Source of the DNA: Oscillospiraceae bacterium
Lineage (GTDB): Bacteria > Bacillota > Clostridia > Oscillospirales > Ruminococcaceae
Assembly: GCA_031280965.1 (NCBI GenBank)
Contig: JAITFZ010000013.1
Coordinates: forward strand, 1-64,000
DNA length: 64,000 nucleotides
Direction of reading: 5' to 3'
The notes under the pieces are model-generated. The model did no database searches and was not told where the DNA came from. It was given only the letters and a program-made list of their open reading frames with translations. Position numbers and translations under genes: made by a program. This document shows positions 1-64,000 of the stretch, piece after piece (within the stretch, counting starts at the first letter, position 1; each line of letters begins with the position of its first letter).

Positions 1-374
1 TTTTTCATCAGGTCAAAAACCTCATCGTCATCAAGCAGAATATCCGCCGCGAATACGTTAGCTTCGTACTCGGGGCGGGTTTTCATGTCGTAGAGCGTGA
101 ATTCCGGCAGTGCACCTGCGGCGGCGAGCTCTCGGTGAAGCGCATCGTGCCCCAATTCATGCGCGATAATAACCCGCCGCTCATACTCGTCAAGATTGGT
201 GTTGACGAAGATGAAGCGGTTTTTATCAATCACCTTATACATACCTTTGAGCTTCACGAAATCGTTGCGCCACCAGACATTAATTCCGATAGCCCGTGCA
301 ATTTTAAACGGCTCGCGGGTGTTACAGCGAGCGAGCAATTTTTTCGCTGCATTATGAATAAATTCTGTAGACAT
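1..374 (-). CDS. ImmA/IrrE-family metallopeptidase (3' end outside window)
   Basis: Read on the minus strand from an ATG at 374, this is an open frame of about 124 codons that runs off the left edge, so its C-terminus is missing. It shows the zinc-protease motif HELGHD near residue 72, followed by a helix containing YEANVFAADILL, which is the conserved ExxA(N)xFAA segment of the ImmA/IrrE family. Family members in integrative elements and prophages cleave an XRE-type repressor to switch the element on; that role is inferred here. A 62-residue gene ends 39 bp upstream and is probably co-transcribed. The ribosome binding site is weak (GCGGTAA). Confidence 0.85.
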   Translation of the reverse strand, partial: MSTEFIHNAAKKLLARCNTREPFKIARAIGINVWWRNDFVKLKGMYKVIDKNRFIFVNTNLDEYERRVIIAHELGHDALHRELAAAGALPEFTLYDMKTRPEYEANVFAADILLDDDEVFDLMK

Positions 375-413
375 TATGATTTACCGCGCTTTTTAACGTA
401 TTTTTTCTTATTT

Positions 414-602
414 TCACTCTTCGCAAACCAATAGGCTTCCTGCAAGGCGTAGAATAGGTATTACCTGTTGTTCCGTTACCGCTACCTTTGGTTCCGTTGC
501 AGGTATGCTTGGGGTTTCTGTGCTGAAGTCGGTGTCAAATGGGTTTTCGTTTCCTCCGCTTTCGATTTCTGCTAAGAAATTGTCCAATGCATTACTTTCC
601 AT
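414..602 (-). CDS. Small acidic protein of unknown function (62 aa)
   Basis: The 62-residue protein begins MESNALDNFLAEIE and is acidic and low in complexity in its first half. It has no recognisable domain, signal peptide or membrane segment. An AAAGGA ribosome binding site lies 7 nt before the ATG, which supports real translation. It lies directly upstream of the ImmA/IrrE gene on the same strand and downstream of the long structured leader at 679-995, so it is the first gene that leader could control. I do not recognise the family. Confidence 0.5.
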   Translation of the reverse strand: MESNALDNFLAEIESGGNENPFDTDFSTETPSIPATEPKVAVTEQQVIPILRLAGSLLVCEE

Positions 603-678
603 GATATTTTTCCTTTCATTGCGGGTTTACCGCAGTTTTATTACTAACCCCATTGGGATATAGCTACTTTTTGGCAAC

Positions 679-719
679 AAAAAAAGCCGCACCTATCCTC
701 AAAAGAAGATGATACGGCT
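679..719 (-). terminator. Rho-independent terminator, second of two in the leader
   Basis: On the minus strand an AGCCG...CGGCT hairpin with an internally bulged TATC/GATA extension is followed by seven T (679-685). It lies between the upstream structured RNA and the 62-residue gene, so it either ends the RNA or acts as an attenuator. Confidence 0.6.
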
Positions 720-758
720 GAGTTGTTACTATGCCTTTACTTTTTTTATTAAGAAATG

Positions 759-798
759 AAAAAAGGGCAGACCTCGCCTAAGAGCGATAATCTGACCC
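759..798 (-). terminator. Rho-independent terminator, first of two in the leader
   Basis: On the minus strand GGGTCAGATTATCGC pairs with GCGAGGTCTGCCC (one bulge), followed by a run of T at 759-764. It would end a transcript of roughly 200-240 nt from the promoter at 1002-1030. Confidence 0.65.
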
Positions 799-995
799 GA
801 GCATTTGCTCTAACCCCGACCAATACAGGGGTTAGAGTCATTTCACGACGATTCCGCCGACAACAGAATAGTACCTGCTGCCGCACCGCAAATCGTAAAT
901 AGGTGTAATAAGCCCGAAAGCCTGATACTGCACCGTTCTTGACCGGGAAACCGGCTTGAAGGCATGAAGCCTTACGAACGTAAATAATAAATCAT
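759..995 (-). ncRNA. Candidate structured small RNA or attenuating leader
   Basis: This 5' region has a near-consensus promoter and a terminator but no convincing reading frame. Several stems are visible: a perfect 10-bp inverted repeat at 808-837 (CTCTAACCCC with a 10-nt loop), a CCGG-TTTC-CCGG hairpin near 940-955, and a GGCTTCATGCC hairpin near 962-972. I do not recognise it as 6S, tmRNA, SRP RNA, RNase P RNA or a known riboswitch. It is either a stand-alone small RNA of the mobile element or a long leader controlling the 62-aa and ImmA/IrrE genes. Confidence 0.5.
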
Positions 996-1001
996 ATATC
1001 T

Positions 1002-1030
1002 ATTATAACATGACAAAAGGCGGTTGTCAA
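1002..1030 (-). promoter_or_regulatory. Sigma-A type promoter
   Basis: On the minus strand there is TTGACA (1025-1030), a 17-bp spacer, and TATAAT (1002-1007): a perfect housekeeping consensus. It drives the structured leader. Confidence 0.85.
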
Positions 1031-1105
1031 TAGGGGTTGAGGGTAAGTTTTCGACAAGGTTTGACAAAGAAAAATGAGAAGCCTAACACTTCCCATTTTT
1101 AATGA

Positions 1106-1297
1106 TTAAATTGCACGCTTATTCAAATTATTGGCAGAAAAAACATTTAATCCATGCTCTGTTATAATCTTTTCGATTTCCTGTGTTTCCTCATATCTTT
1201 TTCTGTTAAGTTCCTGTGTTGAAAGCCCGACTTCACTCAAATGATTTTTCGCTCGAATTTCGTGGATTTCTTTCATCATTTTAGATTCATTCATCAT
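1106..1297 (-). CDS. Small protein paired with PIN toxin, candidate antitoxin (63 aa)
   Basis: The 63-residue, charged and mostly helical protein starts MMNESKMMKEIHEIR. A strong ribosome binding site (GGAGGTGAT) lies 6-8 nt before the first ATG. It begins 11 bp inside the 3' end of the PIN-domain gene, so the two are translationally coupled with the nuclease first. Position and size suggest an antitoxin or partner of the PIN protein; the sequence itself does not match an antitoxin fold I can name. Confidence 0.6.
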   Translation of the reverse strand: MMNESKMMKEIHEIRAKNHLSEVGLSTQELNRKRYEETQEIEKIITEHGLNVFSANNLNKRAI

Positions 1298-1763
1298 ACT
1301 CTATCACCTCCGATGGCGTATGAATGCTCATTTGCTTATATCCCTCGCGTATATTTACGATTCCGGTCATTAGTATAGTTTTACGTTTTACGATATGTTG
1401 AAAATTCCAACTAATGATTATATCCATGCCATAATAGCTTGCTGTGGCTATGTGAACGGCATCATCACGGTATTTTTCGGGTATAATACCTTCTTTAACA
1501 TATAAATCTGCTAAATAATGAATATCGTCGTTAGGCGGTAAAATCACAATATCGTGGATTTTAATTAAATCAAGCAGTTTGCCTTTTAATTCTTGACCGC
1601 ATTTATTAATCTCCGAGATTACGTTATATCCGGTATACGGTTCATACTTTCCTTGCTTGATTTCATCAAACAACTCTATTGTATCGTCCCTTTTATCAGG
1701 CGCATCGTCGGCATAAACAAAATTGATTACACTTGTTTCCATATAGATTTTAGGCTTATACAT
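1287..1763 (-). CDS. PIN-domain ribonuclease, probable toxin
   Basis: Start chosen at the ATG at 1763 (MYKPKIYMETSVINF), preceded by AGGAG at 8 nt. PIN-domain features are visible: the first acidic residue in YMETSVINF (Glu where most family members have Asp), a Glu in VISEINK, an Asp pair in YRDDAVHIATA, and the C-terminal WNFQHI block. PIN toxins are Mg2+-dependent RNases of toxin-antitoxin modules. The downstream overlapping 63-residue gene would be the antitoxin, which is the reverse of the usual vapBC order. The pair has its own promoter and lies inside the degraded mobile region. Confidence 0.8.
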   Translation of the reverse strand: MYKPKIYMETSVINFVYADDAPDKRDDTIELFDEIKQGKYEPYTGYNVISEINKCGQELKGKLLDLIKIHDIVILPPNDDIHYLADLYVKEGIIPEKYRDDAVHIATASYYGMDIIISWNFQHIVKRKTILMTGIVNIREGYKQMSIHTPSEVIEYDE

Positions 1764-1788
1764 CGTGATTCTCCTTATCATTAATTTT

Positions 1789-1817
1789 AGTATAGCATAA
1801 AACCGTTATAAAGTCAA
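1789..1817 (-). promoter_or_regulatory. Promoter of the PIN-toxin pair
   Basis: On the minus strand TTGACT (1812-1817), a 17-bp spacer and TATACT (1789-1794) lie 26 bp before the PIN start codon. Confidence 0.75.
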
Positions 1818-1843
1818 CGGTTTTATACTACTACTGCATTACA

Positions 1844-3394
1844 TCAGATTTTATCAGATATGACCTGCTTTGCGATTTCGTCCAGTCCTAAATCGCTTAG
1901 CCTGTAAACCTTGTCGCAAAACCGTTCCAAACTGCCTTCGGCATCATCACCGAGTAAAATCCCACGAACATTAAAACCTCCGGCTTTCTGTTGTTTGAAA
2001 TATTCCGCAAATTCGTTTGAAATAGTGCAAATCCCGTCCGTAATGAATATTACATCGGCGTTCTCGAAGTTCCCCTCGTTAATAAGCCTGCAAGCCTCTG
2101 CGAGCGGTTTTTCAAAATTCGTTCCACCGCGCATGAAACCCTCGATTGCCGTGATTAAATCTTGTGAGGTATACTCATTTGGCAAAAACAAGTGCGTTTC
2201 GGTTCTTTCGCAGAATCTAACCATTGCGAATTTACGCTTACCTTTGGTTGCGATGTCGAGTAGAGCAAAGGCGAGAGCCTTAGCCCATAAGATGTAATTA
2301 TTATCATTCATGCTCAGACTTTCATCGACGCAGACAATAATATCACCCTGCCCCTTGACCTCCGGTTCGCGCTTGCGGTATTGCTTCAACTTACCCTCAA
2401 TATACTTTTTCATAAAAAGCGGTTGCGTTTCGGGCGTACCGAGCAGAGCCATTTCCGAAGAAAGGCAGAGATTAAGGTTTTTACCAAGCGAAATGTCGTA
2501 CTTCTGCCCTAAACCGTACTCGAAGGAGTTTTTGCGTTTTTCGGCAATCATTTTAATATATCGCCCCATAATACGGCTGATTTCCAGCAGTTTCGGGTTG
2601 CGTCTGACTTTACTCAGCACTTCCTCATTTGCTTTGACGCTTTGCGGGTCGCCGGGGTCGTTCCCCCAAGCATGAATTAAATCATCAGTTTCCTCGGCTT
2701 TTTCCTTTGCCGCCTGAACCGCCTGCTTAACCGCTTCGTTCATCTTCGGTGCGGCTTTAATGAGTGCATCAGCGGATTTCTTTTCCAAATCATTAATCTG
2801 CTGTTCTTTCTTATGTAGCCGGTTTGCCGTCTGTGTGATTTTCTGTTCACGCTTTTCATCGGGTTTAACCTCGTTCTCAGCGCATAAATCCCTTAGTTTT
2901 TCCTTTAACTGTTCGGTTTGCTTATCGAGCGTTTCAAGGGTTTTGGTGTCTTTGAGCGACTCCATCAGCTCCGGCAGGTTCTCGGCGATTTTCTCGGAGA
3001 ACTCCACGGAAGCGTCGTAAGCGGGTAACTCACGTCCTTCGCATACGTTTTTAAGAGCAACAAACTCATCATCAGCGATTGTCTTTTCGATAATCGGTTT
3101 GTTGACACGCCTTGATGTTGCGCTTATTTCTTCATCGCCACGCTGTTTAGGTGATAACGAATAAAATCCTGTGAAAACGTCACGAGCCAGACTGTCGAAC
3201 GTAGATAGTAGAGAGGACGCGTCTTTACAAATCGTTTCTAATTCCGAATCGCCTTTTGAAAGGTCTTTGTAGATTTCATCCTCTAACCGCGTGGACTTAA
3301 AAACCCTGTCGTTCTTATTTTGTTTTCGGTTCCACAGCTTTTTATAACACTCGGAGCCGAAAAAGTCATTATAGGTATTAAAAATGTCACGCAT
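1844..3394 (-). CDS. VWA-domain protein, CoxE/ViaA-like
   Basis: The 516-residue soluble protein has a long, charged N-terminal two-thirds, with a probable coiled coil around residues 150-235, and a C-terminal von Willebrand A domain from about residue 350. The metal-adhesion site is intact: DESLSM, the Thr in RGGTNF, and the Asp in FITDG. Proteins of this layout normally work with a MoxR/RavA-type AAA+ ATPase encoded just upstream. No such ATPase is present here: the upstream stretch is a junction of ssb and parB fragments, so the partner may have been deleted. Function in the element is unknown. Confidence 0.75.
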   Translation of the reverse strand: MRDIFNTYNDFFGSECYKKLWNRKQNKNDRVFKSTRLEDEIYKDLSKGDSELETICKDASSLLSTFDSLARDVFTGFYSLSPKQRGDEEISATSRRVNKPIIEKTIADDEFVALKNVCEGRELPAYDASVEFSEKIAENLPELMESLKDTKTLETLDKQTEQLKEKLRDLCAENEVKPDEKREQKITQTANRLHKKEQQINDLEKKSADALIKAAPKMNEAVKQAVQAAKEKAEETDDLIHAWGNDPGDPQSVKANEEVLSKVRRNPKLLEISRIMGRYIKMIAEKRKNSFEYGLGQKYDISLGKNLNLCLSSEMALLGTPETQPLFMKKYIEGKLKQYRKREPEVKGQGDIIVCVDESLSMNDNNYILWAKALAFALLDIATKGKRKFAMVRFCERTETHLFLPNEYTSQDLITAIEGFMRGGTNFEKPLAEACRLINEGNFENADVIFITDGICTISNEFAEYFKQQKAGGFNVRGILLGDDAEGSLERFCDKVYRLSDLGLDEIAKQVISDKI

Positions 3395-3475
3395 TTTTTT
3401 CTTCCTTTCTTTGAGCGGGGGAACGGGAGCCGTGCCGTGCGATGCACTACACAGCCCCTTCCTCCAGCTATTTAA

Positions 3476-3700
3476 TTAAAATTCGGGGTAGAAGTCATCG
3501 GGCGGTGCGCCGTTGAACTCACCGTCATTCTGCGGAGCCGAGCCCGGGATAGGCGTATACGAATGACCGCCATTATACCCGCCGTTCTGCCGCGGTGCCG
3601 GATAGCCTCCGTTTCCGTTTGCGCCGTTATCGGCTTTCTTTTCGCAAAAATGCGCGCTATCAACAGTAATTTCCACAACAGTACGCTCAGTATTAGTTTA
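3476..3700 (-). pseudogene. ssb: C-terminal fragment of single-stranded DNA-binding protein
   Basis: The frame reads ...ERTVVEITVDSAHFCEKK, matching the last strand of the SSB OB fold. A Gly/Asn/Pro-rich tail follows and ends in the acidic tip PPDDFYPEF, the partner-binding end of SSB. The N-terminal OB-fold half is missing. At about 3690-3700 the sequence passes directly into a truncated parB-like gene in another frame. I read this as a deletion junction. Confidence 0.65.
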
Positions 3701-4302
3701 TCTTCGATGAATGAAAGGTTGTAAGCCGCCATAAACGGAATATTACCCACATCAACGTAAGAGAAAAGCGCAATCCAGTGGGTTGCCAAGCGGATATATC
3801 GAGTTACAGCGGTAGCAGAGAGACCGTTTTCGTTTCCTATTTTTTCTCTGCTGTCTATCTTCTGTCCAATTTGAACAGATGTTTCTTCAACGCCGTCACC
3901 ATGCGAGTTTAGGAGGGTTTCAATCTTTTTTATGAGGTCGGTTCGTTTGCCTTGACTTTTTGTTGTTTCATAATGATTTTTAAGACAAAGACCTCTATCA
4001 TGGTGAGATAACTCTGAAAAACCCCGCTGGATTCTATTTGTTTCTATAACGTAAAGCATAGCGTCTTCTTCGGTGAGGTTCTCTTCGATAACGACGGGTC
4101 CCTTTTTGAGACCTACAGATTTTGCAGCTTCTACGCGGTTATGCCCGCTCAGTATCACATAAACGCTATTACTTTTACGCCAAAGGATAATCGGCATAAG
4201 AATACCGCAGTGTTTTATGCTCTCAACCATTTCATCGAACTTTTTTCCTTTATAAAGCTGGAATTGATGATTTGGGAAACCTTTCATACGACTAAACTCC
4301 AT
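3690..4302 (-). pseudogene. ParB-like nuclease-domain protein, truncated at both ends
   Basis: From the ATG at 4302 the frame encodes a ParB/Srx fold: FPNHQFQLYKG, FDEMVESIKHCGILMPIILW, and the hallmark LSGHNRVEAAKSVGL, followed by an HTH region (GLSATAVTRYIRLA) and NIPFMAAYNLSFIEDK. After about residue 205 the reading frame is out of register with a fragment of ssb and the translation becomes meaningless (it stops at 3472). The 5' end abuts the truncated reverse transcriptase, with only a few residues of ParB lost. In mobile elements such proteins take part in partitioning or regulation. Confidence 0.65.
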
Positions 4303-4981
4303 TTCCAGCTTGCATGTACTGATCCACTTCGTTAAGGTACAAGTTGGCGAACATTTGCGAGGTCAGATTTCCGATCGGCATACCGACCTCGTTTACGCGC
4401 TCGGTTTCGCCGGGTTTTGTTCCTAACGGCAACCCAAACGGTAAGTCGGAGCGGATTATACTTTCCAACAGGTTAAGCAGTTCCCGATCGGCGAACCACC
4501 GGCGCAGTATAACCATTAAGGCGTCGTGGTTAATCCGATAAAAATACTTGCTTATATCCATTTTGAGAAAATACCCGCCGCCGTTGTTTTGGTGCGTGAC
4601 AAGCCGCGCAAAATACTGAACGCGCTTTGCTGCTGAATGTGTGCCGCGCCCGTCGATACACGCGAAACTGTCCTCGATGTAACCTTTGGCGAACAGGGGG
4701 TTAATAATGCGGTAGATCGCCCATTGCGCCACCCTGTCGCGGAACGGTAAAGCCATAACAAGCCGCTTTTTCGGTTCGTAAACGTAAAACTCCCGATATT
4801 CGCCGACTTTATAAGTCCCGTTCAGCAGGTCGTCGCGCAGGTCGAAAATGTTATCCTCCGCATATTCGGAAAAGGCAAGCACCTCATTTCTGAAACGCTT
4901 GCCTTTTGCCGCAAACCGATAAGCCGTGTAAAGATTTTCAAAGTTTACAATTTGATCCCATAACCCTTTAATCGGTTTCAT
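4292..4981 (-). CDS. DGR reverse transcriptase, truncated before the catalytic YxDD box
   Basis: The 229-residue protein has the N-terminal half of a retroelement reverse transcriptase: fingers/palm segments (ALPFRDRVAQWAIYRIINPL, GRGTHSAAKRV), the first catalytic Asp in FLKMDISKYFYRI (residues 138-150), and IGNLTSQ at 203-209. The I/V/L-GxxxSQ motif in place of QGxxxSP is the diagnostic of DGR reverse transcriptases. The protein ends NEVDQYMQAGNGV, exactly where the family continues into the YMDD-containing strand and thumb. The sequence switches to a parB-like gene instead. Family members are usually well over 300 residues. The product is therefore expected to be inactive. The start has an AAAGGA site 7 nt upstream of the ATG. 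Confidence 0.9.
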   Translation of the reverse strand: MKPIKGLWDQIVNFENLYTAYRFAAKGKRFRNEVLAFSEYAEDNIFDLRDDLLNGTYKVGEYREFYVYEPKKRLVMALPFRDRVAQWAIYRIINPLFAKGYIEDSFACIDGRGTHSAAKRVQYFARLVTHQNNGGGYFLKMDISKYFYRINHDALMVILRRWFADRELLNLLESIIRSDLPFGLPLGTKPGETERVNEVGMPIGNLTSQMFANLYLNEVDQYMQAGNGV

Positions 4982-5185
4982 CGGTCGTTCCTTTCAAAAT
5001 GCCGCACTTAACGGATTTCAACGCGGAGCGTTTACTTTCGGCATCGCGGCTGTTTTATTTTTCGCCGTGTTTTCCCCCGCCGCTGCTGCGGCAAGGTACA
5101 CGACACCGGCGCGGAAGCAAACTCCTTTTTCTTCCCTGTGCTGAAAACAAACCCCGTAGGTTTGTAATATCTGACTATGAGAAAG
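4982..5185 (-). ncRNA. DGR RNA spacer between TR and reverse transcriptase
   Basis: This 204-bp stretch has no supported gene. In characterised DGRs the RNA immediately 3' of TR folds with TR and is needed for priming and cDNA synthesis, so it is assigned as the spacer of the TR RNA by position. A GC-rich segment around 5070-5125 can form hairpins on the minus strand. I cannot define the RNA ends. Confidence 0.5.
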
Positions 5186-5296
5186 AGCGGCGCGGAAGCC
5201 GATGTTCGTACTGACATTAGATCGAGCGTTGTTCAAGTTCAATGCGAACACCCCCGCTTGAGCAGCATTATTCCATCTGCCACCACGGATCGGTAT
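5186..5296 (-). repeat. DGR template repeat (TR)
   Basis: This 111-bp block aligns without gaps to 5786-5896. Read on the coding sense it would translate IPIRGGRWNNAAQAG..., rich in AAY (Asn) codons, the typical TR composition. All 12 differences from VR are at TR adenines: plus-strand T at 5203, 5206, 5212, 5218, 5230, 5238, 5243, 5258, 5269, 5272, 5278 and 5296. None of the 85 non-adenine positions differs. The last site lies at the block edge. The GC-rich end at 5186-5202 is identical in both copies and matches the position of the initiation-of-mutagenic-homing sequence. Confidence 0.93.
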
Positions 5297-5348
5297 CGGT
5301 TACAGCTTGCCCCCGAAATAAAAAGGCTTACCCTTTTATTTGCTTTGA

Positions 5349-5705
5349 TTATTTCGGCGGGTTGTCGGCGACTTGTTTTATCCAACCGCCGAGCATTTTC
5401 CCGATTTCGGCAACCAAACCCGACCATATCTCGTATTTTTTCGGTGGTAAAAAACCGAGTTCATGCGCGAGCCGCAGGTAATGGCGCAGTTTCATAAGTT
5501 CGACGTCCATTTCCTGTAACGTCGTCTTTTTATGGTATTTTTTGCTCGCCTCGATCGCCCTTTCAAGTACGGCGTTCATACACCGTTTAATATCGACGAC
5601 CATTGCGAACTTTTCGCTTTTCGGAAACTGCGCCAACGCGGGGTAAGCGTATTTCGCCATATCGTGCAGTTTGGTTAAAATAGTGAGTTGTCCGTATTCG
5701 ATCAC
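5349..5705 (-). CDS. avd: DGR accessory variability determinant (Avd), four-helix bundle protein
   Basis: Start assigned to the GTG at 5705 (IEYGQLTILTKLHDM), which has an AAAGGAG site 8 nt upstream; an open frame upstream to 5762 lacks such support. The 118-residue protein is helical and basic, with YPALAQFPKSEKFAMVVDIKRCM, the KKTTLQEMDVELMKLRHYLRLAHELG helix and the terminal GWIKQ. This is the pattern of Avd and the related S23-type four-helix proteins. Avd forms a pentameric barrel that binds the reverse transcriptase and TR RNA and is required for cDNA synthesis. It sits between the variable protein gene and TR. Confidence 0.85.
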   Translation of the reverse strand: MIEYGQLTILTKLHDMAKYAYPALAQFPKSEKFAMVVDIKRCMNAVLERAIEASKKYHKKTTLQEMDVELMKLRHYLRLAHELGFLPPKKYEIWSGLVAEIGKMLGGWIKQVADNPPK

Positions 5706-5730
5706 AATATAAACTCCTTTACAGGACTCA

Positions 5731-5750
5731 CCCCCGCCTAACGGCGGGGG
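5731..5750 (-). promoter_or_regulatory. DGR target-site hairpin downstream of VR
   Basis: A perfect 8-bp GC stem (CCCCCGCC/GGCGGGGG) with a 4-nt loop lies 35 bp beyond the VR end, in the gap between the variable protein stop codon and avd. Hairpins or cruciforms of this size just after VR are needed for target recognition in the BPP-1 DGR. No T-run follows on either strand, so it is not a terminator, and there is no copy next to TR, as expected. Confidence 0.75.
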
Positions 5751-5770
5751 TACAAGGCACAAGTTTCAAT

Positions 5771-6781
5771 TTACAGGGAAACAAAAGCGGCGCGGAAGCC
5801 GAGGTGCGTACCGACATAAGATCGAGCGTGGTTCAAGGTCAAGGCGAACACCCCCGCCTGAGCAGCATGATGCCATCCGCCACCACGGATCGGTACACGT
5901 TCGCCGGTCAGCGTCGCCCAAAAATGATCGGTTTCGTAGTCGGCGGCGGTCATATCGGGTTCGGGTATCAAACCGAGAGCCTGTAACAACGCCGCGCCCG
6001 CGCCGGTCGCTGCCGGGGTAGTGGTGACGGCGTGGAAACCTACGCTTGTTTGCGTGTATTTGAGCGTTCCCGCCGTATTCGGTGCGACAAGCGTACCGTC
6101 GGGCATAATGGCTTGCCACAACGAACTCGCGGCAGTTACGGGGTTGTTCCAGTCGGCGGCGTCATTGTTGCGGAGTATCTGAATTTCGCCGTCCATTAAA
6201 CGCAGACCTGCGCCCCACTCCCACACGTTGCCGTTAAGGTCGGCAATACCCGCCTCGGTGTTATCGTGATACCACGAAACGGGGCCGCTGCCGGTCGCGG
6301 TGCGAGCGATCCTGCCGTCACTTTCAAACGAGGTCGGCAGGGCTTTTTGAGGCAGGGAAAGTTCTAAAATGTCCTTACCCCAGTTGTTATTACCGCGAGG
6401 CATAAATCCGTTCTTTTTGCACCACGGCGCGACCGCCGCATATTCGGCTTGCGTCATTAAGTGCCATCCGGGGCCTTTGTTCCGGCAGAATATCCCGGCA
6501 TTGTCAAAGTTTACGGAGTGGTGGGGGTCTTGCATCGGCAAGCTGTACGCCCTGCCGTTGTTTACGACGTTTAAGTATTTACTTATGAAAATGCTGTCGC
6601 GCTCTACGCCGTTGACGATAAACGCGGGATGGGTGCTGTCCGGGCCGCCGGGGATAACGTCGGAAATTTTGAATTTCGGAATACGCACCATGACGGACGG
6701 ATCGCCCACGTCGTCGTACAAAAGTACGTTGTTCGGCGCGGCAATTTGCAGCGCGAGGTTCGTTAAATCATAGTTAGGCAT
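5771..6781 (-). CDS. DGR variable protein with C-type-lectin/FGE-sulfatase fold
   Basis: The 336-residue protein starts at an ATG with AAAGGAG upstream. The N-terminal half contains IFISKYLNVV, GPGWHLMTQAEYAAVAPWCKKNG and MPRGNNNWGKD; the LNGNVWEW motif of the formylglycine-generating-enzyme/C-type lectin fold is at 182-189. These are typical of DGR-diversified proteins in Firmicute prophages. The last 41 residues hold the variable region. Relative to the template, residues 296, 302, 304, 305, 315, 318, 322, 324, 326 and 327 are changed, giving a surface of His, Tyr, Thr and Gly around invariant scaffold (RGG, QAGVFAL, LGFRAA). It probably binds a ligand on a host cell or is displayed on a particle. 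No signal peptide or membrane segment is visible. Confidence 0.92.
   Translation of the reverse strand: MPNYDLTNLALQIAAPNNVLLYDDVGDPSVMVRIPKFKISDVIPGGPDSTHPAFIVNGVERDSIFISKYLNVVNNGRAYSLPMQDPHHSVNFDNAGIFCRNKGPGWHLMTQAEYAAVAPWCKKNGFMPRGNNNWGKDILELSLPQKALPTSFESDGRIARTATGSGPVSWYHDNTEAGIADLNGNVWEWGAGLRLMDGEIQILRNNDAADWNNPVTAASSLWQAIMPDGTLVAPNTAGTLKYTQTSVGFHAVTTTPAATGAGAALLQALGLIPEPDMTAADYETDHFWATLTGERVPIRGGGWHHAAQAGVFALTLNHARSYVGTHLGFRAAFVSL
5786..5896 (-). repeat. DGR variable repeat (VR)
   Basis: This is the 3' end of the variable protein gene, 600 bp from TR. On the coding sense the changes from TR are A to C at seven sites, A to G at four and A to T at one. Ten alter an amino acid (mostly Asn to His, Tyr or Thr) and two are silent (CAA to CAG, GCA to GCC). 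The identical GC-rich end at 5786-5802 is the likely initiation-of-mutagenic-homing site. The gene continues 12 coding bases (FVSL) and a stop past VR. Confidence 0.93.
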
Positions 6782-6790
6782 AATTTATAA

Positions 6791-7272
6791 ACTCCTTTCG
6801 AGATAGTCGGGCATCGGGGCGTTTACCGTTCTGCCGGTGTCGGCGGCGGTATTACCGGCATGGGCGGCGAATACATAATAATCGACGACCCGCTTAAAAA
6901 CCGCGAGGACGCTGCAAGCACGGTTATTCGTGACAAGCTGTGGGAATGGTACACCTCGACGCTTTACACCCGCCTCGAAAAAGACGGGTGCATCCTGCTT
7001 ACAATGACGCGGTGGCACGAGGACGACCTCGCCGGTCGGTTGTTAAGGCTTGCCGAAACAGACCCCGCCGCCGATCAATGGGAGGTGCTGAACTTCCCCG
7101 CCATTGCCGAAAAGATACGGCACACGGAGGATATACGCGACGAGGGCGATGCGCTGTGGGTTGACAAATACCCCTGCTCGCGCCTTGACACGATAAAGGC
7201 GGCGATCGGCGCGTATGACTGGAACGCACTATATCAGCAACGCCCCGCGCCGACTGAGGGCGGTCTGTTCGG
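6791..7272 (+). pseudogene. Internal fragment of phage terminase large subunit
   Basis: Read in the frame of 6860, the sequence from about 6797 gives FEIVGHRGVYRSAGVGGGITGMGG, then the Walker B stretch YIIIDDPLKN, LTMTRWHEDDLAGRLL and ALYQQRPAPTEGGLF. This is the second half of the terminase ATPase domain. The P-loop part upstream and the nuclease domain downstream are absent. The 5' break lies within the ribosome-binding region of the divergent DGR variable protein gene, and the 3' break leads in frame into a SHOCT protein. Terminases package DNA into phage heads, so this marks a former prophage. Confidence 0.8.
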
Positions 7273-7699
7273 CACAACGGTAAAAATACCTTACGGGGAT
7301 ATTATCGACGTGCAGCTACAAACCGAGGAGCAGGTTTCCAAAGATGTAACCTTGACGCGGCTTTTACTTATCGGCGTTTTGGCTTTCGGCGCAAAGAAAA
7401 AGACAAAAACGGTTAATTATTGTTTGGTGATTGAATATAAAAAAGACGGCATACAAACAAAAGGCGTATTCAGCGGCGAAAAGTGCAATAAACTTTACAG
7501 CGAGATCGTAACGTGGAGGCAAAAAGCCGCCGAAAAAGCCGCGAAAAACGCGCCGGTCGAAATACCCACCGCCGCCGCGCCGGTTTCCGATCAGCCCGAC
7601 GCTGCCGCCGAAATTGCAAAATTTAAGTCCCTTTTAGATAGAGGTGCGATAACGCAGGACGAATACGATGCCAAGAAAAAACAACTTTTGGGGTTGTAA
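6860..7699 (+). CDS. Chimeric ORF: terminase fragment fused to SHOCT-domain protein
   Basis: From the ATG at 6860 the frame is open for 279 codons, but it joins two unrelated parts. Residues 1-137 are terminase large subunit; from GTTVKIPYGDIIDVQL onward it is a small bacterial-PH-like protein ending in a SHOCT domain (IAKFKSLLDRGAITQDEYDAKKKQLLGL-type tail, where the short helical pair ends most SHOCT proteins). An Ala/Pro-rich linker precedes the SHOCT part. No ribosome binding site precedes 6860, which lies inside terminase sequence, so the chimera may not be expressed as one protein. I read it as a deletion product. Confidence 0.6.
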   Translation: MGGEYIIIDDPLKNREDAASTVIRDKLWEWYTSTLYTRLEKDGCILLTMTRWHEDDLAGRLLRLAETDPAADQWEVLNFPAIAEKIRHTEDIRDEGDALWVDKYPCSRLDTIKAAIGAYDWNALYQQRPAPTEGGLFGTTVKIPYGDIIDVQLQTEEQVSKDVTLTRLLLIGVLAFGAKKKTKTVNYCLVIEYKKDGIQTKGVFSGEKCNKLYSEIVTWRQKAAEKAAKNAPVEIPTAAAPVSDQPDAAAEIAKFKSLLDRGAITQDEYDAKKKQLLGL

Positions 7700-7740
7700 T
7701 TTGTGAAAACTATTGAAATAGGGGGCGGTGGTGTGCTATA

Positions 7741-9324
7741 ATGAAAGGTAAACAGAGCCAAAACAAAGACAAAACAACCCAACCGCCACGCAAAGCGGTT
7801 ATATATGCTCGCTATTCGTCAGCCGGTCAGCGCGAGGAAAGTATCGAGGGGCAGTTGCGCGATTGTTACCAGTTCGCAAAGCAGAACAACCTAAACGTGA
7901 TCGGGGAATATATCGACCGGGCGTTGTCCGGCAGGTCTGACAAGCGACCCGACTTCCTGCGTATGATAAAAGACAGCGAGCGCGGACATTTCGAGGTCGT
8001 TATAACGTGGAAACTGGATCGGTTCACCCGTAGCCGTTACGACTCCGCAATGTATAAGGCGCGATTGAAAAAGAACGGCGTACAGCTTCTTTTTGCAAAA
8101 GAAGAAATACCCGAAGGCCCGATGGGTATTGTTATCGAAAGTTTTATGGAGGGGTTCGCTGAATATTACAGCGCGAACCTCAGCGAAAACGTAAAGCGCG
8201 GTTTTTATGACAGCGCACTCGACTTGAAAACGCTCGGTCAGACTGTCATCGGCTATAAAAAAGGCGCAGACGGTCGCTTTGCGATTGACGAGGGACAAGC
8301 TGCCGTGGTTCGCCGGATATTTGAGGAATACGCGGCGGGTGAACGTGCAAAGGACATATACGCAAGGTTGAACGCCGAGGGACATCGTACCAGTCGAGGC
8401 GGTTTGTTTAACAAAAATAGCATACGCCGGATATTACAAAACGAAAAATATATCGGTGTTTATGAATACGAGGATATAAGGGACGAAAACGGCATCCCGC
8501 CCATTGTCGATCGGGTGCTTTTCGCAAGGGTACAAGATATGGTGGAAAAAAATCACGCCTCCCCAAACCAAAAGGTGCAAACCTTTTTACTGACGGGGAA
8601 AATAAAATGCGGACATTGCGGGGAGGATATGACCGGCGACGGCGGCACGAGCCGCACCGGGAAAACCTACTCTTACTATACTTGTAATAAACGAAAGTAT
8701 AACAAGACCTGCGACAAGGAACGCGCCCCCAAAGAATGGATCGAGAACCTTGTCATTGAAAAACTGGTTGACCTGCTTAACGAGGATGGTTTTATTGAAA
8801 GGATTGCCGATGAAGCCCTCGAATATATGGAGGAACGGCGCGACACTACGATCCTTGACGCTTTGGAAGCGCGAAAAAAGGATAACGAAAAAGCGATAAA
8901 AAACGTAATGGATGCCATTGAGCAGGGCATAATAACGCCGACAACAAAGTCGCGGCTCGTTGAATTAGAGTCCGATAAAGTGAAAATTGAAAAAGGCATC
9001 GCAAAAGAAAAGATTAACAATCCCCACCTTGACCGTGATCAGCTTCGTTTCTTTTTAGAACGGTACAGGGACGCCGATATGGGAGAAGAAAAACACCGCG
9101 AAAGGCTTTTGAGGACATTCCTAAACTCAGTCTTTATATATGACACCGATGACGACGACCCGGACGACCCCAAAAAAGGAAAACTCGTCTTGTGTATGAA
9201 CTACACGGACGAACACGGTAAACTTAGTAAGATAACCCTTTCGATTATGGAAAAAGCCGTATTTGACGGGGTTTCGGGCGGTTCGAGTTTTGAGCCATTC
9301 GTTGTGTTTGGCGCATTGCGCTAA
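7741..9324 (+). CDS. Large serine recombinase (integrase)
   Basis: The 527-residue protein has an N-terminal resolvase domain with the catalytic Ser in YARYSSAGQ (about residue 26), and conserved LDRFTRSRYD and EGFAEYYSANLSENV. A recombinase domain (GYKKGADGRFAIDEGQAAVVRRIFEEY) follows, then a zinc ribbon (CGHCGEDM ... YTCNKRKYNKTC) and a C-terminal coiled coil. Such enzymes integrate and excise prophages, ICEs and cassettes at short att sites. It is the last gene of the mobile region before conserved chromosomal genes, so one attachment site is expected just downstream. A GGTGGTG run about 8 nt before the ATG may be the ribosome binding site. Confidence 0.93.
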   Translation: MKGKQSQNKDKTTQPPRKAVIYARYSSAGQREESIEGQLRDCYQFAKQNNLNVIGEYIDRALSGRSDKRPDFLRMIKDSERGHFEVVITWKLDRFTRSRYDSAMYKARLKKNGVQLLFAKEEIPEGPMGIVIESFMEGFAEYYSANLSENVKRGFYDSALDLKTLGQTVIGYKKGADGRFAIDEGQAAVVRRIFEEYAAGERAKDIYARLNAEGHRTSRGGLFNKNSIRRILQNEKYIGVYEYEDIRDENGIPPIVDRVLFARVQDMVEKNHASPNQKVQTFLLTGKIKCGHCGEDMTGDGGTSRTGKTYSYYTCNKRKYNKTCDKERAPKEWIENLVIEKLVDLLNEDGFIERIADEALEYMEERRDTTILDALEARKKDNEKAIKNVMDAIEQGIITPTTKSRLVELESDKVKIEKGIAKEKINNPHLDRDQLRFFLERYRDADMGEEKHRERLLRTFLNSVFIYDTDDDDPDDPKKGKLVLCMNYTDEHGKLSKITLSIMEKAVFDGVSGGSSFEPFVVFGALR

Positions 9325-9460
9325 ACCCTTGATTATGTCTGCGTTTATCGCGGGTATAAATTTTGTTTTACGAATGTCAGCGGGGAATCGTGTTTTCTCG
9401 CATGAGGTTAGAAATTGGATTGGGAACAATACAAATAATCTCGAATAAACACAAAGAAAC

Positions 9461-9488
9461 AGCCTGTCAGATTAGATACTGACAGGCT
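9461..9488. terminator. Hairpin between integrase and chromosomal genes
   Basis: A perfect 10-bp stem (AGCCTGTCAG/CTGACAGGCT) with an 8-nt loop lies 4 bp beyond the stop of the minus-strand 90-aa gene and downstream of the plus-strand integrase. T-runs are poor on both sides, so it is a probable bidirectional terminator of modest strength. The gap 9325-9492 around it is where an att site would be expected. Confidence 0.6.
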
Positions 9489-9492
9489 TCAA

Positions 9493-9765
9493 TTATTTCG
9501 TCTTATCAAGCCATGTGTATGCCATTTCCAGCGCCTCATAAAGACTGTTTCTGTCGCTGTTTTTTACTATCATCTGACTTGCGTCAACGTCCTCGGCGGT
9601 CTGCATAAGCACAACCTTAACTTTATTAGCCACTTCAAGTTCTTTGATTTTGCGCGTCGCCATAATCGTAATCATACAAACGTAATCGTCTGACATGTTC
9701 CCGTAATAAATCTGCCGTCCTTTTCTGACGAGCGGGTAGCCTTTATAGGTGAAAAAATCTGCCAT
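9493..9765 (-). CDS. Conserved hypothetical protein (90 aa)
   Basis: The small soluble protein begins MADFFTYKGYPLVRKG, has a central ISxMATRK-like strand-helix region and ends in ALEMAYTWLDKTK. I recall similar short proteins in many clostridial genomes, but no function is known to me. A good ribosome binding site (AAAGGAG) lies before the ATG. It is the last gene of the minus-strand block and is followed by the hairpin at 9461-9488. Confidence 0.7.
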   Translation of the reverse strand: MADFFTYKGYPLVRKGRQIYYGNMSDDYVCMITIMATRKIKELEVANKVKVVLMQTAEDVDASQMIVKNSDRNSLYEALEMAYTWLDKTK

Positions 9766-9819
9766 AATTAAAATATCTCCTTTATGTTGTTACAGTAATG
9801 CCGCCTATACAGCAGGCGC

Positions 9820-11292
9820 TTACCATGAAATTATAACCGGTTCGCCGTTTAAGAATAATTCGATGTTTTGTGCAAGCCGTGTTAAATACATGGCGCGGGT
9901 AATAAATCTCGGTTCGCCGTCTATGACTATAACGCTGTTCATGCCGCCGGAATCGAAAAACTCTATAATTTCATCGGACCTATTCGGGTCGCGGTATCTG
10001 AAAGTATACCGCGCCAAGAACGGCATATCCGCAACGTCTTCCGGCTCGCCGTCGTAGAGGGCATCGGCGTTTACAGATATGATATAAATATATAACTGCT
10101 TAAATTCGGCAGTGTCGGCAAGCACACCGTCAAGGAAGTATTCCTCGTCGTCCCGCCCTGTTCCCGTTAAGCGGAAGTTCAGGGTGCGTTCAGCCGTTTC
10201 TATTATCAGTTCATCAACCGAATAAATCATAGGGCGCTGGAACGCAGGCGCCATAATGCCGCCCGCATCGAAATTAAGCCAACTCAGCTCTTCAAGCCCG
10301 AAAACGTATAAAACCTCGGGATAATTGCTGTGGATTGCATAAAAGCCGGATAAAACATCTTCGCCTTCGTCATCAACGGTGTAGTATCTGCCGCCGACAG
10401 TGAAAGTTGACGTTTTGCCGTTTACGGTCATTTCGACTGCGGCGGTGGGATTATTGAAACCGTCTGCGAATTCGTGCGGAAGTTCTTCGCCGACGAAAGC
10501 GGCTTTGAACGCTGTAAGTCCGAACATTCCTTCAAGCAAGTCCGCGCCTTTTGTGAAGTCTATCTGCACCTGAACCGGCTCGACAAGTATATATCTGCTG
10601 GTGATTCTGTCTTCGGCCGCCGCATTCGGGTTGGGTATTATAACATGCCGCTCACGCTCGGCTCTGTCGATTACGAGCCTTTCCATATCGGGTTGTCCGG
10701 CTGTCATATAATCCGGAGTTACTTCAAGGGAAACATAAAACAAGCTCGGCTCTTTTATATAGTCCACGAGATACGTCCATACCACATACACGCTGTTTTC
10801 GCCCGCTATGCGTACATATGTCATATTCTCAACTGTTGGGGTTTCATCGCCGATATAAAGCTCCAGCGTTTCGCCGTTCCGGAAAATCGCAAACGCCCAT
10901 GCCGCCGTATCGCCAAGCCCGTATTGTTCAAAGTCTTTGGCGTCTTCCTCCACGGCTTCTCTCGCCCAAAGCCCGGATATATAACGTTCGGAATTATGCA
11001 GTTTCGTGAAGCTCAGCGGTGCGCCGAGCAATGCTTCAATCCCGAGAGCGCCCGTATCAGTCCGCTCTAAAGTATACGCTTCATGTTCGTTAAATACGCT
11101 TAAACTCAGCAAATCCTCGGCTTCAAGCTGTGTGAAGTGAACGCGGTTTGCCATTGGTTCGGTCGGGTCTTCTTCTTTAACGACAGGCGGCGATTCCTGC
11201 GTCAGCACGAGGACTAATATCGCGGCTGTTAAAATGGCAAGCCCCGCACATGAGAATATTAACGTTCTTGTTTTTTTGCTTAATTTTTTCAA
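9820..11292 (-). CDS. DUF4340-domain membrane-anchored protein
   Basis: The 490-residue protein has a single N-terminal membrane anchor (residues 10-29, LIFSCAGLAILTAAILVLVL) and a large extracytoplasmic part made of repeated beta-rich units (LEAEDLLSLSVFNEHEAYTLERTD..., YTSRYILVEPVQVQI). This is the DUF4340 pattern. It follows the gldG-like gene by 19 bp and belongs to the same transcription unit; DUF4340 proteins commonly accompany Gld-type ABC transporters. Start is TTG at 11292 with CAGGAG 8 nt upstream. The substrate of the system is unknown. Confidence 0.8.
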   Translation of the reverse strand: MKKLSKKTRTLIFSCAGLAILTAAILVLVLTQESPPVVKEEDPTEPMANRVHFTQLEAEDLLSLSVFNEHEAYTLERTDTGALGIEALLGAPLSFTKLHNSERYISGLWAREAVEEDAKDFEQYGLGDTAAWAFAIFRNGETLELYIGDETPTVENMTYVRIAGENSVYVVWTYLVDYIKEPSLFYVSLEVTPDYMTAGQPDMERLVIDRAERERHVIIPNPNAAAEDRITSRYILVEPVQVQIDFTKGADLLEGMFGLTAFKAAFVGEELPHEFADGFNNPTAAVEMTVNGKTSTFTVGGRYYTVDDEGEDVLSGFYAIHSNYPEVLYVFGLEELSWLNFDAGGIMAPAFQRPMIYSVDELIIETAERTLNFRLTGTGRDDEEYFLDGVLADTAEFKQLYIYIISVNADALYDGEPEDVADMPFLARYTFRYRDPNRSDEIIEFFDSGGMNSVIVIDGEPRFITRAMYLTRLAQNIELFLNGEPVIISW

Positions 11293-11311
11293 AACTTATA
11301 CTCCTGTATAT

Positions 11312-12922
11312 TTACCTGTATCTTCTTTTGAAGAATACTACCAAACCCGTTGTAATAATAATCAAAGGTATAATAATTACGAAAGCAATCGCAATGCCGT
11401 TAGCCTGTCCCACGGTTATTTCAAAGTGAGCCGGACGGAAAGATTTCGGCATTATGAGCGCGCCTATATCGCTTCTTCCGCTTATATCGTTGAAGATGTT
11501 AAGGAGAAGCCGCGCATTTGAGAATTGCCCGCCTTCAATCACCCAAGCATCAAATATAGACGGCGTACCGAAAGCAATCACATGGCTCGTGAACCGGTCA
11601 AGTCCCTCAAAGCGCGTCTTTCTGCTCATAGCTACGGCGTTCATAAGCCGGAGCGTAAATTCCCAGTCTTCTGCTTCTTCCTCTGTAAGCGGAACGTAAA
11701 ACGAGCCGTCATAGCTTACGAGCAGAGATGAAGTTGAGGTGGAACCCGAAACTTCAAAAAGCAGTGTTATGGGGCGAATCGTTGTTGCTAAGACCGAACC
11801 TTCGGCAATCCCCTCTGAAAAAGGCCCGCCGACCATTCTTATAAATTGCATGAAGCCGTACTCGTCATTCGGGAGCGCGTAGTTAACGTTAGACTGCGAG
11901 ATGAAGCCGTGTTCAGCCCGCATTCCCCACTCCTCCAGGAATTCATCAAGAACGGGAGTATCGGGCATTTCACGGGCTGGGAGGTAAAGCAGTGTCTTTC
12001 CGTACATGCCGCCGTTGTCAAGCCACGTATCTACATTAGCGCGGGCGCTGACGGTATAATCGAAAGCAGGTGAGCAGATGACTAAAAAATCAATACCGGG
12101 GTCGATTTCGGCGGTCATAAGCAAATCAATCTCCTCGGTCACATAACCGTTAGCAATTAAAATTTCCATCATTGCTTCATATGCGATTTCGCCGAAGCCG
12201 TTCGCAAATGCCACTCTGACCGGCGTTAAATCGGAAACCGACATAATCGCCGACAGGAACGCCTGTTCCGTCGCCGCGCTTGCGTCCCTTTCAATCATAT
12301 GTCCGAAGCCGTATGCAGCCGCTTCCCAAGCCTGTTCATCGGAGATTCTTTCACCGTTAAAATAGAATTCTTCCATGAAGTAATCCGATTGGCTCACGAC
12401 CTTAAAGCGTCCTGTTCTCTCCGATTCAATTACAATATCGGTGTCCGTGAGGTTTCCGCCGTATTTTGCAACGAAAGCAGGGTTTGTCAGCCTGTTTACA
12501 AAAGTAATCGTGAAGCTTCTGTTGGCTTCTTTGAACCTCTGCGCGATTTCATACACCTGCGAAAAATAGGTGTCAGGGTTTGTGAAGTTCTCCTCACGGC
12601 TGCAGAAGTAGAAATTAATCGTATCATCAAGCGCGGAAAGATACGCTGTCGTGCTTTGTTCAATGCTGAAAAGCTTGCGCTCGGTCAGGTCAAACCGCAA
12701 ATTAAAGCGGTTGATGAGCATAGTGAAAAGCACATTGACCAACACTGCCGCCGTTAAAAACACTACAATAATAACAAGCGAGTAGCCGCCGAATTTGAGC
12801 TTGCGGCGGAAGTTGCTTATGCTTTGGGAAATCGATGTTTCCCCGTCTGCTCCGGCGGTTTCGTCAAGCGTTTCCTCCGCCACGGCTTCCGGATTATTTA
12901 AGTTTTTATTTTCTTCTGACAT
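11312..12922 (-). CDS. GldG-family protein, auxiliary component of ABC transporter
   Basis: The 536-residue protein has a short acidic cytoplasmic N-terminus, a membrane helix at about 45-72 (YSLVIIVVFLTAAVLVNVLF), and a long extracytoplasmic region with NLRFDLTERKLFSIEQSTTAYLSAL. That segment is the signature of the 'ABC-type uncharacterised' GldG domain. A C-terminal membrane helix (IAFVIIIPLIIITTGLVVFF) and a basic tail close it. It is encoded downstream of the permease and ATPase genes of the same exporter. In Bacteroidetes the Gld proteins serve gliding; in clostridia the role is unknown. Confidence 0.85.
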   Translation of the reverse strand: MSEENKNLNNPEAVAEETLDETAGADGETSISQSISNFRRKLKFGGYSLVIIVVFLTAAVLVNVLFTMLINRFNLRFDLTERKLFSIEQSTTAYLSALDDTINFYFCSREENFTNPDTYFSQVYEIAQRFKEANRSFTITFVNRLTNPAFVAKYGGNLTDTDIVIESERTGRFKVVSQSDYFMEEFYFNGERISDEQAWEAAAYGFGHMIERDASAATEQAFLSAIMSVSDLTPVRVAFANGFGEIAYEAMMEILIANGYVTEEIDLLMTAEIDPGIDFLVICSPAFDYTVSARANVDTWLDNGGMYGKTLLYLPAREMPDTPVLDEFLEEWGMRAEHGFISQSNVNYALPNDEYGFMQFIRMVGGPFSEGIAEGSVLATTIRPITLLFEVSGSTSTSSLLVSYDGSFYVPLTEEEAEDWEFTLRLMNAVAMSRKTRFEGLDRFTSHVIAFGTPSIFDAWVIEGGQFSNARLLLNIFNDISGRSDIGALIMPKSFRPAHFEITVGQANGIAIAFVIIIPLIIITTGLVVFFKRRYR

Positions 12923-12936
12923 TTAACCTACCTCAT

Positions 12937-12964
12937 TCATTGTTCATTGTTCATTGTACATTGT
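12937..12964. repeat. Short tandem heptamer (ATTGTTC)
   Basis: Three to four imperfect copies of ATTGTTC lie in the 45-bp gap between the permease and gldG-like genes. A related low-complexity AACAATGAATAA stretch occurs at 29731-29750 after the PBP1A gene. This is probably slippage-prone filler. Confidence 0.5.
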
Positions 12965-12967
12965 CCG

Positions 12968-13690
12968 TTACGCCCAGCGCCTGCGTTCAAGCACTCTCAC
13001 GGTAAGGAACAGGAAAACCGCAATTCCCGTAATAAAGAACAGGATATTCGGCAGTGCAAAAATACCGAGTGTGAATTGCCTGTAGCGGTCGAAAACCGAT
13101 ATGCTTCTGAGCGCATTCGGTATAAACTGGAAGAAATCGTTTACAAACTTAGAAACTTCATTTGCGAGCGGGTTAAATGCAAACATGACTAAATTCAAAA
13201 ACATACTTCCGATAGCCGCTATCATTTGGTTTTCGGTCAGCGAGGACACGAAAAGCCCGAGCGCGACATAAATACCGCCGAGCAATACAATTCCCGCAAA
13301 GTTCCCCCACAGCGTCATCCATGAAACCGTAGTGAAAAAAGAAAGCACGATTCCGTAAACGGGGAGTACACATACGCCCATAATAAAAACCGCGTATGCC
13401 GACAGGAACTTACCGACCACAATCGCTGTAAGGCTAACGGGCGCGGTCAGTAAAAGCTGGTCAACTTTTTGTCTTTTGTCTTCCGACATAAGCCGCATGG
13501 TCAGCACAGGCACGAAAATTAATATAACAAAAAACATCAGCATGAATACCGGCGATAAATCCGCGCTGCCCCGCAACAGCACAAGTCCGTGAAGAATGAA
13601 CCCCGAAATAAGCATACAAGCCGCTATGAAAACGTAGCCGACAGGCGAGGTGAAATATGCGCCGAGTTCTCTTTTGAATGTAGCTAACAT
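12968..13690 (-). CDS. ABC-2 type permease, GldF-like
   Basis: The 240-residue integral membrane protein has about six hydrophobic segments. It begins MLATFKRELGAYFTSPVGYVF, the standard start of GldF-type ABC-2 permeases, and contains MRLMSEDKRQKVDQLLLTAPVS, the cytoplasmic coupling loop. It pairs with the ATPase encoded immediately upstream (stop at 13691 adjoins this start) and with the GldG-like and DUF4340 proteins downstream. Confidence 0.88.
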   Translation of the reverse strand: MLATFKRELGAYFTSPVGYVFIAACMLISGFILHGLVLLRGSADLSPVFMLMFFVILIFVPVLTMRLMSEDKRQKVDQLLLTAPVSLTAIVVGKFLSAYAVFIMGVCVLPVYGIVLSFFTTVSWMTLWGNFAGIVLLGGIYVALGLFVSSLTENQMIAAIGSMFLNLVMFAFNPLANEVSKFVNDFFQFIPNALRSISVFDRYRQFTLGIFALPNILFFITGIAVFLFLTVRVLERRRWA

Positions 13691-14656
13691 TTATTTCTCC
13701 TCCTTGTTTTTCATGTTTCCGTAAATATCTCCGGTTACGAGTTTCAGGAATACTTCCTCAAGCGTAAGCTCGTTTGACTTCATCATCAGGAGCGGATAAT
13801 TGCGTGACGACAGCTTCTTAAAAATTTCGCGCCGCACGTCCTCGCCTTTTTTCGGCTCAATCTCATATTCAAAGACGCCTTTTTCCGTCTCGCGCAAGGG
13901 GATAACGCGCTTGATTTGATGTATGCTTCCGAGCAGTTTCTTTGTTTCGATTTCGCTTCCCTCAACGCGAATTCTGAGCGAGGCGTTTTCCGAAAGCCCC
14001 GCCGCAAGGGTTGAGGCTTTTTCGTTGGCGACGATTCTGCCTTTGTTTATAACGACAATACGGTCGCACACCGCCTGAATCTCCGGCAGTATATGCGAGG
14101 AAAATATAACCGTGTGGTTCTTGCCGAGCTTTTTTATAAGTGAGCGTATTTCGATAATCTGTTTAGGGTCAAGCCCGACGGTAGGCTCGTCTAATATAAG
14201 CGTCCCCGGATTCCCCACGAGCGCCTGAGCCAACCCCACTCTTTGGCGGTAGCCTTTGGAGAGGTTGCGGATTGCGCGGCTCCGGACATCGGAGATTTTC
14301 ACTAAATCGCATATTTCGTTAAGGTGGGAATTACGCGGCAGTCTGCACTTTTTGAGATTGTATACAAACTTCAGATAACCGTCCACCGTCATGTCGGGGT
14401 AAAGCGGGGGGTATTCGGGCAGATAGCCTATTTGCCTTTTAGCGGCAATCGGGTCTTCAAGCACGTCAATCCCGTCAATCAGGGCGCGTCCCGAAGTTGA
14501 CGAGATATATCCTGTCAGAATATTCATAGTCGTGCTTTTTCCCGCGCCGTTCGGGCCGAGGAAGCCGAGAATCTCGCCCTCTTCGGCGCAGAACGAAATA
14601 TCGTCCACTGCCTTATTACTGCCGTAATTTTTTGAAAGATTTTGTACTTCTATCAT
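13691..14656 (-). CDS. ABC transporter ATP-binding protein, GldA-like
   Basis: The 321-residue protein has all nucleotide-binding motifs: Walker A GPNGAGKST, Q-loop region GYLPEYPPLYPDMTV, signature LSKGYRQRVGLAQAL, Walker B LILDEPTVGLDP and the switch His in VIFSSHIL. A C-terminal extension of about 100 residues ends in ELTLEEVFLKL, as in drug/lipid ABC-2 exporters. It heads the transporter gene set (ATPase, permease, GldG-like, DUF4340) and follows gltX on the same strand after a 44-bp gap. Confidence 0.92.
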   Translation of the reverse strand: MIEVQNLSKNYGSNKAVDDISFCAEEGEILGFLGPNGAGKSTTMNILTGYISSTSGRALIDGIDVLEDPIAAKRQIGYLPEYPPLYPDMTVDGYLKFVYNLKKCRLPRNSHLNEICDLVKISDVRSRAIRNLSKGYRQRVGLAQALVGNPGTLILDEPTVGLDPKQIIEIRSLIKKLGKNHTVIFSSHILPEIQAVCDRIVVINKGRIVANEKASTLAAGLSENASLRIRVEGSEIETKKLLGSIHQIKRVIPLRETEKGVFEYEIEPKKGEDVRREIFKKLSSRNYPLLMMKSNELTLEEVFLKLVTGDIYGNMKNKEEK

Positions 14657-14681
14657 TTTTTTACCTTTCGTTCTTTTTTGC

Positions 14682-14700
14682 GGGCGATTTACAATCGCCC
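14682..14700. repeat. Palindromic GGGCGATT repeat
   Basis: An 8-bp stem (GGGCGATT/AATCGCCC) with a 3-nt loop continues into CCCCTAC in the gap after gltX. Related GTAGGGGCG or CGCCCCTAC pieces occur at 43275-43283 and near 46247-46257, each in short intergenic gaps. It looks like a dispersed repeat rather than a terminator (no T-run). Confidence 0.45.
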
Positions 14701-16005
14701 CTACGATAGTTTTTCAATTGCTGTTCTGATTCTCTTTACAGATTCTTCTTTTCCGAGCATTATGCATATGTCAAGTCCGCCGCCGGGAGCTGTTTGCTTT
14801 CCGGTTAAGGCTACTTGCAACGGATACAGAAAGAAGCCGATTTTCACCTCGCTGTCGTCGGCAAGAGCCTTAAACGCATTATAAATGTCATCGCGGCTGA
14901 ATTCATGCTCTTTTATAGCCCAAAGCGCTTCCCCGAGCGCGACAAGCGCAGTCTCGGGCGAGGTTTTCATCTTCTTGTTATTGTATAAATCCAATTCGTA
15001 ATCACAGGGTTTTTCTATGAAATCAACCTGTGACGCTATATCGGTGAGCAGTTCGGTTCTCGGCTGCAACGCCGCGCACAAAACATCAACGTTTTCGGGT
15101 GGATTCCCGATGAAAGGAAGCGCAAGCTCTTTGAATTTTTCGGGAGCGAGATTGCGGATATAATGCGCGTTAACCGTACGCATTTTTAATTCATCGAAAA
15201 TCGCCGGCGACTTTGAAACGCCGTCCAAACTAAATTCGTTCATAAGCTCGTCAAGCGTGAAAAATTCATTTTCGCCTTTAGGCGACCAGCCGAGAAGTGC
15301 GATGTAATTTATAACCGCCTCAATCAGATAGCCTTTTTCAATAAAGTCGCTGACATAAGCATCGCCGTCGCGCTTGGAGAGCTTATTGTTTTCGTCCCGC
15401 ATAATCGGCGAAACATGAATGAAAACCGGCGGTTTCCAGCCGAGCGCCTCATAAAGCAAAATATACTTGGGCGTGGACGAAAGAAACTCGCTTCCGCGGA
15501 TTATATGCGTGATATTCATTAAATGGTCGTCGATGACGTTGGCGAAATTATAAGTCGGCATACCGTCGGATTTAATCAAAACCTGGTCTTCAATTTCGGT
15601 GTTGTTAACCGTTATTTCCCCGAAAATTTCGTCGCGGAAAACCGTGTTTCCGACGGACGGGGTTTTTTGCCGGATTGCACCATCTTGGTGATACGCCATG
15701 TCTTTTTCGACGAGTTCAAGAGCGTATTTCATATATGAATCTCTGCGTTCGCTTTGAATATATGGCGCAAAATCCCCGCCGACATCAGGACCCTCGTCCC
15801 AGTTCAAGCCGCAGATTTTCAGCGTTTCGTAAATTACATCAACCGCGCCCTCAACGTAACGCGTCCGGTCAGTGTCTTCAATTCGCAGTATAAAAGCACC
15901 GTTGTGTTTTTTCGCGTACAGCCATGCGTAAAGCGCGGTTCTCAGTACGCCGAGATGCATGAAGCCCGTGGGGCTGGGCGCGAAGCGGGTTCTTATTTGA
16001 GCCAT
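14701..16005 (-). CDS. gltX: Glutamate--tRNA ligase
   Basis: The 434-residue class I synthetase charges tRNA-Glu (and in many clostridia tRNA-Gln). The ATP-binding HIGH-type motif is in FAPSPTGFMHLGVLRTALY, the IEDTDRTR motif follows at about residue 42, and the KMSKS-type motif is KLSKRDGD. The anticodon-binding C-terminal part is shorter than usual: the protein is 434 residues against roughly 480 for most bacterial GltX. The start ATG overlaps the ribF stop by 13 bp, so translation is probably coupled. It is the end of the long rimP-nusA operon. Confidence 0.95.
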   Translation of the reverse strand: MAQIRTRFAPSPTGFMHLGVLRTALYAWLYAKKHNGAFILRIEDTDRTRYVEGAVDVIYETLKICGLNWDEGPDVGGDFAPYIQSERRDSYMKYALELVEKDMAYHQDGAIRQKTPSVGNTVFRDEIFGEITVNNTEIEDQVLIKSDGMPTYNFANVIDDHLMNITHIIRGSEFLSSTPKYILLYEALGWKPPVFIHVSPIMRDENNKLSKRDGDAYVSDFIEKGYLIEAVINYIALLGWSPKGENEFFTLDELMNEFSLDGVSKSPAIFDELKMRTVNAHYIRNLAPEKFKELALPFIGNPPENVDVLCAALQPRTELLTDIASQVDFIEKPCDYELDLYNNKKMKTSPETALVALGEALWAIKEHEFSRDDIYNAFKALADDSEVKIGFFLYPLQVALTGKQTAPGGGLDICIMLGKEESVKRIRTAIEKLS

Positions 16006-16832
16006 GTTAAGTCCTCTTTTATTTGATTTGACAATTCTGTAAAGTTATTAAATTTCTTTTCGGGGCGTATAAATTTTAAAAGACTAACCTTAATCGTTTT
16101 ACCATACAGGTCGCCGTCATAATCTATTATGTGCGTTTCAATTGCGGCGGCTCTGTTTTCTCCGGCGGTCGGTTTTACGCCTATGTTGGTTATGCCGCTG
16201 TAAACCCCGTCTTTAACAGTAACCCTGCTCCCGTAAACTCCGAAACGCGGGATTACGCAATTTTTCGGTATATTCTGATTAATTGTAGGGAAGCCGATGG
16301 TGCGACCTACCCGATTCCCGCCGACTACTTCAAGCTCGTAAGTCAGCTCACAGCCGAGGAATTTATTCACGGCTTCCATGTCGCCTTTTATAATCAGTTC
16401 GCGTATAAGCGTTGAGCTTACGGGGACGCCGTCAAGTTCAACCGGCGGCACGACAACAGTTACAAGCCCGGATTTTTCGCAGATTCTTGTCAGTTCGTCC
16501 GTGTCGGCTTTACCGCCCCTGCCGAAGCGAAAATCATATCCGCAACAGACTGCTCCGGCATTAAGCTTCCTCACAAGAATTTCCGTAACAAATTCTTCAG
16601 GTGAGAAGTTTTTTATTTCCTCGAAATCATAAGAAAATATGCGTTTTATACCGAGTTCGTTTATTTTTTTATGTTTCGTGCAGTCGGCGGTGATATTGCA
16701 GGACTCACGGCTTTTAAATGTAAAAACCACAGGCTCATATTGTGTTAAACCAAGCGCGATTTTAATAACTTCTTTATGCCCTAAATGTACGCCGTCGAAA
16801 TAACCGAGCGCGGCGCAGGTATTATTCGTCAA
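15993..16832 (-). CDS. ribF: Bifunctional riboflavin kinase/FAD synthetase
   Basis: RibF converts riboflavin to FMN and FAD. The nucleotidyltransferase motif YFDGVHLGH opens the protein and RFGRGGKADT lies in the FAD synthetase domain. The riboflavin kinase domain includes GRTIGFPTINQ and GVYGSRVTVKDGVYSGITNIGVKPT. A longer open frame begins at 17072, but that part is the shadow of truB. I place the start at the TTG at 16832 because it follows GAGGAGGAG by 10 nt and the family begins just before this motif. The product is 279 residues, slightly shorter than the usual 300-310. The start overlaps the truB stop. Confidence 0.92.
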   Translation of the reverse strand: MTNNTCAALGYFDGVHLGHKEVIKIALGLTQYEPVVFTFKSRESCNITADCTKHKKINELGIKRIFSYDFEEIKNFSPEEFVTEILVRKLNAGAVCCGYDFRFGRGGKADTDELTRICEKSGLVTVVVPPVELDGVPVSSTLIRELIIKGDMEAVNKFLGCELTYELEVVGGNRVGRTIGFPTINQNIPKNCVIPRFGVYGSRVTVKDGVYSGITNIGVKPTAGENRAAAIETHIIDYDGDLYGKTIKVSLLKFIRPEKKFNNFTELSNQIKEDLTWLK

Positions 16833-17763
16833 GTTCGCCGTTCTCCTCCTCGATTGAAATAACAGCTTCGGGCGTATTAAAACGCTGAACAACCTTGAGC
16901 GAGCAGTCCTCGCCGATTTGCGCCAAGGCGAGCAGTGCCTTATCATTCCCGTAAACCGCATACAGCCCTTTATGAATTCTGTCGAACCTGATTCGTGCGG
17001 CGGCAAGCTTAACGCCGTTACAGAAAAGCCCGGTCTGCATTTCGTCAAGAACGGCTTTCGGGTAATCGGCAAAAAGCTTGTCTGTCGGCATTAATAACCC
17101 TCTAAGCCCCTCGGTACCCTCACGGGTCGCCATGCGGCGTATATCGTCAAGCTGCCGGCAGTCATCAAGCGTGAACACGCCGGACTTCGTCCGTATGAGC
17201 GAGGTCATGACCGCACCTGTTCCGAGTTCCTGCCCGATGTCGTGAATAAGCGTCCTTATATAAGTGCCTTTTGAGCAGGACACTCGCATTAAACCCTCGT
17301 TGTCGGCATAATGCTCGACTTTCAGGCTGTGAATTGTAACCTTTTTAGGTTTACGCTCGACTTCCTCGCCTTTTCGCGCAAGCTCATAAAGTCTTTTGCC
17401 ATTAACCTGCACAGCCGAATACATAGGCGGAATCTGTTCTATTTCACCGATTTTGCGTTCAACGAAAATCATTTTGTTGCGTGACACATACTCGTCGCTT
17501 ACAGATGTCACCTGTCCGGTTATATCCTGCGTGTCGGTCGTAAAACCGAAGCGAAAGCCCGCCAAATACTCCTTGTCGTCACCGGGCTGAAAGTCAACCG
17601 CTCTCGTGGCGTTACCGAGGAATATCGGCAAAACGCCCTCCGCCATCGGGTCAAGAGTGCCGCCATGCCCCACTTTTCTTGTTTTGAAAAGTTTGCGTAT
17701 TACCGCGACGACATCAAATGAGGTGTAGCCGCTTGGTTTATAAATGCAAATTATGCCGTCCAT
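16822..17763 (-). CDS. truB: tRNA pseudouridine(55) synthase
   Basis: The 313-residue enzyme makes the universal pseudouridine 55 in the tRNA T-loop. It shows the family start IYKPSGYTSFDVVAVIRKLF, the catalytic block VGHGGTLDPMAEGVLPIFLG (Asp in TLDP), the DKEYLAGFRFGFTTDTQDITG strand, and a C-terminal domain carrying ARKGEEVERKPRK-like and CSKGTYIRTLIHDIG segments. It lies between nrnA and ribF, the usual Firmicute order. Confidence 0.95.
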   Translation of the reverse strand: MDGIICIYKPSGYTSFDVVAVIRKLFKTRKVGHGGTLDPMAEGVLPIFLGNATRAVDFQPGDDKEYLAGFRFGFTTDTQDITGQVTSVSDEYVSRNKMIFVERKIGEIEQIPPMYSAVQVNGKRLYELARKGEEVERKPKKVTIHSLKVEHYADNEGLMRVSCSKGTYIRTLIHDIGQELGTGAVMTSLIRTKSGVFTLDDCRQLDDIRRMATREGTEGLRGLLMPTDKLFADYPKAVLDEMQTGLFCNGVKLAAARIRFDRIHKGLYAVYGNDKALLALAQIGEDCSLKVVQRFNTPEAVISIEEENGELDE

Positions 17764-17780
17764 AGTTTAATAGCTCACAC

Positions 17781-18746
17781 CTATATATATAATTCAATTT
17801 CTTTCATAAGTCGTTCCTTGCACTCTTTTACGCTGCCTTTAATCCGGCAACCTGCCGCTCTCTGGTGTCCGCCGCCGCCGAACTTTGCGCAAATATGCTG
17901 TGCGTCGATGTAATTTTTGGTGCGGATTGAAATTTTCCACACGCCTTTTTCTTTTTCCTTGAAAGTAACGCCCGCCTCCACGCCCTCAATCTGCCTCGGA
18001 AGCGCGCTTATGGAGTTTATATCCTCGTCGTCCGCGGCATCGAGCATCTCTTTTGTAAGTGTAATTACCGCGCATCTGCCGCCGAAGAAAAACTCAACAC
18101 TTTCAAGAGCGCGGCGTTCAAGTTGAATACGCTCCGGAGTTTTCATATCGAAAAGAAGATAGTTAAGCCCGGTGCAGTCGAAGCCGTAATCCATAAGCTC
18201 TGCCGTAAATCTGTGAGAATCGGCAGTAGTGTTGGAAAAGCGGAAACAGCCGGTGTCGGTGGAAATACCGGTGTAAAGGCAAGATGCGATATCCGCTGTC
18301 ATCAAGTCCGCTCCGTTAAGCCGCGAAAGCTCTTTTATAAGTTCAAAGACAACCTCGCATGCCGCACCCGCATCGCCGTCAAGAAGCATTTTCTCCGCGT
18401 AGCCGGTGTTTGAAATATGGTGGTCTATACAAAGGTCGGTGGAATCCTTATATTTTTCCTCCATATTTCCAAGCAGAGCTGAATCCGCAACATCGATTGT
18501 AATAACAAATTCTCGCTGTTCAGAAAAGTCCTGCATTTCAACCCCGTTTTTCAAATAGTCAAAACGCTTTGAAGGCTCCTCCGGACATAAAACTTTTGCG
18601 CGTTTATTAAAATTCTGCAACGCGCCGCAAAGCGCATATGCACCCCCGAGCGTATCGCCGTCGGGCGATGCGTGGCAGATGATTGTAAAATAATTATTTT
18701 CGCTTAAAAGCGCGGCTGTTTGTTTTAAATCAATCGCTTGTGACAC
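17781..18746 (-). CDS. nrnA: DHH-family phosphoesterase, NrnA-like
   Basis: The protein contains the DHH signatures HASPDGDTLGGAYAL, ITIDVADSALLG, the DHH triad in CIDHHISNTGYAE, and the C-terminal DHHA1 motif KFGGGGHQRAAGCRI. NrnA degrades nanoRNA and dephosphorylates pAp. An open frame extends to 18812, but the GTG at 18746 (VSQAIDLKQ) fits the family length (about 321 residues) and overlaps the rbfA stop by 17 bp; the earlier codons are the shadow of rbfA. It sits in the rbfA-nrnA-truB order seen in many Firmicutes. Confidence 0.92.
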   Translation of the reverse strand: MSQAIDLKQTAALLSENNYFTIICHASPDGDTLGGAYALCGALQNFNKRAKVLCPEEPSKRFDYLKNGVEMQDFSEQREFVITIDVADSALLGNMEEKYKDSTDLCIDHHISNTGYAEKMLLDGDAGAACEVVFELIKELSRLNGADLMTADIASCLYTGISTDTGCFRFSNTTADSHRFTAELMDYGFDCTGLNYLLFDMKTPERIQLERRALESVEFFFGGRCAVITLTKEMLDAADDEDINSISALPRQIEGVEAGVTFKEKEKGVWKISIRTKNYIDAQHICAKFGGGGHQRAAGCRIKGSVKECKERLMKEIELYI

Positions 18747-19104
18747 TGTCTGTACCGCCTGTCCCTCTTTTTGTGTTTTCAAGAATACCGTTGATTTTAT
18801 CGTAATAGTCAAGAGTATTATCGGGAATAAACTTCAACTCGGGTATTTTCCGCATTTTTATTCTGCCGTTAATACGCTTCTTGAAGAAGCCGGAAGCCCC
18901 TTGCAGAACGTTTACTATTTCTTCGGTTTTTTCAGCGCCGCCGTGTGCCGAAATATAAATCTTACAGTGCGATAATTCATTGCTGACTTCACAACGCGAA
19001 ACAGATGCGAAGCCGCCCTCAAGACGCTCGTCACCGAGTTCGCGGAGGGAAGCCGAGATTTCACGTTTTATATCTTCTGATAAACGCTGTGTGTTGTGTG
19101 GCAT
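18730..19104 (-). CDS. rbfA: 30S ribosome-binding factor A
   Basis: The 124-residue protein is a KH-fold assembly factor for the 30S subunit. RLSEDIKREISASLRELGD at the N-terminus, VSRCEVSNELSHCKIYIS in the middle and RKIPELKFIPDNTLDYYDKIN near the end are the family landmarks. It follows infB with an 18-bp gap and is coupled to nrnA at its 3' end. Confidence 0.94.
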   Translation of the reverse strand: MPHNTQRLSEDIKREISASLRELGDERLEGGFASVSRCEVSNELSHCKIYISAHGGAEKTEEIVNVLQGASGFFKKRINGRIKMRKIPELKFIPDNTLDYYDKINGILENTKRGTGGTDSVTSD

Positions 19105-19122
19105 TTTAGGCTCCTTGTTTAA

Positions 19123-21597
19123 TTAGTCGCGATATTCTTCGACAATAAACGCCTCAAATATATCGCCTTCTTTTATATCGCTGAAATGCTGTAAGCTAAT
19201 TCCGCATTCATACCCCTGCGCGACTTCCTTAACATCGTCCTTGAAGCGGCGAAGACTGTCTATTTTATCAACATTCACAACTATTCCGTCGCGCACAACG
19301 CGGATTTCATTATTACGCGAAACTTTTCCGTCAAGCACGTAACAACCCGCCACAATACCCGCTCCGGTAATTTTGAAGACATTGCGGACTTCGATTCTTG
19401 CCTGCTCGGTTTCTCTGTACTTAGGCGCGAGCATGCCTTTCATCGCCGTTTCGACTTCTTCAATCGCATCGTAGATAATCCTGTAGGTTCTTATTTCAAC
19501 ATCGTCACGCTCCGCGCTTTCGGAAGCGGCGGGGTGAGGACGCACGTTAAAGCCTATTATAATCGCACCGGACGCGCTCGCGAGCATTACATCGCTTTCG
19601 TTTACCGCGCCAACCGCACCGTGGATTACCCGAACGCGCACGTCGTTGTTCGACAGCTTTTCAAGCGACTGCTTCACCGCCTCAACCGAGCCGTGAACGT
19701 CTGCTTTTACAATCAGCGGAAGTTCTTTAACCGTGCCGCTTTCAATGTGGGTAAAGAGGTTATCTAAAGTAACTTTTTGATAAAGATTAAACTTTTCTTC
19801 CTTGGCTTCATGCTTACGTTTATCAACAAGCTCACGCGCAAGCTTTTCATCAGCCACAACCGCGAAGTTGTCGCCCGCGCTCGGAACTTCGGCAAGCCCC
19901 ATGATTTCAACGGGAACGCTCGGGCCCGCTTCTTTTATAACCTTGCCTTTGTCGTCGCGCATTACGCGGACACGCCCCACGGCAGTCCCCGCAATAAGCG
20001 TATCGCCGGTACGAAGCGTACCTTTTTGCACCAAAACCGTGGCAATCGGTCCGCGCCCCTTATCAAGGAACGCTTCTATGACTGTGCCGACCGCCTGCCT
20101 GTCGGGGTTGGCTTTAAGCTCCATAACTTCCGACGTTATATTTATCATTTCAAGAAGCTGGTCTATATTTATACCTTTCTTGGCAGAAACAGGCACACAG
20201 ATAACATCGCCGCCCCATTCCTCAATCACAAGCCCGTGTTCGGTCAGCTCCTGCTTGATTCTTTCGGGGTTTGCGGCTTCTTTGTCGATTTTATTAATCG
20301 CCACTATAATAGTAACACCTGCGGCTTTGGCATGGCTGATTGCCTCAACCGTCTGCGGCATTATACCGTCGTCGGCGGCTACTACAAGAATGGCTATATC
20401 AGTAACGCCCGCGCCCCTTGCCCTCATGGCGGTGAACGCTTCGTGTCCGGGCGTATCAAGGAAAGTTATATCCTTTTCGCCCGCTTTTACGCGGTACGCG
20501 CCTATATGCTGTGTGATTCCGCCCGCCTCGCCCGAAACAACATTGGCGTTACGGATTCTGTCAAGAAGCGAGGTTTTTCCGTGGTCAACGTGACCCATAA
20601 CAACAACAACGGGCGAGCGCGCCTGCAAGTTTTCATCAGTATCTTCGATTTCCTCGAACAGGCGTTCTTCGATGGTTACGATAATTTCACGCTCAACCTT
20701 TGCGCCCATTTCCTCGGCCACAAGCGCGGCGGTATCGTAATCAACCATCTGACTGACCGTTGCCATTACGCCGAGTCCCATCAGCTTTTTAATTACTGCG
20801 GACGCAGTCGCTTTAAGCCTTGTCGCGAGTTCACCTACGTTGATTTCATCGGGAATCAGGACTTTAAGCTGTTGTTTACGGGCGCGTTCAAGCTCTAATC
20901 TCTTGAGCTTCTGCGCCTCGGTTTCACGCTTGCCGAACTGTTGTTTTTTATGCTGCTGTGATTTTTGGTTAATTTTCTGCTTGTTTCTGAAATCGCCGCT
21001 CTTGTTGCCGCCGAATCCTCCGTAGCCGCTCTGAGGCGCGATTTTTTCATAACGCTCGTTGTATTTATCAAGTTCTACATAGCTTCCGCGTGTGTCAACG
21101 CGCTTTGTAACCTGCTCGCCGCGCTGAACGGCTTCGCCTTTCTGCTTTGCTTTGGGCGGCTCGTTGACTTTGAGTGTGTTAATGTCAATAGCGGCTTTAA
21201 CCGGTCTCGGGGTCAGCTTAGGCTTATCTTTTTTAGGAGCCGCTTGTTGCGGCTGAACAGCGGTAGCTTTTGGGGGAATGGGGCGCGCAGGTTTTTTACC
21301 CGCCGGACTTCTGCCGACCGGTTTCGTCGGCGTTTTTTCGGCAGCTTTAGCCGCCGTCTTTTTAGGCGCGGGCTTAGGCGTTGCTTTTTTACGCATAGCA
21401 AAAAACTCATCGAAATTTGAAACCTGATGTTCCTTGGAAACACTCTCAAGCACGACATCGAACTCCTCAACCGTAAGCGGAACACTTGCCGGTTTTTTAG
21501 CGATATCGAGATAGGTTTTAAGAATCTCGGTGATTTCCTGCGACGTCATATTTAAGTGTTTCGCCGCATCCTTTAGTTTATATTTTGTTGATTCCAT
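19123..21597 (-). CDS. infB: Translation initiation factor IF-2
   Basis: The 824-residue GTPase delivers initiator fMet-tRNA to the 30S subunit. The N-terminal 230 residues are an IF2-N motif followed by a Lys/Pro/Ala-rich and then Gly/Gln-rich linker. The second IF2-N domain is at about 250-300. The G domain has G1 GHVDHGKTS (335-343), G2 [11 protein letters not shown]3 DTPGHEAF, G4 NKID and G5 SAKKG. Domains II-IV follow, ending in [22 protein letters not shown]. It is the centre of the rimP-nusA-infB operon. Confidence 0.97.
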
Positions 21598-21628
21598 TCA
21601 CTTTCCCCCAAGATAAGTATGTGTAATA

Positions 21629-21913
21629 TTATTTGAATAATGAGAACAAACCTTCGTCCGTCACAGCAATAACTCCTGCGCTTTTGCCGATTATGCGTTT
21701 TATCTCTTCCATATCGGCAGGAATACAAGCAATTTCGGTTTTATATTTTTCTGCATGGAAGTTCACTTCTTTCAGGGTTTTGGCTGACACATCCGAGGAT
21801 ATAAGAACTCCTTTTGCACTGCCTTTTTTCATAGCTTCGACAACCGCATCAAAACCGATTGAGAGTGCGCCGGCTTTTCTGCACAATCCCAGGTTCTGCG
21901 TAAAATTTTTCAA
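21629..21913 (-). CDS. ylxQ: L7Ae-family RNA-binding protein YlxQ
   Basis: The 94-residue protein has the L7Ae fold (NLGLCRKAGALSIGFDAVVEAMKKG, KGVLISSDVSAKTL, IGKSAGVIAVTDEGLF), with kink-turn RNA as the likely ligand. It starts at a TTG that overlaps the ylxR stop (TTGA), so the two are coupled. The ylxR-ylxQ pair between nusA and infB is conserved in Gram-positive bacteria. Confidence 0.92.
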   Translation of the reverse strand: MKNFTQNLGLCRKAGALSIGFDAVVEAMKKGSAKGVLISSDVSAKTLKEVNFHAEKYKTEIACIPADMEEIKRIIGKSAGVIAVTDEGLFSLFK

Positions 21914-22167
21914 ATCAATTCTTCCTCTAATTTATCGTAGACTTCGGCGGGGATTCCGCACTTTAAACCGCGTTCAAGGCTTTTCTTTTTGCGCGCCTTA
22001 GCTAAACACTGCGCGTCTTTGCATATATAAGCCCCGCGCCCCGACTTCTTTCCGGCAGGGTCAATCGCGACTTCGCCGTCTTTTGAGCGTACAACGCGAA
22101 TCAGCTCTTTCTTGCCGGACTGTTCCATACAGCCTACGCATTTACGAACGGGTATTTTTTTTTCCAT
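21910..22167 (-). CDS. ylxR: YlxR/RnpM-family RNase P modulator
   Basis: The 85-residue basic protein begins KKIPVRKCVGCMEQSGKKELIRVV and has GRGAYICKDAQCLAKARKKKSLERGL, the two Cys-containing blocks of the YlxR family. The B. subtilis homologue (RnpM) binds RNase P RNA and modulates its activity. It lies directly downstream of nusA. Confidence 0.93.
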   Translation of the reverse strand: MEKKIPVRKCVGCMEQSGKKELIRVVRSKDGEVAIDPAGKKSGRGAYICKDAQCLAKARKKKSLERGLKCGIPAEVYDKLEEELI

Positions 22168-22202
22168 ATTTTCTCCGGTATTTTTAAAGTGCGGTAAGAG
22201 AC

Positions 22203-23258
22203 TTACTCGGTTTCAAAGAACCCGCTTTCGGGCTTGATGTCAATTTTGAAGCCGGTGAGCCGCGCTGCAAGCTTGGCGTTCTGACCCTTGTTGCCGATTG
22301 CGAGCGAAAGCTGGTTATCGGGGACTGTCACGGCGCAGGCGCGGACGTTTTCATCGGGAATATCCACGTCAATAACTTCAGCGGGACGAAGAGCCTGTTT
22401 TATGAATTCCTTAGGGTCTTCCGAATAGGTGATTATATCAATTTTTTCGCCGCAAAGTTCGGCGCAAATGCGCGAAACACGGCTTCTCGAAGGGCCTATG
22501 CACGAACCCACGGCATCAACATTAGGGTCGTTGCTAAGCACTGCCATCTTGCTTCTTGCGCCGGGTTCGCGGCTGACTGCCATTACTTCAACAACGCCGT
22601 CGTAGATTTCGGGAACTTCAAGCTCGAAAAGTCGCTTGACAAGTTCTTTATGAGTGCGTGAAATTTTAAGCGTGGGGCGGCGGTCATTCGCAGAAACGCC
22701 CGAAACGTAAACTTTAATTATATCGCCCTGATAAATTTCCTCATCAGGAATCTGGTCGCCTTTAAAGAGCATGACCTCGCTGCCGTTAATTTCGAGCGTG
22801 GCATTGCCGGACACAGGCTCGACTTTCACGACATTTGCCGAGATTGCCTCGTTTTGCAGATTGCCCCATTGTTCGACAAGCTGAGCGCGTTCAACTTCTT
22901 TAATGCCCTGTTTAATTACCTGTTTTGCTGTTTGGGCGGCGATACGCCCGAAATGACGGGTATTAAGTTTTATGGTGCATGTGCCGCCGAGTTTTGAGCG
23001 CTTGGAATACTTTCCGGCTTCTTCAAGGGTAATTTGGTTCGCGTCGTCCTGAACTTCCTCCACGATGTCTTTCTTAATGGAAACATCGAACTTCCCCTTA
23101 GCTATATCTATGTCAAAGTTAATGTTTTCGCTCCTCGGATAATCCCTCTTGATGGCGATGACGAGCGCGGCCCGTATCTTTTCAAGAAGCAAATCCGGCT
23201 CTATACCTTTTTCCTTGGCTAAAAGCGAAAGCGCGTCAAAAAGCTCTGTGTTGTTCAT
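22203..23258 (-). CDS. nusA: Transcription termination/antitermination factor NusA
   Basis: The 351-residue protein has an N-terminal RNA-polymerase-binding domain (residues 1-125), an S1 domain (about 135-200, ATLEINGSEVMLFKGDQIP), and two KH domains with EVPEIYDGVVEVMAVSREPGARSKMAV and the tandem VGSCIGPSRSRVSRI and LAIGNKGQNAKLAARLTG motifs. It lacks the C-terminal acidic repeats found in E. coli NusA, as usual for Firmicutes. It binds RNA polymerase to control pausing and termination. Confidence 0.96.
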   Translation of the reverse strand: MNNTELFDALSLLAKEKGIEPDLLLEKIRAALVIAIKRDYPRSENINFDIDIAKGKFDVSIKKDIVEEVQDDANQITLEEAGKYSKRSKLGGTCTIKLNTRHFGRIAAQTAKQVIKQGIKEVERAQLVEQWGNLQNEAISANVVKVEPVSGNATLEINGSEVMLFKGDQIPDEEIYQGDIIKVYVSGVSANDRRPTLKISRTHKELVKRLFELEVPEIYDGVVEVMAVSREPGARSKMAVLSNDPNVDAVGSCIGPSRSRVSRICAELCGEKIDIITYSEDPKEFIKQALRPAEVIDVDIPDENVRACAVTVPDNQLSLAIGNKGQNAKLAARLTGFKIDIKPESGFFETE

Positions 23259-23289
23259 TACGGTTTTGTTCCTTTCAATTTTGTTATAT

Positions 23290-23751
23290 TTAAAAATCCA
23301 AGTTAATTTTAAGGCAGTTTTTTACGCCGATGATAACGAGTTCTGTGTCTGTTTTGAGTGAAATCTGATTTGTTTCGGGCTCGTAGGCTTCAAGCGTGCC
23401 GTAAATAACGCCGGTTTTCCCTTTATCGGCGCGCTTCATAACGCGCAACGCCTTTCCGATACTCTGACCGAAATGCTCGGGACGGCGCAGTCTTCGAGTT
23501 AAACCGGGCGAACCGACTTCGAGAATATCCACATGCTGAATGAATTCCTGCTTATCCATAAGCGCGTTAAGCGGCGCGGTCATAAGCGCACATTCCTCAT
23601 CATTTATACCGTCGCCGCCGCCATCCTTGTCGAAAAGAATCCGCAGATAACTCATTGCGCCTTCTTTTTCAAAGATTACATCCCAAAGCACGAAGCCGGC
23701 TTCTGTAAGCAACGGCTCGGCTAAAGCGCGGGCTTTTTCTTCAATAATCAT
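23290..23751 (-). CDS. rimP: Ribosome maturation factor RimP
   Basis: RimP acts in 30S maturation. The open frame begins at 23808, but I choose the ATG at 23751 (MIIEEKARALAEPLL). It has GGGGA at 7 nt upstream, matches the family length (153 residues), and the longer version would run through the leader hairpin. LILFDKDG-like YLRILFDKDGGDGI and YILEVGSPGLTRRLRRPEHFGQSIG-type segments (here DILEVGSPGLTR) are the family signature. It is the first gene of the operon. Confidence 0.93.
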   Translation of the reverse strand: MIIEEKARALAEPLLTEAGFVLWDVIFEKEGAMSYLRILFDKDGGGDGINDEECALMTAPLNALMDKQEFIQHVDILEVGSPGLTRRLRRPEHFGQSIGKALRVMKRADKGKTGVIYGTLEAYEPETNQISLKTDTELVIIGVKNCLKINLDF

Positions 23752-23793
23752 AAAATATTCCCCGCAGAACGCTCGCGCCCTGCCACAAACATT

Positions 23794-23819
23794 GAAGACT
23801 GAGGTCAACCCCAGTCTTC
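23794..23819 (-). promoter_or_regulatory. Leader hairpin before rimP
   Basis: The transcript can form GAAGACTG/CAGTCTTC, an 8-bp perfect stem with a 10-nt loop, 43 nt before the rimP start and about 20 nt after the transcription start. There is no T-run, so it is more likely an RNA-stability or regulatory stem than a terminator. Confidence 0.5.
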
Positions 23820-23840
23820 AGCTTACTATTTACTTTGAAC

Positions 23841-23869
23841 AGCATAACACATTTAAAAGAACTTGTCAA
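23841..23869 (-). promoter_or_regulatory. Promoter of the rimP-nusA-infB operon
   Basis: On the minus strand TTGACA (23864-23869), a 17-bp spacer and TATGCT (23841-23846) lie 90 bp upstream of the rimP start. It is the only strong promoter I see for the ten-gene block down to gltX. Confidence 0.85.
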
Positions 23870-23888
23870 TAGGTTTGTGAAAAATATT

Positions 23889-24246
23889 TTAAATACACCT
23901 TCTTGATAGCCATGAATTTATATAGTCGTTATTAATAATTTCGTTCCATGCTGCTTCAAGCTCAATTTCGTTCGCTTCGCCTATAATATTTTTCATTACA
24001 ACGGCTATTCCATGATTATACCAATCACATTCGGGATTTGCAAGGAAAAGCTGATTTAACACCTCAATAATATTAGCCATAAGTTCTTCACGTTCTTCTT
24101 CTGTCATATTTCCGACCTCATTAGCCGACCACGTTATTGACTTAATTTCAAACGTAATAGGGTCTTCTATACTTTTGCTCCGCACCTGCTAAAAATTGAG
24201 CAAATGACAAGACAAACAGCAGAATGAATACCAATGATAATTTGCG
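23889..24246 (-). pseudogene. Decayed paralogue of the adjacent secreted-protein gene
   Basis: At 24185-24246 the sequence repeats, with few changes, the signal-peptide coding region of the gene at 24315-24899 (RKLSLVFILLFVLSFAQFLAGA). The start codon is gone (a base is missing where ATGAAG should be) and no ribosome binding site precedes it. The frame then shifts, so the remaining 98 codons (RSKSIEDPITFEIKS ... SWLSRRCI) are open only from an internal GTG at 24185. The middle (EEREELMANIIEVLNQLFLANPEC) resembles the intact neighbour (ENLRREIVAALMNIEFCNFG). It is a tandem duplicate that lost expression. Confidence 0.65.
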
Positions 24247-24314
24247 TTATTAAGTTTGTTAAGGATTGGTTTTATGAATTTTTCTAAACCTTGACTTATA
24301 AAAAACGAGAATTA

Positions 24315-24899
24315 CTAATGAAACCAATACGCCAAGAAAGGACCATCAGCTATAGCAACTATGCAAACTATATTTGTATGTACTATGCAATTATAATATT
24401 CTAACCAATAAAAGCGACAAAGAGGTGGCGTACCCGGATACGTCATGGCATGATGTTGAACGCAAACGCGTTCCCTCGTATAATAAGGTTTTCCCCCAAT
24501 ACAATTGGAGGAAAAAACAACACTATCTTTGAGAGATTTAACTATATCCATCTCAACGGACACCGGTTCTTCCAATTCTTCTTCTGTTAAGATTCTTTCG
24601 TTGCAACAATTTAACGCATGACCCCCAAAATTGCAAAATTCAATATTCATAAGGGCGGCAACAATTTCACGTCTTAAATTTTCAAATTCAAACCAATCCT
24701 CATCGGAAAAATTTTCAAGCGCCCAATCAGATATATATTCTACAGTTATTGAACCCTCTCCCTCCCCATACTGCATAATTATATTTTCCGAAGCCAAGTC
24801 ATGTTTTCCATCATACACATCGTAGTGTGCGCCTGCCAAAAATTGAGTAAATGACAAGACAAACAGCAGAATGAACACCAATGATAATTTGCGCTTCAT
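24315..24899 (-). CDS. Small secreted protein of unknown function (194 aa)
   Basis: It starts MKRKLSLVFILLFVLSFTQFLAGAHYD, a clear signal peptide with cleavage probably after AGA. The mature part is acidic, then Cys-rich (CNFGGHALNCC, SSNCIGGK, RVCVQHH, CRFYWLEYYNCIVHTNIVCIV), with a hydrophobic tail that could insert into the membrane. A strong promoter and an AAGGAGGA ribosome binding site precede it. I do not recognise the family. A decayed duplicate lies immediately downstream. Confidence 0.65.
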   Translation of the reverse strand: MKRKLSLVFILLFVLSFTQFLAGAHYDVYDGKHDLASENIIMQYGEGEGSITVEYISDWALENFSDEDWFEFENLRREIVAALMNIEFCNFGGHALNCCNERILTEEELEEPVSVEMDIVKSLKDSVVFSSNCIGGKPYYTRERVCVQHHAMTYPGTPPLCRFYWLEYYNCIVHTNIVCIVAIADGPFLAYWFH

Positions 24900-24932
24900 A
24901 GGTTTTGTCCTCCTTAAAATGTGCTTTTTATC

Positions 24933-24961
24933 ATTATATTATAAACGCTATGCTTTGTCAA
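24933..24961 (-). promoter_or_regulatory. Promoter of the secreted-protein gene
   Basis: On the minus strand TTGACA (24956-24961), a 17-bp spacer and TATAAT (24933-24938) lie 33 bp before the ATG at 24899. It is a perfect consensus. Confidence 0.85.
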
Positions 24962-24997
24962 TCCCTGCCAAGCAAAATTTACAATTTGTTAACATTT

Positions 24998-25259
24998 CCG
25001 CAATAAATCACTTCATCCGATTTTCTGCGCAGGAAACTCCCCAAAAATAACATGATGTGATTTATTGCCCGGAAATAAATCAGATGATGTGATTTATTTC
25101 CGGGAGACGGGCAAAAAATAAGCTTATCTGTTTTTGGCGTAAGGGCGGCGTTTCTTGAGGTTTTATGCCGAAATAAATATTGCCATGAACGTGTAATAAA
25201 TTCCATCTGCCGTTATTTCCCTGAAAATAAAAAAATACGATGATGTGATTTAATTCCGT
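24998..25259. repeat. Cluster of short palindromic GATGATGTGATTTATT repeats
   Basis: The 525-bp gap 24900-25424 contains no gene I can support. It holds four copies of a 20-bp unit (consensus GATGATGTGATTTATTNCCGG) at about 25052-25072, 25083-25104 and 25238-25259 on the plus strand and inverted at 24997-25017. Two neighbouring copies form a perfect 15-bp stem with loop GATGATG at 25068-25104 (CCCGGAAATAAATCA arms). I read it as a REP/BIME-like stem-loop repeat family. Confidence 0.7.
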
Positions 25260-25282
25260 TTCGCTTCTTTTCGTCAAAAGAC

Positions 25283-25311
25283 TTGCAAATACGATGAATT
25301 TATGCTATAAT
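25283..25311 (+). promoter_or_regulatory. Promoter upstream of the 191-aa membrane protein gene
   Basis: TTGCAA (25283-25288), a 17-bp spacer and TATAAT (25306-25311) leave a leader of about 105 nt before the GTG start at 25425. Confidence 0.75.
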
Positions 25312-25424
25312 GGAAAAGGTTCGGCACGAAAAGTTTGCGGAACATGCATATATTTACTAAAATAAACATCAGGCTATTATTGCTTTTTACTAAAAGCAAA
25401 TAAATAAAGAGGAGCGAATTTATT

Positions 25425-26000
25425 GTGGACAGTTTTATTGAGCAAATTGTCGTAAAAAAGTCAGAGGCGCGCGACAACCTCAAAAGGGCAGGGATTATGG
25501 CGGGCGGGATGGCGCTGTGCCTTACTTTTGGGACGCTGGCAATGTTGATTTTTGCGCTGTCGATGATTTTTATTTTTCTCTGCTTCGGGACTGTATGGCT
25601 GACATGGTTCTTTATTCAGGGTACTTTTATTGAATACGAGTATATAGTAACCAACAACGAAATGGACATAGATAAAATCATGGCGAGAAAAAAGCGTAAA
25701 CGCCTGATTACCATAAGAATTGATAAAGCCGAGGACTGGGGCGTATATGCCGCGGGGAAAGACACCGACGCACAGGTTACGGTTCAGGCGCATGACTGCG
25801 GTTATACGAATCTGTGGTACATCGTGACACGTCATGAAAAATTCGGAAAGACAGTCGTTTATTTTTCTCCGGGCAGAGCGGTACTTGAGGTAATGAACAA
25901 GCACGTACCTTACGCGCTCAGAAAAAAAGAGCTGAAAGAGCAAGAGAAAGCCGATGAAAATGAAATTGAAACTGAAGAAGCTGTGGAAAATAAAGATTAA
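25425..26000 (+). CDS. Membrane protein, probably DUF6106 family
   Basis: The 191-residue protein starts at a GTG at 25425 (MDSFIEQIVVKKS) with GAGGAG 9 nt upstream. One long or two tightly packed hydrophobic segments at residues 25-65 are followed by FIEYEYIVTNNEMDIDKIMARKKRKRLITI, a PH-like cytoplasmic domain, and a Lys/Glu-rich tail. The layout and the EYEYxxTNxExDIDKI motif are what I remember of the DUF6106 family in clostridia; the assignment is from memory and moderate. Function unknown. The carboxypeptidase-like gene begins about 60 bp downstream. Confidence 0.6.
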   Translation: MDSFIEQIVVKKSEARDNLKRAGIMAGGMALCLTFGTLAMLIFALSMIFIFLCFGTVWLTWFFIQGTFIEYEYIVTNNEMDIDKIMARKKRKRLITIRIDKAEDWGVYAAGKDTDAQVTVQAHDCGYTNLWYIVTRHEKFGKTVVYFSPGRAVLEVMNKHVPYALRKKELKEQEKADENEIETEEAVENKD

Positions 26001-26062
26001 AAAGACAGCGAAAAAAACTATAAAGGGAGGTAAGCCTTATAAAACCGAAAAGACTTCTTATT

Positions 26063-27097
26063 ATGTTGCTTGCAGTTACGTTAATGCTGACGGCGTGCCG
26101 CCCCATATCGGACGTGACGATGCGTCCGGAAGGACAGTCGCCGATTGAAAGCGACCCGAACGAGCCGGACACCCCGCCGCCGGAAGACGATACTAATCCG
26201 ACGGAGGGGAACGAGCCCGATAATCCCGGCAACGGCGGGAGTACGGGCGGCTTTGAAGCGCTGTTCGGGCCGCCGGAAATGAACTCGCCGGCTGTAATCA
26301 ACGCGCCTTTCGGCGCGCTCTATAACCTCAGCGATGATGTTTTTATTTACGGCAAGAGGGTTGACGAACGGGTTTATCCGAGCGGAACAGCAAAGCTTCT
26401 GACGGCGCTTGCGGTTTATGACGCGCTTGATGCCGGCTTTATTTTCACTGTCGGGGATGAAATAGATATGGTCAGCACGGGTTCGGGTGTCGCGGGGCTT
26501 AAAAAAGAACAGCGGCTCGGCATGGAAGCGATTCTGACCGCACTGCTCATTCCGGTAGGGAACGATGCCGCCTATACTGTTTCCATTAACACGGCGCGGG
26601 CGAAGTCCGGCGACCACAGCGCAAGCAACCGTGAACTTAACGATTACTTTCTGCGGCTTATGAACGATTACGCCAAGCAACTCGGCTGTCAGAACAGTAA
26701 CTTCTCGAATCCCGACGGCTTCCACGCAAACGACAATTACTCCACAGTCCGCGACCTTACGATTATTGCGGCGGCAACAACGGGAAATCCTATGATTTCA
26801 GCGATTTGCGGCAAACTCGAGCATGAAGTGGCGTTTGATTCGGGAGAGGTTGCGTCATGGACAAATTCCAACAGCTTCCTGCAACTCGCAAACTGGGACG
26901 TGCGCGGACTGCGGACGGGTTATACCGATGAAAGCGCATTTTCGGCGCAGATTTTAGCTTATGTAGACGGAAAGATGTATATCGCCGTGGTTTCGGGCAG
27001 TCCGACGGCGGTCGCACGCGAGAATGATATTCTTAGACTTTTGCAGTTAGCGAGAGATGGTTATGATGCCGACATAATTAATGTTTTCGACAGTTAA
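26063..27097 (+). CDS. D-alanyl-D-alanine carboxypeptidase-like lipoprotein, active site lost
   Basis: The protein has a lipoprotein signal ending LMLTAC, a Pro/Glu/Asp-rich linker to about residue 60, then a peptidase S11 domain. All three active-site motifs are altered: SxxK reads GTAK (106-111 is PSGTAK), SxN reads VGN (165-167, within VGNDAA) and KTG reads RTG (284-286). A catalytic role is unlikely. The annotated ATG (26063) gives a signal peptide with no positive start. In frame, the ATA at 26039 sits 7 nt after GGGAGG and would give IKPKRLLIMLLAV..., a normal lipoprotein signal, so a rare AUA start is possible. The homologous gene at 52260 keeps the nucleophile. Confidence 0.8.
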   Translation: MLLAVTLMLTACRPISDVTMRPEGQSPIESDPNEPDTPPPEDDTNPTEGNEPDNPGNGGSTGGFEALFGPPEMNSPAVINAPFGALYNLSDDVFIYGKRVDERVYPSGTAKLLTALAVYDALDAGFIFTVGDEIDMVSTGSGVAGLKKEQRLGMEAILTALLIPVGNDAAYTVSINTARAKSGDHSASNRELNDYFLRLMNDYAKQLGCQNSNFSNPDGFHANDNYSTVRDLTIIAAATTGNPMISAICGKLEHEVAFDSGEVASWTNSNSFLQLANWDVRGLRTGYTDESAFSAQILAYVDGKMYIAVVSGSPTAVARENDILRLLQLARDGYDADIINVFDS

Positions 27098-27161
27098 GGC
27101 GCAGGGGCGGATGATAATCCGCCTTTAAATTTTCAGGAAAATTTCATAAATCTTCCACCTC

Positions 27162-27190
27162 TTGAATTTAAAAAGGATTTATGATATACT
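27162..27190 (+). promoter_or_regulatory. Promoter of the PBP1A gene
   Basis: TTGAAT (27162-27167), a 17-bp spacer and TATACT (27185-27190), 36 bp before the ATG at 27227. Confidence 0.75.
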
Positions 27191-27226
27191 ATGTAGTAAC
27201 AGACATAAACAATATAAGGTGATAAC

Positions 27227-29722
27227 ATGAAAAAAGATATAAAGTACATTGACTTAAACGGCGCGGCAGAGCCTGAAATTTCAGGGGAAAGCCGCGAACG
27301 GAGCGAAACGAACCGTCCGAAAAGTTCCCGCCCTAAAAAGAAGCCGCTTAAAAAAGGAAAGCTTACTGTTTCTCAGAAAGCGGGAAGCGTAATGGCGGTA
27401 GTGGGGACTACGTTCCTGACCATGCTTTTGATTGCGATTATTACTGTTTGTATCGTAGCGGTGGCGCTTACTGTTTATATTATGCAGTTCGCGGAGAATT
27501 CTTTCGACATAGACCTCAAGGCGGCGGAGTTGAATTTCACGACCTCAATAAAAGCTTTTGACCCTGACGCAGGCGAAGACGACGAGGGCGAATGGGTTGT
27601 CATCAAGATGATTTCAGGCGACGAGAACCGTATTTGGATTGACATCGGCGAAATGCCGCAGCATCTTATAGACGCGGTGATTGCGAACGAAGACCACCGC
27701 TTCTTTGAGCATGAGGGCGTGGACTGGTTCGGGACGATGGGCGTTATTTTGCGCGAGATGTTCTCGGACGAAGACACAAGGGGCGCTTCGACAATTACCC
27801 AGCAATTAGTAAAGAACGTTACGGGCGATGACAGGGTTAACGCAGGGCGCAAACTCCGCGAGATTTTCCGTGCGCTCAGCCTTGAGCAAAGATATACCAA
27901 GCTTGATATTCTCGAAAGCTATCTCAACCGCATAGGGTTCGGCGGAACCTCCTGCGGTGTGCAGTCGGCGGCGTGGTATTATTTCGACAAGGATGTGCGG
28001 GATGTTACAATCGCCGAAGCCGCGCTTATGGCGGGCGTAATCCCTTCGCCGCATAATTGGAACCCGTACATTAATTCAAGAGCGGCAAGAATCCGTCAGG
28101 AATACGCGCTGGAGCAAATGTACAGCCACGGCTTCATCAGCACTGCCGAATATGAGCAGGCGCTCGCCGAGGAACTGCGCTTCCGCAGACCTGTTGCGGG
28201 CGACTACTTCGGCTATATTGACGAACGTTACAACGAGTGGGCGGGGCTTTTCGGTGACGGCGATGAAGCCAACCTTTATTTTGAAGATACGCCGTGGGAA
28301 GACCTGCTTCCTATTGCATACAAGTGGAACGGGGACTATGAAGTTACGCAGAACTGGTACACAGACGCGCTGATTTGGCAGGTTTCGGAGCATTTGTCGC
28401 AGCAGCGCGGGATAGACCGCGACAGAGCGCTTGAACTGCTCAGAAGCGGCGGGTTCACGATTTATTCAAACGAAAACATTAAAATGCAGGCGAAATTAGA
28501 AGAGCTTTCGGTTAACCCGAATCTTTTTGTTCAGGGGACGGTAGCCCCGGACACACCGGTGAACGAACTCCTTCAGGGCGCGTTTGTAGTGATGGACTAC
28601 AGCGGCAGGGTCAGGGCGTTAATCGGCGGATTCGGTGAAAAGCCGGGCGACAACTGCTTCAACCGCGCCGTACAATCAATAAGGGCAATCGGCTCAACAA
28701 CTAAACCTATTTCGGTTTACGCCCCCGCGATTGACATGAACGCGATAACCTATTCCACCTACACCAAAGACGCTTCGGGGGAAATCAGAGCCAACCCCAA
28801 CGACCCGGATTCCCCGCGTGAAATATGGCCGTTTAACTGGGGAAGCCCCGTATCTGTACCGGGCTCAAACCGCCACTTCCCCACATGGTATTCAATTCAA
28901 AAATCACTGAACACTATTTCGGTGAGGACGCTTTCAAAAATCGGGTTTCAGGCTTCGTATTCCATGATGGTGGATAAGCTCGGCTTCACCGACATAGACA
29001 GCACTATGGATATGAACTGGTCGCCGCTCGCGCTCGGCGCGCTCACCCACGGCGCAAAGCTTCATGAACTTACGGCGGCTTACGCGATTTTCGGGAACAG
29101 CGGACTGTATTATGAGCCGTACCTGTATGACCGTGTGGTTGATAATAACGGCAGGATTATACTTGAACAAAACCTCACCGGAACGCAGGCGATTGAAAAA
29201 GACTCGGCGTGGGTGATGAACCGTATGCTTTTAAAAGTAGTGACAGACCCTGCGGGTTCGGGGCGTTTTTCGGCAATTGACAACATAGAAGTAATCGGTA
29301 AAACGGGGACGTCCAACGACATGAAAAACCTGCTTTACTGCGCCATGACCCCCGAATACGTGGCTTCTTACAGAATCGGATACGACCAGCACATGGAAAT
29401 GGAAAATTTTGTGAGCGGCAGAGGCTGGCGTTCGCCGGCGCAGGTTTGGGGGGATATCATGAGGGAACTCGTGGATAATTCGGTGCCGCAGAGTTTCACG
29501 CCGGACAGCACGGTTTTAGAACTGCCTTATTGCTGGGATACGGGTATGCTCGCCATACCGGGAAGATGCCCGAGTACTGAAATCGGATATTACCGGACAT
29601 CGAATTTACCGTCGAGCTGTAACGCGGCTTCGCATCAGGGCGCAACCACGGGAGCCACGAGAGGTCCCGCGTACTGGGCGATTCACGGCGACCCGGACAA
29701 TGTCAGACCGCAATACAACTAA
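27227..29722 (+). CDS. Class A penicillin-binding protein (transglycosylase/transpeptidase)
   Basis: The 831-residue bifunctional enzyme polymerises and cross-links peptidoglycan. A basic cytoplasmic start (RPKKKPLKKGK) is followed by one membrane anchor (about 50-85). The GT51 domain carries ANEDHRFFEHEGVDWFG, ASTITQQLVKN and RKLREIFRALSLEQRYTKLDILESYLN. The transpeptidase domain has SxxK in GSTTKP, SxN in SLNTISVR and KTG in IGKTGTSND. The ending is a short Cys/Ser-rich tail rather than a long extension. The ribosome binding site is AAGGTGATAAC. Confidence 0.95.
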   Translation: MKKDIKYIDLNGAAEPEISGESRERSETNRPKSSRPKKKPLKKGKLTVSQKAGSVMAVVGTTFLTMLLIAIITVCIVAVALTVYIMQFAENSFDIDLKAAELNFTTSIKAFDPDAGEDDEGEWVVIKMISGDENRIWIDIGEMPQHLIDAVIANEDHRFFEHEGVDWFGTMGVILREMFSDEDTRGASTITQQLVKNVTGDDRVNAGRKLREIFRALSLEQRYTKLDILESYLNRIGFGGTSCGVQSAAWYYFDKDVRDVTIAEAALMAGVIPSPHNWNPYINSRAARIRQEYALEQMYSHGFISTAEYEQALAEELRFRRPVAGDYFGYIDERYNEWAGLFGDGDEANLYFEDTPWEDLLPIAYKWNGDYEVTQNWYTDALIWQVSEHLSQQRGIDRDRALELLRSGGFTIYSNENIKMQAKLEELSVNPNLFVQGTVAPDTPVNELLQGAFVVMDYSGRVRALIGGFGEKPGDNCFNRAVQSIRAIGSTTKPISVYAPAIDMNAITYSTYTKDASGEIRANPNDPDSPREIWPFNWGSPVSVPGSNRHFPTWYSIQKSLNTISVRTLSKIGFQASYSMMVDKLGFTDIDSTMDMNWSPLALGALTHGAKLHELTAAYAIFGNSGLYYEPYLYDRVVDNNGRIILEQNLTGTQAIEKDSAWVMNRMLLKVVTDPAGSGRFSAIDNIEVIGKTGTSNDMKNLLYCAMTPEYVASYRIGYDQHMEMENFVSGRGWRSPAQVWGDIMRELVDNSVPQSFTPDSTVLELPYCWDTGMLAIPGRCPSTEIGYYRTSNLPSSCNAASHQGATTGATRGPAYWAIHGDPDNVRPQYN

Positions 29723-29751
29723 CAACGAATAAGGAACAATGAATAAATAAA

Positions 29752-29777
29752 AATTACCGCAAAGCGGCTCTGTAATT
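29752..29777 (+). terminator. Weak hairpin after PBP1A gene
   Basis: AATTAC...GTAATT encloses a CGC/GCG inner stem and is followed by TATTATTTATT. It is a plausible but weak terminator between the PBP1A gene and the methyltransferase gene. Confidence 0.35.
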
Positions 29778-29798
29778 ATTATTTATTAACTGCCGACT

Positions 29799-30989
29799 AT
29801 GATAAATATGATAAAAATGACTGCGCCGTGTCACTTCGGCTTAGAAAAAACATTAGCTTTTGAAATAAGGCGGGCGGGCGGCGAGGACGTACAGGTTACG
29901 GACGGGCGCGTCTGCTTTTCGGGAACGCCGCAGACGCTTGTAAATGCAAATATAAGCTGTTCGGCGGCGGAGAGAATCGGCGTGGTTTTAGCGCGCTTCA
30001 AGGCGCTGACTTTCGATGATGTGTTCGACAATATAAAAACGTTGCCTATTGGCGAATTCTTAGAAAAAAACGCGGCTTTCCCGGTCGTTAAAGGGCAGTC
30101 GGTGAACTCGAAGCTTACAAGTATACCCGCGCTTCAGCGCACACTCAAGAAAGCTCTTGTTCAGGCTATGAACAGCTACTATAAAATAAAAACATCCCCT
30201 TCGGAAAGGGGTATTGTTTCCGCGCTCCCCGAAACGGGAGCGCTTTTCCCTGTGCGATTCTTTTTACACAGGGACGAAATGACGGTTTTTTTAGATTCGT
30301 CGGGCGAAGGGCTTCACAAACGCGGCTACCGCGAAAAAGCGGGCGCGGCGCCGATTAAGGAAACGTTGGCGGCGGGGATTGCCGACATTGCGAAGGTGAG
30401 GGAAAACGACCTTGTTATTGACCCGTTTTGCGGGAGCGGTACCATGCTGATTGAAGCGGCGTTCAAAGCGCTCGGTATACCGCCTTGCCTGAACAGACGC
30501 TTCGTCGCCGAAAACTGGGGTTTTATTCCTAAAAAACTGTGGAATGAACAGCGGGAATTACTGCGCGCCGGAATTAAAACAAACGCAGAATTTCAGGCTT
30601 TCGGGTACGATAATGACCCCGCTTGTGTTAGGCTCACGCTCGAAAACGCGAGGAAAGCGGGGGTTGAAAAATATATTAAAGTTGAGCGGCGGGAGATTCG
30701 CGATTTTAATTTTCCCGCAAAATCATGCAAGATTATCACTAATCCGCCTTATGCCGAACGAATGCTTGAAAAATCAGACACCGAGCGGATATATCGCGAG
30801 ATGGGCGAACGGCGCGCCGCCGGAAATGCTTCTGCGGATTATAAAAACGAATGGTACATTATTACGTCCGATGAGGAGTTCGAGAAGTTCTTCGGCGAAA
30901 AAGCGGGGAAGAACAGAAAGCTGTATAACGGTATGCTGATGTGCAGGCTTTATATGTACGGAGGAAAACAAGTTTCAAACAAAATATAA
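29799..30989 (+). CDS. THUMP-domain 23S rRNA (guanine-N2) methyltransferase, RlmL/YpsC-like
   Basis: The 396-residue protein has an N-terminal THUMP region (residues 1-160, FGLEKTLAFEIRRAGGEDVQV start) followed by a class I methyltransferase domain. SAM-binding motif I is DPFCGSGTMLIEAA, motif X is HKRGYREKAGAAPIKETLAAGI, and the catalytic N6/N2 methyltransferase motif is NPPYAERM. It is the usual single-domain counterpart of E. coli RlmL. Start is uncertain because three in-frame ATG codons lie within 18 bp and none has a good ribosome binding site. Confidence 0.9.
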   Translation: MINMIKMTAPCHFGLEKTLAFEIRRAGGEDVQVTDGRVCFSGTPQTLVNANISCSAAERIGVVLARFKALTFDDVFDNIKTLPIGEFLEKNAAFPVVKGQSVNSKLTSIPALQRTLKKALVQAMNSYYKIKTSPSERGIVSALPETGALFPVRFFLHRDEMTVFLDSSGEGLHKRGYREKAGAAPIKETLAAGIADIAKVRENDLVIDPFCGSGTMLIEAAFKALGIPPCLNRRFVAENWGFIPKKLWNEQRELLRAGIKTNAEFQAFGYDNDPACVRLTLENARKAGVEKYIKVERREIRDFNFPAKSCKIITNPPYAERMLEKSDTERIYREMGERRAAGNASADYKNEWYIITSDEEFEKFFGEKAGKNRKLYNGMLMCRLYMYGGKQVSNKI

Positions 30990-30991
30990 TT

Positions 30992-31051
30992 GAAACGGGG
31001 AAAATATTGTTTTCATTCCTATATTGGTGAAGAAAGGGCTTTATGAAAACA
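30992..31051 (+). repeat. Leader repeat copy 1, with no gene behind it
   Basis: This 60-bp block matches the leader at 32117-32177 (minus strand) and shares its 3' part with 34391-34421 and 43332-43350. TGTTTTCAT (31008-31016) is complementary to ATGAAAACA (31043-31051) and encloses GGTGAAGAAAGGGC. Here the ATGAAAACA is followed by a stop (MKTG*), so the gene it once served is gone. Confidence 0.6.
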
Positions 31052-31053
31052 GG

Positions 31054-31272
31054 TTAGGCTTTTTCAAGCATTATAAGCGTACCCGCTACCACAAGAATGA
31101 CCGACAAACCGCCAACCAAAACAATTAATCCGCAACCGTTGCATCTGAAAATAGTTTCTATACTGTGCGTAAGAATACAGTCAGGCTGACTGCTGACGGC
31201 ATAAACAACTCCCGCCAACCCTATAATCGCTAAAATTATTCCTCCGGGATTCAGCTTAAACCTATATTTCAT
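31054..31272 (-). CDS. Small two-helix membrane protein (72 aa)
   Basis: I choose the ATG at 31272 (MKYRFKLNPGG), preceded by GGAGAAATATA, over an upstream start at 31293 without such a site. Two hydrophobic segments (IILAIIGLAGVVYAVSS and GLIVLVGGLSVILVVAGTLIM) flank a Cys-containing loop (PDC..., FRCNGCG). It may be exported as a hairpin membrane protein. I recognise no family. It lies divergent to an XRE regulator and between two inverted leader repeats. Confidence 0.5.
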   Translation of the reverse strand: MKYRFKLNPGGIILAIIGLAGVVYAVSSQPDCILTHSIETIFRCNGCGLIVLVGGLSVILVVAGTLIMLEKA

Positions 31273-31321
31273 TATATTTCTCCAAAATAACAAGCATAAT
31301 GCACACTATTAATAATATCAT

Positions 31322-31351
31322 GCTCTATATTAAATAGCAATAGCTCTATAT
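31322..31351. promoter_or_regulatory. Direct repeats GCTCTATAT, candidate XRE operator
   Basis: GCTCTATAT occurs twice at 31322-31330 and 31343-31351, exactly 21 bp (two helical turns) apart, in the divergent gap between the small membrane protein and the XRE gene. It is a candidate binding site for the neighbouring regulator. Confidence 0.45.
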
Positions 31352-31411
31352 GATAAAATGTATTGTTTTAAGTATTTATGTTAAACTTATACAAAAAGGA
31401 GTTGCATAAAT

Positions 31412-31663
31412 ATGTCAAAATCTACAAAAATATCTAAAATAAATGAGTTCAGATACATTCAAATAGGCTTAAACGTTTCCTATTACAGAAAACTTCAAGG
31501 CTATACGCAGGAGGAATTTGCGGAGGTCGCGGACATGAGCCGTTCGCATTTAAGCGCATTGGAAGCGCCTAATATAGTGAGAAGCGTATCAATAGAACTT
31601 TTGTTTAACATTGCCGACGCGCTTAAAATTGAGCCGTACAGGCTGCTTGAATTCAGAAACTAA
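31412..31663 (+). CDS. XRE-family HTH regulator (83 aa)
   Basis: The protein is little more than a helix-turn-helix domain: LGLNVSYYRKLQGYTQEEFAEVADMSRSHLSALEA, then SIELLFNIADALKIEPYRLLEF. It resembles the regulator at 32330-32557 in spacing and ending (LLEFRN and LFEFRE), so the two are paralogues. It has an AAAAGGAG ribosome binding site and is followed by a terminator. A role as repressor of the small accessory islet is an inference. Confidence 0.85.
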   Translation: MSKSTKISKINEFRYIQIGLNVSYYRKLQGYTQEEFAEVADMSRSHLSALEAPNIVRSVSIELLFNIADALKIEPYRLLEFRN

Positions 31664-31689
31664 AAAGAGCGGAAAAATTCCGCTCTTTT
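31663..31689 (+). terminator. Terminator after the first XRE gene
   Basis: AAAAGAGCGGAA/TTCCGCTCTTTT forms a 12-bp perfect stem with a 3-nt loop and ends in TTTT. It is effective in both directions. Confidence 0.8.
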
Positions 31690-31762
31690 GTAACAAATCC
31701 GAATGTCGCGCATTTAACGCTCCTGCTGTTTTGCGTCGCGGCCCGCAAGCCACAGAACCCTG

Positions 31763-32119
31763 TTATCCATTTTTTAAACGGATAACAGTATAACGCCTGT
31801 AACGTATTAATTTTGTGTAAACATTTTTAAGCCTTTTATTGTATTTTTTATCTGTGTTTTCGTTAGCAATTTCAAATAAAAGTTCCGCCGCATCATTTAT
31901 GTCTGTGAGGGTGTCGTAAAACAAGGCTTCATATCTTTTTTCCTCAACAAATATACCCTCCGCTTCTCTTTTGCGTTTAAGTAATAATGAAATCGCGTTT
32001 AGAAATTCGCCGGCAATAACCTTATCTTCCAGCGAAAGGGAAAGCTTCTCTATCTGCTTCACCGAATCGTTAATTCCGGCTGATAAATAGTAATATGCTT
32101 CTTTATATTTATGTTCCAT
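31763..32119 (-). CDS. Hypothetical helical protein, four-helix-bundle type (118 aa)
   Basis: I place the start at the ATG at 32119 (MEHKYKEAYYYLSAGINDSVKQIEKL), inside the leader repeat. The protein is all-helical and highly charged: LEDKVIAGEFLNAISLLLKRKREAEG, then ALFYDTLTDINDAAELLFEIA and a basic tail. No family is recognised. The leader upstream (32117-32177) can pair TGTTTTCAT with the start region, suggesting translational control. The leader also contains a possible 19-codon ORF (MFETKYSRN...PYW) with a GGGGG site. Confidence 0.5.
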   Translation of the reverse strand: MEHKYKEAYYYLSAGINDSVKQIEKLSLSLEDKVIAGEFLNAISLLLKRKREAEGIFVEEKRYEALFYDTLTDINDAAELLFEIANENTDKKYNKRLKNVYTKLIRYRRYTVIRLKNG

Positions 32120-32177
32120 ATTTTCATAAAGTCCTTTCTTCACCAATAAGGAATGAAAACAACATTTTTCCTGTTTC
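32117..32177 (-). repeat. Leader repeat copy 2
   Basis: This is inverted relative to copy 1 (30992-31051) and about 90% alike over the shared part: GAAACAGGAAAAATGTTG, then GTTTTCATTCC and TATTGGTGAAGAAAGG. The complementary arms are at 32153-32161 and 32119-32127. The repeat pair flanks a 1.1-kb segment with the XRE and membrane protein genes. Confidence 0.6.
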
Positions 32178-32329
32178 GGCTGTATTTTGTTTCAAACATA
32201 ATACCCCCTATATCATTTATATTTAACATTATAATCTATTATATTGAATATGTCAAGACCATTAATGAACATAATCATTGTATTAATTTTATTTATCATC
32301 CCCATTATAATATATAGAGGGGTGATTTT

Positions 32330-32557
32330 GTGTATATACAGTTTCATGAGGACTACAGACAGCTTGGGCTGAATATTCTTTTTTACAGAAAAAGAAAAAA
32401 CCTGACACAGGAAAAATTAGCAGAAGCAATAAAAAAAGAAACACATCATATCAGCAACATAGAATTAGCGAAATCTGCACCTTCGTTGGACGTTGTTTTT
32501 GGTATAGCGAGGGTTTTGGAAGTTCCGACGAATAAGTTATTTGAATTCAGAGAATAA
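32330..32557 (+). CDS. XRE-family HTH regulator (75 aa)
   Basis: It starts at a GTG at 32330 with AGAGGGG upstream. The whole protein is one HTH domain: LGLNILFYRKRKNLTQEKLAEAIKKETHHISNIEL, then SLDVVFGIARVLEVPTNKLFEF. It is a paralogue of the regulator at 31412-31663. A TATAAT at 32307-32312 is a likely -10, but no clear -35 is seen. A strong terminator follows. Confidence 0.85.
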   Translation: MYIQFHEDYRQLGLNILFYRKRKNLTQEKLAEAIKKETHHISNIELAKSAPSLDVVFGIARVLEVPTNKLFEFRE

Positions 32558-32563
32558 ATAAAA

Positions 32564-32593
32564 CAACGGACGCCTGAAGCGTCCGTTGCTTTT
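32564..32593 (+). terminator. Terminator between XRE gene and UPF0210 gene
   Basis: CAACGGACGC/GCGTCCGTTG is a perfect 10-bp stem with a 5-nt loop followed by CTTTTTC. It serves the XRE gene and, in reverse, the converging UPF0210 gene. Confidence 0.85.
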
Positions 32594-33958
32594 TCAATTT
32601 TTCAAGCTTTGAAGCGGCGCGGGAATCCTCCCGCCTCTGCCTATAAACCTGCCCGGCGAAAATTTGTTCACCGCCATAACAGGTCCGCTCCCGAACAGCC
32701 CGCCGAAGTCAAGCACTTCGCCTTCCTTCATTCCGATTGCGGGTATAATCCTGACCGCCGTGGTTTTGTTGTTAACCATGCCGATTGCGGCTTCATCCGC
32801 AATGATGGCGGAAATCACGTCGGCTGGCGTATCGCCCGGCACAACCACCATGTCAAGTCCGACCGAGCAAACCGCCGTCATGGCTTCAAGCTTTTCGAGG
32901 GTGAGCGCGCCGGCTTTCACGGCGTCAATCATGCCCGCATCCTCCGAAACAGGGATAAACGCACCCGACAAGCCTCCGACATGCGACGATGCCATTACGC
33001 CGCCTTTTTTAACTGCGTCGTTAAGCAACGCAAGCGCGGCTGTCGTGCCGTATGCGCCGCATTTTTCAAGTCCCATTTCCTCTAAAATATGCGCTACGCT
33101 GTCCCCGATTGCGGGCGTGGGAGCGAGCGAAAGGTCAACAATCCCGAAAGGTACATTGAGCGCCTTGCAGGCTTCCGCGCCGACAAGCTGACCCATGCGC
33201 GTGATTTTGAACGCTGTGCGCTTGATTTGCTCGGCGATTTCGTCAATGCTTGCGTCCGGCGCTTTTGCGATTGCCGCACGTACCGCGCCCGGTCCGCTTA
33301 CGCCTACGTTAATCACAACATCGGGTTCCCCCGCGCCGTGAAAAGCCCCCGCCATGAACGGATTGTCCTCAACTGCGTTACAGAAAACCACGAGCTTCGC
33401 TGCGCCGAAGCAGGAGTTGTGAGAGGTTTTCTTTGCGGCTTCGAGTATAATCCCGCCCATAAGCGCAACCGCGTCCATGTTGATTCCTGCATGGGTTGAA
33501 CCTATGTTGACCGAGGAGCAGACCCGCTCGGTTTCAAAAAGCGCCTCGGGAATAGACTTCAGCAGTTCTGAATCTCCCGCCGAGAAACCTTTGTGAACAA
33601 GCGCAGAGTAGCCGCCGATGTAGTTGACGCCGGTGGTTTTCGCGGCTTTGTCTAAGGCGAGCGCGAACTTAACAGGATTGCCGCCGGGTGCGGCGGAAGC
33701 CGCCGAAATCATAGCAATCGGCGTTACGGAAATCCGCTTGTTAATAATCGGGATTCCGTAACGTTTTTCGAGATTTTCGCCGGTTCTGACGTGGTTTTCG
33801 GCGGCACGTGTGATTTTGTCGTAGACTTTAATACAAGCCTTGTCAATATCGGGGTCGATACAATCAAGGAGCGAAATCCCCATCGTAATTGTACGAATAT
33901 CGAGATTTTCCTCCTGTATCATTTTTATGGTTTCGAGAATATCGGTGTTGTTCAGCAT
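32594..33958 (-). CDS. UPF0210 (PFL-like, DUF711) family protein
   Basis: The 454-residue protein starts [33 protein letters not shown] and contains [44 protein letters not shown] and [15 protein letters not shown], the blocks of the UPF0210 family. These are structurally related to the glycyl-radical enzyme fold but lack the radical Gly site. Function unknown. It is translated 21 bp after the ACT-domain gene, the invariant partner in Firmicutes and Archaea. Confidence 0.93.
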
Positions 33959-33979
33959 ATTTACTCTCCTGTTAAACGA

Positions 33980-34249
33980 CTATATGCGATGCATTGAATT
34001 AAAAATATCTTCGTGCATTACATGGATTTGCAGGTTCAAGTCCGCGCCGAGGTTTTTCAGCTTATCCGAAAATGCGCCGAAGTCTGTTTTCAGCCCCGAT
34101 ATATCGGCAAGCATTGTCATTGCGAACAAATCCTGCATTATTGTCTGGCTCACGTCCATAACGTTCACGCCTTCGCCGGCGCAGATTCCCGTGACTTTCG
34201 CCAAAATCCCCACTGCGTCTTTTCCGATGACTGTAATAACTGCCCGCAT
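33980..34249 (-). CDS. ACT-domain protein, UPF0237 family
   Basis: The 89-residue single ACT domain starts MRAVITVIGKDAVGILAKVTGICAGEGVNVMDVSQTIMQ and has a GGGAGGAATA ribosome binding site. ACT domains bind amino acids; this family is always next to UPF0210 and probably regulates it. Confidence 0.92.
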   Translation of the reverse strand: MRAVITVIGKDAVGILAKVTGICAGEGVNVMDVSQTIMQDLFAMTMLADISGLKTDFGAFSDKLKNLGADLNLQIHVMHEDIFNSMHRI

Positions 34250-34345
34250 TTGTTATTCCTCCCGGTTTATATAAATCTCGGTGCGCTGAGGGTAGCACAC
34301 TCTACATTATTATATCAAATTTTTAAGCAAATGTAAATATTAAGA

Positions 34346-34374
34346 TAGACAAATTATGTAAATTGTGTTATAAT
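34346..34374 (+). promoter_or_regulatory. Promoter of the PHP phosphatase operon
   Basis: TAGACA (34346-34351), a 17-bp spacer and TATAAT (34369-34374), 45 bp before the ATG at 34419. Confidence 0.75.
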
Positions 34375-34390
34375 AAATAATATTTATCTC

Positions 34391-34421
34391 GTTGGTGAAG
34401 AAAGGGCTTGATAAAAACATG
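34391..34421 (+). repeat. Leader repeat copy 3
   Basis: GTTGGTGAAGAAAGGGCTTGATAAAAACATG matches the 3' half of the leader at 30992-31051 and 32117-32177. It places the AAAGGGC ribosome binding site 11 nt before the ATG, as in the other copies. Confidence 0.5.
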
Positions 34422-35231
34422 AACATTATTGACACTCACACACACAGCAGCTTTTCTTTCGATGGCGAGAATACCCCGCGTGAAATGGCGGACAGAGCCG
34501 CAGAACTCGGTTTATCCGCGCTGACCTTTACCGACCACATTGATGTAAACGACTATTACGGTTCAAATTATAAGGAAAGCGAGCTTATGCCGATTGCCGC
34601 TGTTGAGATTCCGAAGCTGAAAGATGAATATTCGGACAGGCTTAAAATAGGTTTTGGGGCGGAAATAGGGCAGTATTTGCACAACCCCGCGCTCGCAAGG
34701 CAGTTAATAAAAGAATTCGACCTTGATTATGTAATAGGCTCAACGCATAATGTCAGAGCGCATAATGACTTTTTCTACATGGATTTTCATGAAGAAAACC
34801 CGGAAGAGCTTTTGCGACTGTACTTCGGAGAGATGCTTGAGATTGCCGAAAGCGCCGACACGGACGTACTCGGACACCTGACTTATCCGCTTCGCTACAT
34901 TACCGGACGGGACAGAATTGCCGTTGATATGAGCAGATATACGGAACTTATACAGGAAATATTCAAAGCGGCGGCAAATCGCGGCATCGGACTTGAAATA
35001 AACACCGGCGGGCTTCGTAAGCAAGGATACGACAAAGCCGACCCCGACATTGAATACGTGCGGCTTTTTCGGGAGTGCGGCGGTGAAATCGTTACAATAG
35101 GCTCGGACGCACACAGAACAGGCGACATAGCGGCGAACTTCAAACAAGGCGCGGAAATTGCGAAATCGGCAGGGTTTAAACAAATTGCGTATTTCGAGAA
35201 AAGGAAGCCGATTTTTGTAGATTTATTGTAG
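34419..35231 (+). CDS. PHP-domain phosphatase, histidinol-phosphatase family
   Basis: From the ATG at 34419 (MNIIDTHTHSSFSFDG) the protein is 270 residues; a frame nine codons longer reads through the leader repeat. The PHP metal sites are DTHTHSSFSFDG, ALTFTDHID, GAEIGQ, YVIGSTHNV, GHLTYPLRY and TIGSDAHR. The family includes HisK-type histidinol phosphatases and other PHP enzymes. No other histidine genes are near, so the substrate is uncertain. It begins the gene row leading to the Lrp regulator and aminotransferase. Confidence 0.85.
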   Translation: MNIIDTHTHSSFSFDGENTPREMADRAAELGLSALTFTDHIDVNDYYGSNYKESELMPIAAVEIPKLKDEYSDRLKIGFGAEIGQYLHNPALARQLIKEFDLDYVIGSTHNVRAHNDFFYMDFHEENPEELLRLYFGEMLEIAESADTDVLGHLTYPLRYITGRDRIAVDMSRYTELIQEIFKAAANRGIGLEINTGGLRKQGYDKADPDIEYVRLFRECGGEIVTIGSDAHRTGDIAANFKQGAEIAKSAGFKQIAYFEKRKPIFVDLL

Positions 35232-35251
35232 GAACAGAAAGGAACATTATC

Positions 35252-35743
35252 ATGGACAACATCAGAAGCAAAGTACTGCACATATTGCGCGGGAACGCCC
35301 GTCTCACAGACGAACAAATTGCCGCAATGCTCGGTGTTACCGCGGCAGAGGTCGGCGCGGAAATAAGCGCGCTTGAAGCCGAGGGAATTATTATCGGCTT
35401 TTCGGCGATTATCAACGAGGAAAAACATGACAGAAGCGCCGTGACCGCTGTAATTGAACTGAAAGTTTCACCGCAAATCGAAAACGGTTATGGCGCAATA
35501 GCAGGCAAAATAGCGCAGAACAGGGAAGTTATGAGCGTTCAGTTAATGAGCGGCGGCTATGATTTAGCGGTGACTGTCAAGTGCGATAACTTCCGCGACG
35601 TCGCCGCGTTTGTGGCAGACAGGCTTGCGGTTATGGACGGCGTACTCAGCACAGCCACGCATTTTATATTACAGCGTTTTAAGGAGAAAGGCGCGCTCTT
35701 TCCCTCGGACGCCGATGATGAAAGGAGCCTTGTGTCTCCGTGA
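35252..35743 (+). CDS. Lrp/AsnC-family transcriptional regulator
   Basis: The 163-residue protein has an N-terminal HTH (RLTDEQIAAMLGVTAAEVGAEISALEAEGIIIGFSAIIN) and a C-terminal RAM/ACT-like domain (VMSVQLMSGGYDLAVTVKCDNFRDVAAFVADRLAVMDGVLSTATHF). It ends four bases inside the aminotransferase start (GTGA), so it probably regulates that gene or its pathway. Confidence 0.92.
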   Translation: MDNIRSKVLHILRGNARLTDEQIAAMLGVTAAEVGAEISALEAEGIIIGFSAIINEEKHDRSAVTAVIELKVSPQIENGYGAIAGKIAQNREVMSVQLMSGGYDLAVTVKCDNFRDVAAFVADRLAVMDGVLSTATHFILQRFKEKGALFPSDADDERSLVSP

Positions 35744-36918
35744 TTAACTATGATAATATTTTGTCCGAACGTGTGAAAAACGTTCAGTTTTCGGGCATAA
35801 GAAAATTTTTCGACATTGCCGCGACTATGGATAATGTAATCTCGCTGTCGGTGGGCGAGCCGGACTTCAAGACTCCGTGGGCGATTCGGCGGAAGGCGAT
35901 TTTGTCGCTTGAAACAGGACACACGCGCTATTCCTCAAACAGCGGAATGGAAGAATTGCGCCATGAAATATGCAAATACACGCAAAACTTAACAGGCATC
36001 GGCTACGAACCCAAGAGCGAAGTTGTTGTTACCGTCGGCGGCTCGGAAGCCATAGACCTTGCAATCCGTGTGCTTGCAAATAACGGCGATGAGGTTTTGG
36101 TGCCGGAACCGAGCTTTGTTTGCTACGCGCCTTTGGTTGAACTGGCGGGCGGCGTTGCCGTGCCGATTGTGACAAGGCGCGAGGACAGCTTTAAGCTGAC
36201 CCCCGAAGCCTTAAAGTCGGCGATTACGCCGAAAACCAAGGTTTTAATTTTGCCGTTCCCGAACAATCCCACAGGCGGCGTTATGCGGCGCGGAGAGGTT
36301 GAAAAAATCGCGGAAATAATTCGCGGCACGAATATAATGCTCATCAGCGATGAGATTTATGCCGAGCTTACTTACGGCGGCGAAAAGCATGTTTCAATTG
36401 CTTCTTTGGACGGCATGAGGGAACGGACAATCGTGATTAACGGCTTCTCGAAAGCGTTTGCGATGACCGGCTGGAGGCTCGGCTGGGTAGCGGGGCCGGA
36501 GCCTGTTATAACGCAAATCCTGAAAATTCATCAATATGCAATTATGTGCAGTCCGACCACAAGCCAGTATGCGGCAATAACCGCGCTGTCCTCGCCCGAA
36601 GTAAGGCGCGACGTGGATTTTATGGTGAGCGAATATGATATGCGCCGCCGTCTTTGCGTAAAATCATTCAACGATATGGGATTGGATTGCTTTAATCCCG
36701 AAGGGGCGTTTTATGTTTTCCCGAGCATTAAGTCTACCGGATTGTCTTCGGAAGAGTTCTGCGAGCGGCTGATTAAAGCCAAGCGCGTGGCTGTTGTGCC
36801 GGGAACGGCATTCGGGAAGAGCGGCGAGGGGTTTGTCCGCGTGTCTTATGCTTATTCGCTGAAGCACCTGACAGACGCAATGACAAGGATTGAGGAGTTC
36901 CTGCGTGAAATTAAATAA
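35740..36918 (+). CDS. Class I/II pyridoxal-phosphate aminotransferase
   Basis: The 392-residue fold-type I enzyme shows VISLSVGEPDFKTPWAI, TRYSSNSGMEELR, NPTGGV, SDEIYAELTYGG and the PLP lysine in INGFSKAFAMTGWRLGW. C-terminally it has GAFYVFPSI and VAVVPGTAFG. It resembles aspartate/aromatic aminotransferases of the PatA type; the substrate cannot be told from sequence. It starts at a GTG overlapping the Lrp gene's stop. Confidence 0.93.
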   Translation: MINYDNILSERVKNVQFSGIRKFFDIAATMDNVISLSVGEPDFKTPWAIRRKAILSLETGHTRYSSNSGMEELRHEICKYTQNLTGIGYEPKSEVVVTVGGSEAIDLAIRVLANNGDEVLVPEPSFVCYAPLVELAGGVAVPIVTRREDSFKLTPEALKSAITPKTKVLILPFPNNPTGGVMRRGEVEKIAEIIRGTNIMLISDEIYAELTYGGEKHVSIASLDGMRERTIVINGFSKAFAMTGWRLGWVAGPEPVITQILKIHQYAIMCSPTTSQYAAITALSSPEVRRDVDFMVSEYDMRRRLCVKSFNDMGLDCFNPEGAFYVFPSIKSTGLSSEEFCERLIKAKRVAVVPGTAFGKSGEGFVRVSYAYSLKHLTDAMTRIEEFLREIK

Positions 36919-37717
36919 AATAACCGTCAAAGCCAATGCCAAATTAAACCTGTTTCTTGACATTATCGGCAGGCGAGGGGACGGCTATCATGACATTCTG
37001 ACTACGATGTGCCTGATTGATTTGGCTGACGACGTGAGCGTTACCGTCGGCAACGGCAACGGGATAAGCGTGACATGCGACGATTCGGGTATATCCGAAA
37101 ACACGGCTTATAAAGCAACTTCGCTGTTCCTTGCAAAAGCAGGCGTAAGGCGTGATGTAAACATCAGCATAAACAAAAAAATCCCTGTTATGGCAGGGCT
37201 CGGCGGCAGCAGTGCGGACGCGGCGGCGGTTCTGTATGCGTTAAACGCGCTGTTCGGCGAGCCTTTAACACTTGAAGAACTTATGAAAACTGGCGCGGAA
37301 ATAGGTTCGGACGTACCTTTTTGTATACATGGCGGGTTCGCGCTTTGTAAAAGCACGGGAACAGAAATCGCAGAAACATTTCCGCTCCTCGACTGCGTTT
37401 TTGTTATCGTCAAGCCCGATTTTTGCTGTTCGTCCAAAGAAGCCTACGCGCTTTATGCGAAAAATTCTGTTCCGCGGGTACAGTGGCGCGGGGAGGGGCA
37501 TTTATATAATGTTTTTGAAGAATTGTATGCTAATTCCGAAATTGCTGAAATTAAGCGGGAATTAACGGCTCTCGGAGCGTCGGGGGCAGGCATGACGGGG
37601 AGCGGGAGCGCGGTTTTCGGCATATTTAAGAACCGGCGGGAGGCAAATAAAGCTTTTGAAAGTTTGAAATACAGGAAAAAATTCACGGCTGTTCCGGTGC
37701 AACGCCCGCCTACTTGA
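36905..37717 (+). CDS. ispE: 4-diphosphocytidyl-2-C-methyl-D-erythritol kinase
   Basis: A GHMP kinase of the MEP isoprenoid pathway. Start at the GTG at 36905 (KLNKITVKANAKLNLFLDI), with GAGGAG 7 nt upstream, gives 270 residues; an open frame from 36890 is a bit longer. AKLNLFLDIIGRRGDGYHD opens the domain, the ATP-binding Gly loop is PVMAGLGGSSADAAAVL, and GAGMTGSGSAVFGIF closes it. It overlaps the aminotransferase gene. Confidence 0.94.
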   Translation: MKLNKITVKANAKLNLFLDIIGRRGDGYHDILTTMCLIDLADDVSVTVGNGNGISVTCDDSGISENTAYKATSLFLAKAGVRRDVNISINKKIPVMAGLGGSSADAAAVLYALNALFGEPLTLEELMKTGAEIGSDVPFCIHGGFALCKSTGTEIAETFPLLDCVFVIVKPDFCCSSKEAYALYAKNSVPRVQWRGEGHLYNVFEELYANSEIAEIKRELTALGASGAGMTGSGSAVFGIFKNRREANKAFESLKYRKKFTAVPVQRPPT

Positions 37718-37743
37718 CAAACCATATAAATATATAGTATTAT
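37714..37743 (+). promoter_or_regulatory. Promoter of asp23-fakA
   Basis: TTGACA (37714-37719) overlaps the ispE stop; TATTAT (37738-37743) follows an 18-bp spacer. It lies 36 bp before the Asp23 ATG. Confidence 0.65.
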
Positions 37744-37779
37744 AATAATGGATTTACTTAAAAAGAAAGCAGGTGTGTT

Positions 37780-38163
37780 ATGGTTGTTTTAAAAAACCAT
37801 CTCGGCAGTATAAACATGACCAAGCGTTTCTTCGCCGCTTTAATCGGCAACGCGCTGACCGACTGCTTCGGCGTGGTCGGCACAAACGCGGGCGGAGTGC
37901 GGCAGAACGCGATTGAAATGCTGCCGTTTTTGAAGCGCGGGAAGTATCCCGATAAGGGCGTTAATATAAAAATTGCGGAAGGCGGCGCTGACGGCAAAAA
38001 CGCCGACACAATTTATGTAGACCTGCACATTACGGTCTTATACGGTGTAAACGTTGCTTCGATTGTCAAAAGTATTCAGCACAAGGTGACTTATGTCGTG
38101 GAAGAGCAGACGGGAATGAAGGTCGGACGCGTCAACGTTTTTGTGGACGCTATAAGGTCTTAA
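37780..38163 (+). CDS. Asp23/Gls24-family protein
   Basis: The 127-residue protein matches the Asp23 family throughout (IGNALTDCFGVVG, IYVDLHITVLYGVNVASIVKSIQHKVTYVVEEQTGMKVGRVNVFVDAI). Asp23 proteins are envelope-stress associated and often sit next to fakA (yloU-yloV in B. subtilis). Here it is the first gene after a promoter. Confidence 0.93.
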   Translation: MVVLKNHLGSINMTKRFFAALIGNALTDCFGVVGTNAGGVRQNAIEMLPFLKRGKYPDKGVNIKIAEGGADGKNADTIYVDLHITVLYGVNVASIVKSIQHKVTYVVEEQTGMKVGRVNVFVDAIRS

Positions 38164-38217
38164 TTTGTCATTGATTATTCGGTTTCATTATTAATTGTAA
38201 TTTCGGGGGATAAAAAC

Positions 38218-39864
38218 TTGGCTATTAGCGGAAAAATGTTAAAAAGTGCGATTATTTCAGGCGCGAATAACATCATCAACAACAAAGTCACGGTTGACGA
38301 AATGAACGTCTTCCCCGTGCCGGACGGCGACACGGGTACAAACATGTCGGCTACAATCAAAGCCGCGCTTATCGAACTTAACCTCATATCGGACGACGCA
38401 CATATCGGCACGGTTGCGGAAGCAACGGCATCGGCGATGCTTCGCGGCGCGAGAGGAAACTCGGGCGTTATACTGTCCCTTCTGTTCAGAGGGTTGTCCA
38501 AAGGATTAGCGGGAAAAGAAACCGCAAACCCGAAAGAATACTGCCTTTCCATGAAAATGGGCGTGGAAGCGGCGTATAAGTCGGTCATGAAGCCGACGGA
38601 AGGCACGATTCTCACAGTGGCGAGAGAAGCGACAGACGCCGCGCTCGAAAAAGCCGAAAAAGGCGGTAGTCTTGAGGAAGTGTTTGAGGTACTGCTCGCC
38701 GAAGCCGAAAGCACGCTTGAAAAAACACCGGAATTACTCCCCGTACTTAAAAAAGCCGGCGTTGTTGACGCGGGCGGCATGGGTTACTTGTATATACTCA
38801 AAGGCATAAAACAGGTGATTACAGGCGGCGAAATTATAGCGCAAATCACATCAGCGGGCGAAACCGGAGCGCATGTTGTGACGAATGTCGCGGGCTCTTT
38901 CGATGCCGAAATAGAATTCACCTACTGTACGGAATATCTCGTAATTAAAAAGCCCGGCGCAAAGGATGCAATGCTTCTCCGCGCCCATCTTGAAACTATA
39001 GGCGACAGCGTTGTTGTCGTTGATGATGATGAAATCATAAAGGTTCATGTTCATACGGAAAATCCGGGCAATGCGCTTGAAGAAGGCTTAAAATTCGGCG
39101 CACTCACCGGCATGAAAATAGAAAACATGAAGGAACAGCATAAACAGGAAACAGTAAAGGCCGAACTTCAGAAACAGCGCAAGCTCAAACCCGAACGCCC
39201 CGAAAAGAAATACGGCTTTGTAGCGGTTGCGAACGGCGCGGGGATTGAAACGCTGTTTAAAGATTTAGGCGTTGACAGAATTGTTCGCGGCGGGCAGACG
39301 CAGAATCCGTCAACCGAGGATATTTTAGAGGCCGTACTGGCCACTCCCGCGCATAATGTCTTTGTTTTGCCTAATAACAAAAATATAATCATGGCAGCAG
39401 AACAGGTTATAAAGCTTGCCGACAGGAATGTTGTAGTCCTGCAATCAAGGACGATACCGCAGGGGCTTTCGGCTATGCTTTGTTTTGACGAAGCGATTGG
39501 AATCAGCGAGAACAGCGTAGCCATGACAAAGGCGCTTGACAATGTTGGAACGGGCGCAGTGACTTATGCGGCACGAGACAGCCATTTTGAGGGCAAGAAA
39601 ATAAAAACAGGCGATATAATCGCGCTTGAAAACGGCAAACTTGCTTTCACCGAAAAGGAAATTGCAAAAGCGTTGGTGAAGCTTACGCGCAGAATGATTA
39701 AAGGCGATACGACTTATATAACCGTGCTTTACGGTTCGGATGTGACCGACGAGGAAGCCGAAACGGCGCTCGAAACGCTTAGGGAAAAGGTCAGTGATGA
39801 TATTGAAATAGGCATGGTAAGCGGCGGGCAGCCGATTTATTACTACATCATATCGGTGGAATAA
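38218..39864 (+). CDS. fakA: DAK2-domain fatty-acid kinase, FakA/YloV-like
   Basis: The 548-residue protein begins at a TTG at 38218 (LAISGKMLKSAIISGANNI) with GGGGGA 6 nt upstream. The N-terminal DAK2 domain has NVFPVPDGDTGTNMSAT and RGARGNSGVILSLLFRG (nucleotide and Mg2+ binding); the middle and C-terminal halves match the rest of the YloV family (GGQTQNPSTEDILEAV, LPNNKNIIMAAEQ). It phosphorylates exogenous fatty acids bound by FakB in staphylococci. Confidence 0.92.
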   Translation: MAISGKMLKSAIISGANNIINNKVTVDEMNVFPVPDGDTGTNMSATIKAALIELNLISDDAHIGTVAEATASAMLRGARGNSGVILSLLFRGLSKGLAGKETANPKEYCLSMKMGVEAAYKSVMKPTEGTILTVAREATDAALEKAEKGGSLEEVFEVLLAEAESTLEKTPELLPVLKKAGVVDAGGMGYLYILKGIKQVITGGEIIAQITSAGETGAHVVTNVAGSFDAEIEFTYCTEYLVIKKPGAKDAMLLRAHLETIGDSVVVVDDDEIIKVHVHTENPGNALEEGLKFGALTGMKIENMKEQHKQETVKAELQKQRKLKPERPEKKYGFVAVANGAGIETLFKDLGVDRIVRGGQTQNPSTEDILEAVLATPAHNVFVLPNNKNIIMAAEQVIKLADRNVVVLQSRTIPQGLSAMLCFDEAIGISENSVAMTKALDNVGTGAVTYAARDSHFEGKKIKTGDIIALENGKLAFTEKEIAKALVKLTRRMIKGDTTYITVLYGSDVTDEEAETALETLREKVSDDIEIGMVSGGQPIYYYIISVE

Positions 39865-39865
39865 C

Positions 39866-40588
39866 ATGAAAAAAATCTTGGTTTGCGAAGATGAAGACGC
39901 TATACGCGACTTTGTTGTGATTAATTTAAAGCGGGCTGATTATGAGGTCGTAGACGTTAATTCCGGCGAACTGGCACTGCTTGAATTCAAAAAGGCGCTT
40001 CGCGATACTGACGAAAGCAACCGCCCGTTCGATGTTGCGCTGCTTGATATAATGATGCCGGGAATGGACGGAACCGAACTCTGCCGCCTTATTCGCGAAG
40101 AAAGCAATTCGATTGGCATTATAATGCTTTCGGCGAAGACGCAGGAAATGGATAAAATCACCTGCCTTACAATCGGCGCCGACGATTATGTAACTAAGCC
40201 GTTTTCGCCGTCGGAATTAGTTGCGCGGGTGGACGCTATTTACCGCCGCGTAAGCCTGAACTTTTCGGCAGCGGGGAACGGGCGCGAGCTGATTTCGGGG
40301 CCGTTCGCGGTCAATACTAAGAGCAGGGTGATTACGAAGAACGGCGAGCCGATTGATTTAACGCAGGTTGAATATCAAATTATGGAATATTTCATAAAGA
40401 ACGGCGGCGTCGCGCTTGACAGAAAGAGCATTTTGATGCATATTTGGGGCGACGGATACTTCGGCGATGATAAAATCGTGGATGTGAATATAAGGCGGCT
40501 TCGCATGAAGGTGGAAAAAGACCCGTCCGTGCCGGTTTTTATTCAAACAGTGTGGGGGTACGGATATAAGTGGACGGCGACAGAATAA
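39866..40588 (+). CDS. OmpR/PhoB-type response regulator
   Basis: The 240-residue regulator has a receiver domain with CEDEDAIRDF, phospho-acceptor Asp in VALLDIMMPGMDG, and the Lys in DDYVTKPFSPSEL. The C-terminal winged helix contains NGEPIDLTQVEYQIMEYF and VDVNIRRLRMKVEKDPSVPVFIQTVWGYGYKW. It starts one base after fakA. The cognate histidine kinase is two genes downstream, separated by an O-antigen-ligase-like gene. Confidence 0.95.
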   Translation: MKKILVCEDEDAIRDFVVINLKRADYEVVDVNSGELALLEFKKALRDTDESNRPFDVALLDIMMPGMDGTELCRLIREESNSIGIIMLSAKTQEMDKITCLTIGADDYVTKPFSPSELVARVDAIYRRVSLNFSAAGNGRELISGPFAVNTKSRVITKNGEPIDLTQVEYQIMEYFIKNGGVALDRKSILMHIWGDGYFGDDKIVDVNIRRLRMKVEKDPSVPVFIQTVWGYGYKWTATE

Positions 40589-41895
40589 AGCGGTACAGAA
40601 CGTTAATTAAAAGCAGATTCGCCGACACAGGCGTTATTGAAATTTTGTTTCTGTTGTATTTTTGTATTTTTTACGGACACGCGAGAACCGGCTTTAATTT
40701 TTCATATTTTACTGATTTTTATTTTATGATTGATATAAAACAAGGCTTGATTTTAGTTATATTAATCATTACGGCTGTCTTGATAATCATCGATGTATTA
40801 AAGAAAAAGCTTGAGTTTAAACGATATATCTTCTTTGTATGGTATGCGGTTTTCTTTGCTTATTGTTGCTTGTCTTTGATTTGGACTATGGACAGCGATT
40901 TATCAAAATTATGGTTAGACGGCATGTTGCCTAATGTCGGTATGCTGCTTGCGGTTGTTCATTACGTGAACAGCAGGGAGAGATTTTACAGATTAATAAA
41001 ATTACAGTTGATTGCGATTTTCTATATGTGCGTGAGATTATTAATTCTTATGCCCGAAAGACATCTTTTCGGGAGAGGGCGAACAGAAGTGTATATTTGG
41101 GAAATTTCCGGATTTCACTATAACGGGTTGGCAATTCCTTTAACAGCCGGCATAATTTTAACTGTTTTCTTTTATATTAAGAATAAAAAGCCGCTCGTTT
41201 TATTTCTTGCACCTTTGTTTTATTTGACAATAATTATCGGAGGTTCGCGTCAGGGCGTGGTGATACCGATAGTGGGGCTTTTCGTGATTTTCGCTCTGTT
41301 GAACGGCATAAAAGGAATCCGCAGAACAATAATAACATCAGCCGTGATAGTGATTTTGTTTATCCTGTTCATTAACAGCGGTCTGCCCGGCGCGGATAGA
41401 ATGTCAGCACTTGTTAAAGGATTTATCGGGAATACTGCCGAGGCCGGTTTTAGTTTTAACGAGAGGGTGTTTCAAAGAGGATTAGCGGCAGAAATGTTTC
41501 TGCAAAAGCCGATACTCGGTTGGGGTATATATTCTTTCACAGCTAAGCTTATAGAAATAGAACACCATACGATATTTGCGTACTGCCACAACACGTATTT
41601 AGAATTGTTATCCTGCCTTGGAATTATTGGTTTTGTCATATATTATTCTATATATGCAGGCATTTTATTTAAAGCGTTCAAATTGTTTAAGACTTTGAAT
41701 ATATATGTGATTTTCGCACTGGCGGCTTGCATTGTGTTGTTGTTATTCGAGTACGCGACGGTTATGTTTTATCCGATTCACGGGCTGACAGGCACTACGT
41801 TCCTCTTCTACGCCTACTACTCCCTCAAGCTCGCTGACAATAAAAAGGATTTAAAATGTCAAGAAGAAAAAGTATCGCAACCCGATGGTTCATAA
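40570..41895 (+). CDS. O-antigen ligase/Wzy-type membrane protein
   Basis: The 441-residue protein has about ten to twelve membrane segments. Near the C-terminus is the Wzy_C/O-antigen-ligase block: FNERVFQRGLAAEMFLQKPILGWGIYSF, then the conserved AYCHNTYLELLSCLGIIGFV. These enzymes polymerise or ligate surface polysaccharide or glycan. It starts at a GTG overlapping the response regulator stop by 19 bp and ends 40 bp inside the histidine kinase gene. Its bases are visibly more AT-rich than the neighbours. Confidence 0.82.
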   Translation: MDGDRIKRYRTLIKSRFADTGVIEILFLLYFCIFYGHARTGFNFSYFTDFYFMIDIKQGLILVILIITAVLIIIDVLKKKLEFKRYIFFVWYAVFFAYCCLSLIWTMDSDLSKLWLDGMLPNVGMLLAVVHYVNSRERFYRLIKLQLIAIFYMCVRLLILMPERHLFGRGRTEVYIWEISGFHYNGLAIPLTAGIILTVFFYIKNKKPLVLFLAPLFYLTIIIGGSRQGVVIPIVGLFVIFALLNGIKGIRRTIITSAVIVILFILFINSGLPGADRMSALVKGFIGNTAEAGFSFNERVFQRGLAAEMFLQKPILGWGIYSFTAKLIEIEHHTIFAYCHNTYLELLSCLGIIGFVIYYSIYAGILFKAFKLFKTLNIYVIFALAACIVLLLFEYATVMFYPIHGLTGTTFLFYAYYSLKLADNKKDLKCQEEKVSQPDGS

Positions 41896-43277
41896 ACAGC
41901 TTCAGCGTTGTCGCAGTGTTTCTCTTGGTAGTGAACGTGAGCGTTTATTTCGCGCTTCGTTACTATTATTACGGTGCGGTCAGACAGCACCTCGGCACAC
42001 AGGCGAATATAGTCTACGGTGTTTTATCTTATATGGAGGACTACGTGCCGGAAATACGCCGCACCATTGAGGAGTTTGATAAAAAGAACCACATGGAGTT
42101 AATGGCAATTACGGCGGACGGCAGAGTTGACCTAACCTCGGGCGGGTTTTCGCCGGAAGAGGGGTACGAGATGCCCGATTATGAAAGGGCAAAAGCCTCC
42201 GACAGCAGAATCGCCGATTATGTCGGCTTTCTGCCCAATTCCGAGCGGTATATGGCTGTAACGGTTATGCTTTCGGGCGAGGTTTATGATGCAATCAGGG
42301 TGGTTTCCTCGCTTGACCGGGTGGATATGCAAATCTATACGACCACATTGATTATAGCCGTGTTGAGTGCGGCAATAATGCTGTTTGTATTGTTTTTGGG
42401 AATGTACTTTATTAAGTCGATTGTTTCTCCGTTGCGGCAAATCGGAAACGCCGCAAAAAGGCTTGCGGCGGGCGACTTCTCCGACCGTGTGCTTTTGAAA
42501 AAAAGCGATGATGAAATAGGCGAGTTATGCTTAATTTTCAACTCCATGGCGGATGATTTGGAAAATTCGGAGAAAATTAAGAACGACTTCATCTCCTCGG
42601 TTTCGCACGAGCTTCGCACGCCGCTGACCGCAATTCGCGGTTGGAGCGAAACGGTGCTTGAAGTAGGTTCGGACGAGGAATCAAGGAAAACGTTTGAAAA
42701 AGGCATGAATATAATCGCGTCGGAAACCTCAAGATTATCCGAGATGGTTGAGGATTTGTTAGACTTTTCCAAGATGCAGAGCGGACGGCTGAAGCTACAA
42801 AAATCAAACATGGACGTGCTTGCCGAACTTGCCGACGCTGTTTCAATTTACGCCGAGAAAGCTAAGAAAGAGAAGATTAACCTGACCTACAGCGAACCCG
42901 ATTTTATCGCGATGATTTACGGCGACAAAAACAGAATCAGACAGGTTTTTATTAATATAATCGACAACGCGGTTAAATACAGCGCTTTTCCGAACGGCGG
43001 AGGTGCGGTGACGGTTGAAGCCGGCATTGTTGAAGCAATCGAAATGAAACTTGTGATTACCGTCAGCGATAACGGGCGCGGGATTTCGGAGCGAGATTTA
43101 CCTAAAGTCAAGGCACGGTTCTTTAAAGCGAATAACTCGGTCAGAGGTTCGGGAATCGGGCTTGCAGTCGCGGACGAAATCATTATAATGCACGAGGGAA
43201 CGCTGTTAATAGACAGCGTTCAGGGAAAAGGCACAACAGTAAAAATAACATTACCGGCGAAGGTAATGAAAACGTAG
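41856..43277 (+). CDS. Sensor histidine kinase
   Basis: The 473-residue kinase has an N-terminal membrane helix (about 10-33), an extracytoplasmic sensor domain to about residue 160, and a second membrane helix (TTLIIAVLSAAIMLFVLFLGMYF). A HAMP domain (KRLAAGDFSDRVLLKKSDDEIGEL) is followed by the HisKA H-box SSVSHELRTPLTAIRGW. The ATPase domain has the N-box INIIDNAVKYS, G1 DNGRGIS and G2 RGSGIGLAVA. It is the partner of the response regulator at 39866. Confidence 0.94.
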   Translation: MSRRKSIATRWFINSFSVVAVFLLVVNVSVYFALRYYYYGAVRQHLGTQANIVYGVLSYMEDYVPEIRRTIEEFDKKNHMELMAITADGRVDLTSGGFSPEEGYEMPDYERAKASDSRIADYVGFLPNSERYMAVTVMLSGEVYDAIRVVSSLDRVDMQIYTTTLIIAVLSAAIMLFVLFLGMYFIKSIVSPLRQIGNAAKRLAAGDFSDRVLLKKSDDEIGELCLIFNSMADDLENSEKIKNDFISSVSHELRTPLTAIRGWSETVLEVGSDEESRKTFEKGMNIIASETSRLSEMVEDLLDFSKMQSGRLKLQKSNMDVLAELADAVSIYAEKAKKEKINLTYSEPDFIAMIYGDKNRIRQVFINIIDNAVKYSAFPNGGGAVTVEAGIVEAIEMKLVITVSDNGRGISERDLPKVKARFFKANNSVRGSGIGLAVADEIIIMHEGTLLIDSVQGKGTTVKITLPAKVMKT

Positions 43278-43331
43278 GGGCGAACACGCTTCACCCGATA
43301 TACGAGATAAGAAGTTTAAAACAAAATATAA

Positions 43332-43350
43332 AGGACTTTATGAAAACATG
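43332..43350 (+). repeat. Leader repeat copy 4 with MKT* mini-ORF
   Basis: AAAGGACTTTATGAAAACATG reproduces the leader ends seen at 31037-31052, 32117-32137 and 34402-34421. ATGAAAACATGA encodes MKT and stops on the start codon of the next gene (ATGAGC). The segment before it is AAACAAAATATA, as in copy 1. Confidence 0.5.
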
Positions 43351-45036
43351 AGCGAAAAAGAAAAGCAGACAAAAATAGGCGGACAGGCGCTTTTCGACGG
43401 TATTATGATGCGCGGCGAGAAGAAAGCCGCGATGGCTGTCCGCAAAAAAGACGGCTCGATTTACGTTGAGGAGTGGAAATTACCTAAGAAAAGATGGTAC
43501 CAAAAGGCGTTGTTTGTTCGCGGATTCTTCAATTTCGTACTGCAAATGCGTGACGGTTATAAATATATGATGAAATCGGCTGAAATCTCGGGTTATCTTG
43601 ACGAGGAGGAAGAGCCGACGAGCAAATTTGAGAAGTGGCTGACCGAGAAGTTTGGCGATAAACTGACTCTGGCGGTTATGGTAATCGGCATAATACTCGG
43701 AATAGCGCTAACATTGCTTCTTTTCATGTTTGTTCCGACTTTTATTTACACGGGTATCGCCCACCTTATGGCGGAAAGCGTTGACCTTTCGCCGTGGCAG
43801 TCGGTGTGCGAGGGTTTGCTGAGGATGCTCATCTTTCTCGTTTACCTGTTTCTAACCTCCCTGATGAAAGATTTGCACAAAACTTATCAATATCACGGTG
43901 CGGAGCATAAGACGATTTACGCAAATGAATCAGGCGCGGAACTCACTGTCGAAAACGTGAAAAAGTATCAGCGCTTTCATCCCCGGTGCGGCACAAGTTT
44001 TATATTTCTGATGCTTGCAATAAGCATAGTTTTCTACACGCTTCTGCCGGTGAACAGCAGTGTTTTAAGTGAAGCGCTGAACATCAATTCCATGGCGGCG
44101 GGCGCAATTTGGACGGTAATAAGATTGGCGCTTCTGCCTGTACTGGTCGGGATTTCCTATGAAATTCTAAAGCTGGCGGGTCGTTATGACAGAAATATAT
44201 TAATGCGGATTGTTTCAGCGCCCGGACTTGGAATCCAGCGGCTCACAACCAAAGAGCCCGACGACGGACAGCTTGAAGTCGCAATCGCGGCGTTTCTTCC
44301 CGTTTTACCCGCTAACGAGAGAAACGAGTTAAGATGGCTGAGCGAATTCGCCGAAAAGAATAACCAAGACCTGAACGCGCTGCTCAAGCGAAGGGAGGAC
44401 GGCGAACCGCTTCAGTATATTTTGGGCGAATGGGAGTTTTACGGTTATAATTTCAAGGTTGGAAAGGGTGTGCTTATTCCGCGCCCCGAAACTGAATTTT
44501 TAATAGACCTGGCAAAAAAACATAAACCTAAAACAATTTATGATTTATGCGCCGGAAGCGGTTGTGTCGGAATCGCCCTCGCAAAAGAAACCGGCTGTGA
44601 AGTTATAGCGGTTGAAATTTCTGATGAAGCAATAGAATATTTAAAGCATAACGCAGAATTAAACAATGTTTCCGTTAAGATTATAAAAGATGATGTTTTA
44701 AAGCCCGAATTCGGGTTTGAAAAGGCTGACTGCATACTTGTCAATCCGCCGTATCTTACTAAAGCAGAGATGGGTGAATTGCAGGCTGAAGTCACGCATG
44801 AACCGGAAATTGCGCTGTTCGGCGGTGAAGACGGATTAGACTTTTACAGAGAGATTTTCCGCTTATGGGACGGGAAGTTAAAGCAGGGCGGACTGTTTGC
44901 GGTTGAGGTCGGACACAAACAGGCGGGCGCAGTCGCGGAACTTATGAGAGAAAGCGGATTTAATCCGCAAATTATAAAAGACTATTCGGGAACAGACAGA
45001 ATTATATATGCGATAAAAGGAGAAAACCATGCCTAA
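43348..45036 (+). CDS. YqhQ (DUF1385) membrane protein fused to PrmC release-factor methyltransferase
   Basis: Residues 1-315 are YqhQ/DUF1385: [24 protein letters not shown], five or so membrane helices, [30 protein letters not shown]. The end matches the YqhQ C-terminus ([16 protein letters not shown]). Residues 318-562 are Prm[33 protein letters not shown] motif [14 protein letters not shown] and catalytic VNPPY (466-469). PrmC methylates Gln in the GGQ loop of RF1/RF2. One continuous frame of 562 codons with no internal start signal argues for a true fusion. The stop overlaps recA. Confidence 0.9.
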
Positions 45037-46219
45037 AAAAGAAGCAACGAAAAAAACCATTAATACAAACACAGGTGCCGAAGAAAAACAAAAAGCCCTG
45101 CAAACCGCTATCGCGCATATTGAAAAGCAGTTCGGGGCAGGCGCTGTAATGTACATGAGCGGGGAACACAGCAAAATGAACGTCGAATCGCTCCCGACAG
45201 GCTCGTTAACGCTTGATATAGCGCTCGGAATCGGCGGCTTACCCAAGGGCAGAATTACCGAAATCTACGGTCCGGAAAGCGGCGGCAAAACCACGGTTTC
45301 GCTTCACGCAGTTGCGGAAGCGCAGAAGAAAGGCGGTATAGCGGCGTTCATCGACGTTGAACACGCGCTGGACCCCATATATGCAAAGGCGCTCGGCGTA
45401 GATGTGGAACAGCTTATAGTTTCACAGCCGGATACGGGTGAGCAGGCGCTTGAGATTATTGAAGCGCTTACGCGGTCGGGCGCGGTGGATATAATCGTAC
45501 TTGACAGCGTGGCGGCTATGACCACGAAAGCCGAAATCGAGGGCGAAATGGGCAGCGCGATTGTCGGTATGCAGGCGCGGCTTATGTCGTCATCGCTCAG
45601 GAAATTAACAAGCGTTATTTCAAAAACCAATACGGTAGCAATTTTCATAAACCAAATCCGCGAGAAAATAGGCGGCTACGGAAATCCCGAAACAACACCG
45701 GGCGGACGCGCACTAAAGTTTTACGCCTCGGTCAGAATAGAAGTGCGAAAAAGCGAGCCGATTAAAAACGGCACAGAAATAGTAGGTGCGCGCACAAAGT
45801 GTAAGGTGCAGAAAAACAAGGTCGCGCCGCCGTTTAAATCCTGTGAGTTCGATATGATTTTCGGCAAAGGCATTTCCAAAGACGGCGAAATCTTAGATAT
45901 TGCAACCGAAATCGGCGTGACGAGAAAGAGCGGCGCATGGTTTTATTACGGCGATGAACGGCTCGGTCAGGGACGGGAGAACTCAAAGGAATTTCTTTCG
46001 CAGAACCCCGACTTAATGAGTGAAATCGAACAGAAAGTGCGTGAGCAGGCAGAAAAGGTTAACGTTTCTGCTGCGGAGGACGACGATAATAGCCCCGCAG
46101 CGTCGGACGAACCGCCGCCATTGAACGAATCGCCGCCCGCGCCCGCGAAAAAATCCAAAAAAACCGTTATAGTTGAAGCTGATGATAATTTCGAGGAATT
46201 TTCGCCAGACGATTTGTAA
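45029..46219 (+). CDS. recA: Recombinase A
   Basis: The 396-residue RecA has P-loop GPESGGKTT (81-89), catalytic [24 protein letters not shown], the MAW-type [14 protein letters not shown] and DNA-binding loops [31 protein letters not shown]. The C-terminus is longer than usual and Asp/Pro/Ser-rich. It starts 8 bp inside the PrmC fusion gene; recX follows after one intervening gene. Confidence 0.97.
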
Positions 46220-46231
46220 CCCGTGTACTTA

Positions 46232-46262
46232 ACGGACGCGCACTGCGCGCCCCTACAACCGA
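46232..46262. repeat. GC-rich repeat fragment
   Basis: The 47-bp gap after recA holds an ACGCGCACTGCGCGC hairpin followed by CCCCTAC, related to 14682-14704 and 43275-43283. It is probably part of a dispersed palindromic repeat. Confidence 0.4.
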
Positions 46263-46275
46263 GGAGGTGGAACGA

Positions 46276-47412
46276 ATGGCAAGGCCCATTGAAAAAATTC
46301 AAGCGGAAATAAATCTTTTGGAATCAAGGGTAAAAGCGGCTATTGAATTTTTAAAGGATATGGAGCAACAGGCAAAGGTACAGGGAACATCTGTTGCGGA
46401 AAATCCGGATTGCGCTAAAATCATTAAGCAAATCCCGCTCGTAAAAGACCGGCTTCGTTCGTTGTATGCCGAGCTTGAAAGCGGGAAAGCAACCGTTGCC
46501 CAAACAGCCGCCGCTCCTCCCAAGGAGGAAAAGCCGCCTGCCGAAACTCCTCCGAAAGCGGAGAAGCCGATAACCCCGCCACCTGCCCCTCCTCCTCCAA
46601 AAGAGGAGGAACCCCCGCCCGCACCTGCCGTTAAAAAGGAACCTTTCATAACCACCACTCCTGTCGGAACCGCCGAGGCTTACGGTGCTACTTCAACCAT
46701 CGGAGCTACCCCGGAATCTCTGACCAAGCGGGGATTTTCACTGCTTGAAGACGGCGAGTGGGAAAAAGCAGGCGATAAATTCGACAGTGCGCTGGATATA
46801 AATTCGGAGTACGCACCGGCGTATGTCGGCTTGTTGTGCGCCGAACTGAAAGTAACGAGAGAAGCGAATTTGGCAAACCAGAATTCGCTGTTATCGGCTC
46901 GGGCGAACTATAAAAAAGCGCTTCGTTATTCTACTGCGGAGCATCGCGTCAGGTTAGAAACATATAATCATATTATTGAACATCGCCTTGAAGAACAGGA
47001 AGACAGCCAAGAACAGGAACGCCGCAAGCAGGAACAACAGCGTCTTAATCAGGAACGCGAGCGTCTTAATCAGGAACAGGAACGCCTGAATCAGGAAAAA
47101 GAAAAGCTTTTACAAACGCAGAAATTAGAGCAGGAGCAAATTTTAGCGGAACTGAGAAGAAGGGAACAGGAAGAAGAAGACAAACGCATGCAGGAAGAAG
47201 AAAAGCGCACGCTTGACGAAGAGCGCAGTCAGCAGGCGGAACTCAGGCGCGCCGAAAAGCAAAAGCAGGATGAAGAGGAACAGCGCCTGATTGAAGAAGA
47301 GCAGGAATTCAGGAAAAACCAAAAAACATGGATAAAAAAAGGTTTGTGTTATTATTGCGGCGGGAAACTGACGATTACCAAAAAGTGTAAATCGTGCGGG
47401 AAGACGAGTTAA
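46276..47412 (+). CDS. Hypothetical protein with TPR-like core, coiled coil and C-terminal zinc ribbon
   Basis: ATG at 46276, after GAGGAGGTGGA, gives 378 residues. N-terminal helices (residues 1-75) are followed by a Pro/Lys/Glu-rich linker (about 75-120) and a TPR-like repeat (LEDGEWEKAGDKFDSALDINSEYAPAYVGLLCAEL). A long Glu/Gln/Arg coiled coil (about 235-355, repeats of RLNQE) follows, then a two-Cys-pair ribbon (CYYCGGKLTITKKCKSCGK). It is cytoplasmic. No family is recognised. It sits between recA and recX. Confidence 0.65.
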   Translation: MARPIEKIQAEINLLESRVKAAIEFLKDMEQQAKVQGTSVAENPDCAKIIKQIPLVKDRLRSLYAELESGKATVAQTAAAPPKEEKPPAETPPKAEKPITPPPAPPPPKEEEPPPAPAVKKEPFITTTPVGTAEAYGATSTIGATPESLTKRGFSLLEDGEWEKAGDKFDSALDINSEYAPAYVGLLCAELKVTREANLANQNSLLSARANYKKALRYSTAEHRVRLETYNHIIEHRLEEQEDSQEQERRKQEQQRLNQERERLNQEQERLNQEKEKLLQTQKLEQEQILAELRRREQEEEDKRMQEEEKRTLDEERSQQAELRRAEKQKQDEEEQRLIEEEQEFRKNQKTWIKKGLCYYCGGKLTITKKCKSCGKTS

Positions 47413-47416
47413 TATT

Positions 47417-47896
47417 ATGGAATTAAGCCGCGACTTTGACAAAGCTAAGAATCATGCGCTGAAATTTCTTTCTTATCGCGACCACTGCGGCGGCGAGCTT
47501 TTAAAAAAACTCGGCAGATATTACGAGCGGGAAACATGTCTTGCCGCGCTTGAATGGGTGCGTGAGGCAGGGTATCAGGACGATGAAAAATACGCGGAGA
47601 AATTTGCCGCAGTGCTTATTGAAACCAAGCGTTACGGCGTAAGGAAAGCGCGTTATGAAATGAAGCTGAAAGGGCTTTCGGATGAGTCGGTTAAAAATGC
47701 GCTCGAACCTTACGGCGATGATGAAATCACGGATATTATAACAGAATTAATCAGGCGCAAATATGCGGATTGCTTAGAGGACAGGCAGGGCATAAAGAAA
47801 ACCGCAGACGCGCTTATGCGGCGCGGATATGATTACAGTGACATAAAAACAGCTATAGCAAAGGTTAAAGAAGATATAGAATTGGATTGTGATTAA
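47417..47896 (+). CDS. recX: RecX-family regulatory protein
   Basis: The 159-residue, all-helical protein has the tandem three-helix pattern of RecX (ALKFLSYRDHCGGELLKKLGRYY, EAGYQDDEKYAEKFAAVLIETKRYG, ADALMRRGYDYSDIKTAI). RecX inhibits RecA filaments. It lies two genes after recA. The ribosome binding site is weak. Confidence 0.88.
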   Translation: MELSRDFDKAKNHALKFLSYRDHCGGELLKKLGRYYERETCLAALEWVREAGYQDDEKYAEKFAAVLIETKRYGVRKARYEMKLKGLSDESVKNALEPYGDDEITDIITELIRRKYADCLEDRQGIKKTADALMRRGYDYSDIKTAIAKVKEDIELDCD

Positions 47897-47899
47897 TTA

Positions 47900-49225
47900 A
47901 TGCAGGATACCGCAAAAATAAGTATAGTTTCGCTCGGCTGTCCGAAAAACCAGTGCGACGCAGAGCTTATGCTTGAAAAAATACAGAAGGCGGGCTTCGG
48001 TTTAGTGAGCGAACCGGGGCTTGCCGATGTCGTGATTATAAACACCTGCGGTTTTATTCAAAGCGCGAAGGAAGAGGCAATCGCCGAAATTTTTGAAGCC
48101 GTTAACCGTAAAAACGACGGCTTCAACAAGAAAATAATCGTCACGGGTTGCCTTCCGCAGCGTTACGGGGAGCAGATGGAAGACGAATTCCCCGAGGTTG
48201 ATGCCATTCTCGGAATCGGCGGAAACGATGATATTGTTGAAGTTATTAACTCGGCGCTTTTAGACAAAAGAATCTGTATTTTCACCGAGCCGGAGAAGCT
48301 TAACATGGAGGGTCGGCGACTGCTTTCAACCCTGCCGCATTACGCCTATCTGCGAATTGCGGACGGCTGTGACAATCATTGCTCGTATTGCGCTATTCCG
48401 CTGATTAGGGGGAAATTCCGCTCCCGCGAAATCGAAAACATAGTCAGGGAAGCGGCGGAACTCGCCGAAAAAGGTGTGCGGGAGCTGATTATAGTTTCGC
48501 AGGACACCACCAATTACGGTGCGGATTTATACGGCAAAGTAATGCTTCCCGAACTGCTTAATCATCTTTGTGAAATTAAAAAAATCAAGTGGATTCGTCT
48601 TCTTTACTGCTATCCGGACAAGGTCACGGACGAGTTAATCGCAACTATAAAAAACCACGGAAAAATCGTGAAATATATCGAAATGCCTATTCAGCACTGC
48701 AACGAGGAAATTCTGCGCGCCATGAACAGAAGCGGCAACGAGCAGACTTTGTGGGATTTGATTGCGAAACTGCGGAATGAGATACGAAGCATAATAATCC
48801 GCACGACTGTAATCGCCGGATTTCCGGGGGAGAGCGAAGAGCAGTTTACGGAGCTTGCGGAGTTTTTAAATAACGTGCGGTTTGAACGGCTCGGATGTTT
48901 TGCTTACTCGGAGGAGGAAGATACAAAGGCGGCTGAGCTTGAGCAGGTGGACGATAAGGAGCGGACTCACCGCGCCGAAATCATAAACGAACAGCAGGAA
49001 ATCCGAATGGGCGAGTTCTACACCGAGCTTGTAGGAAAGACGTTTGAAGTTGTAGTTGAGGGCTACGACAGATACTTTGAAATGTACTTCGGGCGCAGTT
49101 ACATGTACGCGCCGGAAATCGACGGCATGATTTATTTCCGGGGAGATAATCTTAAAACGTCCGACTTTGTAAACGTAAAAATTACAGACGTAATTGACAA
49201 CAATCTGATTGGAGAGCAGGCATGA
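47900..49225 (+). CDS. rimO: Ribosomal protein S12 methylthiotransferase
   Basis: The 441-residue radical-SAM enzyme has an N-terminal UPF0004 domain (SLGCPKNQCDAELM ... NTCGFIQSAKEEA), the radical [4Fe-4S] motif CDNHCSYCAIP at about residue 155, and a C-terminal TRAM domain. It thiomethylates Asp in ribosomal protein S12. Start is 3 bp after recX and the stop overlaps pgsA by 4 bp (ATGA). Confidence 0.95.
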   Translation: MQDTAKISIVSLGCPKNQCDAELMLEKIQKAGFGLVSEPGLADVVIINTCGFIQSAKEEAIAEIFEAVNRKNDGFNKKIIVTGCLPQRYGEQMEDEFPEVDAILGIGGNDDIVEVINSALLDKRICIFTEPEKLNMEGRRLLSTLPHYAYLRIADGCDNHCSYCAIPLIRGKFRSREIENIVREAAELAEKGVRELIIVSQDTTNYGADLYGKVMLPELLNHLCEIKKIKWIRLLYCYPDKVTDELIATIKNHGKIVKYIEMPIQHCNEEILRAMNRSGNEQTLWDLIAKLRNEIRSIIIRTTVIAGFPGESEEQFTELAEFLNNVRFERLGCFAYSEEEDTKAAELEQVDDKERTHRAEIINEQQEIRMGEFYTELVGKTFEVVVEGYDRYFEMYFGRSYMYAPEIDGMIYFRGDNLKTSDFVNVKITDVIDNNLIGEQA

Positions 49226-49845
49226 ATATAGCCAATATACTAACGCTTTCAAGAATCATATTAATAATACCTTTCGTTGCTTTTTTACTTAACGGATGCT
49301 TTCTTGTTGCGTTGATTATATTTATTACAGCAAGCGTGACAGATTGGCTTGATGGATTTATCGCACGGAAATTTAACATGATTACTGATTTAGGTAAGTT
49401 TTTAGACCCGCTTGCCGACAAGATTTTAGTTATCAGCGCGATGATATGCTTTGTGGAGTTAAATTGGATTCCGGCGTGGACGGTTATTGTAATAGCGGCG
49501 CGGGAGTTTATTGTTACAGGCTTCAGGCTTGGGGTAGTTGAAAAGGATAATAAATCCGTAATTGCCGCTGATATTTGGGGAAAAATTAAAACTGCATTTA
49601 CCATGCCGGCGCTTTGTGCGATTTTAGTTATGTGGGTTTTAGCGGCATTCGAGATTATAACGCATTACAGGGGTTTTATTGAAAATCCGTTTTCGTCTTT
49701 TATAGAAGTGCGGAACGTTCCGCAGTATGTTATAAATCCAATCAGCAACATATTAATGTATATCTGCGCCGCGCTGACGGTTTTCAGCGGCATTACGATG
49801 ATAATAAAAAACAGAAAGCTTTTCACGAACAAAGAAAGGAACTGA
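49222..49845 (+). CDS. pgsA: CDP-diacylglycerol--glycerol-3-phosphate 3-phosphatidyltransferase
   Basis: The 207-residue integral membrane enzyme of phosphatidylglycerol synthesis has the CDP-alcohol phosphotransferase motif [27 protein letters not shown]. Several membrane segments are visible. Translation is coupled to rimO (ATGA). Confidence 0.95.
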
Positions 49846-49846
49846 G

Positions 49847-52258
49847 ATGGACAGCAAATACGATTTTACCGCAATTGAAAAAAAATGGCAGGACTACTGG
49901 GACGAAAACAGTACATTCCATGCCGAAATTGACAAGAGTAAACCTAAGTTCTACGCGCTGATTGAATTCCCGTATCCTTCGGGTCAGGGGCTTCACGCCG
50001 GGCATCCGCGCCCGTACACGGCAATGGATATTATTGCGCGCAAACGCCGTATGCAGGGCTATAACGTGTTGTTTCCCATCGGCTGGGACGCTTTCGGACT
50101 GCCGACCGAGAATTTTGCTATTCAAAATAAAATTCACCCCAAAACGGTCACGGAAAACAACATAAAAAAATTCACCGAGCAGTGCAAGAGCTTCGGCTGG
50201 TCGTTTGACTGGCGGCGCGAAGTTGACACCACCAACCCCGATTATTATAAATGGACGCAGTGGATTTTTCTTCAGCTTTTTAAGAACGGCTTAGCGTATA
50301 AAAAAGAAATGGCTGTGAACTGGTGCATGGAATGTAAGGTTGTGTTGGCGAACGAAGAAGTTGTAAACGGCGCGTGTGAGCGGTGTACGGGTGAGGTTGT
50401 ACGTAAGGTGAAAAGCCAGTGGATGCTGAAAATCACAGAATTTGCACAACAGCTCATCGACGGGCTTGAAGACGTGGACTATCCCTCTCGGATTACCTAC
50501 TCGCAAATTAACTGGATTGGACGCTCGACAGGCGCGGAGGTTGATTTTAAAACGACGGAAGGCGATGTTTTGCGGGTTTACACTACCCGCCCCGACACGC
50601 TTTTCGGTTCAACTTACATGGTTATCGCGCCCGAACACCCGTATGTGGAGAAATGGGCTGACAAGCTTATCAACATAACCGAAGTCCGCGATTATGCCGA
50701 TAAAGCGGCGAGAAAATCCGATTTTGAGAGAAGCGAAATCGCCAAAGAAAAGTCCGGCGTTATGCTGAAAGGCGTCAGTGCGGTTAACCCGGCGACCGAG
50801 CGGGAAATTCCTGTTTTTATATCCGATTATGTGCTGATGAGCTACGGAACAGGCGCAATTATGGCGGTGCCGGGGCATGACCAACGCGACTGGGAATTCG
50901 CGAAAAAATTCAATCTGCCGATTATCGAGGTTGTCAAAGGCGGCAACATCGAAAAAGAAGCCTTCACCGACACGGAAGAAGGAGTTATGGTTAATTCCGG
51001 TTTCATAGACGGCTTGAACGTACCCGAAGCTAAATCTAAAATTAAATCATGGCTCAAAGAAACCGGCAAAGGTGAGAAGAAAATCAACTATAAGCTCCGT
51101 GACTGGGTTTTTTCGCGTCAGAGATACTGGGGCGAGCCGATTCCTGTTGTGTGGTGCGAAGCCTGCAATGACTGGATTGCGGTTCCCGAAAGCCAACTGC
51201 CGCTTATGCTTCCCGAAGTTGATAATTACATGCCCGCCGAAAACGGCGAGTCGCCGCTTTCCACGCTCGAAAGCTTTATTAATACCGTCTGCCCGGCTTG
51301 CGGAGGCCCTGCGAAGCGCGAAACCGATACAATGCCGCAGTGGGCGGGTTCGTCGTGGTATTATTTACGATATGCCGACCCGCTTAACGACAAGGAGTTC
51401 GTCTCGAATGAGGCGCTTGAATACTGGCTTCCGGTCGATTGGTACAACGGCGGCATGGAGCATACGACCCTTCATCTGTTATACTCGCGCTTCTGGCATA
51501 AGTTTTTATTCGGAATTGACAAGGTCAACACCCCTGAGCCGTATCTTAAACGCACGGCGCACGGTATGATTCTCGGCGAGGACGGACAGAAGATGTCGAA
51601 GTCCCGCGGGAACACGGTTGACCCGAACGCGCTGATAGCTGAAACAGGCGCGGACAGCGTCCGGCTTTATGAAATGTTTATCGGCGACTTCGAGAAGACA
51701 GCGACATGGAACACCGCGGGAGTCAAGGGCTGCAAGCGGTTCTTAGACCGTATGTGGGGGCTTGCCGATATTCTCACTGACGGCGGCGAGTATTCGGAGA
51801 AGCTGTGCAGTTCCATGCACCGGACAATCAGGAAGGTCAGCGAGGATATTGAACAAATGAAGTTCAATACCGCGATTGCGGCGATGATGACGCTGATAAA
51901 CGAAATATGCGCCAACGGCAGAATCAACCGTGCCGAGCTTAAAACGTTCTTAATTCTGCTCTCGCCGTTCGCGCCGCACATAAGCTCGGAAATGTTTGAA
52001 GCGCTCGGCTTCGGATTAGTGCATGAGGAGCAATGGCCTGACTTTGACCCGGAGCTGTGCGTATTTAACGAAATTGAGATTGTGCTTCAGGTTAACGGCA
52101 AAATTAAAGGACGCGTTATGGCAGAGAGCGGCGCGGATAAGAACGCCTTACTGAAAGCCGCCTACGAAAATGAAGCGGTCGGCGCGGCGGTTTCGGGCAG
52201 GGAAGTTGTAAAGGAGATTGTTGTTTCCGATAAGCTTGTTAATATTGTGGTGAAATAA
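49847..52258 (+). CDS. leuS: Leucine--tRNA ligase
   Basis: The 803-residue class I enzyme has HIGH motif in [18 protein letters not shown] motif in [10 protein letters not shown], an editing domain ([20 protein letters not shown]) and the Cys-rich zinc-like segment [21 protein letters not shown]. The C-terminal anticodon and leucyl-specific domains are complete. It starts one base after pgsA; there is no T-box leader because it is inside an operon. Confidence 0.97.
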
Positions 52259-52259
52259 T

Positions 52260-53330
52260 ATGAAGAAAAAATTTGCGTTATTGCTTGCCGGAGTAATCCT
52301 GCTTACATCATGTACGCTTTTTGAAGCTCCGGATGATGTGCCGGTGAATTTAGAGCATCAGGAAGCTCAAATCACTCCGTTGCCTGACGACAGCGCCCAT
52401 TCGGCAGAAGAAGACACTCCCGTTTTTACGCCGGTGCTTGTTCCCGAACCGGCGGACGTGCCGCCCCCCGAATACAGCGCAATTAACAGCGGCGGGGTTT
52501 ATATGTACAACTTGGAAACAGGCACTGCGGTATATAAGCGAAATGAACACGAACGCTTTCCGCCGGCTTCAATCGCGAAAATCATGACTATGCTTGTGGT
52601 GCTTGAAAACGTTCCCGACCTTAATCAGCTTGTTGAGGTTACTGACGAAGCGTTTGCCGACTTCGACAGCGGCGACCCGAATTTCGACGGCGCGGCGATT
52701 GCGTGGATTGAACCCGGACAGGCGAACCTGACCTACCTTGACGTTCTTTACGCGCTTATGCTCCCCTCGGGCTGTGAGGCGGCGAACATACTCGCTTATA
52801 ATGCGGGCGGCAGAAACATCGCGGCGTTCATAGATATGATGAACGAGAAAGCCGCAGAACTCGGCTGTCTTAATACCAACTTTACCAACGCGAGCGGCTT
52901 GTACGAAGAAGATTTTTACTCCTCGGCTTATGATATGTTTCTGATTACTAAGCACACATATGAAAAACACCCGCTTCTTATGCAAATCAGTGAAAAACCC
53001 TCTTATTCAATGCCGCCGAATGCGGAACGCCCGGACGGTTACAATGTAAGAAACGCCAATGCGGGTTTATGGCTAATCCACGAACTGGACTTTGCGACGG
53101 GCATCAAAATCGGCAGTATATATGAGTATTTTCATGGCGGGGTGCGGCTTGACGGGTTTACTACTTTTGTGTCTAAAGCCGACAGGGACGGTATGTCGTT
53201 TCTGACAGTTTCGCTCGGGGCGGATTATTATGACGAGGACGGGAACTGGGCAGGATATCATTATGAAGACCATGCGGTGCTGTATGAGTGGGCTTATGAA
53301 ACATTCGGGGTGGAGTTTGAGATAAGTTGA
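52260..53330 (+). CDS. Peptidase S11-like lipoprotein (D-alanyl-D-alanine carboxypeptidase family)
   Basis: The 356-residue protein has lipoprotein signal LLTSC (Cys18). A Pro/Glu/Asp-rich linker is followed by the S11 domain with intact SxxK (PPASIAK, Ser104 and Lys107). The second motif is SGC instead of SxN (170-172, within PSGCEAAN) and the third is KIG instead of KTG (283-285). The nucleophile remains, so it may be a modified or penicillin-binding sensor-like form. It resembles the altered paralogue at 26063. It starts 1 bp after leuS. Confidence 0.85.
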   Translation: MKKKFALLLAGVILLTSCTLFEAPDDVPVNLEHQEAQITPLPDDSAHSAEEDTPVFTPVLVPEPADVPPPEYSAINSGGVYMYNLETGTAVYKRNEHERFPPASIAKIMTMLVVLENVPDLNQLVEVTDEAFADFDSGDPNFDGAAIAWIEPGQANLTYLDVLYALMLPSGCEAANILAYNAGGRNIAAFIDMMNEKAAELGCLNTNFTNASGLYEEDFYSSAYDMFLITKHTYEKHPLLMQISEKPSYSMPPNAERPDGYNVRNANAGLWLIHELDFATGIKIGSIYEYFHGGVRLDGFTTFVSKADRDGMSFLTVSLGADYYDEDGNWAGYHYEDHAVLYEWAYETFGVEFEIS

Positions 53331-53377
53331 TTTTAAAAATAATTGAAGAACAGCATAAAACACATAAAATGTAAAAT

Positions 53378-53410
53378 AATAGTAGAGTGCGAAAATCGTA
53401 CTCTACTATT
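53378..53410 (+). terminator. Terminator before the gerA operon
   Basis: AATAGTAGAGT/ACTCTACTATT, an 11-bp perfect stem with an 11-nt loop, ends in TTTATTTA. It separates the rimO-pgsA-leuS-carboxypeptidase block from gerAA. Confidence 0.7.
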
Positions 53411-53426
53411 TATTTACGGTGAATCT

Positions 53427-54767
53427 ATGCTATCTGCTCAAATCAAAGAAATTCTGAAACAAGCAAGCGATATAATCTACCTTGACCTTTTTATAGGCGG
53501 CGACAGTGATAAACCCGCTCTGCTCGTTGCCGTGGACGGGCTTGTAAACCTGCGCTCGGTCAACGATGATATTTTAAAGCCGCTGTCCTCACGCGGCACG
53601 GCGTTCCACGCGGCGCAGTCGGAAAAGACAGACCCGCTTGAAATAGTCAGCGATATTTTAGCGGGGAATACCGCGCTTATACTTGACGGTCAGAGCAAAG
53701 CCGTGATTTTCGACGCCCGGGGTTTTGATAAGCGCGGCATAAGCGAGCCCGGCAGTGAAAATGTTATAAAAGGCCCCAAAGACTCTTTTATAGAAGCCAT
53801 GCGAACCAACACCGCGCTTATTCGGCGCAGATTAAACACGCCGGATTTACGAATCATAGATGTAAAAGCCGGCACGGAAGTTAAGACAAACGTAGCTGTT
53901 ATCTATCTTGAAGGTGCGGCAGAGAACGAGAAAGTGACAGAGGTTTTGTCGCGGCTTGAAGCTATTACCGAGCGCATTATAAAATCAACGAGCAGTATTG
54001 AGGAAAGCTTAAAGGACAGCCGCTGGTCGATTTTTCCGCAGGTTATGTACACCGAACGCCCCGATAAGCTCTGCGCCAACATCGCCGAGGGTAAAATCGG
54101 CATACTCGTAGACGGATACCCGATTGCCTTTATAGTGCCGGCGGTGTTTAATATGCTTTTTCAGTCGGGCGAGGATTATTCGCAGAATTACGCCCATGGT
54201 TCCTATGTGCGGTTGCTCAGGTATGCGGGCGCGTTTTTGTCGCTTGTAATTCCGGCGTTTTATGTGGGTATAACAACGTTCCATCACGAAATGCTCCCGA
54301 CTAATTTAATGCTTGCGATTATAAAAAGCAAGCAGTCGGTTTCATTCTCGACATTTCTTGAGGTGTTTTCACTGCTTATAGCGTTTGAAATCCTGATTGA
54401 AACAGGCATAAGACTGCCTAAATCTATAGGACAGGCGGTTTCTATTATAGGCGGGTTGGTGGTTGGCGAAGCCGCCGTATCTGCGAAATTAATCTCGCCC
54501 GCAATCGTAGTTGTAGTGGCGGTTACCGGGATTTGCGGCTTTGTCGCCTGTAACGGCGACCTTGCGAATTCGTTCAGGATTACACGTGTCTTAATGCTTA
54601 TCTGCGCGGGGTTTGCAGGGCTTTACGGGCTTTCGCTCGGATTGATTTTTATGCTGTATTATCTGTGCCGGACAACCTCGCTCGGCGAGCCGTATATGGT
54701 GGCTTATAAGAATGGCGACAGCGCGGTTAAAGACGGGTTGTTACGGCTCCCGCATAACAAGGAGTAA
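53427..54767 (+). CDS. gerAA: Spore germination receptor subunit A (GerAA family)
   Basis: ATG at 53427 (MLSAQIKEILKQAS) with GGTGA 4 nt upstream gives 446 residues; an open frame from 53343 would run through the terminator hairpin. The N-terminal soluble domain (about 1-240) has LVDGYPIAFIVPAVF and TNTALIRRRL; the membrane domain (from about 250) includes FYVGITTFHHEMLPTNLMLAI and the ETGIRLPKSIGQAVSIIGGLVVGEAAV signature of the GerA/SpoVAF family. It is a germinant-receptor subunit in the inner spore membrane. Confidence 0.93.
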   Translation: MLSAQIKEILKQASDIIYLDLFIGGDSDKPALLVAVDGLVNLRSVNDDILKPLSSRGTAFHAAQSEKTDPLEIVSDILAGNTALILDGQSKAVIFDARGFDKRGISEPGSENVIKGPKDSFIEAMRTNTALIRRRLNTPDLRIIDVKAGTEVKTNVAVIYLEGAAENEKVTEVLSRLEAITERIIKSTSSIEESLKDSRWSIFPQVMYTERPDKLCANIAEGKIGILVDGYPIAFIVPAVFNMLFQSGEDYSQNYAHGSYVRLLRYAGAFLSLVIPAFYVGITTFHHEMLPTNLMLAIIKSKQSVSFSTFLEVFSLLIAFEILIETGIRLPKSIGQAVSIIGGLVVGEAAVSAKLISPAIVVVVAVTGICGFVACNGDLANSFRITRVLMLICAGFAGLYGLSLGLIFMLYYLCRTTSLGEPYMVAYKNGDSAVKDGLLRLPHNKE

Positions 54768-54781
54768 AGGAACGGGGAATA

Positions 54782-55864
54782 ATGAAACATGCTTTAATTA
54801 CTGTTTTGGTTGCGCTTGCCGTGGTTGCCGCAATGAACCGCGAAAGCTCATTCCCGCGCATGACGGAAATAACGCTTGCCGAGCCTGTTTTCGTGATTGG
54901 CATTGACCGACAGCCCGGCGGGAGCGGCGTAATAGTATCAATTGTATATGAAAAAATCGAGGCAAGCGACGAAGGCGGCGACAGCCCCAATCAAAAATAT
55001 ACCGACAGTGCTGAAGGTTCTTCGGTGGCGGCGGCGCTCGAAACCTTGAAAAAGCGCTTTCCGCGGGAAATGGCGGTAAGCACTGCGGATTATTTCTTAA
55101 TAGGTGAAGCGGCGGCGCGGGACGGACTTGAGGAACACATCGCCTTCCTTTCCGATAATAACACCCTGCGCCTGTCTGCGTCGGTTTTTATAGTAAAAGG
55201 TGCCGCGAGGGGTGCTGTTACCGCCTGTGAAATCTTAACCGAAACCAAAACCTTGGATATTCTGCGTAATTACGGCGAATATTCGGGCATTAACGCCGTT
55301 TCTTCAAGAATGAGATTTTATGAGTTGCTGGGTGAAATCGCAAGCCGCAATGCCTTTACCGTACCCTCGCTTGTAATTAAAGAACATGATAACAGGCAAA
55401 TCGCAGTTCCGAGCGGATATGCGATTATAAAAGGAGATGTTTTGCAAGGTTTTCTTGATGAAGCTTCGGCGCGGGGTTATAATATACTGCGTAACAAGTC
55501 GGTATTTTCGGTAGTGGAGCTTGCCAAAATTAACGCCGCGGCAAGGCTTGAAAACGCCAAATGCCGAATCAGCTTCAACTGGGACGGCGACAATTTAACA
55601 GGAATAGTCATAAATGCCGATGTTTTTACGTCTGTAATCGGCGGCGACGCCGATTATCTAATCGAGAAGGAGCAGAGCCGTATTATTTTCGGGGAAATAC
55701 AAAGGGCAGTCGAAGCTTCAAAGCGGTATAACTGCGACTTTCTCGGCTTCGGCGAAGCGCTTCGTATGCGGCATCCGATTAGGTGGGAAGGGCTTAAAAA
55801 TACCTGGGAAGAAATTTATGACCGGACGCCGATAAAAATAAACGTTAACTCGCACATTCGGTAG
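54782..55864 (+). CDS. gerAC: Spore germination receptor subunit C (GerAC/Ger(x)C family)
   Basis: The 360-residue protein has an N-terminal hydrophobic segment (ALITVLVALAVVAAM) and the Ger(x)C domain (EPVFVIGIDRQPGGSGVIVSIVYEK, REMAVSTADYFLIGEAAARDGLEEHIAFL, FYELLGEIASRNAFTVPSLVI). GerAC homologues are normally lipoproteins with Cys in a lipobox. Here the place reads VVAAMNRES with no Cys, so this one is either anchored by the helix itself or not lipidated. Confidence 0.9.
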   Translation: MKHALITVLVALAVVAAMNRESSFPRMTEITLAEPVFVIGIDRQPGGSGVIVSIVYEKIEASDEGGDSPNQKYTDSAEGSSVAAALETLKKRFPREMAVSTADYFLIGEAAARDGLEEHIAFLSDNNTLRLSASVFIVKGAARGAVTACEILTETKTLDILRNYGEYSGINAVSSRMRFYELLGEIASRNAFTVPSLVIKEHDNRQIAVPSGYAIIKGDVLQGFLDEASARGYNILRNKSVFSVVELAKINAAARLENAKCRISFNWDGDNLTGIVINADVFTSVIGGDADYLIEKEQSRIIFGEIQRAVEASKRYNCDFLGFGEALRMRHPIRWEGLKNTWEEIYDRTPIKINVNSHIR

Positions 55865-55897
55865 AGCGGACGGGAAATTGCCGGAAAAGGAGATAAA

Positions 55898-56047
55898 ATG
55901 CCTGTATTTACAACAGTTGCGCTTATATTGATTATAAGCGACCTGTTTGAGCTTAAAAAACAAAGAAAGCGCACCCTTACTATATATTTCACATTAACTC
56001 TGATTGCAATAACGGGAGCGGGGCTGTATTATGGAAAAATCATTTAG
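55898..56047 (+). CDS. Small two-helix membrane protein in the gerA operon (49 aa)
   Basis: From the ATG at 55898 (AAAAGGAG at 6 nt) 49 codons read MPVFTTVALILIISDLFELKK..., then a second hydrophobic stretch IYFTLTLIAITGAGLYYG. The stop overlaps the gerAB start by 17 bp. It has the size and form of the small D subunits known from some Bacillus ger operons. The identification is by position and architecture, as the family is poorly conserved. Confidence 0.65.
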   Translation: MPVFTTVALILIISDLFELKKQRKRTLTIYFTLTLIAITGAGLYYGKII

Positions 56048-57158
56048 AATCACGGCAAAGCAAGCCTACACCCTGTTCATGCTTGCGAGCCTTTCGCCGC
56101 TCGTCCGTCTTTCTTCGGGTCTCGGAGCAAGGCTCGGCGGGAGAGCGGGCTGGGTTTCGGTCATAATATCGTGCGCGGTGTTTTACGGCTTCATTGTTCT
56201 GCTTAGTCTTTACATTAAGCGCAGTGAACAAAGCACCGACCTGTTTTCGCTTTACAGGAGCGCGTTCGGGAAAATCCCTGCGGGAATCGCAGTTCTTTTT
56301 TATACCGTATGGGTTTTTTGGCTTGCAGGGTTTTATCTTAATGCTTTCTCCGAAAAATTCACGGGCTGGATTATGCCGGGTGTGCCTGCCGGTTTTTTTA
56401 CAATCACCCTGCTTGCGCTCGTCTTCATTATTCTTAGCGGTAAGTTTCAAAGCTTCGCACTGCTTTGCGATGTGTTCTTTTATGTTGTTTTGCTTGCGCT
56501 GGCTGTAATCTTCGCGCTTCAGCTTCCTCAAATCCGCTATGAGAATCTTCTGCCTGTAACCCATTACGACGCCGCAGGTATAATCGCGGGAGTTCTGCCT
56601 ACGCTCGGCATTTTTGCATATATAACGCCGTTGTTATTCCTCGGCGGTGAAATTAAGAGCGATTTTCGCTTGTTTCGCAAACATGGCTTGTACAGCGCGC
56701 TGACGCTTCTTGCGGCAGGGCTCGTAATCTTTGTGACGACCGCAGGGGTTTTCGGAAAAGACCTGACGGGCGAAATGGCACAGCCTTTCCTGATGTCGGT
56801 CAAGACCGTAGGGGCGGGCGGCGCGCTTGAACGGCTTGAGTCGATTTTTTTGCTTTTGTGGGTTGTTACCGACCTTGCGATTATTGTAATGCTTATGCAT
56901 ATTTTGCTTAAATTAGTAAACCTGCTGACAGGCGGCAACAGCGCGGAAAATACCGCGCCGGGCGGCTCGCCGTTGCTTAAAAGTCCTCTGCTTCTCGGGG
57001 TGTATGTTTTGTCTTTGTTCATGGAGCGGGGAATTGATGAAATGCTCGGGCTGAAAGTGAATTTGGTGATGGGGTTTGCCGTACCGACGGCGGCGGTTAT
57101 AATATACGGAATCAAAACTTCATTTTCAAAAGCCCTTTCAAAACCGGATAACCCATAG
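56031..57158 (+). CDS. gerAB: Spore germination receptor subunit B (GerAB, APC-type)
   Basis: The 375-residue protein has about ten membrane helices and the GerAB signature at the start (ITAKQAYTLFMLASLSPLVRLSSGLGARLGG). It binds the amino-acid germinant in known receptors. The operon order here is gerAA-gerAC-small-gerAB, with B last. Its 3' end overlaps the convergent ATPase gene by 47 bp. Confidence 0.92.
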   Translation: MEKSFRITAKQAYTLFMLASLSPLVRLSSGLGARLGGRAGWVSVIISCAVFYGFIVLLSLYIKRSEQSTDLFSLYRSAFGKIPAGIAVLFYTVWVFWLAGFYLNAFSEKFTGWIMPGVPAGFFTITLLALVFIILSGKFQSFALLCDVFFYVVLLALAVIFALQLPQIRYENLLPVTHYDAAGIIAGVLPTLGIFAYITPLLFLGGEIKSDFRLFRKHGLYSALTLLAAGLVIFVTTAGVFGKDLTGEMAQPFLMSVKTVGAGGALERLESIFLLLWVVTDLAIIVMLMHILLKLVNLLTGGNSAENTAPGGSPLLKSPLLLGVYVLSLFMERGIDEMLGLKVNLVMGFAVPTAAVIIYGIKTSFSKALSKPDNP

Positions 57159-59490
57159 ATAAACCGAAAACAATTACTATCTGTCCTAAGTCAAGCGGCG
57201 CAGTCCGGAATACCGGCGACAGCAAGTCCGACAGCATAACGCAGAGAATAATTGAAAACGAAATCAGCACAGCGCCGATAAGCTTCGGGTTATTGCCGCT
57301 TCGGGCAGTGAAAAGCCCGCGCCCGCTGTCCTTACATTCAAAAACAAATACGAGCTGTGACAGACCGAGCGTTGCCAAAGCCGCAGTTCGGGCGGCGGCA
57401 AGCGAGCCGCTTTGCAACACGAGATGAAACGTTAAAAGCGTGAAAAAGCCGATTCCGAGCCCTCTAAGCAGAATCTTCGGTAACAAATGCCCCGCGAAAA
57501 TGCTCTCGTTGCTTTTTCTCGGCGGCTTTTTCATTATATCGTCATCAGGCGGCTCCATGCCCAGCGCGACAGCGGGAAGTCCGTCGGTGACAAGATTAAT
57601 CAGCAGAATCTGAATCGGAAGCAGAGCAACAGGCATACCGAGCAACAGCGCGAACAACATTGTTATAATTTCGCCGATGTTGCAGGAAAGCATGTACCGC
57701 ACGAATTTCCGGATATTGTTATAAATCGTGCGCCCTTGTTCAATCGCGCTTACAAGGGTGGCGAAGTTGTCATCCAAAAGTACAATCTGCGCCGCTTCTT
57801 TAGTTACGTCCGTGCCTGTAATCCCCATCGCCGCACCGATTGACGCTTCTTTAACAGCAGGCGCGTCGTTAACTCCGTCGCCGGTCATCGCAACGATATT
57901 TCCGTGAGCTTTAAGTTCTCTCACCAATTTTAGTTTATCGGCGGGCGTCATTCGGGCATGAACCTCGGCAATGCCCGCCTGCCGTGCAATTTCCTCGGCA
58001 GTATTCTTATGGTCGCCTGTAAGCATAATCACGCGGATTCCGGCGGCGCGGCACTTTCTGACCGCGCCTCTGACCTCGGGGCGCAACGGGTCCTGAAGCC
58101 CTTGAAGCCCGAGAAATACATATCCGGCGTTTTCCGCAGACGAAAGCGGGCCGTTCCTGTAAGCAAAACCGAGAAGTCGCAAAGCCTTCGCTGTCATGCC
58201 CTCAACAGCGGCAAGTACGGTTCTTTTGTGCTTTTCGGTTAAAGGCACGGCTTCCCCTTTATGCATAATAAAGCTGCACTTTCCGAGAACCGCGTCAGGC
58301 GCGCCTTTAAGATAATCATGCGGCTTCCCTTCGCTGTTCTCGACAATAACAGCCATGAAACGCGCCGCATTGTCAAAAGGAATTTCAGAAACTCTTGTGT
58401 AACCGCTAATGCTCACCCCTGCCTTTTCCGCCGAAATCATCAATGCGGTTTCTGTCGGGTCGCCTGTGTAAGAGCCGTCGGGTTGCTTTGCGGCGTTATT
58501 GCACAGCGCCCCGCATAAATACATAAGCTGTTCCTGCTTTAAATCCTGCGCCCATGTTTCAACAACCGTCATTTTGTTTTGGGTCAGCGTTCCGGTTTTA
58601 TCGGTACATATTATATTTGTACAACCGAGCGTTTCAACGGCGTGGAGTTTGTTGACGAGCGCCTTCTGCTTATAAATCCGCCGAACGGCAAGCGCCAATG
58701 AAATTGTAACAGTCGCGGGAAGCCCTTCGGGAATCGCCGCCACCGCAAGCGAAATCCCCGTGAATACCATATCGAAAAGCCCGAAACCGCGCAGAATTCC
58801 AATAAGGCTGACAAGAAAACACACCGCGAGACAGGCAATCCCCATAAGCTTGCCAAGCTCAGAAAGACGCTTTTGAAGCGGCGTTTTCTCCGGCTCAATA
58901 TCAAGCAGCATATCCGAAATGCGCCCCATTTCGGTAGCGCGTCCGATTGCGGTGACTTGAGCTGCGGCGTGACCTTTCGTGACTGTTGTACCCATGAAGC
59001 AGAGCGCGGATTCTTTTTTCACAACGCCGAAACTTTCACCCGTAAGCATGGATTCGTCACATTCGAGCGCGGACAACTTTATTATTTTACAGTCGGCAGG
59101 AACCCGCGAGCCTGCCTCAAGTCTGATTATATCGCCCCTTACAAGCTTGTCGGCGGGCAAAGTGACAAGCTTTCCGTCGCGGAAAACCCGTGCGGTCGGC
59201 GCGGCGATTTTTTTGAGGGCTTCGAGCGTTTTCTCGGTGCGGTATTCCTGAAAAAAGCCGAGGCAGGCATTAAGAATAACTATAACTATAATCGTAACAG
59301 CATCCCAAAGCTCGCCCATAATTAAGCTGAATGCGGTCGCCGCAAGCAGAATCAGCACCATCGCGTCCTTGAACTGTCCCGCGAACACAGATAAAAGCCC
59401 CGGTTTTTTACTTTCGGCGAGCATATTTGCGCCGTCGCGTTTGAGGAGTTCTTCGGCTTGCTGTGTGGTCAGACCTTTGTAGTTTTGCAA
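57112..59490 (-). CDS. P-type calcium-transporting ATPase
   Basis: The 792-residue type IIA pump has the cation site AAIPEGLPATVTI, phosphorylation motif ICTDKTGTLTQNK, the nucleotide-binding KGAPD, hinge MLTGDHKNTA and MTGDGVNDAPAV. NLVTDGLPAVALGMEPPD is in M6. N-terminal GLTTQQAEELLKRDGAN is the cation-ATPase N domain. It starts at a TTG at 59490 with AGGGGGA upstream. Convergent with gerAB. Confidence 0.92.
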   Translation of the reverse strand: MQNYKGLTTQQAEELLKRDGANMLAESKKPGLLSVFAGQFKDAMVLILLAATAFSLIMGELWDAVTIIVIVILNACLGFFQEYRTEKTLEALKKIAAPTARVFRDGKLVTLPADKLVRGDIIRLEAGSRVPADCKIIKLSALECDESMLTGESFGVVKKESALCFMGTTVTKGHAAAQVTAIGRATEMGRISDMLLDIEPEKTPLQKRLSELGKLMGIACLAVCFLVSLIGILRGFGLFDMVFTGISLAVAAIPEGLPATVTISLALAVRRIYKQKALVNKLHAVETLGCTNIICTDKTGTLTQNKMTVVETWAQDLKQEQLMYLCGALCNNAAKQPDGSYTGDPTETALMISAEKAGVSISGYTRVSEIPFDNAARFMAVIVENSEGKPHDYLKGAPDAVLGKCSFIMHKGEAVPLTEKHKRTVLAAVEGMTAKALRLLGFAYRNGPLSSAENAGYVFLGLQGLQDPLRPEVRGAVRKCRAAGIRVIMLTGDHKNTAEEIARQAGIAEVHARMTPADKLKLVRELKAHGNIVAMTGDGVNDAPAVKEASIGAAMGITGTDVTKEAAQIVLLDDNFATLVSAIEQGRTIYNNIRKFVRYMLSCNIGEIITMLFALLLGMPVALLPIQILLINLVTDGLPAVALGMEPPDDDIMKKPPRKSNESIFAGHLLPKILLRGLGIGFFTLLTFHLVLQSGSLAAARTAALATLGLSQLVFVFECKDSGRGLFTARSGNNPKLIGAVLISFSIILCVMLSDLLSPVFRTAPLDLGQIVIVFGLSMGYPVLKGLLKMKF

Positions 59491-59557
59491 TTTTATATCC
59501 CCCTAACAAGGCTTGTTTTGCTTGTCTGATTATATGATAAGAAGGGGGTTTTTAGAA

Positions 59558-59579
59558 TTTTTGAAAATATTTTCAAAAA
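59558..59579. promoter_or_regulatory. Perfect 22-bp palindrome in the divergent promoter region
   Basis: TTTTTGAAAAT followed by its own complement, ATTTTCAAAAA, forms an exact palindrome just upstream of the GntR -35 box and about 70 bp before the ATPase start. It is a candidate operator or simply an AT-rich cruciform. Confidence 0.5.
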
Positions 59580-59583
59580 CCTA

Positions 59584-59612
59584 TTGACAAAGGAAAATTT
59601 ATCCGCTATAAT
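59584..59612 (+). promoter_or_regulatory. Promoter of the GntR-ABC operon
   Basis: TTGACA (59584-59589), a 17-bp spacer and TATAAT (59607-59612), a perfect sigma-A consensus 48 bp before the GntR ATG. Confidence 0.88.
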
Positions 59613-59617
59613 ATAAC

Positions 59618-59638
59618 TGTATTAGTGCAATTAATACA
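59618..59638 (+). promoter_or_regulatory. Inverted repeat TGTATTA-N7-TAATACA, probable GntR operator
   Basis: The 7-bp arms lie at the expected transcription start, where a repressor would block RNA polymerase. It is the obvious candidate site for autoregulation by the GntR protein encoded next. Confidence 0.65.
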
Positions 59639-59659
59639 TATGACACAGGAGGTGAATTT

Positions 59660-60013
59660 ATGTTTTCGATTAGTATCAAAGGCGGCTTGCCGATTTATGA
59701 GCAGCTTTGCAGACGCATAACAGAGCTTATTTCAACAGGCGTAATGCAGAAAGACGAAAAGCTGCCCGCGGTTCGTGAAGTCGCCAAGCAGCTCGGTGTT
59801 AACCCGAATACGGTGCAAAAAGCTTACCACGCCTTAGAGCAGCAGGGGCTGATTTATTCCGTACCCGCGAAAGGCAGTTATGTGAGCAGTTCGGAAGAAG
59901 GTGTAATCTCTCTTCGCAAGAACGCAATGAAAAACTTCACAGAAAGCGTGAAAAACGCACTCGGCTGCGGAATCGAGCGCCAGGCACTCGTGGAAGCTAT
60001 AGACAGTATTTAG
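59660..60013 (+). CDS. GntR-family transcriptional regulator, YtrA subfamily
   Basis: The 117-residue protein starts MFSISIKGGLPIYEQLCRRITELISTGVMQKDEKLPAVREVAKQLGVNPNTVQKAYHALEQQGLIYSVPAKGSYV, the GntR winged helix, followed by a very short C-terminal tail, as in YtrA. YtrA repressors control the ABC transporter genes they precede. AGGAGG precedes the ATG. Confidence 0.92.
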   Translation: MFSISIKGGLPIYEQLCRRITELISTGVMQKDEKLPAVREVAKQLGVNPNTVQKAYHALEQQGLIYSVPAKGSYVSSSEEGVISLRKNAMKNFTESVKNALGCGIERQALVEAIDSI

Positions 60014-60025
60014 GAGGGAAAATTA

Positions 60026-60928
60026 ATGATAAAAATTGCAAATGCAGTTAAAACCTTTGACGGTTATGCGGCGGTTGACGGGATTGACCTTGAAATCCCG
60101 AAAGGCAGCGCATACGGGTTGATTGGCTCGAACGGCGCGGGAAAATCCACGCTTCTGCGAATTCTTTCGGGGATTTACACCCTTGATTCGGGGGAGGCTA
60201 CCGTAGACGGGCAGTTCGTTTACGATAATCCGGCTATAAAGGAGCGAATCTTCTTTGTCAATGACGAAACGGTGCAGTGGAACAATTATAATCTGCCCGA
60301 AATGCGCGATTACTTTAAAACATTCTACCCTAAGTTCTCGGAGCAGAACTTTGAAACAATGAGAAGCGTACTCGGCTTACCCGCCGACAGACGGCTCGCA
60401 ACCTTCTCGAAAGGCATGAAGCGGCAGGCGTTCGCGATATGCGGTATTTCATGCCGCCCGGACTTCCTGTATCTTGATGAAGCGTTTGACGGGCTTGACC
60501 CCACGATGAGGATTGTCGTCAAGAAAATGCTCGTAGACGCTATGCTCGATAACGAAATGACGGTTATTATTTCGTCGCATAACCTGTTCGAGATTGATGA
60601 ATTCTGCGACAGGGCGGGACTGCTTCATAAAGGCAAAATCGTATTCGACCGCGAGCTTGACAGTTTAAAGGGCAACATTCAAAAGATTCAGACGGCTTTC
60701 GACAGGCATTACGAGAAAGAAGATTTCGAGGACATTGAAATACTGCACTTTGAGCGTAACAGAAGCGTGGTTTACATCATAGCCAAGGGCGAACCGGAAG
60801 AATTAAAAGCAAAGATTTCCGCTAAAGAACCGAAAATTTTAGACATGGTTCCGCTTAGCTTAGAAGAAATATTCATCTATGAATTGGAGGTACTCGGATA
60901 TGATTTCCAGAATAGCCAAACTCAATAA
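60026..60928 (+). CDS. ABC transporter ATP-binding protein
   Basis: The 300-residue ATPase has Walker A GSNGAGKST, an unusual signature (FSKGMKRQAFAICGIS), Walker B LYLDEAFDGLDP and switch His in IISSHNL. It follows the GntR gene by 12 bp and precedes the permease, with which it overlaps by 29 bp. YtrB-like. Confidence 0.92.
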   Translation: MIKIANAVKTFDGYAAVDGIDLEIPKGSAYGLIGSNGAGKSTLLRILSGIYTLDSGEATVDGQFVYDNPAIKERIFFVNDETVQWNNYNLPEMRDYFKTFYPKFSEQNFETMRSVLGLPADRRLATFSKGMKRQAFAICGISCRPDFLYLDEAFDGLDPTMRIVVKKMLVDAMLDNEMTVIISSHNLFEIDEFCDRAGLLHKGKIVFDRELDSLKGNIQKIQTAFDRHYEKEDFEDIEILHFERNRSVVYIIAKGEPEELKAKISAKEPKILDMVPLSLEEIFIYELEVLGYDFQNSQTQ

Positions 60929-63164
60929 CACTAATAATGGCTTTTTAAAATATGCCGCCTACAGAATCTATACAATGAAATCACACCTGATTATCCTGTG
61001 TATCTGTAGCGTACTCGGCTTTCCTATGCTTATGATTGCGCTTTCGGTTCAGCTTAACTTAGAGCGCACACATCATGCGTACAACTCATACAGACAGGGC
61101 GTTGACATGTTCGCGGGCATAAGCATCTTTCTTGCCGTGGTGTCGGCTGTCGTCGTAGCACTCCTGACTTATACAGGCGGTGTAAACTGCTACGACTATT
61201 ACAACCGCCGCGAAAAGGTTGACAAGAGCTGGTCGCTCCCGATAAAAAGCAGACACAGATTCTGGGGCGACTTCGCCGCCGGAATAGTTCCCGTAGCGAC
61301 TGCTTATATAATAAGCTCGGTTGTAGGATTTTTCATCATGTCGGTCGGCTTCCCAAAGCAACTTTTAGCCGATAATCCGTTAATCCTTCCGGCCGTTGCA
61401 TCGGGCATGTTTATAGGATTGCTGACATTATTATCGGTTTTCATTGTTTCGGTGTTCTGTGCGGCTTTGTGCGGCAGAGTTTATGAAACCGTGGTTTATC
61501 CCGCGCTCATTTGCGGCATAATCCCTGCGCTGATTGGGCTTATCGGGAGCATGATTTTCCTTAATGTGTGGCAGATTGATATTACAAGCCAGCTTTTCAA
61601 TGTGCTTACCGGCACTTCGCCCGGCGGATTCTTTATCGGTTCCCTTAATCAGTTGTTCAATGCGCCATTTGCGCCATTTGTACGTGCGGAGTCCATAATA
61701 AAGAACCTGACATTCCTTAAACCCGGAATAATCATACCCTTCATACTTGTTAACGCCGCTTTTCTTATAGGCGCATTTTACCTCAGCAAGAAGCGCGGCG
61801 CCGAAGGAACGGGTCAGTCCTTTGTTTTCAGGAAAGCGCTTGAAATTCTGATTTCGCTTGTAGTTTTCTGCATAACCGCAGTATTCTGCTTCGGAATAGC
61901 AAACGACGCAGCGCTTACGCCGGGGTTGCTGTTCGGGCTTATTATGTGTACGGGAATTGCGTTTTTGATTCTCGATGTATCGGCTAAGCGCGGCTTCAAG
62001 AAAATGGGTAAAGCGTTTTTCCGATATGCGATTATACTGACCTGTTCAATTGTGGTTTCTAACGTACTGCTGATGACGAATGGCTTCGGCGCGGGTAAAT
62101 ATGTGCCTCCGCTCAACAGGATTCAAAGCGCCGCTATAAGAGTAAACTTCTTAGACAGCATGACGATAATCGGCGGGTATAACGTTGTGCAGTTTAAAGA
62201 CAGAGAGGCTGTCGAGCTGATTCGTCTGCTTAATATCGAAAGCAACGAAAACCCCTATAATTACAGAAACAGAAGACTACTTAGTGTATCTGTGCGGGAA
62301 AGCTGGCAATCGGTCACTTACACCCTAAATAACGGCAACAGCATAAAAAGAAACCTCCGCTTAAACGAAGCGCAGGTCGAAAGACTGCTTCCGCTTGTTG
62401 TAAGCGATGATTACAAGGCCGCTCATCTTGACTATATCGAAAGCTGGCTCGCGGAAAAAGACAACGTGGAAGGTCACGTGCTAATGACGTCGCTTTCACA
62501 GGCGTATACTTCTTACGGCGGAGCCGATGTGAATGTGTTCAGGCTTTATGGAGCGTTCAAAGCCGACTATCTCGCCGAAACTTTTGAGCAGAGATTTAAC
62601 TCGGACGGCAAGGTTTTAGGTATACTCTCGCTTGACTTCCACGAGATGGAACTTTCCCCCAACGGCAGAACCTATCAAATCGCGAGTACGCGGAACTTGC
62701 TTGTCCATGTACTGCCGCATTACAAGAATCTTATAAGAGAGCTTGAGTTGCAGGGCTTTGATGTCAGCGGCGGAATGGGCGAAGCGGTTGCAAATTCATA
62801 CCCGATGGATATAGCAATCATAAAAGCCGATTATATCGGAGCGAACCTTCATACATCTGAAATTAATTACGACAGCTGGTTCTACATCGACCTCAGAGCC
62901 GATGCGAGAGTGGCGGAACTTTTAGATGCGCTTATCGATGTGGCTCAACCCTCGCACCTCGTACAGGGAGAAGGATACCTCCTTTACGTTGTTGGCGGCT
63001 TCAAGCACGCACGCGCATTATATTACGTTATTCCGCCCGCCTATAATCATCTCGCACAGGAACTGCACCAAATTGCGCGGCAGATGTCGCCCGAATGGGA
63101 ATGGGGCGGTATTAAGGACTTACACGAGCATTATATGCCCGAAGAGAGCGGTTATGTAGTATAA
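60900..63164 (+). CDS. ABC transporter permease with a large extracellular domain
   Basis: ATG at 60900 (MISRIAKLNNTNNG) with TTGGAGGT at 8 nt gives 754 residues; an upstream ATG at 60879 is less likely. The N-terminal half has several membrane helices (about residues 25-420, including FGIANDAALTPGLLFGLIMCTGIAFLI), and the C-terminal half is a soluble domain (about 420-754) with LRLLNIESNENPYNYRN and LAETFEQRFNSDGKVLGIL. The latter probably faces outside. The partner ATPase and GntR repressor precede it; substrate unknown. Confidence 0.85.
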   Translation: MISRIAKLNNTNNGFLKYAAYRIYTMKSHLIILCICSVLGFPMLMIALSVQLNLERTHHAYNSYRQGVDMFAGISIFLAVVSAVVVALLTYTGGVNCYDYYNRREKVDKSWSLPIKSRHRFWGDFAAGIVPVATAYIISSVVGFFIMSVGFPKQLLADNPLILPAVASGMFIGLLTLLSVFIVSVFCAALCGRVYETVVYPALICGIIPALIGLIGSMIFLNVWQIDITSQLFNVLTGTSPGGFFIGSLNQLFNAPFAPFVRAESIIKNLTFLKPGIIIPFILVNAAFLIGAFYLSKKRGAEGTGQSFVFRKALEILISLVVFCITAVFCFGIANDAALTPGLLFGLIMCTGIAFLILDVSAKRGFKKMGKAFFRYAIILTCSIVVSNVLLMTNGFGAGKYVPPLNRIQSAAIRVNFLDSMTIIGGYNVVQFKDREAVELIRLLNIESNENPYNYRNRRLLSVSVRESWQSVTYTLNNGNSIKRNLRLNEAQVERLLPLVVSDDYKAAHLDYIESWLAEKDNVEGHVLMTSLSQAYTSYGGADVNVFRLYGAFKADYLAETFEQRFNSDGKVLGILSLDFHEMELSPNGRTYQIASTRNLLVHVLPHYKNLIRELELQGFDVSGGMGEAVANSYPMDIAIIKADYIGANLHTSEINYDSWFYIDLRADARVAELLDALIDVAQPSHLVQGEGYLLYVVGGFKHARALYYVIPPAYNHLAQELHQIARQMSPEWEWGGIKDLHEHYMPEESGYVV

Positions 63165-63227
63165 TCCTTTCCCCTTTATTATATCTTATTATATTTTGCC
63201 GACGATGAAATAAATTCAGTGTCAGCG

Positions 63228-63265
63228 CCCCGCTCCTGTAAAGCAGGAACGGGGGTTCTTTTTTT
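63228..63265 (+). terminator. Terminator after the GntR-ABC operon
   Basis: CCCCGCTCCTG/CAGGAACGGGG (one mismatch) forms a stem with a short loop, followed by TTCTTTTTTT. A strong rho-independent terminator. Confidence 0.88.
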
Positions 63266-63289
63266 ATATCCCGCGGCATAGAATGAGGT

Positions 63290-64000
63290 ATGATAAAAGC
63301 CAGAACAAGACCGCGGGGGGCGGCGGCATTTGAGCAGGCGGTGGAATTTTTACCCGTGTTTAAAGACAAGCTGTTGCCGCTCCCGTCGCATATGCGCGAA
63401 AGCGCGAGAGAAATCCGTCTGCGCGCAGGGCAGGCTATTGCCGTTGAACTAATGCAGGACAGGCTTTACATAAACGCGCAGGTCACGCCTGAAGACCTGA
63501 AGAACCTGATTGAGCTTTTCTGCGACTATTCGATTCACAGCTATGCGCGTCAGCTTTCGCAGGGGTTCATTACGCTTGAAGGCGGACATAGGGCGGGTTT
63601 TTGCGGCACAGCGGTTACAGAAGACGATAAAGTTAAGGCAATCCGCGATATAACCTCAATAAACCTGCGTATAGCGCGGGAATTTACAGGTTGTTCGGAC
63701 GAGCTTTTTAACAGTGTGCAATCAGCCGACATGAAAAGCCTGTTGATTATCGGTAAACCTATGAGCGCGAAGACAACGGTTTTGCGCGATTTTGCACGGA
63801 ATTTATCTGACAGCGGCTATAAAACCGCCGTTATTGACGAGCGCGGGGAACTCGCCGCTAAATATAAGGGTGTAATTACCGCCGACCTCGGAGCAAACAC
63901 CGATGTACTTGACAGCTTCCCTAAAAAAGCGGGGTTTGTTACGGCACTCCGCGCACTTTCGCCGGACTTCATAGTTTGTGATGAAATAGCGGGCGCTTTC
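63290..64000 (+). CDS. spoIIIAA: Stage III sporulation protein AA (3' end outside window)
   Basis: 237 codons are visible from the ATG at 63290 (a GAGG lies very close upstream) and the gene continues off the right edge. It matches SpoIIIAA: AREIRLRAGQAIAVEL, HSYARQLSQGFITLEGGHRAGFCGTAV and the Asp/Glu-rich Walker B FIVCDEIA. The Walker A loop reads GKPMSAKTT where the family has GPPxxGKTT, so the Gly before the Lys is Ala. SpoIIIAA is the secretion-type ATPase of the channel between mother cell and forespore; the rest of the spoIIIA operon should follow. Confidence 0.93.
   Translation, partial: MIKARTRPRGAAAFEQAVEFLPVFKDKLLPLPSHMRESAREIRLRAGQAIAVELMQDRLYINAQVTPEDLKNLIELFCDYSIHSYARQLSQGFITLEGGHRAGFCGTAVTEDDKVKAIRDITSINLRIAREFTGCSDELFNSVQSADMKSLLIIGKPMSAKTTVLRDFARNLSDSGYKTAVIDERGELAAKYKGVITADLGANTDVLDSFPKKAGFVTALRALSPDFIVCDEIAGAF

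Follow-up and report, generated by a model that had tools for sequence, protein, structure and literature searches.

Related diversity-generating retroelements

The diversity-generating retroelement (DGR) of Bordetella phage BPP-1 (mtd, avd, template region (TR) and brt; PDB 8UB7, 4DWL) combines adenine mutagenesis with a hairpin after the variable region (VR) (PMC3240598), and its reverse transcriptase (RT), brt, carries YMDD at 213-216. The RT-deficient control reported for that phage has SMAA in place of YMDD (PMC3240598), and inactivation of bRT, Avd or TR is reported to bring repair down to about 1e-9 (PMC12875486). DGRs are also well documented in Faecalibacterium prophages: 10 of 18 F. 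prausnitzii phages are described as carrying one (PMC5883640), as are four of five active Faecalibacterium prophages (PMC11792537). A DGR is likewise present in Faecalibacterium phage Lagaffe (MG711461; PMC5883640, PMC11792537), for which reads are reported to be more variable at the VR (PMC5883640); the limited data presented for Lagaffe_CP gave no activity signal (PMC11792537). For one Clostridium clostridioforme prophage, the listed genes include phrog_2889, an Avd and an RT (PMC11318856). Finally, DGRs with a broken RT whose VR and TR differ only at adenines have been known since 2012, when the DiGReF survey described cases including Ruminococcus gnavus ATCC 29149 (PMC3521204). These Faecalibacterium, C. 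clostridioforme and R. gnavus examples do not bear out the suggestion, made in a sequence-only reading of the DNA studied here, that DGRs have seldom been described from clostridial remnants of this sort.

A DGR in an Oscillospiraceae genome

The window analysed here is a 64,000-nucleotide stretch (positions 1 to 64,000 of contig JAITFZ010000013.1) of an Oscillospiraceae bacterium. We conclude that it contains a genuine phage tail-type DGR, very probably inactivated recently and lying in a deleted prophage. The DGR is of the kind found in Bordetella BPP-1, T. aquaticus (TaqVP) and Faecalibacterium phage Lagaffe. Its features and those of its immediate surroundings are as follows.

3476-3694, minus: probable SSB gene, C-terminal tail (weak match, phrog_44 4.6e-4)
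3697-4311, minus: ParB-like gene fragment, corresponding roughly to residues 50-254 of a 351-aa open frame from a genome of the same genus
4292-4981, minus: RT fragment, 229 aa, with motifs up to IGNLTSQ and no YxDD
5001-5187, minus: TR-RT spacer RNA, Rfam RF02921 RT-14 (57.8 bits, gathering 48.1)
5186-5296, minus: TR, 111 nt, 26 coding-sense adenines
5349-5705, minus: avd, 118 aa, GTG start at 5705 (PF22296 2.2e-32)
5730-5751, no strand assigned: hairpin, 9-bp stem ACCCCCGCC, sense loop GTTA, 34 nt past the VR end
5771-6781, minus: DGR target gene, 336 aa, FGE-type C-type-lectin protein, frame apparently intact
5786-5896, minus: VR, 111 nt, codons 296-332 of the 336-aa target
5786-5802, minus: IMH-like block, 17 nt at the VR 3' end, identical to TR 5186-5202
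6833-7270, plus: phage terminase large subunit, middle part (phrog_38 2.9e-36, profile 392-528 of 760)
7268-7699, plus: SHOCT-domain phage protein, C-terminal part (phrog_888 5.7e-19, profile 115-271 of 271; PF09851 4e-10)
7741-9324, plus: large serine integrase, 527 aa (PF00239, PF07508, PF13408; phrog_95 2.2e-118)

Realignment of TR and VR confirmed the gap-free match at an offset of exactly 600 bp that had been read from the letters, along with the claim that all 12 mismatches fall on coding-sense adenines of TR and none on the other 85 positions. In coding sense, seven are A to C, four A to G and one A to T, and nine of the 12 affect the first codon base. The probability of 12 of 12 differences landing by chance on the 26 adenines of 111 positions is 2.4e-9. 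One difference, at 5296, is the outermost position of the repeat and should perhaps be left out; with the 11 internal differences the probability is 1.0e-8. The earlier hand-made estimate was near 1 in 10 million. The 17-nt block at the VR 3' end may be IMH-like in role, by analogy with the IMH described for BPP-1 (PMC3240598). Searching the genome for a second VR with TR returned only TR itself, the VR and, with E no better than 0.06, four further matches 15-24 nt long; the target protein as query returned only itself and TR.

The remaining parts named in the sequence-only reading (Avd, a C-type-lectin-like variable protein, a target hairpin and a typical gene order) likewise held up. Avd scores 121.5 bits against NCBIfam NF033474, above its cut-off of 80, and also matches PDB 4dwl and 8ub7_B. 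The target, which carries the VR in its C-terminus, matches PF03781 (FGE-sulfatase, 1.4e-7), phrog_2889 over residues 3-335 (2.6e-121) and, over nearly its full length, the profile of TaqVP from a Thermus aquaticus prophage (PDB 5VF4, 2.3e-103; PMC6328139), a homologue from which its probable C-type-lectin fold is taken; we found 61 relatives in viral contigs. The RT-14 match spans the full model (1-144), and 7 of the 11 scanned relatives also have an RT-14 RNA ahead of the RT. Avd, RT, hairpin and RT-14 stand in the standard order. A scan of 4200-7800 for a promoter of the cassette gave four promoter-like sites against 3.2 expected; upstream of the target gene, the minus strand had none.

As a yardstick for the hairpin we took a GC-rich stem of 7-10 bp after the VR with a GRNA loop. 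Hairpins above the stem cut-off occur at 33 of 87 loci, the window counted in, versus 4 of 435 control stretches, and lie 21-52 nt from the VR across the 33 loci. The GTTA loop of the window departs from GRNA, whereas the other 32 hairpin loci have G(A/G)NA; the loop of BPP-1 is GAAA. Three loci with 7-bp stems, under the cut-off, have the loop TATC. The DNA fold of 5715-5790 has z = -5.2.

Avd, target, spacer RNA and hairpin are homologous or alike to the parts of complete DGRs, which supports the identity of the element. Lagaffe has the same order of target, avd, TR and RT, an FGE-type target 50% identical to that of the window over query residues 1-334, and an RT 52% identical; however, two VRs are described for it (PMC11792537) and one is present here. 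Bacillus phage BalMu-1 (KP063903) has target, avd and RT in matching order with an RT-14 RNA ahead of the RT (identities to the window: RT 53%, Avd 48%, target 42%). BPP-1 shares the architecture and the Avd and RT homology, although its target, Mtd, has extra domains. Viewed simply as repeats, TR and VR make an ordinary 89% pair, which might point to chance or to a duplicated C-terminal domain instead of a DGR. This explanation is refuted by the adenine-only differences at P = 2.4e-9 together with Avd, RT, hairpin and RT-14 in standard order.

A reverse transcriptase cut ahead of its catalytic motif

The RT matches phrog_1423 (1.3e-88) and, as its best PDB entry, 8ub7_A (5e-34). The IGNLTSQ motif noted previously is present and fits motif 4, (I/V/L)GxxxSQ, which suggests membership of the DGR clade. 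A working RT, as the sequence-only reading implied, is nevertheless not what the window encodes. Homology ends near residue 224, at about 4310, compared with 358 aa for the RT of one relative, L008, and the fragment stops about 12 residues short of the point at which YMDD follows in eight aligned relatives. Among 48 relatives fetched by RT similarity, all have the YxDD-coding part, 44 within the open RT frame and the other four elsewhere in the same locus. The motif is also what the window lacks relative to brt of BPP-1, and full-length RTs are annotated in Lagaffe (437 aa, with an intact tail operon) and in the complete phage record of BalMu-1. Since the RT is cut before its catalytic motif, the element should, in its assembled form, be inactive.

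We found no complete RT with catalytic YxDD in the window or genome. At E<=1, PF00078 and phrog_1423 each had a single match in the genome, and the last 133 residues of the L008 RT found nothing in it above 13.6 bits besides the fragment itself; within the 64-kb window, tblastn with the RTs of six relatives recovered no piece of the C-terminus below E 0.15. Insertion of a mobile element into the RT, as in loci L023, L027 and L032, was rejected because RT sequence gives way to ParB-like sequence over a few bases. The DiGReF cases, as described, were disrupted by a nonsense mutation, a frameshift or an inserted transposon (PMC3521204), whereas here the RT is joined to another gene fragment. That join had no exact match in IMG/VR.

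Probable inactivation and its alternatives

In its active state, as established for DGRs elsewhere, RT and Avd would have bound an RNA that includes TR along with the structured spacer; reverse transcription would have introduced errors at adenines, and the resulting cDNA would have been written into the VR beside the hairpin. The DGR would formerly have diversified the C-type-lectin protein, probably for host recognition. A deletion or rearrangement then probably cut the RT gene just ahead of YxDD and fused it to the ParB fragment, within a prophage island that may already have consisted mostly of gene fragments, and the VR would now be frozen. Two observations count against inactivation. First, TR and VR show no non-adenine difference, some of which a long-dead element would show. 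Second, the full-length spacer RNA match and the open avd and target frames are as in a live DGR.

The assembly comprises 36 contigs, with the DGR 4-7 kb from the start of one, so a missing part that was not assembled, or a chimeric join, is possible. One alternative is that the cell has a whole, active DGR and that chimeric assembly close to a draft contig end produced the truncated RT and the chain of fragments. The purely adenine differences fit this explanation, as does the oddity of several clean joins of unrelated gene fragments within 5 kb. We nonetheless consider it unlikely: the genome is 98.79% complete and 0.03% contaminated, with no second RT or RT C-terminal piece at the thresholds used, and one of the four joins, from terminase to SHOCT, stays in a single open frame, which a random chimera need not do.

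A further explanation holds that the element is non-autonomous, having lost its own catalytic RT, with Avd, spacer RNA, TR and VR kept under selection and diversified in trans by the RTs of incoming phages. The cis parts are all there, and free of non-adenine decay between TR and VR. Yet no second DGR RT was found in the genome, a 41-nt TR/VR pattern with adenines left free had no match in IMG/VR, and none of the RTs found exceeds 55% identity (the best in the other 148 related genomes searched, where a near-identical RT was absent, is 52%). We consider this explanation highly improbable.

If recently inactivated, the element is one further DGR copy of this sort and leaves knowledge of the DGR mechanism unchanged. 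It could be used to learn how fast TR and VR decay after RT loss, and it warns against taking adenine bias between TR and VR as proof that a DGR is active.

The surrounding probable prophage remnant

The SSB-like tail at 3476-3694 had no Pfam match, no further structural genes could be named among 16 overlapping stretches of 1-9800, and no tRNA was found within 1-20000. The VWA gene, sought in 98 other genomes for its ancestral setting, had no match there at E 1e-30, and none of 361 IMG/VR pattern matches to the recombinase trio was confirmed as a relative. Rather than a prophage with an intact structural gene set, the island has an integrase, an intact target gene and a terminase present only as a fragment. 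The ParB-like fragment lacks both ends, and the terminase and SHOCT fragments together form one ORF at 6860-7699.

An adenine-only signature at the TR/VR pair

The DGR in the window carries the mark of past adenine-specific mutagenesis. Its template region (TR) and variable region (VR) align without gaps over 111 nt at a spacing of 600 bp, and all 12 differences fall on the 26 adenines of TR (chance probability 2.4e-9, or 1.0e-8 without the difference at the edge), with none at the 85 non-adenine sites. Seven are A to C, four A to G and one A to T; nine sit at first codon positions, and ten change the amino acid while two are silent. The alignment thus bears out the sequence-only reading, which had described the gap-free pair, its 600-bp offset and the restriction of its differences to adenines.

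Parts of the DGR cassette
4292-6781, minus strand: whole cassette, in the order target, Avd, TR, spacer RNA, reverse transcriptase (RT)
5771-6781, minus strand: target gene, 336 aa, matching FGE-sulfatase and phrog_2889 (333 residues)
5786-5896, minus strand: VR, 111 nt
5730-5751: hairpin, 9-bp stem, 34 nt past the VR end
5349-5705, minus strand: accessory protein Avd, above the curated NCBIfam cut-off
5186-5296, minus strand: TR, 111 nt
5001-5187, minus strand: putative spacer RNA between TR and RT, Rfam RT-14, 57.8 bits, full length

A target profile built from 32 sequences (the window and 31 relatives drawn from 61 loci) matched PDB 5VF4, a solved DGR variable protein, at 2.3e-103; this is TaqVP of Thermus aquaticus, which has a C-type-lectin fold (PMC6328139). 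A promoter scan upstream of the target gene found no promoter-like site. From its position, we take RT-14 to be the DGR spacer. It lies directly before RT in 7 of 11 relatives scanned and is present in the relatives' loci L023 and L027; it was not found in L032 when scanned, and L013, L049, L060 and L114 gave no match at gathering score. No paper on RT-14 turned up in one literature search.

The hairpin after VR recurs among relatives. Scanning 120 loci gave some TR/VR-like pair in 94 and one of at least 100 nt in 87, window included, under loose criteria that admit false pairs and with several loci near-copies of one another; a hairpin with a stem of at least 8 bp, at least 6 G/C and within 90 nt occurred in 33 of these 87, again including the window, versus 4 of 435 control stretches, and 54 lacked one. 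All of these hairpins but the window's, whose loop is GTTA, share a G(A/G)NA loop (32 of 33); three loci with 7-bp stems, under the cut-off, have TATC loops. In the DGR of Bordetella phage BPP-1 the loop is GAAA, and one mutant with CTTT in its place was left with little more than background activity (PMC3240598).

A reverse transcriptase without its catalytic half

The RT frame is only 229 aa long. In alignment, its likeness to eight relatives runs through IGNLTSQMFANLYLNEVDQYM; those eight reach RYMDD about 12 residues further on, and the window RT has no RYMDD. The RT homology stops near 4310, and from about 4311 downward there is clear homology to ParB (a 351-aa open frame from a same-genus genome); the ParB tblastn row begins at 4338, yet its first residues are unlike. 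Among 48 relatives fetched, a set that leaves aside 10 further RT loci, YxDD lies inside the open RT frame in 44, and in the other four it lies in the same locus past a frame break, insertion or stop. Whole-genome searches returned one RT, the window's own, and no C-terminal half; the best match, on contig 18 (13.6 bits, E 0.09), we take as chance. The RT can therefore no longer be regarded as whole, as had been assumed from the sequence. The main risk to this reading is a false assembly join behind the apparent break, which the nearness of the locus to a contig end favours and which we consider improbable.

The cassette otherwise holds the known cis and trans DGR parts. By analogy with BPP-1, RT and Avd would have acted on the spacer RNA, cDNA would have been made with errors at A, and homing would have proceeded into VR beside the hairpin. 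BPP-1 needs YMDD, its SMAA mutant serving as the RT-deficient control (PMC3240598), and inactivation of its RT (bRT), Avd or TR takes repair down to about 1e-9 (PMC12875486). We infer that adenine mutagenesis at this DGR has stopped. Because none of the 85 non-adenine sites differs, the stop is not old; this says only that, and is no proof of activity.

Interrupted RT genes also occur among relatives. In L023, a group II intron (3609-5474; RF01999, RF00029; maturase 4150-5394) splits the RT gene directly past the YMDD codons. In L027 (6561-10003) and L032 (1881-5300), two DGR RT lineages from Clostridia and Bacilli MAGs, a tandem tyrosine recombinase trio is inserted in RT motif 4 at the same codon, between IG and N(Y/M)TSQ. 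The trio resembles a recombinase-in-trio element; a literature search joining that phrase with a DGR term gave no such paper among the matches listed.

Relation to described DGRs

DGRs are well described in Faecalibacterium phages (PMC5883640, PMC11792537), and the three families phrog_2889, Avd and RT are also recorded together for a prophage of C. clostridioforme (PMC11318856), so the rarity first claimed for this setting does not hold. Roux et al. found DGRs enriched in Firmicutes and in three mainly viral clades, mostly in phages with predicted gut-bacterial hosts (PMC8144416). Inactivated-RT DGRs with intact A-only VR/TR pairs, like that of the window, were reported in 2012 and judged very recent inactivations (PMC3521204); from cyanobacteria, a remnant consisting of RT alone is reported, as is TR-VR homology where RT is absent (PMC7517822). 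We therefore rank the window DGR within an already described kind.

Genomic setting

Phage-related features around the cassette
~4311 to ~3697, minus strand: ParB fragment, without ~50 N-terminal and ~100 C-terminal residues
~3697 down to 3476, minus strand: putative SSB tail after the ParB fragment, weak match (phrog_44, E 4.6e-4)
7741-9324, plus strand: serine integrase, 527 aa, after the terminase/SHOCT fragments

Upstream, the target gene is adjoined by the middle part of a terminase, oriented away from it; the C-terminal portion of a phage protein with a SHOCT domain follows the terminase part in the same reading frame. Gene fragments thus lie end to end at 3476-4311 (SSB tail, ParB middle) and 6833-7699 (terminase middle, SHOCT tail), with one of the joins in frame. 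The host side starts by 9493, where a small gene (9493-9765) adjoins 9820-11292, and five of the six relatives fetched keep the two side by side. No left border was found; window position 1 is also the start of the contig. From the fragments, the integrase and the host border, the locus is therefore an island of deletions around the DGR. RT matches with E no higher than 1e-20 occur in 10 of 149 genomes, this one (2.01 Mb, completeness 98.79%) among them, and the best non-self RT is 52% identical, which suggests that this lineage gained the locus.

Two further observations concern the left end of the window. At 1106-1781 lies a small gene pair that by eye resembles an antitoxin and a PIN-type toxin, the larger gene having no Pfam or PHROG match and the smaller none of weight. 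The VWA-domain protein encoded at 1844-3394 (516 aa) matches phrog_24053 at 2.9e-57, and a search of 98 other related genomes at E 1e-30 gave no match to it.
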